A stretch of DNA of 31,443 nucleotides from a virus. The DNA lies in the IMG/VR virus record IMGVR_UViG_3300017773_000077, positions 1-31,443 of that record; one strand, 5' to 3'. Shown one piece after another: positions 1 through 31,443 of the stretch. The notes below the pieces were generated by a model. That model saw only the letters and a list, made by a program, of their open reading frames with translations. It made no database searches and was not told the origin of the DNA. How positions within the stretch are numbered: the stretch's first letter is position 1; every line of letters starts with the position of its first letter. Made by a program: the position numbers and the translations under genes.

Positions 1-3000
1 ATCGAGGCCGCTACAGGCACAGATATAGGATTCACTTCTGGTGGTAAAGCTAAGTTAGATGCTCTACAAGACATCATTGTTGATGCATTCAATGGAACTG
101 GCACTTCTGGTGATGACGATTTTGAACCTCAATTGCCTGGTGCTGGCGATTACGGATCAAGAAACTCTACTGAAGGTAAACTTGATGCGTTCATTGAAGT
201 TAAGAAACATTTCTGGGCATACTATGTAACTGTCACAGAGACTCAGCCGGGTTCGTCAACTCCAACATCACCACCCACAACAATCACATACGCTGTACCT
301 AACTTTGGTCCAAGTAGTAATGATGCTCAAGATGGTACAGACAATCTAACAGGACTACATTATCTAACAACATTGACAGATGCAGAAGTTCAGAAAGTTC
401 TTCAAAACAAATGTCAGCGTGATGTAGGATATTTGATTGACGGTTACAAGAACGATTTAAGTGGTGGCGGTGATGCTGAAACCACATACAATATGCAGAT
501 GTTCTTCAGAGGCACAGGACTATCAATTTACTCTCAGCAAAAAACTGACGGTGGTAACAAGTATGTAAGTGAGATTGATAGACACGGATTGCTGAAAAAT
601 ATCATACAGAATGATTTAAAGAGTGCTGGATACTCTGCAACCTCATCAACATATGTTAACTTTACTTCACTAGCTACCAAGGTTGTCAATAACTTTAAGA
701 TAGAGAATCAGCAAAGTGCTACTTTTGGTAATAGAGGATTTGCAGGAAACTTAGTTGCTCTTAGAGATGGCTTGATCCACACCCACGCGGCTGTGTACGA
801 TCCATCTTTACTTAAAGATTCTAAAAAGATTAAGACTACTGTTGTTGGTGGCACATCACCAACACCAGCAATATTTAAATTGTCTGAAGGCAATGTAACT
901 TACGGACAACACATTAAGCTTAGTTGGTCGGGCAGTGTGGCTTCGATTGATGGTGTTCAGAATGGTGAAGTGTTAAGAGTATCTAGAATACTTAATCCTA
1001 AAGCCACAGAGTTTGTTTGTAGTAGGTTAACTACTGGCTATACCGGAGTTGCGGATCCTGTTACTATGACCACAGCGATATCAGGTACTCCAGTTTCTGT
1101 TGCTGACGGAACTAGTACTGTAACTGCCGCAACCACTGGTACAGCAGGAACATTTTATGTCGAAACAGTTGTTCCGTTTATGTTCCCGAACGACTATAAC
1201 TTGCCTGGGATCAATAATACTGAATTCAAATCTGAAATTATGACCACTGTTGCTACTACAAACAATGCGGCTACTCTAGGCACTAATGCAGTTGATACGC
1301 AAAGAGTCTTTAAGACAGCTACAATTACAAATATGGGTGCAGTGCCTAAAGGGCCTGTATTCCCTTATATGTATTCAACAGATGACAACTTGTTGAGTTC
1401 ATCGCTTACTGATATCAATACAGTAGGATTTATCAATACTGCATTGGCTCCAACAGAAAACTCTAACGGAAATGTTAACACGATAAGATCACAAATTGAT
1501 AATATAAACTTCCACCCAGAATATGTTAACTGGATTAAGAACAATGTTAAACCAGAATACTGGGGCGTTTACGAGTATCGTGTGCCTCGTTCACGATTCA
1601 GTCATGATACACTAGATGGTCGACAAAAAGGCGCCCCCACCACTTACTCTTATCCCGAAGATGTTGTAGCAATAACTGGCAGAGGAACTAGAAACAGAGT
1701 CTATAGTGACTTAGCAACAGGCCCAAGCGGTACTGCTAGACCTGGTGAGAACTATGTCAATGATCAAGGAAATCAAGAAAAAGTTGATAGTGTTTACGAT
1801 TTTGACTTCACTAAAGTAACGATGCTTAAAATTGAGTTCTCGTGGTATGGTGCTGTTGGTGCATTGTTCCTAGCATATGTTCCAGTCGGTAACGGTGAAG
1901 CACGATGGGTACGAGTACATCACTTACGAGCATCGAATCAGTTGAAGATTGCATCTCTTGGTAACGCAACACTGCCAATTACTTACACTACTTATGGTGG
2001 TGGTAGTCAGTATTGTGGCGGTGATGGTGAAGATGTACCTGCTTCTCAAATAGATCAAGGCTACGGCTCAATATCACATAACATTGTTAAGTATGGTGCT
2101 TCATATTACATCGATGGTGGTGACCGCGGTACTGTTCGTCTATACAGTTATAATAATGCTAATCAGGTAGGTGCATTAGGTAAACAGTTTAATATAACAG
2201 GATCTGCTGTAGATGGTAAAACTGGTGCGTATTCAGCAACTGGTAACACTCTAGGCGATATAGATACACCTAGTTTAATTCATAATGCTACATATACTCC
2301 ATCTGGCGGTAGTCCTACTCACATTGATGCTAGATTCTTTATAGGAGCTACAGTCAAAACTAACAGTGATTTAGATCAGAATGTTGAAGTTGTTTGGGCT
2401 GATTCTACTAGTGGTAGACTATTCTTGAATAAAGCATTAAATGGCAGTCCAGCTGTAACTGATATCGATATTATGCCAGATAGAGCGACAACAGTTTATG
2501 GACTAGAGACAAAGAAAGTTATTCTAAGTACACGAGAAGGTAATCCTGTAAGAAACAGAGTGCAGGTTTATCCTACTAAACTTTCGACCAATAACGCATC
2601 GGCAGCCACTGATACTGTTAGATTGAGGTTTAAGAAGACTCCTATATTCCAGCCTCAAGTTACTACGGGTACTACATTTCAGTTACAGAACGAGTATGTT
2701 ATCGACAATACTAATACAGAGTTAACATTCCAGCATAATGATGTGAGTGCGCCTTATTTACAAAATGGCGAAAAGGTTTACGGATGGTTTAGAGGTAGAA
2801 TTGCGGCTACAGGTGTTACGGCATTTGGAGAACTCTCAAAAGAAGGAGATAAATACTACTTTGAAATGTTAGAAAGTTTCGAAGGAACAGTAACTCTTAC
2901 AACGGCTGAAGCATTCTTACCAGACTTGAGATTCTTAAAAACTGGTCAACCAACAACAGCAGTTACTAAGAGTACAACGACCATTGAAGGACTGAGTTCT

Positions 3001-3246
3001 CTGAACATTGCAACTGATCCAGTAGTTCCTATTCCTCACACAGGTACTAATGTAGCAACTGTGTATTTAAGAAAAGGTACAGAACAGTTTGATTTGGGTA
3101 CTTACTTCGACTACAACAAAGAATATCTATCATTTCCTTTAACAGATATAGCTGATAGCTTATATTTTGCGATAGATTCGGATACAACGGCTGATGTTGC
3201 GGCTGAAGATCCTATAAGCTTAGGTGTAACGTGGGAAGAGCAGTAG
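1..3246 (+). CDS. Large virion structural protein (baseplate/tail-fibre region), 5' end cut by window
   Basis: The reading frame is open from base 1, so the start lies outside the window; the TTG at 133 is only an internal codon. The visible part is 1081 residues. Around position 415 it has the stretch RDVGYLIDGYKNDLSGGGD, a motif I associate with large structural proteins of marine T4-like phages. Residues about 601-716 form a module (KIEFSWYGAVGALFLAYVP ... GNGEARWV ... SYYIDGGDRGTVRL) that recurs in the next gene. There is no signal peptide or membrane segment in the visible part. It lies in the place of T4 baseplate/fibre genes and is followed after 3 bases by a gene with a related module, so it probably acts at the outside of the baseplate. 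The exact role and T4 counterpart are unknown; the structural assignment is inferred from context and module. Confidence 0.7.
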   Translation: MEAATGTDIGFTSGGKAKLDALQDIIVDAFNGTGTSGDDDFEPQLPGAGDYGSRNSTEGKLDAFIEVKKHFWAYYVTVTETQPGSSTPTSPPTTITYAVPNFGPSSNDAQDGTDNLTGLHYLTTLTDAEVQKVLQNKCQRDVGYLIDGYKNDLSGGGDAETTYNMQMFFRGTGLSIYSQQKTDGGNKYVSEIDRHGLLKNIIQNDLKSAGYSATSSTYVNFTSLATKVVNNFKIENQQSATFGNRGFAGNLVALRDGLIHTHAAVYDPSLLKDSKKIKTTVVGGTSPTPAIFKLSEGNVTYGQHIKLSWSGSVASIDGVQNGEVLRVSRILNPKATEFVCSRLTTGYTGVADPVTMTTAISGTPVSVADGTSTVTAATTGTAGTFYVETVVPFMFPNDYNLPGINNTEFKSEIMTTVATTNNAATLGTNAVDTQRVFKTATITNMGAVPKGPVFPYMYSTDDNLLSSSLTDINTVGFINTALAPTENSNGNVNTIRSQIDNINFHPEYVNWIKNNVKPEYWGVYEYRVPRSRFSHDTLDGRQKGAPTTYSYPEDVVAITGRGTRNRVYSDLATGPSGTARPGENYVNDQGNQEKVDSVYDFDFTKVTMLKIEFSWYGAVGALFLAYVPVGNGEARWVRVHHLRASNQLKIASLGNATLPITYTTYGGGSQYCGGDGEDVPASQIDQGYGSISHNIVKYGASYYIDGGDRGTVRLYSYNNANQVGALGKQFNITGSAVDGKTGAYSATGNTLGDIDTPSLIHNATYTPSGGSPTHIDARFFIGATVKTNSDLDQNVEVVWADSTSGRLFLNKALNGSPAVTDIDIMPDRATTVYGLETKKVILSTREGNPVRNRVQVYPTKLSTNNASAATDTVRLRFKKTPIFQPQVTTGTTFQLQNEYVIDNTNTELTFQHNDVSAPYLQNGEKVYGWFRGRIAATGVTAFGELSKEGDKYYFEMLESFEGTVTLTTAEAFLPDLRFLKTGQPTTAVTKSTTTIEGLSSLNIATDPVVPIPHTGTNVATVYLRKGTEQFDLGTYFDYNKEYLSFPLTDIADSLYFAIDSDTTADVAAEDPISLGVTWEEQ

Positions 3247-3249
3247 TTT

Positions 3250-6200
3250 ATGGCAAAGCAGATAAAGATTGGACTGGACAAAGTACCATCTCCAGTCACG
3301 AAGCAGTTTACGCAACTCGTAGATATCGAGGGTACGAAGCTTTTTGATGCCGCAGGCAATCCGCTTGTAACAGAAGAAGAAGCTAGTATACAGGAATTTG
3401 CGAATAGCAATAATGCATTGTCTGTATTTGCCAATAATACGCCCGTACAAGGCGGTAATATTCCTATAGTTGAGCAGTTTCCTGAAACATCTGATGTTAG
3501 TTCTTCTCTTTTAGGTATACCAAGATCAGAAGAGCAACTATCACTTTTCTCTGATGTCGCATCCTATGGACTAGACGAAGATGCTTGGGAAGAGTATACG
3601 TTTGCTGATGCAACAGTTCCATATCAGTGGTATCAAAAAGAGCATCCTATTCACGGAAGAAGATCGAATCCTACTTTTAATGAAGGTTCTACAGAGCAAG
3701 CACTTTTTCTAAAAACATTTCCTTCTCAATATTCTTATCCTCAAGGACCAAGGACGCTAATGGCATCTGATCCATCGGGTGGGTTCAAAAGATATATGAA
3801 CTTCATTGCTTTAGGCAGATGGTTTCATAATGAGTTTACATCAAGAGGATTTCCAGAATTTGCTGATAGATGGTTCTTAGATCCTACTTGTGCTAATGTG
3901 ATTGATAGAAATGACCCAGCAACCATATTGACTGACGGACAACTTGATTTTATAAACGGATCGCAGTTAACCTTTAATCAAAATACAGCATTCTATGATG
4001 TTGATTACGGCAAAGACGACATTCAAGATTCTTTTGATGCTATCGAAAGATGGACATTCTTTTTTCAAAAAATTAAAAATGGTGAAGACTATTATCCTTT
4101 TAACGCATCTGTAGGAAGATTTAAAGAAAACGCTGATCCTGCATATTCAAAAATTGTCTCATTTGCTACAGGTACTGAAGTGTTACCTGGCGGTAGTAGC
4201 ACTAGATTTCAAGTAGCACAATTAGAAAGCAAGAGAGCGTTTAGATATCAGCCTGGTCGTGCCAGTGGATTTACATTTGGCTCTAGAATGACCAATGATC
4301 CTATTTCTTCCGCTACTGTTTGTGAGTGGGGATGTGCAAATGAAACAGACCAATATATGTTTCAGTTGAAAGGATCACAGTTTAATATTGTTAGACGAAG
4401 TACAATTCCTATGCCTCAAAAACTTTTAGAGAGACAAGGACTAACAATTGACGATCAATCAGATCAACCTATCTATGTTAGAGGTTTAGCAAATAGTACT
4501 CCTTTATTTGAAACAATTATTCCTAGATCAAAGTGGAATGGAGATGCCTTACTTGGTGTAGGAGATTCTGGCTACATACTTTCATTCGAAGATGTTACAA
4601 TGTACAAGATCGAGTTCTCTTGGTATGGTGCTATCGGTGCTAAATTCTATGCTTACATACCTTCTGGAAACGGAGACGCTAGATGGGTTCTTATGCATAC
4701 ATTCGTTATCGAAAATGGATTAGGACAACCGATATTACAGAATCCAGACTTTAAGTTTAAATATATCATCTACTCAACAAATACTGCAACTATACAATCT
4801 CCTATCTGCCTATACAAATATGGTAGTAGTTACTATATTGATGGGGGAGATGAAGGAACGCAGAGACTTTCTACAGTGACATCCTTACCTAAAGTTGTCT
4901 CTCAGAGAACTCCTCTTTTAGGACTGCTTCCTAAAGATGATATTTTAAACTCAGATGGATTAGCTGTTAAGAATACTAAAAAATCTTATCCTACAACAAT
5001 ATCTGTTAACGCTAAAAAAGATTGTAGAATTGATTTAGTGGAAGTACTAGGTTCTCGTGATGGAGTGCATTTTAACTATTCTCCTTCATTGCATATGAAC
5101 GGCAGACATCCTAGAACAAGAGACTTGACATTCAAGTACACATTAGGAGATACTATATTACAAATTATACAGCCCGCTACTCCTCAGATAACAGGTACAG
5201 TTTATGTAAACAATAACGAAACTACACTTAACGGAGTAGGCACTCAGTTCCAAACTGACCTTCAGGTGGGTGATGTTTTGTTGATTGGTACAGATACCAC
5301 GACTGAACATAAGATAGATAAGATAAACTCACAAACAGAAATAATATTATCTGATGCATATACTAACTCGGGATCTAGTGACATACTGCAAGCAAACGCA
5401 GTTACCGCTCAAAAAGTTCAAAGACTTAATCCTGAAGATAAGTACGCTAAGATAGTAGCTGATGGTATATATGGCAATTATGTGACAACAAGTGTTTCAA
5501 ACGGTAAGTCTTCACCTGTGTTAAGAAGAAATAGTCCTACACACGATTTTGCACTAAAAGAAAATATTGAAGTTAGGGATTCATTGAAGGTAGACGGTTC
5601 TAAATTAGATCGTACACAGAGTTTTACTGGTAAACTTGTAAACTATCATACAGTCGTAGGATCTGATACTCCTATTACTTCAAATAAATTTAAGATACAC
5701 TGGTTAAATCCTAATCAGTATGAAGGCACTTATGGCAATAGACATTTTGCAGAATTTGGTATAGGCGTTACTCCGCATAAGCCTGTTGAGCCAAATGGAA
5801 GCGATATATTCGATAGACTACACTTCGAAACTTCACCAGGCAACTTTAAAGAGTTCGATAGAGAAGAATATCCTTTCTTAGAATATGTGCATGATAGAAC
5901 ACGATTCGATGAGCGTGAAAATGCAGAGTTATTTGAGTGGCATGGAGCTTACGGCAGAGGTAGATTTGAAGTTGATCCCAGAAATCCTCTTCCGAGATTT
6001 GGTTCTAGCGGAACATCTAATCAGAACAGTAAGCAATCTGGATTCATTTCAAGTTTTCAAGGAAAGGTTGAAGTTCAAGAGTTTGCTGTTAGTACCACTC
6101 TGCTAGAGCCTTTGCCTGCAGACGGCACTAAGTATTCTGCAATGAAGAGACTCGTGTTTACTTCTTCACAAGTTCCAAGTAATAGCGAGATAAAATTTAC

Positions 6201-7047
6201 AGGTACTCTTGCTGATGGAACAATTGATCCTTCTACAGGTATATCTGAGATTGGTGCTTCATTCGCAGGAACAGGATTCTTCTTTAGAAGTGATGTGATT
6301 ATTCCTAGCGGTGGCGGAAACAGATATGTTTATGTTGATGCAAACATAACAAGTAATGCAGATGGAGTTACTCTAGGAACTAATTTTGGTCCTACAGTTG
6401 TTACTGATGCGGGAGATACAAAGAATATTCAAACTAAAGTCGTAACACTGTTTGACGATTTTCAGGCACAGTCTTTTGATGATGACGGTACAGAGTTATT
6501 TCAGAATCATAAATTTTCAGTATCTCAAGCGATTGCGTTTAACGATCAGCCTTTATATCCAGTATTTGCATTGCAAGATAATGCTAGAATAAATAGTATT
6601 GTCATAGAAGAAATATTTGAAGACGGAAGATCGTTAGTTCATAGTCCAACATTTAAGAAAGACGATTCTAACTATAATAGTGCTATAACAATAGACAGTT
6701 CTATTCCTGCAGAAGATCGGTCTCTAACTGGCGGACCTACATCATCACAAGCAACATCATCTTCAGTTTTGACGCCTACATCTTTTAACGAAGAAGATAG
6801 ACAGTCTGGACTTAGATTTGATAAAAGTTGTTTAAATCCTTTGCGAGCAGGAACAACGATATCGTCTTTCTATGCTGAAGGCGGTGACCCAACTAAGATA
6901 GACATGAGTAACCTTTTTGCTCAAGATAGAAAAGGATTATCTCCTGGATTATTAAATAATACAGCGTTATTCTTCATCGCCACAGAACTAGACACAGGTT
7001 CAGCATCTGATACTGTAGAAATTGCTTTAACAATTAAGGAACAATAA
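3250..7047 (+). CDS. Large virion structural protein, paralogous module with upstream gene
   Basis: This is a 1265-residue protein. The ATG at 3250 is preceded by GGGAAGAG ending 9 bases upstream. Residues about 445-542 (IEFSWYGAIGAKFYAYIPSG ... GNGDARWV ... SSYYIDGGDEGTQRL) clearly match residues 601-716 of the upstream protein, so the two share a duplicated module. Residues about 647-712 read as a small beta module (ITGTVYVNNN, NGVGTQFQTDLQVGDVLLIG, then a Lys/Ile-rich strand and TEIILSDAY), a pattern common in phage tail and baseplate proteins. The stop TAA overlaps the next start by one base (TAATG at 7045-7049), suggesting translational coupling. The position corresponds to T4 baseplate wedge and pin genes. 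I infer a baseplate-peripheral or fibre role; the enzymatic or binding activity is unknown. Confidence 0.75.
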   Translation: MAKQIKIGLDKVPSPVTKQFTQLVDIEGTKLFDAAGNPLVTEEEASIQEFANSNNALSVFANNTPVQGGNIPIVEQFPETSDVSSSLLGIPRSEEQLSLFSDVASYGLDEDAWEEYTFADATVPYQWYQKEHPIHGRRSNPTFNEGSTEQALFLKTFPSQYSYPQGPRTLMASDPSGGFKRYMNFIALGRWFHNEFTSRGFPEFADRWFLDPTCANVIDRNDPATILTDGQLDFINGSQLTFNQNTAFYDVDYGKDDIQDSFDAIERWTFFFQKIKNGEDYYPFNASVGRFKENADPAYSKIVSFATGTEVLPGGSSTRFQVAQLESKRAFRYQPGRASGFTFGSRMTNDPISSATVCEWGCANETDQYMFQLKGSQFNIVRRSTIPMPQKLLERQGLTIDDQSDQPIYVRGLANSTPLFETIIPRSKWNGDALLGVGDSGYILSFEDVTMYKIEFSWYGAIGAKFYAYIPSGNGDARWVLMHTFVIENGLGQPILQNPDFKFKYIIYSTNTATIQSPICLYKYGSSYYIDGGDEGTQRLSTVTSLPKVVSQRTPLLGLLPKDDILNSDGLAVKNTKKSYPTTISVNAKKDCRIDLVEVLGSRDGVHFNYSPSLHMNGRHPRTRDLTFKYTLGDTILQIIQPATPQITGTVYVNNNETTLNGVGTQFQTDLQVGDVLLIGTDTTTEHKIDKINSQTEIILSDAYTNSGSSDILQANAVTAQKVQRLNPEDKYAKIVADGIYGNYVTTSVSNGKSSPVLRRNSPTHDFALKENIEVRDSLKVDGSKLDRTQSFTGKLVNYHTVVGSDTPITSNKFKIHWLNPNQYEGTYGNRHFAEFGIGVTPHKPVEPNGSDIFDRLHFETSPGNFKEFDREEYPFLEYVHDRTRFDERENAELFEWHGAYGRGRFEVDPRNPLPRFGSSGTSNQNSKQSGFISSFQGKVEVQEFAVSTTLLEPLPADGTKYSAMKRLVFTSSQVPSNSEIKFTGTLADGTIDPSTGISEIGASFAGTGFFFRSDVIIPSGGGNRYVYVDANITSNADGVTLGTNFGPTVVTDAGDTKNIQTKVVTLFDDFQAQSFDDDGTELFQNHKFSVSQAIAFNDQPLYPVFALQDNARINSIVIEEIFEDGRSLVHSPTFKKDDSNYNSAITIDSSIPAEDRSLTGGPTSSQATSSSVLTPTSFNEEDRQSGLRFDKSCLNPLRAGTTISSFYAEGGDPTKIDMSNLFAQDRKGLSPGLLNNTALFFIATELDTGSASDTVEIALTIKEQ

Positions 7048-10000
7048 TGCCAATTTATAGAGGTCTAAATGTTGCAAAGGCTTTGAGTGATATTGATGAT
7101 TCAAGACAAGCCTTAAAAAACTTAGGACTAAAGAGAGAAGATTTTGATTTGATTGCAGGACTAACTAGTTCTGAAGTAGGCGTTGGTATTAGCGATTTCC
7201 ATAACATGGCAGGCTTAACCAGTGACCAAAAGAAAGAGTTAGAGTCTTTATCAAGTGCCGCTGATGCTACAGAAATAGCATTTCTAAGAATAAATGATAT
7301 CAGTACTCCACTAAAATTCAATCTTAGATTAAATAATAACAAGCTTGCTGGTGGAGCAATCAAATATAATTACCTAGATTTTTCTGCCACTCCAGTTGGA
7401 GGAAATTTTGTTGAAAAATCAGCAGACATTTCTACTTCTAGATTGTCTTCTTGGTCGCCTGTAGGAGATCCTAATCCAGACGACTACATTCTTTATGGCG
7501 GTGATATTAAAATTGTAGGCGATAGACTTTCTTATACAAAACTTTCTACCACAGAAGCTCCTATTGCTAGAACTTTTAGAGCAGAAGTTGCTACTCATGT
7601 AGCTACAGCAAACTTAAACTCGGGCGTAAGCGGAGACGGACTTCAATCGATGTATCTAATGAAGGGTATACCGTTAGAGTGGGAAGGAGTCTTTGAAGAG
7701 ATATCTCTAAAGGCTGCCGTAACTCCTATAGCTGATGCAGAAGGAAATATTCCTATCACATGGAGAATAACAAATCTGCAAGCTCCTGCTGGATCATATA
7801 ACTCTGGAGATGGCTCGAACAACACAGCAAGTATAGGAACAGGAACTTTAGGTAATCCAACAGAATACAAGATAGCTCCTCCTGGATATGCTAAAAGAAA
7901 AATTGAGTTCTTCTATGATCCAGCGAAAGTGCTTAGACTCGAAATGACATCAGCTAACATATCAAAATGGACAAATGTATCTTTGCCCAATCTTAACTGG
8001 CTAAATTTAAGTTTTAACGATTTTCCTGTTATGCCAGAATTTAGATCAGACGGTACAGCCGCTAAACAAGGCTTTGATGGTGGTGCTGGTCTTGCTCCTA
8101 CGTTAGATAGATTGTATATAACAGCAAATGATTTAGGAAGAGGAAACGATGCTCTGTTAGGCGAAGGAGATCGTGAGAACACAGGTAACTCATCACAACA
8201 ATTGAATAGATTGCCTCTTACTTTAAGATATTTGATTGCTAATGGTTGCTTTACTGATAATGTCGATATCGATTTGACTGACTATGAAAATTTGATTTAT
8301 CTAGACCTTTCTTCAAACTTTACAAGAGAGTTAAGAAGACCACAGACGGCAACAAATAGTCCTGCAACATATAATCCTAAAAAGAGAGTTTTCTTTTCAG
8401 TCGAGACTGACACATCGTGGGCGTCATCGGCAGCATCTAATCAAATGTTTATTGCGGGACATGGCTTTACCACTAATGGTACTCCAGTAAGATACGACTA
8501 TCATGCTGATAGTTCAGGAACTATGGCTGAACCCATAAGTTCATTGTCTGCTAACACGACATATTATGTTCGTGTAATCAATAACAATGTTATAGAATTG
8601 TATAATGCTGAAGGAAATGCAACAAGTACAGGCAGTACTACTGGTAGACGATCTATGAGTGGCGAAGGTGGAGATGGACACGGTAAGCTACACTCTTTGA
8701 TTCAGTGGGACACATCTACCAATAAAGCTTACATGGCCAGCACAACGAAAGGTATAGATCAGTATAGAATTTATAATCAGGGTTATAGTAGACTAACTCC
8801 TGGTGTGTATAATAGTAAGAAGTTACATTTGTTCTATGCGAATACTAATGATGACTTGGCAACAAATTCAGAGACGCCTCACTATGCATCTACTGCTAGT
8901 ATAGATGGAACAGTAACCGCGGCTCAAGCTAAAGCTAAGTCTTCAGCAGATATGGCAATTCCTAAAATCGAAGCAGATACAAACTTTAGATATTGGTATA
9001 GTGCGTATAATCCTCACAATATAGTAGATTTTAGCGGTAACACAAGTATCTATCGTTATTATCAATATCGAGGTGATATTGATACGAGATATGAAGAAGC
9101 TGAAACTACATTAGACGGAAAGTTCACAGGATGTACAAGTCTTACACACATTCATGTTTATAATTGTTACGGCACATCTGGCAACTTTGAAACAAGCAAT
9201 TTGTTCCAGAATTTGCCTAATCTGAACTATGTAAACACTCTTGTCTGGGGTAGAGGTGGATTGAAGGGAAGAATCACAGATAATATGTTTAACGGATCAC
9301 CTAAAGTGGGAGACTTCACTGTAGGTGGCGATCAGATGAATCAGTTTACGAATGACACTTTCGGAACTAGTGGCGTTGGCAGTGTTAATACAGGTAAAGC
9401 ACTATATAATGCCAACCCTAATATGAGACACTTCAGAGTGGGGAACAATAGATACGGATCTGGAACTCTTGTGCAAGAAGAGGCAGGAACACACGACTTC
9501 ATTTGGCCAACAAATGACAAAATGAGAACTCTATACTTCTATGCTAATAATCTTAGAGGAACATTCCCAAATGTATTCAACAGTTTTAAATTCTTATCTT
9601 ATCTACAACTAGGATACAATGCTCCTTGGATGAGAGTTAGAATGGCTCAAAGTAAACAAATATATAAAATTGCATACAACCATTTGAGTAATTCTGGCGT
9701 TGACGGTAGCGGTCATGGCGGCAGCAATAAAGATCGATTGACTACGCATGACTACAAAGCAATAGGCTGGCAAGTACAAAGTGAAGCTGACAATATTGCG
9801 GCTGTGGGAAGCGTTTTCGGAGCAGAAGTTGCAGGAAATCCCTCTACAAATCACGCATTCAAGTTACAGCACATACCTGTGGCCACTGGCAATCCAAACA
9901 ACTATATTAGAAATAGATATTATAGAATTATGAAACTTGGTAATACAGATTGGAATGCTTTGACTGAAGGCGGTAATAGTAGTCCGTATCTTGGACAGAA

Positions 10001-10607
10001 GATAGAGTTCAAGGCTTCAAAAGTAGGCAGTATATCATCGAGCGATGCTGGTACTGATCCAGGCGAAATGATGCCATACTCTACTTACGCATCTTTAAGG
10101 TCTTTGGGATTAACGGGTACATTCCCAACATTTAATCAGACGATGACAAATTTAGGGGGCTTATTTATCTACCAGAACAACTTTACTGGTCAGTGTCCTA
10201 AGATAGATGCGCCAAAACTAACAAGATTCTATGCGAATACTAATAAGTTCATTGGCTCTATACCAGATTTCTCAAATTGTGAAAAGCTTAAACAAATTAG
10301 ATTGCATGATAATAAGTTAAGTACATTTACCGCAGGGTTCTTAACAGGTGCCGTAAGGTTAGAATCACTAGATTTAAGAAACAATGTATTAGAAGCAAGT
10401 TGTCTGAGAGAACTTTTAATTGATCTGATTGAAAATTACACGAACAGAGAAAGAAGCGGAGTGACAGTAAACTTAAAAGGACAGAGTGGAGCAAACAGAC
10501 TGCAAGAAAGTTCTAAGTTTGACGGAACTAGTGGGGAAAGTTCTACTGCCGCAAAACTAGACTTTTTAAGACAAGTAGCAGGCTGGTCTATACTTCTAGA
10601 CTCATAA
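7047..10607 (+). CDS. Leucine-rich-repeat tail fibre/adhesin-like protein
   Basis: This is a 1186-residue protein. The ATG overlaps the previous stop and TAAGGA lies 6 bases upstream. The N-terminus (ALSDIDDSRQALKNLGL, about residues 12-28) looks like the docking segment of phage fibre/baseplate proteins. Leucine-rich repeats are visible in blocks: about 295-450 (LPNLNWLNLSFNDF; NLIYLDLSSNF), 690-760 (CTSLTHIHVYN; LPNLNYVNTLVW), 825-870 (MRTLYFYANNLRGTFP) and 1013-1120 (LTRFYANTNKFIGSIPDF; LKQIRLHDNKLS; LESLDLRNNVLE). The last block has the LxGxIP-like form. Between the blocks lie two beta modules, about 467-529 and 952-1000, that recur in other proteins here. The C-terminus (VNLKGQSGAN ... 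FLRQVAGWSIL) resembles the cap that ends many bacterial and phage LRR proteins. LRR domains bind proteins or glycans, so I infer a host-recognition or adhesion role in the virion. The LRR assignment is firm; the location in the virion is inferred from context. Confidence 0.8.
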   Translation: MPIYRGLNVAKALSDIDDSRQALKNLGLKREDFDLIAGLTSSEVGVGISDFHNMAGLTSDQKKELESLSSAADATEIAFLRINDISTPLKFNLRLNNNKLAGGAIKYNYLDFSATPVGGNFVEKSADISTSRLSSWSPVGDPNPDDYILYGGDIKIVGDRLSYTKLSTTEAPIARTFRAEVATHVATANLNSGVSGDGLQSMYLMKGIPLEWEGVFEEISLKAAVTPIADAEGNIPITWRITNLQAPAGSYNSGDGSNNTASIGTGTLGNPTEYKIAPPGYAKRKIEFFYDPAKVLRLEMTSANISKWTNVSLPNLNWLNLSFNDFPVMPEFRSDGTAAKQGFDGGAGLAPTLDRLYITANDLGRGNDALLGEGDRENTGNSSQQLNRLPLTLRYLIANGCFTDNVDIDLTDYENLIYLDLSSNFTRELRRPQTATNSPATYNPKKRVFFSVETDTSWASSAASNQMFIAGHGFTTNGTPVRYDYHADSSGTMAEPISSLSANTTYYVRVINNNVIELYNAEGNATSTGSTTGRRSMSGEGGDGHGKLHSLIQWDTSTNKAYMASTTKGIDQYRIYNQGYSRLTPGVYNSKKLHLFYANTNDDLATNSETPHYASTASIDGTVTAAQAKAKSSADMAIPKIEADTNFRYWYSAYNPHNIVDFSGNTSIYRYYQYRGDIDTRYEEAETTLDGKFTGCTSLTHIHVYNCYGTSGNFETSNLFQNLPNLNYVNTLVWGRGGLKGRITDNMFNGSPKVGDFTVGGDQMNQFTNDTFGTSGVGSVNTGKALYNANPNMRHFRVGNNRYGSGTLVQEEAGTHDFIWPTNDKMRTLYFYANNLRGTFPNVFNSFKFLSYLQLGYNAPWMRVRMAQSKQIYKIAYNHLSNSGVDGSGHGGSNKDRLTTHDYKAIGWQVQSEADNIAAVGSVFGAEVAGNPSTNHAFKLQHIPVATGNPNNYIRNRYYRIMKLGNTDWNALTEGGNSSPYLGQKIEFKASKVGSISSSDAGTDPGEMMPYSTYASLRSLGLTGTFPTFNQTMTNLGGLFIYQNNFTGQCPKIDAPKLTRFYANTNKFIGSIPDFSNCEKLKQIRLHDNKLSTFTAGFLTGAVRLESLDLRNNVLEASCLRELLIDLIENYTNRERSGVTVNLKGQSGANRLQESSKFDGTSGESSTAAKLDFLRQVAGWSILLDS

Positions 10608-10619
10608 CAGGAAAGAGAA

Positions 10620-11783
10620 ATGGCACAAGGTTTTGTAAGAACTAATAATTTAGCGGAGAGTTTAACTCCATCGTCTGATAGAAATATCCTTGATAACTTG
10701 GGTGGTGTAAACATCACTCAAGATGTCCTATTGTTTGATGGTAATGCCAACTTTGAATCTAAGTTGATAAACGACTCTTCTACAAGTCGAGCAGATTTTA
10801 GTTTGTTTGATGACGCCACAGAATCCAACTTCAAGACAGTTAAAACCGATCTAATCAACAATAAACGAGCATTCTCTAACGGAACAAAATTATCCTTTGA
10901 TAATGGAAATACATTTCCTTTCATAGTCGTAGACAGCAATGGACTAGACGAGTTTCGTGTTGTAGCAACTACGGCCACAATTACTTATAATGCTGGAGAT
11001 TACTCGGGACCTTTTAGTGGTTTAGATATTACAAATCTAACGATGACTCGATCAGATACCATTACAGTTCAAAATATTGAAAATATGAGCGTGGATAGAT
11101 TGCCCACTGTAGATGTCCAATCAGATTCTGAAGAAATCGGCACTGGTGGAGCTGATTCTAGCGATGATACTGGAGATATCGATATCGCTACAGAAGAAGG
11201 TGCAGGTATATACGATAACTATGGTACATATGATCAGATAAGCTATGTGGCAGGAGCAATAGGTAGATTAGAAGCTAAAAAGCAAAGAACTGTATTGACA
11301 GATAGACTTTCTTTCTTTGAAGAAAGAGTTAGGTTTAAAGGTAATGTCAGAATTACTAACGATGCTCAAACCACAATATTTCAAAATAGTGCAAATGCTC
11401 CAGGTCTGTTTGTATATAATACAGCATCTAACTCAGAAATTAGGGCATTTTCCGGCTCTGATAATCCTTGGGCAGAAAATAGTAGTATTGCTATAGATGA
11501 TGGATCAGGAACATTAGCAGGATTACAGACATCATCTCTCAAATCACAAGTATCTAATTTAGTATTTTCTCCTGATAATGGCGGCACTGCTGGCACAGCA
11601 AATGATCGAGGAGATAGACCCGCATTTGTGAAAAAGAATACTAGCGGTGCTGTAGTTGGTTCAGTAACACATATAGATGGAAGTGCTTCAGCCTCTAGTC
11701 AACTTACTGTTGCGGGATTCACACATAAGATTCCAATAACCGTAAATGGCGAACAGTTTTTTATGCTCGCAACGAAAGTTTAA
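10620..11783 (+). CDS. Putative tail fibre/baseplate-associated structural protein
   Basis: This is a 387-residue protein starting at an ATG with AGGAAAGAG 2 to 10 bases upstream. The N-terminus (NLAESLTPSSDRNILDNLGG) resembles the N-terminal docking segments of the LRR protein and the minus-strand protein nearby. Residues about 160-200 are rich in Asp, Glu, Ser and Gly (for example SDSEEIGTGGADSSDDTGDI) and may be a flexible or cation-binding linker. The last residues (GFTHKIPITVNGEQFFMLAT) look like a compact C-terminal element that I associate with small structural proteins of marine T4-like phages. It ends 6 bases before the stop of a convergent minus-strand gene, with no terminator hairpin between them. 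Function is inferred from position and sequence style only. Confidence 0.65.
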   Translation: MAQGFVRTNNLAESLTPSSDRNILDNLGGVNITQDVLLFDGNANFESKLINDSSTSRADFSLFDDATESNFKTVKTDLINNKRAFSNGTKLSFDNGNTFPFIVVDSNGLDEFRVVATTATITYNAGDYSGPFSGLDITNLTMTRSDTITVQNIENMSVDRLPTVDVQSDSEEIGTGGADSSDDTGDIDIATEEGAGIYDNYGTYDQISYVAGAIGRLEAKKQRTVLTDRLSFFEERVRFKGNVRITNDAQTTIFQNSANAPGLFVYNTASNSEIRAFSGSDNPWAENSSIAIDDGSGTLAGLQTSSLKSQVSNLVFSPDNGGTAGTANDRGDRPAFVKKNTSGAVVGSVTHIDGSASASSQLTVAGFTHKIPITVNGEQFFMLATKV

Positions 11784-11789
11784 GTTATC

Positions 11790-14700
11790 TTACTTAGGCT
11801 CAACGTGCCTACTATTTACTAGAACTCTGTAAGTCTCTTCAGATCCGCCTGAAGGAGTATAACATATATCGAATCGACCATCGGGCTCTTGTGCTTGAGC
11901 CTCTGATTCACTACCTCTATTTGCGGCATCGCTTGTCTGCTCTGTAAATTCGACATCTTCTAGAGACAGTGCTTCTCCTAGTCTGGTGAATGTTATATCA
12001 GGTAGACTACCATTACCAGTTACATTTGACCAAGATCCACCGCTATAGTGTTCTACTGAGAAGTTTCCAGTACTGCCGTCTACAAAATCTACCTTATATA
12101 TAATTCCATCAGAGAATGTTGACAATACAGAGCCTGTATTCGCTCCTTCAGCTTTTATTAAATCTCCCACTTTAACTACGGGTTGCGAAGGAGAAAACCC
12201 AAATAAAATATTAGATCCTAGAGTGGCAGTAAATTTAAAGTCTGATTTCGTATTGTAGCTTAGTTTTTTGAATGATAATTCTTTAACTTCTAGATTTGGA
12301 AAACCATCAGTCGTTAACAATCCTTCAGTGTAGCTACCAAAAGGTGGAGCAGTGTTCAAAGGAATAACGCAATACTCTCTATTCTTTCTGAGTTCGGTAA
12401 CTGATCCAGAATAACTACCCGAAGGAACGATTACAAGAGTTGCGCCTGGATTAATTGTCTGAGCAAGATTTACTTGAGCACCACTTTCATTTTTCAATCT
12501 AATCATTTTCTCGCCACTACCGCCAGTAAACTTTTGGACTTTAGTAGCAGTTCCGCTAAGACTACTTTGATTATCTTGAGGTATAGCCGGATTAAAATAT
12601 ACTCTATCGTCATCAGCTATTCTTGTGTAATTAGTATCTGTCAGTTCAATCTCGTCTTGACTATTTGAAGCTTGTGTTTTTACCTCTACTCCAAATACTC
12701 CTGTACACTCGTAAACACCCGTTATATCATTCAAGCCTCTACTCGAATATATTGAAGCAATGCCATGAGTTGCAGATAATGTTGCATGATTGACAAGAGT
12801 ATTTCTATTCGCAGTTAAACTTGGATGGTTACTCACTTGAAGTTTTAATTGAGTTGCGGCTGTAGGTGCAACAGAGGCATCACTGTCATTAAGATATGTA
12901 ATTTTCTCAACCACATAAGGTCTATCGTTTACACAATGGCCTGTTGCTGATAGGGATATTGCTCCGTAGTAATAAACTAAGTCACCTTCTACTACATCTA
13001 ATATTGATCTTTTGAGTGTATCGTTTGTTCCGTTGACGACTCTAATTGTCAACTCTGTGTCAGACACTCGGGATGCTTTATATGTTCCTACTAGTCCTTC
13101 ATTTTTAAGATGAATAAACTCTTTTACTGCGTTTAAAGGTATGTTGGCGCCACCAACAGATCCAATATCTGATGATATATAAGCCTTTGTACTATCAATT
13201 TTCTCTAAGAGTTGAAACGAAAATACTTTATTATTAGCGTTTGTCCAGCCAGCATTCGCACCATCGTAAGCTGTTATGAATGTAAGCACATCTCCTTCTT
13301 GGACATTAGTGAATGGCGAATTCGCATTCGAAGGATCTCTTTGTAAAGTGCCAGCCGTATTTGTCAGCTTAGCCACTCTTATAGGGTTATTGATCTGACC
13401 TGCACCACTATCAAAATCGGGAAAAATATCTCCAGTGGCTTGTTTTGCATCATACAACATCATAGATATAGTATCATTTACAACTAGTTTTGCTGTAGAA
13501 TCTTGTTTTGTCACTTTAGCATGATTGTTCACAAAGTATGGGAAAGTATATCTTCCAAAATCATCACTAGATCCGTCAGTTGTATAGAAATATGAATATG
13601 ACAGCGGTCCACTGCCACTGCCAGTATCGTGTCTGAATATTTTACTTTCTAGCAATTGCTCTTGACTATCGTTTGGTTCGTACCACCAAACACTGTAGCG
13701 TATCTTTCTTCTTTTACCATTTGCTTGCAAAGGAGTTATAAAAATCGTACCTGTTCCTAGATCATATTCTGATCTATCGTATTCGAATTCGAGAATATCA
13801 GATCCAGTGGCGCCTGCATCCGCATCAGTTTTAGCGTAGTATCTGTAATCTCCCATTACAGCATCATATTTACGATAGACCTCTGTAACATATAGTTCTA
13901 TTCCATTTATTTCTACTTCATGATTCTCACAAACTCTTCTATAATCATCTTCTTCATGTAACTCAATTAGAGTTACATTATCGACAGTCGAATAACTACA
14001 CTGCTTTAACGATTGGAATGCAAATGCATTTACGCCTTTTAAGAATTTCCAGTTACCGTCATCGTTAACATCTTCTTCTATTGAGAAGAATCCATTTATT
14101 AAAAGTTTAAACGAGAAAAATCCACTTTGATATCCTTCCCAAACAATACCGCCTTGCGTGTTAGTAAAATCTGGGTGAAGTGTTCCTACTAACTCAAGTT
14201 GACCGTCAGACCACAAATCTACACCCGTAACTAAATCTAGTAAGTTAGCGGTATCATTCTTCTTCGTATAGAACTTGTTTACTGGTAAATCAGTTGAATT
14301 AGGATCTAAATTTTCAGCAACAGATGCTCCTTCGCCACTAGGTAATGTTTGGTTTCTCAGATATACCCTTACAGCTATCGCACCTGAGAATGCTCCAGTA
14401 GGAGTATGTGTTACATGGTCTCCTATCGACCAATGTTCTAACGCAAAAGCATCTGCAACAGTTGTTTGTGTAGCACCATTGTAGATAAACTGTTGTCCTA
14501 CATAAGGTATACCCTCTACTCCTATATCTTTCCACTCTGAAGCATTAGAAGAGACTGTTCCTAGTTTTAGAATTGTGTACATTTTATTCGCAACAAAATT
14601 ACCCATTGATTTTGCGGGTATTACTTTGTTGTTACCTGATGCAGTAGCAGTTGCGGTTGGAGTAAATCTAGTACCTATGGGTATAACTAATTGTAATGTA

Positions 14701-15644
14701 CTAGTATCACCAAAATCAGCAGTTAATGTCTTTTGTGTTGATAAAGCCGCATCTGTGTATAACTCAATTCTATCAGTATCAGTAGTAACTACTTTTACAA
14801 AGAAAATATCACCGTCAGTAAATCCACTACCTTCGGCGCCACTACCACTTTGATAGACCACTTTGTTGCCAGTTACAAATGAATGTCCAACAATTGTGAT
14901 ATAACCAGTAGCTCCAGCACTTACATTTGCGTTAACAAATGATTCAGTAGAAGTGCTTAGTGTTGAATTAACTGCTGACCAGTCGTAAGTTCCGTCTGCC
15001 TCTACTATAACACAAGGAGTGCCGCTAGTTATAGATGTCGTTTCTAGAGTTGTATTAGCTACAGGAGATTGATCTCTGAGACTTCCCGTGGTGTTACCGT
15101 ATAGTGAGTTACAAGTTATTTGTAAGTTATCAAAATTCATGTCCGAAGCACCAGCAATAACTCTGTATGTGTTGCCTTGACGACTTTGAGTTGCGTTTAT
15201 TTCGGCTTCTGGATAGTTTACTGTATTCTGATTAAGTCTATCTTCTGATATGATAGAAGCACTAGGACCTGAGCCTCCGTTTATCCAAGGCGGATCACCC
15301 AATGCTACTTTGAAATTGTTTATATGATCTTGAATTGTTACTCTAGGCTCGACATCTACTGATGTGGTATCGCTTCCCACTAGAGTGCCTTCTATAGTAG
15401 TTCCAGCAAGTTGAGTAAATTCTTGAGCGTTTCCGCTTACAGTTAGTCTGTCACCTAAAGGACCGTCAGCTATCCCCACCAATGGTAAAATATCATCAGA
15501 TGTGAATCTTAAAGCATTTCCGTTTGCATCTACTTGTGTAGATATATTATCCAATATATTGTCTAGTGCGTTCTTGGGATCAGGTATATCTGATAAGTTT
15601 TTATCTGCTCTGGCACCAAATTTTATATACTTTGTTCTTGACAT
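11790..15644 (-). CDS. Large modular fibre-like virion protein, only minus-strand gene in window
   Basis: This 1284-residue protein is read leftward from the ATG whose complement is at 15642-15644, with GGAAC about 6 bases upstream. The N-terminus (GARADKNLSDIPDPKNALDN, residues 10-29) is the docking-type segment also seen in two neighbouring + strand proteins. Residues about 250-305 (IVGHSFVTGNKVVYQSGSG ... DRIELYTDAALS) and 349-400 (MYTILKLGTVSSNASEWKDI ... YVGQQF) are beta modules that recur in the LRR protein, gene 18 and gene 15. Several weaker copies of a VGD/EGD-plus-YxV pattern follow (for example VKVGDLIKAEG ... DGIIYKVDFV near 1150-1200). The length, the absence of membrane segments and the repeat-like beta modules fit a tail fibre or baseplate appendage. 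It is convergent with the gene on its left and divergent from the one on its right, and it has its own late promoter octamer. Receptor specificity is unknown. Confidence 0.72.
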   Translation of the reverse strand: MSRTKYIKFGARADKNLSDIPDPKNALDNILDNISTQVDANGNALRFTSDDILPLVGIADGPLGDRLTVSGNAQEFTQLAGTTIEGTLVGSDTTSVDVEPRVTIQDHINNFKVALGDPPWINGGSGPSASIISEDRLNQNTVNYPEAEINATQSRQGNTYRVIAGASDMNFDNLQITCNSLYGNTTGSLRDQSPVANTTLETTSITSGTPCVIVEADGTYDWSAVNSTLSTSTESFVNANVSAGATGYITIVGHSFVTGNKVVYQSGSGAEGSGFTDGDIFFVKVVTTDTDRIELYTDAALSTQKTLTADFGDTSTLQLVIPIGTRFTPTATATASGNNKVIPAKSMGNFVANKMYTILKLGTVSSNASEWKDIGVEGIPYVGQQFIYNGATQTTVADAFALEHWSIGDHVTHTPTGAFSGAIAVRVYLRNQTLPSGEGASVAENLDPNSTDLPVNKFYTKKNDTANLLDLVTGVDLWSDGQLELVGTLHPDFTNTQGGIVWEGYQSGFFSFKLLINGFFSIEEDVNDDGNWKFLKGVNAFAFQSLKQCSYSTVDNVTLIELHEEDDYRRVCENHEVEINGIELYVTEVYRKYDAVMGDYRYYAKTDADAGATGSDILEFEYDRSEYDLGTGTIFITPLQANGKRRKIRYSVWWYEPNDSQEQLLESKIFRHDTGSGSGPLSYSYFYTTDGSSDDFGRYTFPYFVNNHAKVTKQDSTAKLVVNDTISMMLYDAKQATGDIFPDFDSGAGQINNPIRVAKLTNTAGTLQRDPSNANSPFTNVQEGDVLTFITAYDGANAGWTNANNKVFSFQLLEKIDSTKAYISSDIGSVGGANIPLNAVKEFIHLKNEGLVGTYKASRVSDTELTIRVVNGTNDTLKRSILDVVEGDLVYYYGAISLSATGHCVNDRPYVVEKITYLNDSDASVAPTAATQLKLQVSNHPSLTANRNTLVNHATLSATHGIASIYSSRGLNDITGVYECTGVFGVEVKTQASNSQDEIELTDTNYTRIADDDRVYFNPAIPQDNQSSLSGTATKVQKFTGGSGEKMIRLKNESGAQVNLAQTINPGATLVIVPSGSYSGSVTELRKNREYCVIPLNTAPPFGSYTEGLLTTDGFPNLEVKELSFKKLSYNTKSDFKFTATLGSNILFGFSPSQPVVKVGDLIKAEGANTGSVLSTFSDGIIYKVDFVDGSTGNFSVEHYSGGSWSNVTGNGSLPDITFTRLGEALSLEDVEFTEQTSDAANRGSESEAQAQEPDGRFDICYTPSGGSEETYRVLVNSRHVEPK

Positions 15645-15677
15645 AATTGTTCCAATTAGTTCATAAGGTTATTCTGT

Positions 15678-15685
15678 TATTTATA
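15678..15685 (-). promoter_or_regulatory. Late promoter octamer for the minus-strand gene
   Basis: TATAAATA on the minus strand, 33 bases before the ATG at 15644. It overlaps the + strand octamer within a perfect 14-bp palindrome (15677-15690). T4-type late promoters have this sequence at -10 and need no -35 box. Confidence 0.75.
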
Positions 15686-15689
15686 AATA
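15682..15689 (+). promoter_or_regulatory. Late promoter octamer for the 15717-17919 genes
   Basis: TATAAATA ending 27 bases before the ATG at 15717. It forms the right half of the palindrome TTATTTATAAATAA. Confidence 0.75.
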
Positions 15690-15716
15690 ACTGTAGTATC
15701 TATTGGAGAAAATTAC

Positions 15717-16130
15717 ATGGCAATTAAAGCAAATCTTATAATCGAGCAGGGTACCGACTTCTCGGCAACCATTGACGTTAAAACGGCTACTGGTCAGAAC
15801 TACAATCTAACTAATCATTTGGTTCGAGCCCATATGAGAAAGAATAGTTATAGTTCTGATTATTTTGGTTTCATATGCACTCACACAGGAACAACCGGGC
15901 AAATCACGTTGAAGATGACTAGTGGCACAGCGAATGCAGTTGCTGAAAGTGGTACTAGAGGCACAGCTGGTTATGTGCATCCTCAACCCGCACAGTCAGG
16001 CACTAAGGTAATATCCCCAGGAAGATATCTATATGATGTCGAAATAGAGTCTAACGAAAGTCCAACAAAAATTAGTCGTGTTGTAGAAGGAACAATCACA
16101 GTTACACCTGGCATAACTAAAGAAGCTTAA
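15717..16130 (+). CDS. Small beta-sandwich virion protein (BppU-N/Ig-like)
   Basis: This is a 137-residue protein. The ATG at 15717 is preceded by GGAGAA 6 bases upstream and by the late promoter octamer at 15682-15689. The pattern LIIEQGTDFSATIDVKTATG, then NLTNHLVRAHMRK, TTGQITLKMTSG, PGRYLYDVEIES and VVEGTITVTPGITKEA is that of a small immunoglobulin-like or BppU-N-like beta sandwich. It is found as a short stand-alone protein in the structural region of marine T4-like phages and at the N-terminus of some baseplate proteins. It has no signal peptide. It leads a three-gene run (15717-17919) just upstream of gene 13. I infer a baseplate or fibre-adaptor role; the fold assignment is by pattern and not verified. 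Confidence 0.65.
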   Translation: MAIKANLIIEQGTDFSATIDVKTATGQNYNLTNHLVRAHMRKNSYSSDYFGFICTHTGTTGQITLKMTSGTANAVAESGTRGTAGYVHPQPAQSGTKVISPGRYLYDVEIESNESPTKISRVVEGTITVTPGITKEA

Positions 16131-16135
16131 TCAAC

Positions 16136-17428
16136 ATGACTGAAGAATATGATGATCAAATAACTGCAACAGTGGTCGCAGATGATAAGATTTCTGCTCA
16201 GGTAAGTAGTTCTTCTCAAAATTTAGATGTTAATCTAGACTCTCAAGGCAATTTGATTGCGAGTAAGATTAGTCTAGATCCATCTGGAGTAGACTTAAAC
16301 TTTTTAAATAATGTGAATGCTTCGTCACCCGTTGACAAATCTGTGCTGTATTATGATGCTTCTTCAGGAAGTTGGAGAGCGACTAGTGCTAGTTATAGCG
16401 ACAATGTAACATCTCAAAGACATACTACTCGTCAGTTCGGTAGAACTTATGGTCCTAGTGATTTTATCTATCCAGATGTTCACAGAAATGACACCTTTAT
16501 GACTAATAAGAACTCAGGAGTACAATTGTACCTGAATGACTATTCGACACTGACTTCTGAGTGGATATTGAATGGAAACAGCCAGACTAGTGATCCAGGA
16601 TATAATCCTGCTTACGATTTAAAGGTCACTATACCGCCCACTCCCTCAGGTGATCTAGAAGGTGGAGACGGCATAAGAAAGAAAAGGCTAATAGTCGAGT
16701 TTGAGTATTCGTTTATTGCTGATGCTATGATTCTACAACAAGACATACATGAAGATAAGACGCCTCTAAAAGTACAAGAAAGAATTACATACGACAACAT
16801 AGGCACTCCTATAGCTAGATTGCAGATACATAGTTCGACACCTGTAACATATGACGGTCTTGCTGGAGCATTTGAGTATACTATATTAGAAAGTGAAGTA
16901 AAAGCCGCAGGATTGAACGATTTGAATCCTAGAGGATTAGTTGCATACGATCCTCAAGCAAGTCTTGGTAGAGCAACAGCTAGTGGACAGGTACATCCTA
17001 TTCTGGGAGTAAGATACTATGACGGAAAATATCATATAATTTCTATTGATCCTTTACACAACAATGCTTCAATACCAGACCTTGGAGCAGGAGATTATCT
17101 GTATTATACTGAAACTGCATTTCAAACTGTTGGTACATCAGGAACAGTTACCCAGGAAGTATACAATATGACGCATGAAGAAAAACCGCATTCTCATGCC
17201 GTAACAACCACATCGCCTATATATTTAAATAAGCCCGTTAAAACTAGGGCTGAAGTAGAGATTCCAGCTTCAAGTTTACCTACTAATGTTACTATTCAAG
17301 TTAGAGCCTTGTGGAAAAATGGATCATTTACTATAGGTATTCCTGCTGTTGGTTATTCTGTTCCTTATCCAGATCCAAGATATGAGGTTAGATTGGTGCG
17401 TATAACAGGAAGATCGGAGAATTACTAA
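16136..17428 (+). CDS. Putative tail fibre/virion structural protein
   Basis: This is a 430-residue protein whose ATG lies 6 bases after the previous stop; the ribosome binding site is weak (AAAGAAG). Near residue 65-80 it has the stretch DKSVLYYDASSGSWRAT, a short motif frequent in phage tail fibre proteins. Further on, aromatic-rich beta segments (LIVEFEYSFIADAMILQ; ILGVRYYDGKYHIISI) and PHSHAV are seen. There is no transmembrane segment or enzyme motif. Its stop TAA overlaps the next ATG (17426-17430, TAATG), pointing to coupled translation with the 163-residue protein that follows. It sits where T4 has genes such as wac or 12, but there is no sequence match I can recognise to either. Call it virion-associated by context. 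Confidence 0.6.
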   Translation: MTEEYDDQITATVVADDKISAQVSSSSQNLDVNLDSQGNLIASKISLDPSGVDLNFLNNVNASSPVDKSVLYYDASSGSWRATSASYSDNVTSQRHTTRQFGRTYGPSDFIYPDVHRNDTFMTNKNSGVQLYLNDYSTLTSEWILNGNSQTSDPGYNPAYDLKVTIPPTPSGDLEGGDGIRKKRLIVEFEYSFIADAMILQQDIHEDKTPLKVQERITYDNIGTPIARLQIHSSTPVTYDGLAGAFEYTILESEVKAAGLNDLNPRGLVAYDPQASLGRATASGQVHPILGVRYYDGKYHIISIDPLHNNASIPDLGAGDYLYYTETAFQTVGTSGTVTQEVYNMTHEEKPHSHAVTTTSPIYLNKPVKTRAEVEIPASSLPTNVTIQVRALWKNGSFTIGIPAVGYSVPYPDPRYEVRLVRITGRSENY

Positions 17429-17919
17429 TGGCGGTAAGTTTAACTATACCACACGGACTCGAAAGTCAGTATGATGAGTATTCTTTGTTCGCACAAACCG
17501 TTAATTACACATATGTAATAAAGAATGCTGACGGTACTTTCACTCATCCATATCAAGGTTCTTTTGCTGGTCCCAATACTATGAATGGTATTGTGTCGAA
17601 TCTGAATCTGAGAATAAGTAATAGTATAATCTATGGAACACAAAACGACTTACTAGAAGCAATAGTATCATACAGTTATCAAGAGAGTGTTAGAACAGGA
17701 TTTCATGAAACATATGCTTATCCTATTATAAGAACTAATTCATATAGAACTAGATCCCAAGGCGGATCTTATAATAGAGATAAGTTTATTGTGTTTGATG
17801 TAAAATCCATAATAGGTAATTACACCAATGCAGATTTTGCAAACGGTGTTCCTATGCCTCAAATTTACTGGCCCGATTTTGATAATCCCAGCAGTATAAC
17901 CAATATACCTCGACCTTAG
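17428..17919 (+). CDS. Uncharacterised virion-region protein
   Basis: This is a 163-residue protein translated from an ATG that overlaps the preceding stop, with GGAGA 7 bases upstream. I do not recognise the family. It is rich in Tyr, Ser and Asn (for example YDEYSLFAQTVNYTYVIKN; SQGGSYNRDKFIVFD) and ends with IYWPDFDNPSSITNIPRP. It has no signal peptide, no membrane helix and no catalytic motif. It is the last gene of the run beginning at 15717 and is followed by a late promoter in front of gene 13. It probably partners the 430-residue protein with which it is translationally coupled. Confidence 0.6.
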   Translation: MAVSLTIPHGLESQYDEYSLFAQTVNYTYVIKNADGTFTHPYQGSFAGPNTMNGIVSNLNLRISNSIIYGTQNDLLEAIVSYSYQESVRTGFHETYAYPIIRTNSYRTRSQGGSYNRDKFIVFDVKSIIGNYTNADFANGVPMPQIYWPDFDNPSSITNIPRP

Positions 17920-17934
17920 ATGATTCTTTGCGAG

Positions 17935-17942
17935 TATAAATA
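17935..17942 (+). promoter_or_regulatory. Late promoter before gene 13
   Basis: Exact TATAAATA, followed by GATAA, 32 bases before the gene 13 ATG. It probably drives 13-14-15-16-17, which are separated by at most 5 bases or overlap. Confidence 0.8.
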
Positions 17943-17974
17943 GATAATATATCAACAAATTTTAGGATACAGAC

Positions 17975-18982
17975 ATGGCACAGCCAACTAGCAGATCACA
18001 ATTTCAAGAATGGTGTTTAAGAAAACTGGGTAAGCCAGTTATAGAAATCAATGTCGACCAAGGACAAGTTGATGATCGTATTGATGAGGCGCTGTCATAC
18101 TACGCAGATTATCATTTTGATGGTGTTGAGAAAACTTATGTTAAGCATCGAGTATTAAATTCATATGTAGAGTTTGCAACGCTAGAAGAAGGCGACTTTG
18201 TAGTCGGTGAAGTAATCTCTGAGTACGAAGATAATACAACTGATGGTGCGACAGCAACAGCAACAGCAACTATTGTGGCAATCGATGTAACTAATAAAAG
18301 GGTATTCTTCAAAAGACCTTCATTTGGTGATTTTGATGCCACTAAATTTGTATCAAGCCCTGCATTTGCGGCAAAGGTTGGTGCCGCGGCCAGTAATCGT
18401 AGAGCAATAACTACTGCCTTTAAAGGCACTTATGAATTAAGATATATTGAGGTACCAGACAACATCATCGGTGCAATCAATGTATTTGCTCCAAACGGTA
18501 ATGTGTCTCTAGGTACCGGCATCTTTAATGCAAAATATCAGTTTGTATTACACAATCTGCATGACATTAATATGGGGCCTCTACTACACTTTCAGATGTC
18601 GATGCAACATTTACAGTTGATAGAAGAGTTGCTTGTCGGTGAAATTCCTTTAAGATACAATCGTCATATAAATCGAATTAATTTAGATGTAGACTGGGAT
18701 CTGATAGAAGTAGGAAGTTATATTGTAGTAGAAGCATATAATGTTGTAGATCCCAACACATACACAGATGTATGGAAAGATCGTTGGTTACAAAATTACG
18801 CAACTGCAAAAATCAAATATCAGTGGGGTTCAAATCTCACTAAGTTCAATGGTATGACACTGCCAGGCAATGTACAGTTCAATGGAGAACAAATTTTAAA
18901 CGATGCAAGAGAGGAGATTCAAAAGCTAGAGGAAGAAATTATCAATAGCTACTCTTTACCTGCAGTCGATATGATAGGATAG
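17975..18982 (+). CDS. 13: Neck protein gp13 (head completion)
   Basis: This 335-residue protein is the T4 gp13 family head-completion protein, which forms the neck with gp14 and lets the finished head join the tail. The N-terminus FQEWCLRKLGKPVIEINVDQ, followed by QVDDRIDEALSYYADYHFDG, is the family hallmark, and LHNLHDINMGPLLHFQMSMQ is also conserved. T4 gp13 is about 309 residues. Here residues about 67-149 look inserted: DFVVGEVISEYE, a TATATAT stretch, then VTNKRVFFKRPSFGDF. This reads like the VGExI...TATIV...V beta module found in phage structural proteins. The ATG at 17975 follows a TATAAATA late promoter at 17935-17942. The next gene starts 5 bases after its stop, so 13-17 probably form one late transcript. 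Confidence 0.93.
   Translation: MAQPTSRSQFQEWCLRKLGKPVIEINVDQGQVDDRIDEALSYYADYHFDGVEKTYVKHRVLNSYVEFATLEEGDFVVGEVISEYEDNTTDGATATATATIVAIDVTNKRVFFKRPSFGDFDATKFVSSPAFAAKVGAAASNRRAITTAFKGTYELRYIEVPDNIIGAINVFAPNGNVSLGTGIFNAKYQFVLHNLHDINMGPLLHFQMSMQHLQLIEELLVGEIPLRYNRHINRINLDVDWDLIEVGSYIVVEAYNVVDPNTYTDVWKDRWLQNYATAKIKYQWGSNLTKFNGMTLPGNVQFNGEQILNDAREEIQKLEEEIINSYSLPAVDMIG
18251..18268 (+). repeat. 6-bp microsatellite in gene 13 insert
   Basis: ACAGCA is repeated three times, encoding an alternating Thr-Ala run within the inserted segment of gp13. It is in frame, so copy number changes would not break the gene. Confidence 0.8.
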
Positions 18983-18986
18983 AACA

Positions 18987-20549
18987 GTGGCTAAAAACTA
19001 TTATTTTGAGAACTTCGATAACTCAATGGAGCAATCGCTCATTGAGGACTTGGTTATCGAGTCCATAAAAATCTATGGAGTTGATGCTTGGTATATACCT
19101 AGAACTCTTACAGGTAAAGATGATATTCTCAACGAAGATGATATATCAACATTTAAAAGTGCATTCATGGCAGAAATGTATGTTAAGAGTGTTGATGGAT
19201 TTGAGGGAGAAGGCGACTTCTTATCTAAGTTTGGTTTAGAGATTCGTGATTCTATTACGATGACAATTGCAAGAAGAACTTATGAGTCTGAAGTAGCATT
19301 GTATAATGATACAGTTAGACCTCTAGAAGGAGATTTGATATATCTACCCTTAAACAATAAGATATTTGAGATCCAACATGTGGAACATGAATCTATCTTT
19401 TATCAGATGGGTTCACTTCAGATGTATGATCTCAAAGCAGAACTATTTGAGTATAGCGGAGAAAGATTCTCTACTGGTCAATCATTCATCGATAACTTAT
19501 ATAAAGGTGTTAATACATTTAAAAGCTTGGTGGTTACTGATTACACATATATCGTTGATGCTGATAGCGTTCAGAACTTTCGTGTTAAGCTTTCTAGTTC
19601 CGATAGAGATGTGTTATCAACTAAACCATTAGAACTAGAAACTAATCAAGAGTACATATTTGATTTATCACACTCTTCGCTAACTGGTCATCTTTTCAAC
19701 TTTTATCCTGATGGAGACGGTGCTACAGAGTCTTTCTCGACAGCAGTAAGAACTGGAACAGCAGGTCAAGCAGGAGCAAACTTAAAACTTACTCCTACGG
19801 CTGTAGGTGATCACGACTATAGAAGTTTCAACGGAGCTACGAGAAGAAACTTGTTTGCATATAGTGAAGACCTAGTTGCTGGATTAGCGGCAGGCGTTTG
19901 GCAAGTTAAAGCATATAATCCTGGAGACGGTGCAGATTATCCTACAGATTATCCTACAGTGCAGTCGATAAGTCAAGCCGGTGTCGGTCTAAATGGCACA
20001 GCGACTCGAATTACATTCCCTGCTTCATCTAATACTGATGGAACAATATATCAACGAATCAATCATGATGCCGCTCTAACGCCTAGTCGTTATAAAGCAT
20101 CTATTTGGGTAAGAAATGCTTCGCCTGGTTTGAAAGCATATGTAGCAGTTAATCCAGTAAGGGCTTGGGAGACGGAGTCATTTCTTTTCGATATCGATAT
20201 ACCCGTAAGTAGTGACTGGCAAAGAATTAGTATTCAATTAACTTTCCCTGGTCAAGCTAAAACACCTGTGTTAGCAATTCAGAATACTACTGGTGCCGCG
20301 GGAGCATCAGTAGAAGTTTGGGGAGCCCAATTCGAAGAACGCACCCTTGCGACTATTGGTGATCCTGCTTCAGTATATCAAAAAGTTGAACAGAACTATA
20401 ATGCTAACACAGCGAATGCTATCGGAAGTGTTATGAGAGTCGTTCAACCAGTTTCTGATGCTCTAGCAGATAATGATGCAATAGAATCTTTTGGCGATAA
20501 TCTAATAGATTTCACTAACGCTAACCCATTTGGAGATATGGACTTCTAA
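18987..20549 (+). CDS. 14: Neck protein gp14 with large inserted binding modules
   Basis: This is the T4 gp14 neck protein, the partner of gp13 in head completion. The start is GTG at 18987 with TAGGAT 6 bases upstream. Residues 1-185 are the conserved part (NSMEQSLIEDLVIESIKIYG, AWYIPRTL, FLSKFGLEIRD, LEGDLIYLPLNNKIFEI), and the C-terminal AIESFGDNLIDFTNANPFGD is the usual gp14 end. The protein is 520 residues against about 256 in T4. The extra length lies between: about 186-285 resembles the cupredoxin-like module of marine phages (YIFDLSHSSLTGHLFNF; RTGTAGQAGANLKLTP) with its metal-binding Cys/His segment lost. About 286-460 is a carbohydrate-binding-type jelly roll (RRNLFAYSEDL ... GTIYQRINH ... 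YKASIWVRN ... VEVWGAQFEE). The stop overlaps the gene 15 start (TAATG). Confidence 0.92.
   Translation: MAKNYYFENFDNSMEQSLIEDLVIESIKIYGVDAWYIPRTLTGKDDILNEDDISTFKSAFMAEMYVKSVDGFEGEGDFLSKFGLEIRDSITMTIARRTYESEVALYNDTVRPLEGDLIYLPLNNKIFEIQHVEHESIFYQMGSLQMYDLKAELFEYSGERFSTGQSFIDNLYKGVNTFKSLVVTDYTYIVDADSVQNFRVKLSSSDRDVLSTKPLELETNQEYIFDLSHSSLTGHLFNFYPDGDGATESFSTAVRTGTAGQAGANLKLTPTAVGDHDYRSFNGATRRNLFAYSEDLVAGLAAGVWQVKAYNPGDGADYPTDYPTVQSISQAGVGLNGTATRITFPASSNTDGTIYQRINHDAALTPSRYKASIWVRNASPGLKAYVAVNPVRAWETESFLFDIDIPVSSDWQRISIQLTFPGQAKTPVLAIQNTTGAAGASVEVWGAQFEERTLATIGDPASVYQKVEQNYNANTANAIGSVMRVVQPVSDALADNDAIESFGDNLIDFTNANPFGDMDF
19539..19841 (+). other. Degenerate cupredoxin-like module inside gene 14
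   Basis: Residues about 185-285 of gp14. The pattern LETNQEYIFDLSHSSLTGH, then NFYPDGDG, STAVRTGTAGQAGANLKLTP and a terminal HDYRSFNG follows the order of a beta module common in marine phage structural proteins. Those copies normally end in a YYCxxHxxM-like metal site, which is absent here. Assignment is by pattern memory only. Confidence 0.5.
19842..20366 (+). other. Carbohydrate-binding-type jelly-roll module inside gene 14
   Basis: Residues about 286-460 of gp14. The opening RRNLFAYSEDL, central TATRITFP, GTIYQRINH, YKASIWVRN and closing VEVWGAQFEERTLAT match the well-known phage tail module that runs from RNLLTYSE to VWGAQLEEG. This family is usually on tail or fibre proteins and is thought to bind glycans; here it sits in a neck protein. 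Ligand unknown. Confidence 0.7.
19933..19959 (+). repeat. 12-bp tandem duplication in gene 14 insert
   Basis: CAGATTATCCTA occurs twice in direct succession and is followed by CAG. It encodes the duplicated residues DYPTDYPT within the jelly-roll module, in frame. Confidence 0.85.
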
Positions 20550-21529
20550 TGTTTGGTAATCATTTTTATCACGAGTCTACGAGAAGATATGTTGCTGTAT
20601 TCGGCACACTCTTTAATGACATCGAAATAACAAGAAAGGATAACTCTACTCCTGCGGCTTCTATACAGAAGATAAAGGTGCCTATTAACTATGCTCCTAT
20701 GCAGAAGATTTTAGCTAAACTAGAGCAAGACCCTAATCTTAGATCACCTAGTGCTGTCACATTGCCTAGAATGTCGTTTGAAGTAACGGGAATGACTTAT
20801 AGTGCTGAAAGAAAGTTAACAAGTTTAACGAAACAAGTAAAGGGATCACCTTTATCAGATGGAAGAGTCAATACAATGTATACTCCTGCACCATACGATA
20901 TCGAGTTTCAGTTAAACATTATGACAAAATATAATGAAGATGGAATGAAAATAGTTGAACAGATACTACCTTTCTTCAAACCAGATTGTACTGTAAGTGT
21001 ACAAATGGTAGACGGACTAGGATATGTCGATATTCCTGTCGTATTGAACAGCGTATCTCAAGAAGATACTTATGAAGCAGATTTTCAGACAAGAAGAGCG
21101 TTGATTTGGACACTTAACTTCACGATGAAAGCATACTTCTTTGCTCCCACGCAAACTAAGAGACAGATTAAGTTTGTCGATGTTGATTTGTATCCTCAGT
21201 TGACAGTAGCTGATAATGGTGAGCAAATCGAAATAATTCCTGCTATTCCTACTGCAATGGCAAGCTTGGTAGCAGGAACAACTTACAGAATTTATGATCT
21301 AGGAACGGGATCGTCTACAGAGAATCAATCGAGATGGAATCTCTACCTCACAGGCGATGCAAACACAGGAAACACATATAGAGTTGGAGATCAATTTAAT
21401 GCTCCTGCAAATCCAGCTACAAATGCACCCGCTGGAGCAACAGCGACATTGAAGAGTCTAGACACGATAGACGAGAACGATAGCTGGAAAGCAATGACGA
21501 TAATATCAGACGGAGATGGAACAATATAA
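20549..21529 (+). CDS. 15: Tail sheath stabiliser / tail completion protein gp15
   Basis: This 326-residue protein is the T4 gp15 family, which caps the tail tube and sheath and connects the tail to the neck. Conserved stretches are MFGNHFYHESTRRYVAVFGT, NDIEITRKDN, KVPINYAPMQKILAKLEQDP and the block from LPRMSFEVTGMTYSAERKL. T4 gp15 is about 272 residues. The extra length is near the C-terminus: residues about 238-303 form a module (LVAGTTYRIYDLGTGSS ... SRWNLY ... YRVGDQF) that also occurs in the LRR protein and the minus-strand fibre-like protein. A short acidic tail (DTIDENDSWKAMTIISDGDG) follows and is probably the original gp15 end. The ATG overlaps the gene 14 stop. Confidence 0.92.
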   Translation: MFGNHFYHESTRRYVAVFGTLFNDIEITRKDNSTPAASIQKIKVPINYAPMQKILAKLEQDPNLRSPSAVTLPRMSFEVTGMTYSAERKLTSLTKQVKGSPLSDGRVNTMYTPAPYDIEFQLNIMTKYNEDGMKIVEQILPFFKPDCTVSVQMVDGLGYVDIPVVLNSVSQEDTYEADFQTRRALIWTLNFTMKAYFFAPTQTKRQIKFVDVDLYPQLTVADNGEQIEIIPAIPTAMASLVAGTTYRIYDLGTGSSTENQSRWNLYLTGDANTGNTYRVGDQFNAPANPATNAPAGATATLKSLDTIDENDSWKAMTIISDGDGTI

Positions 21530-21530
21530 T

Positions 21531-21944
21531 ATGAGTGATGAAATAGGTAAAAGTCTAGGACTTGAGCCTCTGAATGATGTAGTTGAAGGGAAAGTGATTG
21601 AAAGAACAGTAGTTCCCACTGACGACAAGATGGATAAAGATTATGAATATGCTAGAAGCAACTTCTACAATGTAATCGAATCTGGTACAGAGGCGTTAGA
21701 GCAAATGCTCGATGTAGCAAAAGCATCAGAGCATCCGAGAGCATATGAAGTCGTTTCGACTATCATGAAAACTCTTGTAGATGCCAATAAAGACTTGGTT
21801 AAAATGTCTACAGACAAATTAAAAGTAGAAAGTGAGTCAAATCCTGACTCGACTAAAGGTGTAACAACTAACAACAATTTGTTTGTTGGTTCGACAAACG
21901 AACTACAGCAGTTGTTGAAGGACATGAAAGAAAACGATGGTTAG
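21531..21944 (+). CDS. 16: Small terminase subunit gp16
   Basis: This is a 137-residue protein in the T4 gp16 position, directly before and overlapping the large terminase gene. In T4 the small subunit recognises DNA and regulates the ATPase and nuclease of gp17 during packaging. I chose ATG 21531 (MSDEIGKSLGLEPLNDVVEG), just after the gene 15 stop at 21527-21529. An in-frame ATG at 21516 would add five residues (MEQYN) and overlap gene 15. A GGAGA lies about 15 bases upstream of the chosen start, a rather long spacing, so the start is not certain. The middle (YEYARSNFYNVIESGTEALE) and the helix EHPRAYEVVSTIMKTLVDAN are typical of the helical core of this family. The C-terminus is NNLFVGSTNELQQLLKDM. 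Confidence 0.88.
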   Translation: MSDEIGKSLGLEPLNDVVEGKVIERTVVPTDDKMDKDYEYARSNFYNVIESGTEALEQMLDVAKASEHPRAYEVVSTIMKTLVDANKDLVKMSTDKLKVESESNPDSTKGVTTNNNLFVGSTNELQQLLKDMKENDG

Positions 21945-23559
21945 TATGCTAGATCGTGGCTATAACGGTAACATCAATCTAAAACGAAAGGGTACTCCCA
22001 TTGAGTTTAGTCAAGATATGGTTGGTGAGTTTATCAAATGTGCCCGTGATCCTATTTACTTTTCCGAAAAATATATTCAGATAGTTCATGTAGATAGGGG
22101 TTTGATACCTATTAAGCTATATGATTATCAAAAAGAAATTGTAGAAAAGATAACGAATAATAGACGAGTGACTGTTGTAACATCACGACAGGCAGGTAAA
22201 ACAACAACTGCGGTTGCTGTGATTCTACACTATGTAATCTTTAACGAACACAAGACTTGTGCATTACTTGCAAACAAAGGTGATGCCGCTCGTGAAATAC
22301 TTGATCGAATTAAGATTGCATATGAAGCATTACCCAAGTGGTTACAACAAGGTGTAATCGAATGGAACAAAGGTTCTGTTGAATTTGAGAACGGATGTAA
22401 GATCATCGCAGGCGCAACATCATCAAGTGCGATTCGTGGTAAATCGATTTCGTTCTTGTATATTGATGAGACCGCTTTCGTAGAGAACTGGGATGAGTTC
22501 TTTGCATCAGTGTTTCCAACGATTTCATCTGGTGAAACGACAAAGATGTTATATACATCAACACCAAATGGACTCAATCACTTCTATAAGACTTGTCAAG
22601 GCGCAAAAGAAGATACAAATGGTTTTGAGTATGTTGAAGTGCCATGGCAAAAAGTACCGGGTAGAGATAAGAAGTGGAAAGAAGAGACTCTTGCCGCAAT
22701 GGATTTCGATACTCAGAAGTTCAATCAAGAGTTTGAGTGTGCTTTTTTAGGTTCTTCGGGTACATTGATTGAAGGATCTAAACTCAAAACATTAGTAACA
22801 AAGACTCCTATATCAGAAACAACACTCATGAAAGTGTATGAAAGACCTGAACGAGGACATATTTACTGCTGTGTTGTTGATGTTTCAAGAGGTAAAGGAT
22901 TAGATTACTCGGCATTTCACATTATTGATGTGACAACTATGCCGTATAAACAGGTTTGTGTGTATAAAGACAACACAATAACACCTATTGACTATGCTCA
23001 AGTAATACATCGAAGCATTAAGAGTTATAATGATGCGTATGTATTAGTGGAAGTAAACGATATAGGTGAACAGGTAGCAGAAGTGCTACATTACGAATTT
23101 GAATGTGAAACTCTGATGTTCACTGAGTCTGCTGGTCGATCTGGTAAAAGAATATCGACAGGATTCTCAAAGAACTCAGATAAAGGTATAAGAACGACAA
23201 AATCAGTTAAAACTATTGGTTGTAATATGCTCAAAATGCTTATTGAGCAGGATCAACTGATTGTAAACGATTTTCAAACAGTTAATGAACTGTCTACATT
23301 TTCTCGTAGAGGTAATACTTATCAAGCGGAAGCTGGTAAACATGATGACTTGGCAATGGGCCTTGTACTCTTTGCCTGGATGTCAGATCAAGGATTTTTC
23401 AAAGAAATTACAGATATAAATACTGTAGATAAGTTACGGCAAAGAAATGAAGAAGAACTAATGGAAAGTTTATTGCCCATTGGATTTAATAACTATGAAA
23501 GTGACGAGCCTAGACAGGTAGTGAGTGTACCAGACGGAGACGATTCTTGGTTGCAGTAG
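21937..23559 (+). CDS. 17: Large terminase subunit gp17 (packaging ATPase/nuclease)
   Basis: This 540-residue protein is the DNA packaging motor and headful nuclease, acting at the portal. The Walker A motif is SRQAGKTT (residues 83-90), Walker B is FLYIDE (173-178) and the coupling motif is TSTP (207-210). The C-terminal RNase H-like nuclease has VVDVSRG (D315), VLVEVND (E372) and GKHDDLAMGL (D470 or D471), the three acidic positions expected of the family. T4 gp17 is 610 residues. The start ATG 21937 lies inside gene 16 (8-base overlap) and has GAAAG 6 bases upstream; a second in-frame ATG at 21946 would remove three residues. All catalytic residues are present and the gene appears intact. 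Confidence 0.97.
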   Translation: MVSMLDRGYNGNINLKRKGTPIEFSQDMVGEFIKCARDPIYFSEKYIQIVHVDRGLIPIKLYDYQKEIVEKITNNRRVTVVTSRQAGKTTTAVAVILHYVIFNEHKTCALLANKGDAAREILDRIKIAYEALPKWLQQGVIEWNKGSVEFENGCKIIAGATSSSAIRGKSISFLYIDETAFVENWDEFFASVFPTISSGETTKMLYTSTPNGLNHFYKTCQGAKEDTNGFEYVEVPWQKVPGRDKKWKEETLAAMDFDTQKFNQEFECAFLGSSGTLIEGSKLKTLVTKTPISETTLMKVYERPERGHIYCCVVDVSRGKGLDYSAFHIIDVTTMPYKQVCVYKDNTITPIDYAQVIHRSIKSYNDAYVLVEVNDIGEQVAEVLHYEFECETLMFTESAGRSGKRISTGFSKNSDKGIRTTKSVKTIGCNMLKMLIEQDQLIVNDFQTVNELSTFSRRGNTYQAEAGKHDDLAMGLVLFAWMSDQGFFKEITDINTVDKLRQRNEEELMESLLPIGFNNYESDEPRQVVSVPDGDDSWLQ

Positions 23560-23570
23560 ATCGCTATTAT

Positions 23571-23578
23571 TATAAATA
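23571..23578 (+). promoter_or_regulatory. Late promoter before gene 18
   Basis: Exact TATAAATA in the 70-base gap between 17 and 18, 51 bases before the gene 18 ATG. Confidence 0.8.
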
Positions 23579-23629
23579 TAGAAAATATAGAAGTTTATAA
23601 CTTACAAAATAAACAAGGAGAAATCAACA

Positions 23630-25966
23630 ATGGCTTTTCAAACAAGTCCAGGCATTAATGTCAGCGAAATCGACCTTACGAATGCTACTCCGGCAGTTGG
23701 AACTACTGAGGGTGCAATTGCAGGTGTATTTCGATGGGGTCCAGTAGGAGAAAGAGTACTTATCTCCTCTGAGCAACAACTAGTGGATCGATTCGGTGCA
23801 CCAGTTAAAATTTATAGCGGTTCGAACTATGAAAATACATGGTCTAACGTAGAAACTTTCTACACCGCGGCAAACTTCTTAGGATATAGCGATGCATTGT
23901 ATGTAACTCGTGTCGCAACATCCGGTCAAACTACAGCTTCTGAGTCAGATGAAGGATTCCAAGCTAAGTATCCAGGTCTTTTAGGTAACTCTTTGTCAGT
24001 ATCTTTCTGTTCTGGTGATGATCCAGGTGGTAACGATGTAGTTGGATTTTCACCAAGTAGTCTACAAACACCAGGCGTAATTACTGTTTCAGACAGTTCA
24101 AGAAATCAAGCATCTATTACTGGTTTGAGTGATGCATCAAGAGATGCCTTAACAAAAGGTACAAAAATAATTCTTAAAGATACTAATGATAATGTTCTAC
24201 AGAAAATGACATTATCAGCCAGCTCTCCTACCACAGAAGGTGGTGCTGTTGCTACAGATGCTACAGTTAAAGATTTCTTATCTGATACTCTACCTCCAGA
24301 TGCTTCAACAAGCGGTGTTGTTCTTCAGTCTGAAAGTGCTGATAGAGACGGTGATGCGAGTGGTGGCGAAAGTGTAGTAGATTTGGGAATAAATGGTAGT
24401 ATCATTAATATTCCGTCTCACGGTTTTACTAAGGGTCAAGCAGTTCAGTATAGTGCTGAAGCACAAGGTGTTGTTGGCGGTCTAGTAGACGGCAAAACAT
24501 ACTTTGTAATTCCTGTAACAGCTTCATCTGGTAAAGGATCAGACGGTAGTGAATTTACTACTGGTGGTTCTGTTACTGGAACTACTACAGGTGCTATTAA
24601 ACTAGCGGCAACACTTGAAGATGCCATGGCTCATACAGACGCATCGCCTAAGAATATTCAACTTACAGCGAGAGCAGGAACAACTTCGGTAGCTTCTAAG
24701 TTAAAGCCATTCACTTCTTTGAACGTAGTTGTTGATTTTGAAGAGAGATTCACAGGTATTATCTCTGATATTGACAGTAACGACTATGATGTTGAGTGGG
24801 GAGATGCTGATCTTTTTGATGCGGCACCTACTGCAAGTAGTATTCACATCGTAGTTAGAGACGAAGATGGCGATATTACTGGCACAGCAGGCTCAATTCT
24901 AGAAGTTTATGAGAATGTTTCAGAAAATCCTAGTTCCACTAAAACAGACGGCACCACAAATTATGCTAGAACCTTGTTAGAACAACAATCTAACTGGATT
25001 AAGATTTCAGATGCTAATATTGGTGGGACTGGATTTACAACAACTAGATCAGGTAACCCTTTAACCGGTGGTGCTGACGGTAACGATGAAGTTGCGGTTA
25101 CTATTGGTGAACTAGCGACTGGTTATGATCTATATGTAGATCCTGCTGATGTAGATATCTCTTTTGTACTTCAAGGTAAGGCTAAAAGTGATCACGTTTT
25201 AGCTAACTACATCATCGATAATATAGCTGAAGTTCGTAGAGATTGTGTAGCGTTTATTTCTCCAGCACTTGAAGATACTACAGTAGCCAATATAGTAGGT
25301 TTTGCTAACTCTGTTACTTCAAGTAGCTATGCTGTTGTAGATTCTGGCTACAAGTATCAGTATGACAAGTATAACGATGTGTACGCATACGTTCCTTTAA
25401 ATGGCGACATTGCAGGGCTTTGTGCTAGAACAGACGATCTAAGAGATCCTTGGTTCTCACCTGCAGGCTATCAGAGAGGTAATGTTAAGAATGTTGTTAA
25501 ATTACTAGTTAATCCTACCAAAGCAGAAAGAGATTTGCTCTACAAGAAGGGTGTTAACCCAGTAATTACACAACCAGGTCAGGGTACTGTATTGTTTGGA
25601 GATAAGACATTTACTGGTGTTACTAGTGCATTTGATCGTATCAATGTTCGTAGACTGTTTATTGTTCTTGAGAAAACAATCAGCCAATCTGCTAAATCGA
25701 CTCTATTCGAATTTAACGATGAGTTCACTAGAGCCCAGTTTGTAAACTTGGTTGAACCATTCTTGAGAGATGTGCAGGGTAGACGAGGCATCTATGACTT
25801 TAAAGTAATTTGTGACGAATCGAACAACGGTCAAAGCGTTATCGATGCTAACCAATTTGTTGGCGATATCTTTATCAAGCCAGCTCGCTCTATCAACTTC
25901 ATCCAGTTGAACTTTGTAGCTGTTAGATCAGGCGTAGAGTTCTCAGAGATCGTTGGTCAGGCTTAA
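23630..25966 (+). CDS. 18: Tail sheath protein gp18
   Basis: This is the contractile tail sheath subunit of the T4 gp18 family, 778 residues against 659 in T4. The N-terminus SPGINVSEIDLTNATPAVGT, followed by GAIAGVFRWGPVGE, is conserved. So is the C-terminal third (PTKAERDLLYKKGVNPV, FGDKT, RLFIVLEKTISQSAKSTLFE, DFKVICDESNN). Residues about 130-460 are the variable surface region, and within it about 258-335 form a module (HGFTKGQAVQYSAEAQG ... GGLVDGKTYFVIPV ... GAIKLAATLEDAM) related to modules in the LRR and minus-strand fibre-like proteins. A strong AAGGAG lies 9 bases before the ATG and a TATAAATA late promoter is at 23571-23578, fitting a highly expressed virion protein. Confidence 0.97.
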   Translation: MAFQTSPGINVSEIDLTNATPAVGTTEGAIAGVFRWGPVGERVLISSEQQLVDRFGAPVKIYSGSNYENTWSNVETFYTAANFLGYSDALYVTRVATSGQTTASESDEGFQAKYPGLLGNSLSVSFCSGDDPGGNDVVGFSPSSLQTPGVITVSDSSRNQASITGLSDASRDALTKGTKIILKDTNDNVLQKMTLSASSPTTEGGAVATDATVKDFLSDTLPPDASTSGVVLQSESADRDGDASGGESVVDLGINGSIINIPSHGFTKGQAVQYSAEAQGVVGGLVDGKTYFVIPVTASSGKGSDGSEFTTGGSVTGTTTGAIKLAATLEDAMAHTDASPKNIQLTARAGTTSVASKLKPFTSLNVVVDFEERFTGIISDIDSNDYDVEWGDADLFDAAPTASSIHIVVRDEDGDITGTAGSILEVYENVSENPSSTKTDGTTNYARTLLEQQSNWIKISDANIGGTGFTTTRSGNPLTGGADGNDEVAVTIGELATGYDLYVDPADVDISFVLQGKAKSDHVLANYIIDNIAEVRRDCVAFISPALEDTTVANIVGFANSVTSSSYAVVDSGYKYQYDKYNDVYAYVPLNGDIAGLCARTDDLRDPWFSPAGYQRGNVKNVVKLLVNPTKAERDLLYKKGVNPVITQPGQGTVLFGDKTFTGVTSAFDRINVRRLFIVLEKTISQSAKSTLFEFNDEFTRAQFVNLVEPFLRDVQGRRGIYDFKVICDESNNGQSVIDANQFVGDIFIKPARSINFIQLNFVAVRSGVEFSEIVGQA

Positions 25967-25972
25967 TAAATA
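25965..25972 (+). promoter_or_regulatory. Possible variant late promoter before gene 19
   Basis: AATAAATA, one mismatch from the TATAAATA octamer, beginning within the gene 18 stop codon and ending 26 bases before the gene 19 ATG. It is weaker evidence than the exact matches. Confidence 0.45.
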
Positions 25973-25998
25973 TATTAAATAACAAGGAGATATAAAAA

Positions 25999-26553
25999 AT
26001 GGCTTTCAACATAAATGAAATTAAAAGCCAACTGACCTTTGGGGGTGCCAAGGCATCACTATTCCAAGTAGCGATTACTAATCCTATTAATGGAGTTGCT
26101 GATTTAAAGACACCGTTTATGGTACAGGCGGCACAGATACCAGAAGCAACTATGGGTATAATTGAGATTCCTTATTTTGGGCGTAAAGTTAAAGTTGCTG
26201 GTGATAGAACATTCGCTGAGTGGACTGTAACAATCATCAACGATGAAGACTTCTTGATTCGAAACGCTATGGAAGAATGGATGGCTTCAATCAATGCTCA
26301 TGAATCAAATGTAACACAATTAGGCACTGCAAGTGCTTCTGAATATAAGGCTCAAGCACAGATTACTCAGTATTCTAAAACAGGTCAGGCTTTGAGAACT
26401 TATAACTTTAACGGTTTATTCCCAACAACTGTTGCCGCTATAGGCATGGACTGGAATACAACTGATGACATTGAAAGATTCGATGTTACCTTCCAGTATG
26501 ACTGGTGGAATGTTTCTGGTGGAATCACCGGAGACGGTGGTACCAACGAGTAA
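25999..26553 (+). CDS. 19: Tail tube protein gp19
   Basis: This is the tail tube monomer of the T4 gp19 family, 184 residues against 163 in T4. Recognisable parts are FGGAKASLFQVAITNP, MVQAAQIPEATMGIIEIPYF, GRKVKVAGDRTFAEWTVTII, FLIRNAMEEWMASINAHE and FNGLFPTTVAAIGMDWNTTD. The protein polymerises into the hollow tube inside the sheath and shares its fold with other contractile-injection-system tubes. AAGGAGA precedes the ATG by 8 bases. A one-mismatch late promoter (AATAAATA) overlaps the gene 18 stop region, so it may be transcribed both from the gene 18 promoter and from its own. A GC-rich hairpin follows 20 bases after the stop. Confidence 0.96.
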   Translation: MAFNINEIKSQLTFGGAKASLFQVAITNPINGVADLKTPFMVQAAQIPEATMGIIEIPYFGRKVKVAGDRTFAEWTVTIINDEDFLIRNAMEEWMASINAHESNVTQLGTASASEYKAQAQITQYSKTGQALRTYNFNGLFPTTVAAIGMDWNTTDDIERFDVTFQYDWWNVSGGITGDGGTNE

Positions 26554-26573
26554 AATTGATAACGATAATTAAC

Positions 26574-26593
26574 GGGAGAGAATTAACTCTCCC
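26574..26593 (+). terminator. Perfect hairpin between genes 19 and 20
   Basis: GGGAGAG and CTCTCCC form a perfect 7-bp stem around the loop AATTAA. It starts 20 bases after the gene 19 stop and ends 19 bases before the gene 20 ATG. The bases after it (TGAAATTAG) are not a clear U-run, so it may be an attenuator, an RNA processing site or a 3'-end stabiliser, not a classical intrinsic terminator. Confidence 0.5.
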
Positions 26594-26612
26594 TGAAATT
26601 AGAGGATAAAAT

Positions 26613-28160
26613 ATGGCTGAATTATTTGGTTTCGAAATCAAACGCAAAGGTGATAAAGAAGAGAAGAATATTCCTTCATTTATTTCGCCAGAGGCTGACG
26701 ATGGCTCTATTGATATTGCGGCAACAGGTACTGCCGCTAGTAGCTATCTCGACCTCGCAGGAAGTGCAAGATCAGAAGCAGAACTTGTACAGAAATATAG
26801 AGGAATGTTACAGCAACCAGAAGTTTCTCAAGCAGTAGACGATATTGTTAACGAAGCAGTTAGCATTTCGTCAGATCAAAAAGTTGTTGAATGTGTTACA
26901 GATGATGTCGAACAACCCGACAACATCAAAAAGAAAATCAGAGAAGAGTTTGACACTGTATTGAAGTTGTTAGACTTTTCTTCTACTGGTTACGACACAT
27001 TTCAAAAGTGGTATGTTGACGGAAGAATCAACTATCATGTTATGATTGATGTCAAGCAACCTCGAAAAGGTATTCAAGAGTTGCGTTACATTGATCCAAG
27101 AAAGATTCGTAAAGTTAGAGAGTTTGAAAGTCAAAAATCTGGAGCAGTACAATCTGGAGATAACAAGTTCTTAACTAAAAGAGTGAAGAACGAGTATTAT
27201 ATCTACAGCGAAAAAGGATTTTTAGGTCAGGCAGGTACTCAAGTAGGTCAACAAGGTAATGATTTAGCTGGCTTGAAGATTGCCAAAGATTCAATTGTAA
27301 ATGCTAATTCAGGTTTACTTAATGAGAGTAATTCATTAATCATTTCTAACTTACACAAGGCAATTAAGCCTTTGAATCAGTTAAGAATGATGGAAGATGC
27401 TGTAGTTATTTACAGAATATCTAGAGCACCAGAAAGAAGAATATTCTACATTGACGTAGGTAACTTGCCCAAGATGAAAGCAGAGCAGTATCTACGAGAT
27501 ATGATGACTAAGCACAAGAATCGCTTAGTATATGATGCAAGCACTGGTGACGTTAAAGATGATCGTAGACATATGAGTATGACTGACGATTTCTGGTTGC
27601 CAAGAAGAGAGGGTGGAAAAGGTACAGAGATCACTACATTGCCTGGTGGTCAGAATCTAGGAGAACTAGACGATGTATTATATTTCCAGAAGAGATTATT
27701 TAAATCTTTGAATGTGCCTGTCTCTCGTATGGAGTCAGATAGCGGATTCTCACTAGGTAGAGCAACAGAGATATCTAGAGATGAGATTAAGTTTAGTAAG
27801 TTTATCAGCAGATTGAGATCAAGATTCTCTACACTGTTTGATAAAGTTCTTGAGAAGCAGTTGATACTCAAGGGAATCATAAGACCTGAGGAGTGGAATG
27901 ATATTCAAGCCTCTATCAGATATGATTTCATGCAAGACAACTACTTTGAAGAGTTGAAAGAAAGTGAAGTCTTGAGAGAAAGATTAAATCTTCTTCGAGA
28001 CATTGACGATTATGTCGGTAAATACTATTCAGCAGAATGGGTAAGAAAGAATGTCCTCATGATGAACGAAGATGAAATCGAGCAGATGAGAGACGAAATA
28101 AGTCGAGATGAAGAAGATGCAGAAGATGCAGAAGACAAAATCTCGGATGCTGAATTTTAG
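26613..28160 (+). CDS. 20: Portal vertex protein gp20
   Basis: This 515-residue protein is the T4 gp20 portal (524 in T4), the dodecameric ring through which DNA enters the head and on which the prohead core starts. Conserved stretches are YRGMLQQPEVSQAVDDIVNE, LRYIDPRKIRKVREFE, YRISRAPERRIFYIDVGNLP, KAEQYLRDMMTKHKNRLVYD, DFWLPRREGGKGTEITTLPG and NVPVSRMESDSGFSLGRATE. The C-terminus is very acidic (DEEDAEDAEDKISDAEF) and is encoded partly by a 9-base tandem repeat. Unlike its neighbours it has no exact TATAAATA in front; a perfect hairpin lies upstream, and the ribosome binding site is AGAGGA 6 bases before the ATG. Confidence 0.97.
   Translation: MAELFGFEIKRKGDKEEKNIPSFISPEADDGSIDIAATGTAASSYLDLAGSARSEAELVQKYRGMLQQPEVSQAVDDIVNEAVSISSDQKVVECVTDDVEQPDNIKKKIREEFDTVLKLLDFSSTGYDTFQKWYVDGRINYHVMIDVKQPRKGIQELRYIDPRKIRKVREFESQKSGAVQSGDNKFLTKRVKNEYYIYSEKGFLGQAGTQVGQQGNDLAGLKIAKDSIVNANSGLLNESNSLIISNLHKAIKPLNQLRMMEDAVVIYRISRAPERRIFYIDVGNLPKMKAEQYLRDMMTKHKNRLVYDASTGDVKDDRRHMSMTDDFWLPRREGGKGTEITTLPGGQNLGELDDVLYFQKRLFKSLNVPVSRMESDSGFSLGRATEISRDEIKFSKFISRLRSRFSTLFDKVLEKQLILKGIIRPEEWNDIQASIRYDFMQDNYFEELKESEVLRERLNLLRDIDDYVGKYYSAEWVRKNVLMMNEDEIEQMRDEISRDEEDAEDAEDKISDAEF
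28113..28136 (+). repeat. 9-bp tandem repeat at the 3' end of gene 20
   Basis: GAAGATGCA occurs twice and is followed by GAAGAC, encoding the acidic EDAEDAED run near the portal C-terminus. Confidence 0.8.
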
Positions 28161-28177
28161 ATGTAATTGTAATAATT

Positions 28178-28185
28178 TATAAATA
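28178..28185 (+). promoter_or_regulatory. Late promoter before gene 67
   Basis: Exact TATAAATA followed by GATAA, 18 bases before the gene 67 ATG. It shares 13 bases (TATAAATAGATAA) with the gene 13 promoter. Confidence 0.8.
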
Positions 28186-28203
28186 GATAAAAAGGAGATA
28201 GAT

Positions 28204-28419
28204 ATGAGTGTTAGTGATTTGATTAAGAATGCGATGGACAAAGATGCAAACGGTTTTGAATCATCGTTTAATAATATTATGGCAGATAAAATGACAGCGG
28301 CTATCGGACAAAAATATGACTCTATGTTTGGCTCTCCCGCAGAAGCTAGTGAGCCAGTTGAAGCACAAGCGGAAGTTGAAGTTGAAGTTGCTTCTGATAT
28401 AGAGACAGAAACGGAATAG
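28204..28419 (+). CDS. 67: Prohead core protein gp67
   Basis: This 71-residue protein is in the T4 gene 67 position between portal and protease; T4 gp67 is 80 residues, is an internal core protein and is cut into small peptides in maturation. The sequence MSVSDLIKNAMDKDANGFES, then FNNIMADKMTAAIGQKYDSM, followed by a Glu/Val-rich tail (EAQAEVEVEVASDIETETE), agrees with this family. The ATG has AAGGAGA 6 bases upstream and an exact late promoter at 28178-28185, so it heads the 67-68-21 unit. The tail is encoded partly by three GAAGTT repeats. Confidence 0.85.
   Translation: MSVSDLIKNAMDKDANGFESSFNNIMADKMTAAIGQKYDSMFGSPAEASEPVEAQAEVEVEVASDIETETE
28372..28389 (+). repeat. 6-bp tandem repeat in gene 67
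   Basis: Three copies of GAAGTT encode EVEVEV in the acidic tail of gp67. Confidence 0.8.
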
Positions 28420-28432
28420 AAAAGGAATCAAA

Positions 28433-29116
28433 ATGAAATCTTTTAAGCAGTTTACAGCAGAATCTAGTTATCTCGATCCAGAGAATTATCAAGATTTAGG
28501 TGACAGTTCTTCTAAGTTGGCACAAAAGGCTTTTGTAGATAAACATCTTGTTCAAAAAGTAGAACTTCCAACTCCTGAGTATAAGGAAGCAGAAGTAATT
28601 GACTTCAAGAAAGAGAACGAAAAGAAACGAATAGCCGATCATCCTAAAGATGAAGACGGTGAAGTTTATGAGTCGGTACAAGAAGAAGCCGTTTCTGAAG
28701 CAGAAATGACTGATGCCCAGAAAGCAAAAAGAGAAGAGATTGTAAAAGAACTTAAAAAGAAAATGAGCGAGTTCAAAGATCGTTACGGTGATCGTGCTAC
28801 AGATGTTATGTACGCAACTGCTACTAAGATGGCAATGAAAGATGACGAAGAAGAAGAAGTTGAAGAGTCTTATAAAGAAGGCTACTATAAAGAAGGCGTT
28901 ATCGCTGATCTAGAAAAAATTGTTAAGACTAAGAGTGCAGGTCAAATCAAGTTTAAGAACGGCAAGAAGACAAAGGTCGATCTTTTTTCAGCATCTGCTG
29001 TAGTCAATGCTTATAAGCAGTTAAGCACTGCCAATAAGAAAAAAGTGGAAAGTATGTTAGCTGATCCAAGTAAGTTCAAGCAGTTCGTATCTTTCGCAAT
29101 GCAAGCAAGTAAATAA
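28433..29116 (+). CDS. Putative prohead core protein (gene 68 position)
   Basis: This is a 227-residue, highly charged protein between gp67 and the prohead protease. The N-terminus MKSFKQFTAESSYLD and acidic/basic alternation suit an internal core protein. Residues about 98-135 (AKREEIVKELKKKMSEFKDR, then YGDRATDVMYATATKMA) form a helical motif that I associate with structural and core-region proteins of marine T4-like phages. The C-terminal part (VIADLEKIVKTKSAGQIKFK ... DPSKFKQFVSFAMQ) is another compact helical segment. T4 gp68 is about 141 residues, so this protein is longer and the equivalence rests mainly on position. AAAAGGAA precedes the ATG, 13 bases after the gene 67 stop. It likely belongs to the core removed or processed by gp21. 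Confidence 0.65.
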   Translation: MKSFKQFTAESSYLDPENYQDLGDSSSKLAQKAFVDKHLVQKVELPTPEYKEAEVIDFKKENEKKRIADHPKDEDGEVYESVQEEAVSEAEMTDAQKAKREEIVKELKKKMSEFKDRYGDRATDVMYATATKMAMKDDEEEEVEESYKEGYYKEGVIADLEKIVKTKSAGQIKFKNGKKTKVDLFSASAVVNAYKQLSTANKKKVESMLADPSKFKQFVSFAMQASK

Positions 29117-29126
29117 GGAAGAAGAT

Positions 29127-29807
29127 ATGAGTTTACTAATCAAAGAAATCGTTGAAGATGTACAATATATCACTGAAGCCAAAGAAGACGGTGAAGGTAA
29201 AGACTACTATATTGAAGGCATCATCATGCAAGGTGATATCAAGAATCGCAATGGTCGTATGTACCCAAAAGAGATTCTTGCTAATGAAGTAAAAAGATAC
29301 AACGAAACATATGTTTTGAAAAATAGAGCGTATGGCGAACTTGGTCATCCTGCAGGTCCTACGATTAATCTTGATAGAGTATCTCATATGTTCACTGAAC
29401 TAAAGCAAGATGGTTCAAACATCGTTGGTCGTGCAAAAGTAATGGACACGCCAATGGGTAAGATTGTAAAGAACATCATGGATGAAGATGGTACTCTAGG
29501 TATTTCATCTCGTGGCATGGGTTCAATCAAGCAGAACAAAAATGGTATCATGGAAGTGCAGAAAGACTTCATGTTAGCCACTGCAGGAGATATTGTAGCT
29601 GATCCATCAGCACCAGATGCTTTCGTCAAGGGCGTTATGGAAGGTGTAGATTGGATTTACGATGTAGCTTCTTCTTCATGGGAAGTAGCGAACACTTTTG
29701 ACGAGATCGAAGAAGAAATTAAACAGACTGCTAAAGTTTCTACCGCAGAGTTAGAAGTTAAAGCGGCCGCTTTGTTTGAGAAGTTTGTTCGTTCTCTAAC
29801 GAAATAG
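29127..29807 (+). CDS. 21: Prohead core protease gp21
   Basis: This 226-residue protein is the T4 gp21-type maturation protease (212 residues in T4), a serine protease packed inside the prohead that digests the core and trims the capsid protein. The family signature is present: GELGHPAGPTINLDRVSHMF with the probable catalytic His74, and GTLGISSRGMGSI with the probable catalytic Ser127 or Ser128. The N-terminal part includes GIIMQGDIKNRNGRMYPKEI, also typical. An ITE|A sequence at residues 15-18 would fit self-cleavage (inferred). AAGGAAGAAG lies just upstream of the ATG, 10 bases after the preceding stop. A late promoter for gene 22 follows its stop. Confidence 0.95.
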   Translation: MSLLIKEIVEDVQYITEAKEDGEGKDYYIEGIIMQGDIKNRNGRMYPKEILANEVKRYNETYVLKNRAYGELGHPAGPTINLDRVSHMFTELKQDGSNIVGRAKVMDTPMGKIVKNIMDEDGTLGISSRGMGSIKQNKNGIMEVQKDFMLATAGDIVADPSAPDAFVKGVMEGVDWIYDVASSSWEVANTFDEIEEEIKQTAKVSTAELEVKAAALFEKFVRSLTK

Positions 29808-29814
29808 AATTTTT

Positions 29815-29822
29815 TATAAATA
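29815..29822 (+). promoter_or_regulatory. Late promoter before gene 22
   Basis: Exact TATAAATA followed by GTA, 40 bases before the gene 22 ATG and just after the gene 21 stop. Confidence 0.8.
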
Positions 29823-29862
29823 GTAATATTGACACATTAATTACTTTAAAAGGAGAAGTTAA

Positions 29863-30792
29863 ATGAGTGAATTAGAAAAAGGCGTTGATCTTGATCTAGA
29901 CCTCGAGGAAGCGAAGGAGACTGGTACTGATGCAGTAGCAGCCGATGCCGTAACTCCAGAAGGCGGAAACGAGAAAAAACGCAAAACCGATAAAAAAGAT
30001 AAACCAGAAGTTGCTAAAGATTCAGAGCAAAAAGCACCTCAAGGCAATGTCGAAGGTGGCATGGCAGAATCAATCGAGCGTTTGTTCGACGGTTCTGAAC
30101 TTTCTGAAGACTTCAAAACATCTGCTGTAGCAGTATTTGAAGCGGCTGTACATGAGAAAGTACTAGCTGAAAGAGCGACTTTGGAAGAAAAATTTGAAAG
30201 CGATCTTCAAGAGCAAGTAGAAACTTCTGTTGAAGAGATTGTAGAGAAAGTAGACCAGTATCTAGATTACGTTATCGAAAACTGGATGGAAGACAATCAA
30301 GTAGCTGTTGAAAGCAACATCAAAGTAGAAGTTGCTGAATCTCTATTCGATAGCATCAAAGGTCTAGTAACTGAGCATAACCTTGAAATCGATCAAGAAA
30401 CTATTGACCATAATGCTGAACTTGAAGTTGCTCTTGAAGAGTCTAAAGTTAAGTATAATGAGTTAGCAGAAGAAATGATGGCTATCAAGGAAGCAAAGAA
30501 AGAAGCTGATCTAGAAGCCGCTTTTAAAACTGTTTCTGAGGAATTAACAGACACACAAGCGGAAAAATTGCGTGTTCTCTCAGAAGGTATTTCTTTCGAA
30601 TCAACTGATGATTACTCTAAGAAATTAGAAGCAATCAAAGACAACTACTTTGTAGAGTCTGCGCCTGCTCCAGTTGCTGAAGAAGAATCAACTGATCTTC
30701 TACAAGAAGAGACTGCGGAAGATGCACAGCCTGCTATGGAACCTGCCATTGCAAGTTATGCTGAATCGCTATCCCGCTTTGTCAAGAATTAA
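29863..30792 (+). CDS. 22: Prohead scaffold (core) protein gp22
   Basis: This is a 309-residue, acidic, largely helical protein in the gp22 place directly before the capsid gene; T4 gp22 is about 269 residues. It forms the assembly core and is degraded by gp21. The N-terminal region has a Lys-rich patch (EKKRKTDKKDKPEVAKD). Residues about 70-215 are coiled-coil-like (LEEKFESDLQEQVETSVEEI; AELEVALEESKVKYNELAEE), and it ends SYAESLSRFVKN. Possible gp21 cut sites such as VLSE|G occur. A strong AAAGGAGAA ribosome binding site and an exact late promoter at 29815-29822 fit the high copy number of a scaffold. Confidence 0.93.
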   Translation: MSELEKGVDLDLDLEEAKETGTDAVAADAVTPEGGNEKKRKTDKKDKPEVAKDSEQKAPQGNVEGGMAESIERLFDGSELSEDFKTSAVAVFEAAVHEKVLAERATLEEKFESDLQEQVETSVEEIVEKVDQYLDYVIENWMEDNQVAVESNIKVEVAESLFDSIKGLVTEHNLEIDQETIDHNAELEVALEESKVKYNELAEEMMAIKEAKKEADLEAAFKTVSEELTDTQAEKLRVLSEGISFESTDDYSKKLEAIKDNYFVESAPAPVAEEESTDLLQEETAEDAQPAMEPAIASYAESLSRFVKN

Positions 30793-30797
30793 AATTT

Positions 30798-30805
30798 TAT
30801 AAATA
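30798..30805 (+). promoter_or_regulatory. Late promoter before gene 23
   Basis: Exact TATAAATA followed by GTA, 36 bases before the capsid gene ATG and just after the gene 22 stop. Confidence 0.82.
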
Positions 30806-30841
30806 GTACTAAGTAAAAATCTCAAATAAAGGAGAACCATA

Positions 30842-31443
30842 ATGAGAAATGAAGAACTTATGAACAAGTGGAAGCCGATTCTAGAGCATAACGCTCTTCC
30901 CGGCATCCAAGATAGCCATCGAGCGGCTGTTACAGCTACTCTTTTGGAAAACACTGAGACTGCCCTTAAAGAAGGTCACTCTCTTCAACAAACTAGTCTG
31001 TTATCAGAAGCATCAGCCGATGCACCTGCTAACAACTCTAATGGCCAAGAATTTTATAACCCAGTATTGATCAGCTTAGTTCGCCGTTCAATGCCTAACT
31101 TGGTTGCATATGACATCTGTGGTGTTCAGCCAATGACTGGTCCTACTGGACTTATCTTTGCTATGCACTCAAAGTATGCTTCAACTGCTGGCGATTCAAC
31201 TGCTGGTAATGAAGCGTTCATCAATGAGCCAGATCCTAAATTCTCTGGTGACACTTCTACTGGTAAAGGTCAAACGACTGCTAATGCTGAAGGTATGGGC
31301 ATGAAAGAGATCACTGATGGTAGTAGCGGTGGTGCAGTTACTGTTGGTGGTACACCAATTCAGGAAATGTCTTTCTCAATCGATAAAGTAGTAGTATCTG
31401 CTACTTCTCGTGCATTGAAAGCTGAGTACTCTTCAGAACTTGC
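30842..31443 (+). CDS. 23: Major capsid protein gp23, 3' end cut by window
   Basis: The first 200 codons of the T4 gp23-type major capsid protein are visible; the frame runs off the right edge. MRNEELMNKWKPILEHNALP resembles the T4 start, and PVLISLVRRSMPNLVAYDIC, GVQPMTGPTGLIFAMHSKY and EMSFSIDKVVVSATSRALKA are the family core. The sequence LLSE|ASADAP at residues 53-62 fits the gp21 cleavage rule (hydrophobic-X-Glu, then a small residue), so residues 1-56 are probably the removed propeptide. AAAGGAGAA precedes the ATG and an exact late promoter is at 30798-30805. Confidence 0.97.
   Translation, partial: MRNEELMNKWKPILEHNALPGIQDSHRAAVTATLLENTETALKEGHSLQQTSLLSEASADAPANNSNGQEFYNPVLISLVRRSMPNLVAYDICGVQPMTGPTGLIFAMHSKYASTAGDSTAGNEAFINEPDPKFSGDTSTGKGQTTANAEGMGMKEITDGSSGGAVTVGGTPIQEMSFSIDKVVVSATSRALKAEYSSEL

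Follow-up and report, generated by a model that had tools for sequence, protein, structure and literature searches.

Computational analysis of a marine T4-like phage revealed that its head-closure protein gp14 carries an added stretch of ~290 residues between a T4-gp14-like barrel and a conserved C-terminal arm. This stretch comprises a predicted cupredoxin-like module followed by a predicted jelly roll of the carbohydrate-binding module (CBM) type, which is hypervariable and occurs as allele mosaics among relatives. In our preferred reading, to which we assign a probability of roughly 0.6, this gp14 is a closure protein that bears a metal-free spacer and an exchanged, glycan-binding jelly-roll adhesin on the exterior of the neck.

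Architecture of gp14 and its relatives

The window (the whole stretch of DNA that was analysed) is a 31,443-base viral contig fragment whose gene order is T4-like, and the features that concern the neck are located within it as follows.

17975-18982: gp13, in T4-like order around gp14
18158..18430, + strand: gp13 insert, residues ~62-152, highly variable in relatives and missing from 247-aa gp13 relatives
18987..20549, + strand: gp14, head closure Hc2 / neck protein, 520 aa, GTG start (Pfam, PHROG_460, T4 gp14 fold match)
18987..19496, + strand: conserved gp14 core (N-terminal arm, helix, beta-barrel), residues 1-170 (85-90% identity among two-module relatives; T4 gp14 match)
19518..19847, + strand: module 1, residues 178-287, cupredoxin-like by the profile of the single-module copy, ending at the expected copper-ligand loop
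19848..20381, + strand: module 2, residues 288-465, predicted CBM-type jelly roll, hypervariable and apparently exchanged among relatives (CBM folds, RcGTA profile, mosaics)
20448..20546, + strand: conserved C-terminal arm, residues 488-520 (alignments; ADN..IE.F.DNLIDF..NPFG)
20549-21529: gp15, followed by terminase, sheath, tube and portal
21248..21448, + strand: gp15 extra segment near the C-terminus, residues ~234-300 (the Pfam gp15 domain spans 5-223 only)

The window gp14 belongs to the T4-type neck proteins (head closure Hc2), as its N-terminal barrel is homologous to theirs and its gene lies in the order gp13-gp14-gp15. It matches Pfam T4_neck-protein (2.7e-36, residues 4-175), PHROG_460 head closure Hc2 (5e-72) and the fold of T4 gp14 (9lu4; Z 10.3, residues 28-157 of the window protein), and its C-terminal motif DNLIDFTNANPFG is conserved, as is the N-terminal part. 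An earlier reading of the letters alone (the sequence-only reading) had proposed that gp14 is enlarged by an insert with its N-terminal part and C-terminal tail kept, and this is borne out by a length of 520 aa as compared to 230 aa in close relatives that are free of the insert. That reading put the insert at residues 185-460 (19539-20366), a span that does lie inside the added stretch, and alignment has refined the limits to ~178-287 for module 1 and 288-465 for module 2. The predicted model of the whole protein is of low confidence (pLDDT 59.3, pTM 0.34).

Two viral-contig scans yielded 61 distinct gp14 sequences, some of them partial; these are the best-scoring matches to the window, so the proportions of architectures among them do not represent population frequencies. 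The sequence-only reading had to reckon with the region being present in all close gp14 relatives, and it is not, as a bare gp14 of 230 aa carries no insert (L011/L012). Module 1 alone is found in proteins of 329-346 aa, the commonest architecture in this sample, and modules 1 and 2 together occur in proteins of 498-531 aa (the window, L003, L004, L027, L028 and L030-L034), as well as in L108, which was found in a later scan. In a fourth architecture (L015-L023; total ~330 aa), a different module of ~100 residues is inserted after gp14 residue 41 and matches tail-fibre and baseplate PHROG families. Because relatives without the insert, with its first part only and with both parts all exist, the insert is no chance feature, and because module 1 is common among near relatives, it is not peculiar to the window phage; module 2 is the rarer addition. 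In a phylogeny of the core, the two-module sequences require two changes and the bare forms are nested within the module-bearing part, which suggests that modules were gained or lost more than once, with branch support too weak to force this conclusion. The insert is absent from gp14 of the named phages phiM12 (217 aa), DLP6 (251 aa), T4 (256 aa), Cr30 (261 aa), Mosig (272 aa) and Melnitz (287 aa).

Elsewhere in the window, the sheath protein gp18 (23630-25966), at 778 aa, greatly exceeds the 496 positions of the PHROG sheath profile that it spans and also seems to harbour a large insert. The open reading frames at 11790-15644 (- strand, 1284 aa) and 7047-10607 (+ strand, 1186 aa) gave no PHROG match; by eye, the latter is leucine-rich-repeat-like.

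Predicted folds of the two inserted modules

The fold of module 1 was approached through the copy present in single-module relatives, which was predicted with good confidence (pLDDT 83.6). Its listed fold matches comprise cupredoxins as well as larger enzymes with cupredoxin domains, namely three-domain nitrite reductase (Z 9.4), rusticyanin (Z 8.4, rmsd 2.6), and plastocyanin and auracyanin (both Z 8.0), so that the homologue model shows the Greek-key beta-sandwich of a cupredoxin. The window copy is tied to this model by a profile match of 66.6 bits over positions 1-119 of 142, which stops where the copper-ligand loop starts. The loop with its Cys, His and Met ligands is absent from the window copy, and where relatives possess it, as in YYYINPTTIGMGE, it is without Cys or His; most relatives have neither residue. 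Module 1 is thus predicted to retain the cupredoxin fold but not the metal site, and is not expected to carry copper. The sequence-only reading had described this part as cupredoxin-like with its metal-ligand segment missing, and the profile link and the absent loop agree with it. PHROG matches tie module 1 weakly to phage tail-fibre and structural proteins, and a PDB sequence search with the module found no significant match.

Module 1 ends at the ligand loop and module 2 begins there. A nested arrangement, in which module 2 would be inserted within the ligand loop of module 1 and the final cupredoxin strand would resume behind it, was considered and discarded, as the segment that follows module 2, when added, performed no better than shuffled segments. 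Module 1 also matches a structural gene of Synechococcus phage metaG-MbCM1 that is labelled gp14 neck protein, apparently wrongly (L109, JN371769.1 60364-67566); the gene is 7.2 kb long, so the match does not count as a genuine gp14 with module 1.

For module 2, residues 286-453 of the moderate-confidence model adopt a CBM-type jelly roll that matches several CBM families over 116-135 residues with Z of 9-11.2 (porphyran CBM 8xmz, Z 11.2; CBM4-2, ~10; CBM29, ~9.4), as well as the phage tailspikes CBA120 TSP4 (Z 9.6) and K2-2 (Z 8.7). A profile built from ten copies of the module retrieved one PDB sequence, the head-spike fibre Rcc01080 of RcGTA (E 4.9e-4), with which it shares the motifs NL..S.D, W.R and WGAQ.E that mark this type of phage spike and fibre module. 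The RcGTA head spikes bind the capsule of R. capsulatus (PMC10218006, PMC7296036). Homologues were also detected outside gp14, in a virion structural protein (L224; hhalign 98.5%) and in a PHROG_5939 tail protein (L226; 95.5%); within the six related contigs that carry module 2 in gp14, all of them fragments, the module was seen only in gp14. The Pfam family CBM_4_9 (PF02018) scored 14.5 bits on module 2, below its curated cut-off of 25.9, and direct tblastn against annotated phages returned no match; it is through profile searches and viral contigs that the module is connected with other phage proteins. The jelly roll of fibre type that had been claimed for the second part of the insert is therefore what structure prediction and fold search returned, and we infer from its fold and homologues that module 2 binds a glycan.

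Variation in module 2 and the proposed role of the neck

Conservation differs sharply along the protein. Between the window and the other two-module gp14s, identity is 85-90% in the core, 36-42% in module 1, 28-38% in module 2 and 40-43% in the tail. L032, L033 and L034 have core proteins that are 100% identical and module 2 copies that are only 76-84% identical, and in sliding windows L034 and L032 share 96-100% identity over most of the flanks and gp14, which drops to ~76-85% across module 2 and recovers afterwards. Among L032, L033, L034 and L108, variable sites per 100 nt number 4.4 in the core, 5.8 in module 1, 25.0 in module 2 and 9.3 in the tail. The DNA of the core, module 1 and tail is identical between L033 and L108, and of the 17 aligned differences between them over 4.5 kb, 14 fall within gp14 nt 1245-1287, a stretch of 43 nt in module 2; at each of these 14 sites L108 has the L032 base. 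The simplest reading is that segments of module 2, down to single loops, are exchanged between co-existing phages, and on these patterns the module appears to behave like an exchanged adhesin cassette. A diversity-generating retroelement was judged unlikely by eye, as the 14 clustered differences also involve bases other than A and reproduce the existing L032 allele. The main caveat is that the contigs are metagenomic and some mosaics could be assembly chimeras; an identical copy of the L034 gp14 turns up in another sample (L106), and this speaks for genuine alleles.

Other parts of the neck vary as well. The gp13 insert, ~90 residues in the window, is a companion accessory segment, and its region falls to 64% nucleotide identity between L106 and L108 in one 200-column bin, as compared to 96-99.5% in the gp14 core bins. 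A further segment of ~90 residues is present inside the gp13 insert of L004 and L036. Among relatives, gp15 is 265-267 aa long where it is bare and 315-333 aa long in the others. In the cultured Pelagibacter phage Mosig, gp15 (L111 3319-4917) reaches 532 aa, twice the usual size; a LamG-like assignment of its extra part was set aside, as it drew only a weak laminin-G match in the PDB (E 0.005) and no Pfam match, and this gp15 may be another connector that carries a binding-type module. Over 12 kb, L227 and L228 have two more variable spots besides gp13 and gp14, which makes gp14 one of several hot spots; at these two (~5508-5893 and 7893-8093 of the L227 reverse complement) identity is 58-74% and the surrounding DNA is otherwise similar.

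Jelly rolls serve purely structural roles too. The modules could accordingly form a structural collar that packs at the neck-tail joint and strengthens the gp13-gp14-gp15 interface without binding the host, much as the jelly-roll collar of phage Milano crosslinks neck and sheath (PMC10491603), and the extra segments of gp13 and gp15 could contact them there. We consider this unlikely, because a module that shares 28-38% identity among its carriers, and is exchanged by itself amid near-identical core and flanks, does not resemble a fitted interface, and near relatives manage without it. Somewhat less probable still is that a permissive linker in gp14 collects near-neutral domains of low effect, their diversity reflecting weak constraint and recombination. 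Modules do come and go, with other relatives carrying a different one at a second gp14 site, and in most comparisons dN/dS is higher in module 2 than in the core; however, the module 2 values mostly lie at 0.2-0.55 and none of the copies found contains a stop codon, which points to a module that is constrained despite its raised dN/dS. Positive selection was not indicated, as dN/dS was below 1 in nearly all comparisons. Least likely of the three is that the modules stand in for fibritin whiskers and bind to the retracted tail fibres of the phage itself. The window gp13 does lack the T4 fibritin-binding domain III and no fibritin is named among the ORFs scanned, but gp13 of the five non-T4 relatives compared also lacks domain III and their gp14 is without these modules, the best module 2 homologues are capsule-binding spikes and CBMs, and a genome fragment cannot show that wac is absent. 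The sequence-only remark that the visible region holds no recognisable wac agrees with the ORFs scanned; its link to the gp14 modules is weak, given these non-T4 relatives and the fragmentary state of the window.

Returning to the accessory adhesin as our preferred reading, the conserved barrel and C-terminal arm would perform the usual head closing and tail docking. The T4 head is closed by a hexamer of gp14, which in the virion docks on gp15 through its residues 178-256 (PMC12270204). The insertion point lies near the start of this segment, at the neck-tail joint, so modules carried on the linker between barrel and arm should project outside the neck there, and by analogy with the T4 hexamer there would be six copies per virion. 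Module 1, cupredoxin-like but devoid of its metal site, would act as a spacer, and the jelly roll would most likely bind a polysaccharide or other glycan on or around the host, raising the rate of encounter or keeping the particle in place until the tail fibres engage. Recombination would swap module 2, or single loops of it, between relatives, as in fibre tips. A neck decoration for surface attachment had been suggested from the sequence alone, and this idea is now better supported, because module 2 varies, is exchanged like an adhesin and resembles the capsule-binding RcGTA fibre; the binding itself we infer.

A broader and more tentative proposal, which we hold to be somewhat less than an even bet, is that in this T4-like group the whole neck (gp13, gp14 and gp15) is an adhesin platform with optional, recombining binding modules. 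Host range or particle attachment would then be set partly at the neck and changed by gp14 and gp13 loop swaps, independently of the tail fibres. Surface binding is normally assigned to tail fibres, and head-closure proteins are viewed as conserved sealing parts. The combination of a near-invariant core with a hypervariable, exchanged jelly roll of the capsule-binding spike family suggests that a contractile phage can incorporate attachment functions in its essential neck, and a search for receptor-binding proteins that is confined to tail fibres may overlook some of them. The natural gp14 alleles, near-identical outside the module, provide material for testing the role of the neck in marine phage adsorption.

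Comparison with known systems

T4 gp14 is homologous to the window protein in its core and C-terminal motif, and the T4 neck is decorated too; however, T4 does so with wac on gp13 domain III, and its gp14 is without such modules. Rusticyanin, plastocyanin and auracyanin have the fold predicted for module 1 in single-module relatives, whereas the copper-ligand loop of module 1 is degenerate or missing. The jelly roll of RcGTA Rcc01080 is homologous to module 2 by profile (E 4.9e-4), and its spike likewise sits outside a phage-like particle, where it binds the host capsule (PMC10218006, PMC7296036), but Rcc01080 is a separate spike fibre at the head vertices, whereas the window module lies within a T4-like phage head-closure protein. 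In phage Milano, which is contractile, collar gp13 surrounds the neck with jelly rolls and has a decorating domain that resembles glycan-interacting proteins (PMC10491603); it is a separate, pentadecameric, disulfide-locked protein, in contrast to modules built into gp14.

Lactococcal 936 phages carry accessory CBMs on the neck passage structure (NPS), the major tail protein and Dit (PMC6669499), and domain exchange is documented for neck passage proteins (PMC10684548). As in the 936 and P335 NPS, the window phage has (predicted) accessory carbohydrate-binding modules at the neck that vary between phages. The NPS is, however, a collar protein in its own right, which is non-essential and has a BppU-like N-terminus and a trimeric coiled coil, whereas here the carrier is gp14, with the N-terminus of a T4 neck protein. 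In the part of the open literature that was covered, we found no earlier report of a binding module within a head-closure protein. Accessory binding modules at the neck are thus already known from the lactococcal NPS, and their placement inside the head-closure protein would be the new element.

Follow-up and report, generated by a model that had tools for sequence, protein, structure and literature searches.

A small protein module recurs in three virion proteins encoded by the 31,443-base virus record that we analysed over its whole length (the window), and by profile comparison its copies in gp15, in a leucine-rich-repeat (LRR) protein and in a fibre-like protein on the minus strand are one family. 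Judged from the sequences, the module has many unrelated virion hosts in marine and other aquatic phages, occurs in tandem and in split copies, and is markedly expanded in the clade of the window. We think it probable that tailed phages have in this module an accessory domain that is promiscuous, is grafted into loops and, exposed on the surface, makes multivalent weak contacts; this applies to the statement as a whole, and our confidence in an adhesive function by itself is clearly lower. Promiscuous phage domains are known mainly as Ig-like folds, usually in fibres, tubes and sheaths. The module described here is far smaller, is absent from the family catalogues that we searched, and sits within core components of the tail machine (sheath stabiliser, sheath and baseplate wedge).

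Three copies in the window

The window holds a T4-like structural cluster, whose genes we numbered by T4 order and family matches. The gp14-like head closure protein matched PHROG 460, and gp15 is followed by a terminase, sheath, tube and portal region whose DNA aligns to that of named T4-like phages. Among the matches listed, the top named records belonged to the marine Kyanoviridae (SynMITS9220M01 and Pelagibacter phage HTVC008M are examples) and showed 64 to 70% DNA identity across at most 29% of a 6.2-kb query.

The first host is gp15, the tail sheath stabiliser or tail terminator (326 aa; 20549..21529, +), which carries the module at residues 230-303 (21236..21457, +), in an extension C-terminal to its conserved core. 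The second is the LRR protein (1186 aa; 7047..10607, +), with PF13855 at residues 1075-1115 (E 4.5e-8); its copy at residues 948-1008 (9888..10070, +) adjoins the C-terminal leucine-rich repeats on their upstream side. The third is the minus-strand protein (1284 aa; 11790..15644, -), whose orthologues in 7 related contigs are 923-1214 aa long and which carries the module at residues 342-400 (14445..14621, -). All three copies are members of profiles A1 and A2, and their E-values there (gp15, 1.7e-29 with A1 and 5.2e-17 with A2; LRR protein, 6.8e-15 with A2; minus-strand protein, 2.5e-18 with A2) are not independent tests.

The initial annotation had placed a common pattern, Y-x-I-x-x-LG, then W, then G-x-x-(F/I), in somewhat shorter stretches of these proteins, namely, gp15 residues 238-303 (21260-21457, +), LRR protein residues 952-1000 (9900-10046, +) and minus-strand protein residues 349-400 (14445-14600, -), and all three are in frame at those positions. 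In the 20 open reading frames (ORFs) of the window, Y.I..LG occurred 3 times against 0.126 expected, a count of 3 or more arose in 0 of 2000 shuffles, and the matches were exactly these three stretches; with W and G..[FI] added, 3 were observed against 0.005 expected. The host identities given in the initial annotation held for gp15 (PF16724 and the T4 gp15 fold) and for the LRR protein (PF13855), while "fibre-like" stays a label for the minus-strand protein, to which Pfam, PHROGs and NCBIfam assigned no family and which had no match among 50,697 phage records.

Pairwise BLOSUM62 alignment scores for gp15 with the minus-strand protein and for the LRR protein with the minus-strand protein lay above all 2000 shuffles. 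The gp15-LRR alignment on its own was not significant (p 0.54; 2000 shuffles), which is what a chance or convergent short motif would give. A hidden Markov model (HMM) built from 4 gp15 copies only reached the minus-strand orthologue in contig L008 (E 1.2e-6); it also gave a weaker match to the L033 sheath protein (domain E 0.0036; whole-protein E 0.021). An iterated HMM from which the LRR and minus-strand proteins of the window were left out found the minus-strand copy at E 2e-15 and the LRR copy at only 0.03. When host-specific profiles were compared by hhalign, all three pairs matched significantly (gp15-minus, E 4e-5; gp15-LRR, 3.4e-5; minus-LRR, 1.9e-6), although these profiles are shallow (4-11 sequences; probabilities 70-90%). 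The LRR copy is secure in hhalign once the LRR orthologues are included, and the clade HMM gave it E 1.8e-11 with the copy itself in the seed. These results support the proposal that the same small domain sits in all three hosts. The profile matches refute a chance motif, the motif statistics, matching structure models and clean insertions described below also oppose it, and we regard that explanation as negligible.

Hosts in related contigs and other phages

The profile search of related phages suggested in the initial annotation found copies far beyond the three window proteins. Of the 20 records scanned with profile A1, 10 (G000-G009) had copies, at 48 places and with 1 to 8 per record. Neither A1 (E<=0.01) nor A2 (E<=1) matched contig G010 or any of the nine named records scanned (SynMITS9220M01, HTVC008M, Mosig, Bellamy, AG-345-L05, Melnitz-1, P-SSM2, DLP_6 and CM8), and thus T4-like phages do not carry the module as a rule. 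An iterated profile run over 1,384 ORFs from the 10 contigs and the window gave 59 domain matches at E<1e-3, a number that counts the G003 copies even though G002 has identical ones, and counts a single LRR frame of G001 as two overlapping pieces (L136/L137). Among reversed and shuffled decoys, the best match was at 0.0076 in the first round and at 0.097 in the second, with a single match in each, and the last two rounds had none below 0.1. Each of the five longest contigs with the module has 8-9 copies, with G001 counted at 8 rather than 9 after the L136/L137 overlap.

Ten orthologue families host the module in these related uncultured T4-like contigs. It was present by HMM in 8 of 11 gp15 orthologues (the gp15 of L034/G009 was scored "none" in the orthologue table, yet it aligned as a module in the iterated profile), in 1 of 10 orthologues of the sheath protein gp18 (PF04984; only G008, which is L033) and in 1 of 5 orthologues of gp53 (PF11246; only G004). 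Two wedge-type proteins carry it, that of PHROG 17744 in 3 of 5 cases with 1 or 3 copies and that of PHROG 438 in 5 of 5, and so do a PHROG 358 protein in all six contigs where this was found and a protein of about 1000 aa in 6 of 6. Orthologues of the LRR protein bear the module, weakly in G002/G003 (E 0.018), as do 7 of 8 orthologues of the minus-strand protein. Of the eight orthologues of the protein downstream of the LRR protein, three have two copies, that of G007 has four matches and the other four (those of the window, G005, G002 and G003) lack the module. Copies within one genome share no more than 48% in the window, G004 and G005; we therefore rejected recent duplication within the genome, and no recent spread was caught.

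A wider family lies outside this clade. With a 54-aa copy taken from one of the related contigs, tblastn reached podovirus ctwe8250 (E 9e-4), where the match is a 190-aa "b-glycanase"; this is a Gp80-type protein (PF23140) in which the insert lies beyond the PF23140 match. The ctwe8250 copy led in turn to cyanophage S-TIM54, which has a named host strain and a single copy in a virion structural protein, and to podovirus ctXG6705 and 27 IMG/VR loci. The wider form is sharper, at about 44 aa, with the consensus SFVxGxxYxIxSxGxTxFTSIGAANNNVGTxFTATGxGSGTGTA. Its hosts include a lambda-L-like minor tail protein (PF05100), an Mtd_N protein (PF18454), a J-like protein (PF13550, PHROG 31), a wedge-type protein (PHROG 438) and head-type proteins (PHROGs 613 and 3287). 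The clade copies aligned to the wider form by hhalign at E 1.8e-5 (gp15), 1.6e-6 (minus-strand protein) and 9.7e-8 (LRR protein), and the L161 copy reads as a bridge between the two forms. Eighteen wider-form records have 1-3 copies each, fewer than the clade of the window; all were picked for having a match, and 18 of 18 is therefore no frequency. The structurally unrelated virion hosts of the module in different phages include PF16724, PF04984, PF11246, PF23140, PF05100, PF18454 and PF13550.

Apart from the 54-aa copy, single copies were poor tblastn queries. Copies of 55, 74 and 57 aa found nothing in 50,697 phage records, and an 86-aa copy gave two matches there at E 6 and 8, one of them to a Leptolyngbya phage and one a Pseudomonas match, of which the Leptolyngbya phage match was unsupported, with 0 profile matches. 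The search of bacterial genomes, made with the clade-specific pattern only, gave one short match in a metagenome-assembled genome that the profile did not support (0 in G017).

In the window proteins, the A1 and A4 members and the host proteins, the module falls outside every Pfam, PHROG and NCBIfam family, and no Ig-type Pfam family (Ig, fn3 or Big) matched it among the A1 and A4 members scanned. Matches to BRCA2 OB2 (E 0.006), LPD16, CBM_5_12, fibronectin and FmlD were judged to be chance because they fell short of the curated cut-off or had an E close to 1, occurred in 1-2 of 16 members and were short and local; glucokinase and DUF350 matches on L218 were dismissed likewise. A search of the literature, apart from subscription papers and preprints, returned no description of the module and no match to its motif letters. 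A profile for the module would aid annotation of many unnamed structural proteins of aquatic phages.

Insertion sites and probable module exchange

PF16724 covers residues 5-223 of the window gp15 (E 2.2e-69), and residues 2-203 of its AlphaFold2 model aligned to T4 gp15 (4huh) with Z 15.9 and rmsd 3.8 over 172 residues. The core is thus common to T4 gp15 (4huh and 4hud; PF16724), but the matched T4 chains stop at residue 206-207, whereas the module lies beyond the core. In the model, strands 225-232 and 314-321 flank the module, whose pLDDT is 87-92 over residues 231-300. The module is predicted to be a small alpha/beta fold (strand-helix-strand-strand) that in gp15 is inserted between the two C-terminal strands. 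The closest module-less gp15 forms have short tails that finish, like the filled form, with a DDDW stretch; the module therefore takes the place of a loop that conserved strands flank on both sides.

We inspected the C-terminal tail at 80 IMG/VR gp15 loci by eye and counted the module in 32 (including L026, whose contig ends within it), another module in 24 and neither in 23, with one tail cut off (L030). The alternative module reads F.VGETISANNSGATGVVV... and is unrelated to the one studied here; because it occupies the same C-terminal tail, the gp15 tail looks like a module acceptor site. Examples of the VGETISANNSGATGVVV... module are found in other marine gp15 lineages, at L044:2793-3776 and at L047:595-1578 and its relatives. 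The gp15 gene of Pelagibacter phage Mosig (L084:17384-18982) is 1599 bases long versus 816 in HTVC008M; the Mosig genome has no match to profile A1 or A2, and this extension is of another kind.

On a tree of gp15 cores, for which 47 of 81 rows (80 loci plus the window) were kept after truncated and identical cores were dropped, the module shows by eye about one gain and one loss (L033/L035/L037). The computed figure of 5 changes is too many, since it takes L030 as "none" when that contig stops short of the tail, and the string rule also gave "none" for L054, whose tail is similar to the other module; the reading by eye sets these two rows aside. Such steady inheritance could be equally compatible with a specialised structural role.

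The main rival to the accessory weak-contact reading is of that kind: the module would be a structural spacer or cement that strengthens subunit contacts at tail joints, with no partner outside the virion. Its presence in gp15, gp18, gp53 and wedge-type proteins is consistent with such a role, as are its occurrence in gp15 (at 32 of 80 loci, counted by eye) and its history there of roughly a single gain and a single loss, and stabilisation is among the possible roles of extra sheath domains in PMC9230969. However, gp15, gp18, gp53 and a wedge-type protein have module-less orthologues in close relatives, and assembly as such would therefore seem not to depend on it; it also occurs in fibre-like and LRR proteins. 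We consider a cement role somewhat unlikely.

Filled and empty orthologues place the insertions in other hosts. The gp53 of G004 has about 80 extra residues between stretches that are conserved in four shorter orthologues. The 387-aa window protein downstream of the LRR protein (10620..11783, +) is an empty orthologue by alignment, with both module sites vacant where those of G004, G006 and G001 are filled. Presence and absence with conserved flanks, as read from these alignments, is clean insertion in gp53 and in the 387-aa protein.

In the minus-strand protein, G002 and G003 (which are identical) have two tandem copies, with E 6.1e-11 and 9.1e-16, and in G005 the first copy is weaker (E 0.03), uninterrupted and likewise in tandem. 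The corresponding first copy in the window is degenerate and split into residues 202-228 (14961..15041, -) and 321-339 (14628..14684, -) by a 92-residue insertion (229-320; 14685..14960, -), an assignment that rests on alignment to orthologues, including those of G005 and G002, and not on a profile score of its own. The insertion holds a GHSF module at residues 244-316 (14697-14915, -; GH[GS]F profile E 6.6e-29, as a seed member), and thus one module seems to have landed inside another. This second shared module, GH[GS]F...Y, is common to the minus-strand protein, gp18 (residues 254-337; 24389..24640, +) and the LRR protein (residues 463-536; 8433..8654, +), the latter two also being seed members, and its profile matches further proteins in related contigs.

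A neutral or near-selfish passenger, a coding cassette tolerated in loops and spread by recombination without a function of its own, would also be expected to be patchy among orthologues, to enter many unrelated hosts and to be found one inside another. Against this explanation, the core residues Y, I, G, W and G are retained in highly diverged copies, and same-site copies are kept in all 5 contigs in one wedge-type protein and in all 6 in the protein of about 1000 aa. We judge the passenger explanation to be quite unlikely and retain the weak-contact reading. Empty and filled orthologue pairs, together with one module split by another, make loop tolerance, module exchange and weak adhesion directly testable.

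Predicted fold and possible role

Different predicted folds in the copies would have spoken against a shared domain, but the gp15 and minus-strand models, made from separate alignments with AlphaFold2, agree in the order of their elements: a short strand, a one-turn helix, a strand at YxIxxLG, a helix at W, a strand at VGxxF and a further strand. The minus-strand model (mb8aed869b9d2) was made without gp15 copies and has a mean pLDDT of 71, with 66-88 over the module.

Foldseek against the PDB gave nothing significant for this fold (best E 2.1, probability 0.08), and searching the PDB by sequence gave no convincing match to the module. Against BFVD it returned 11 phage proteins with probability 0.82-1.00 and E 3.5e-3 to 0.26, including tip attachment protein J. 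In a second-look structural alignment, FeoA domains and domains of manganese/iron regulators, which we take to be FeoA-like, made up 6 of the 9 matches listed and ranked first. The best of these had Z 5.0 and rmsd 2.4 over 57 aligned residues at 2% identity, where the guide value of the tool is 8. The FeoA and FeoA-like SH3 domains of MntR and IdeR may resemble the predicted module in the arrangement of elements (Z 3.1-5.0), and a FeoA/SH3-like fold is possible on the models. It would be a further step to make the module a true member of the FeoA/SH3 superfamily, derived from a bacterial FeoA or metal-regulator domain. The second-look matches point that way, but the Foldseek result, a Z below the guide value, the 2% identity and the lack of any sequence link in Pfam or the PDB point away from it, and the module hosts are neither transporters nor regulators. 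We hold this origin to be unlikely.

We therefore describe the favoured accessory-domain reading in terms of a mechanism. The module, of about 45-75 aa with a core of 44 positions, would fold independently, and its ends may lie close enough together for it to be grafted into a surface loop with the host fold undisturbed. It would then stand on the outside of the neck, sheath, baseplate and fibres, where it may bind a cell-surface or extracellular polymer multivalently and with low affinity, or bridge neighbouring virion subunits. Recombination between phages would spread it, and it may be retained because many weak contacts aid adsorption or virion stability. More tentatively, we can conceive, short of thinking it probable, that tiny interchangeable coat modules colonise the loops of almost any virion protein and one another, and that in the marine T4-like clade of the window one of them has multiplied to about nine copies, spread between neck and fibres; the tail exterior would then be studded with a repeated, virion-wide surface domain that acts as a weak adhesive in a multivalent way.

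The nearest parallel is the Ig-like domains of phages, which Fraser et al. (2006, J Mol Biol 359:496) are said to have described as optional on structural proteins of unrelated phages, horizontally exchanged and dispensable. The module is likewise optional on structural proteins of unrelated phages, but at about 45-75 aa and with a predicted strand-helix-strand-strand arrangement it has no Ig sandwich, and unlike the Ig-like domains it forms loop insertions inside gp15, gp53 and the sheath protein. Weak carbohydrate contact has been proposed for phage Ig-like domains, as quoted in PMC9230969. The same study describes extra domains of sheath proteins as positioned away from the tube and proposes adhesion or stabilisation for them. 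Like the module, these are additions to a conserved tail core; they are, however, mostly Ig-like and described there in sheath proteins, whereas the module has ten host families in one clade. Domain shuffling, as outlined in PMC10684548, leaves fragments common to unrelated phage proteins and is linked to receptor-binding proteins, baseplate proteins and endolysins; the shuffled domains treated there are known ECOD domains, while the module is in no library that we searched.

Other proteins of the window show further signs of modular construction. gp14 (18987-20549, +) ranges from 222 to 533 aa among relatives, with one contig-end fragment left out, and residues 165-269 of the window protein match PHROG 701 and a tail-fibre PHROG; gp14 seems to hold another accessory module. 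Residues 648-705 of the protein at 3250-7047 (+) match PHROGs 1980 (tail fibre), 17834 and 12714 and are probably yet another shared phage module. The large structural proteins at 1-3246 and 3250-7047 (+) match each other distantly, at E about 2e-18, and look as if they were paralogues.
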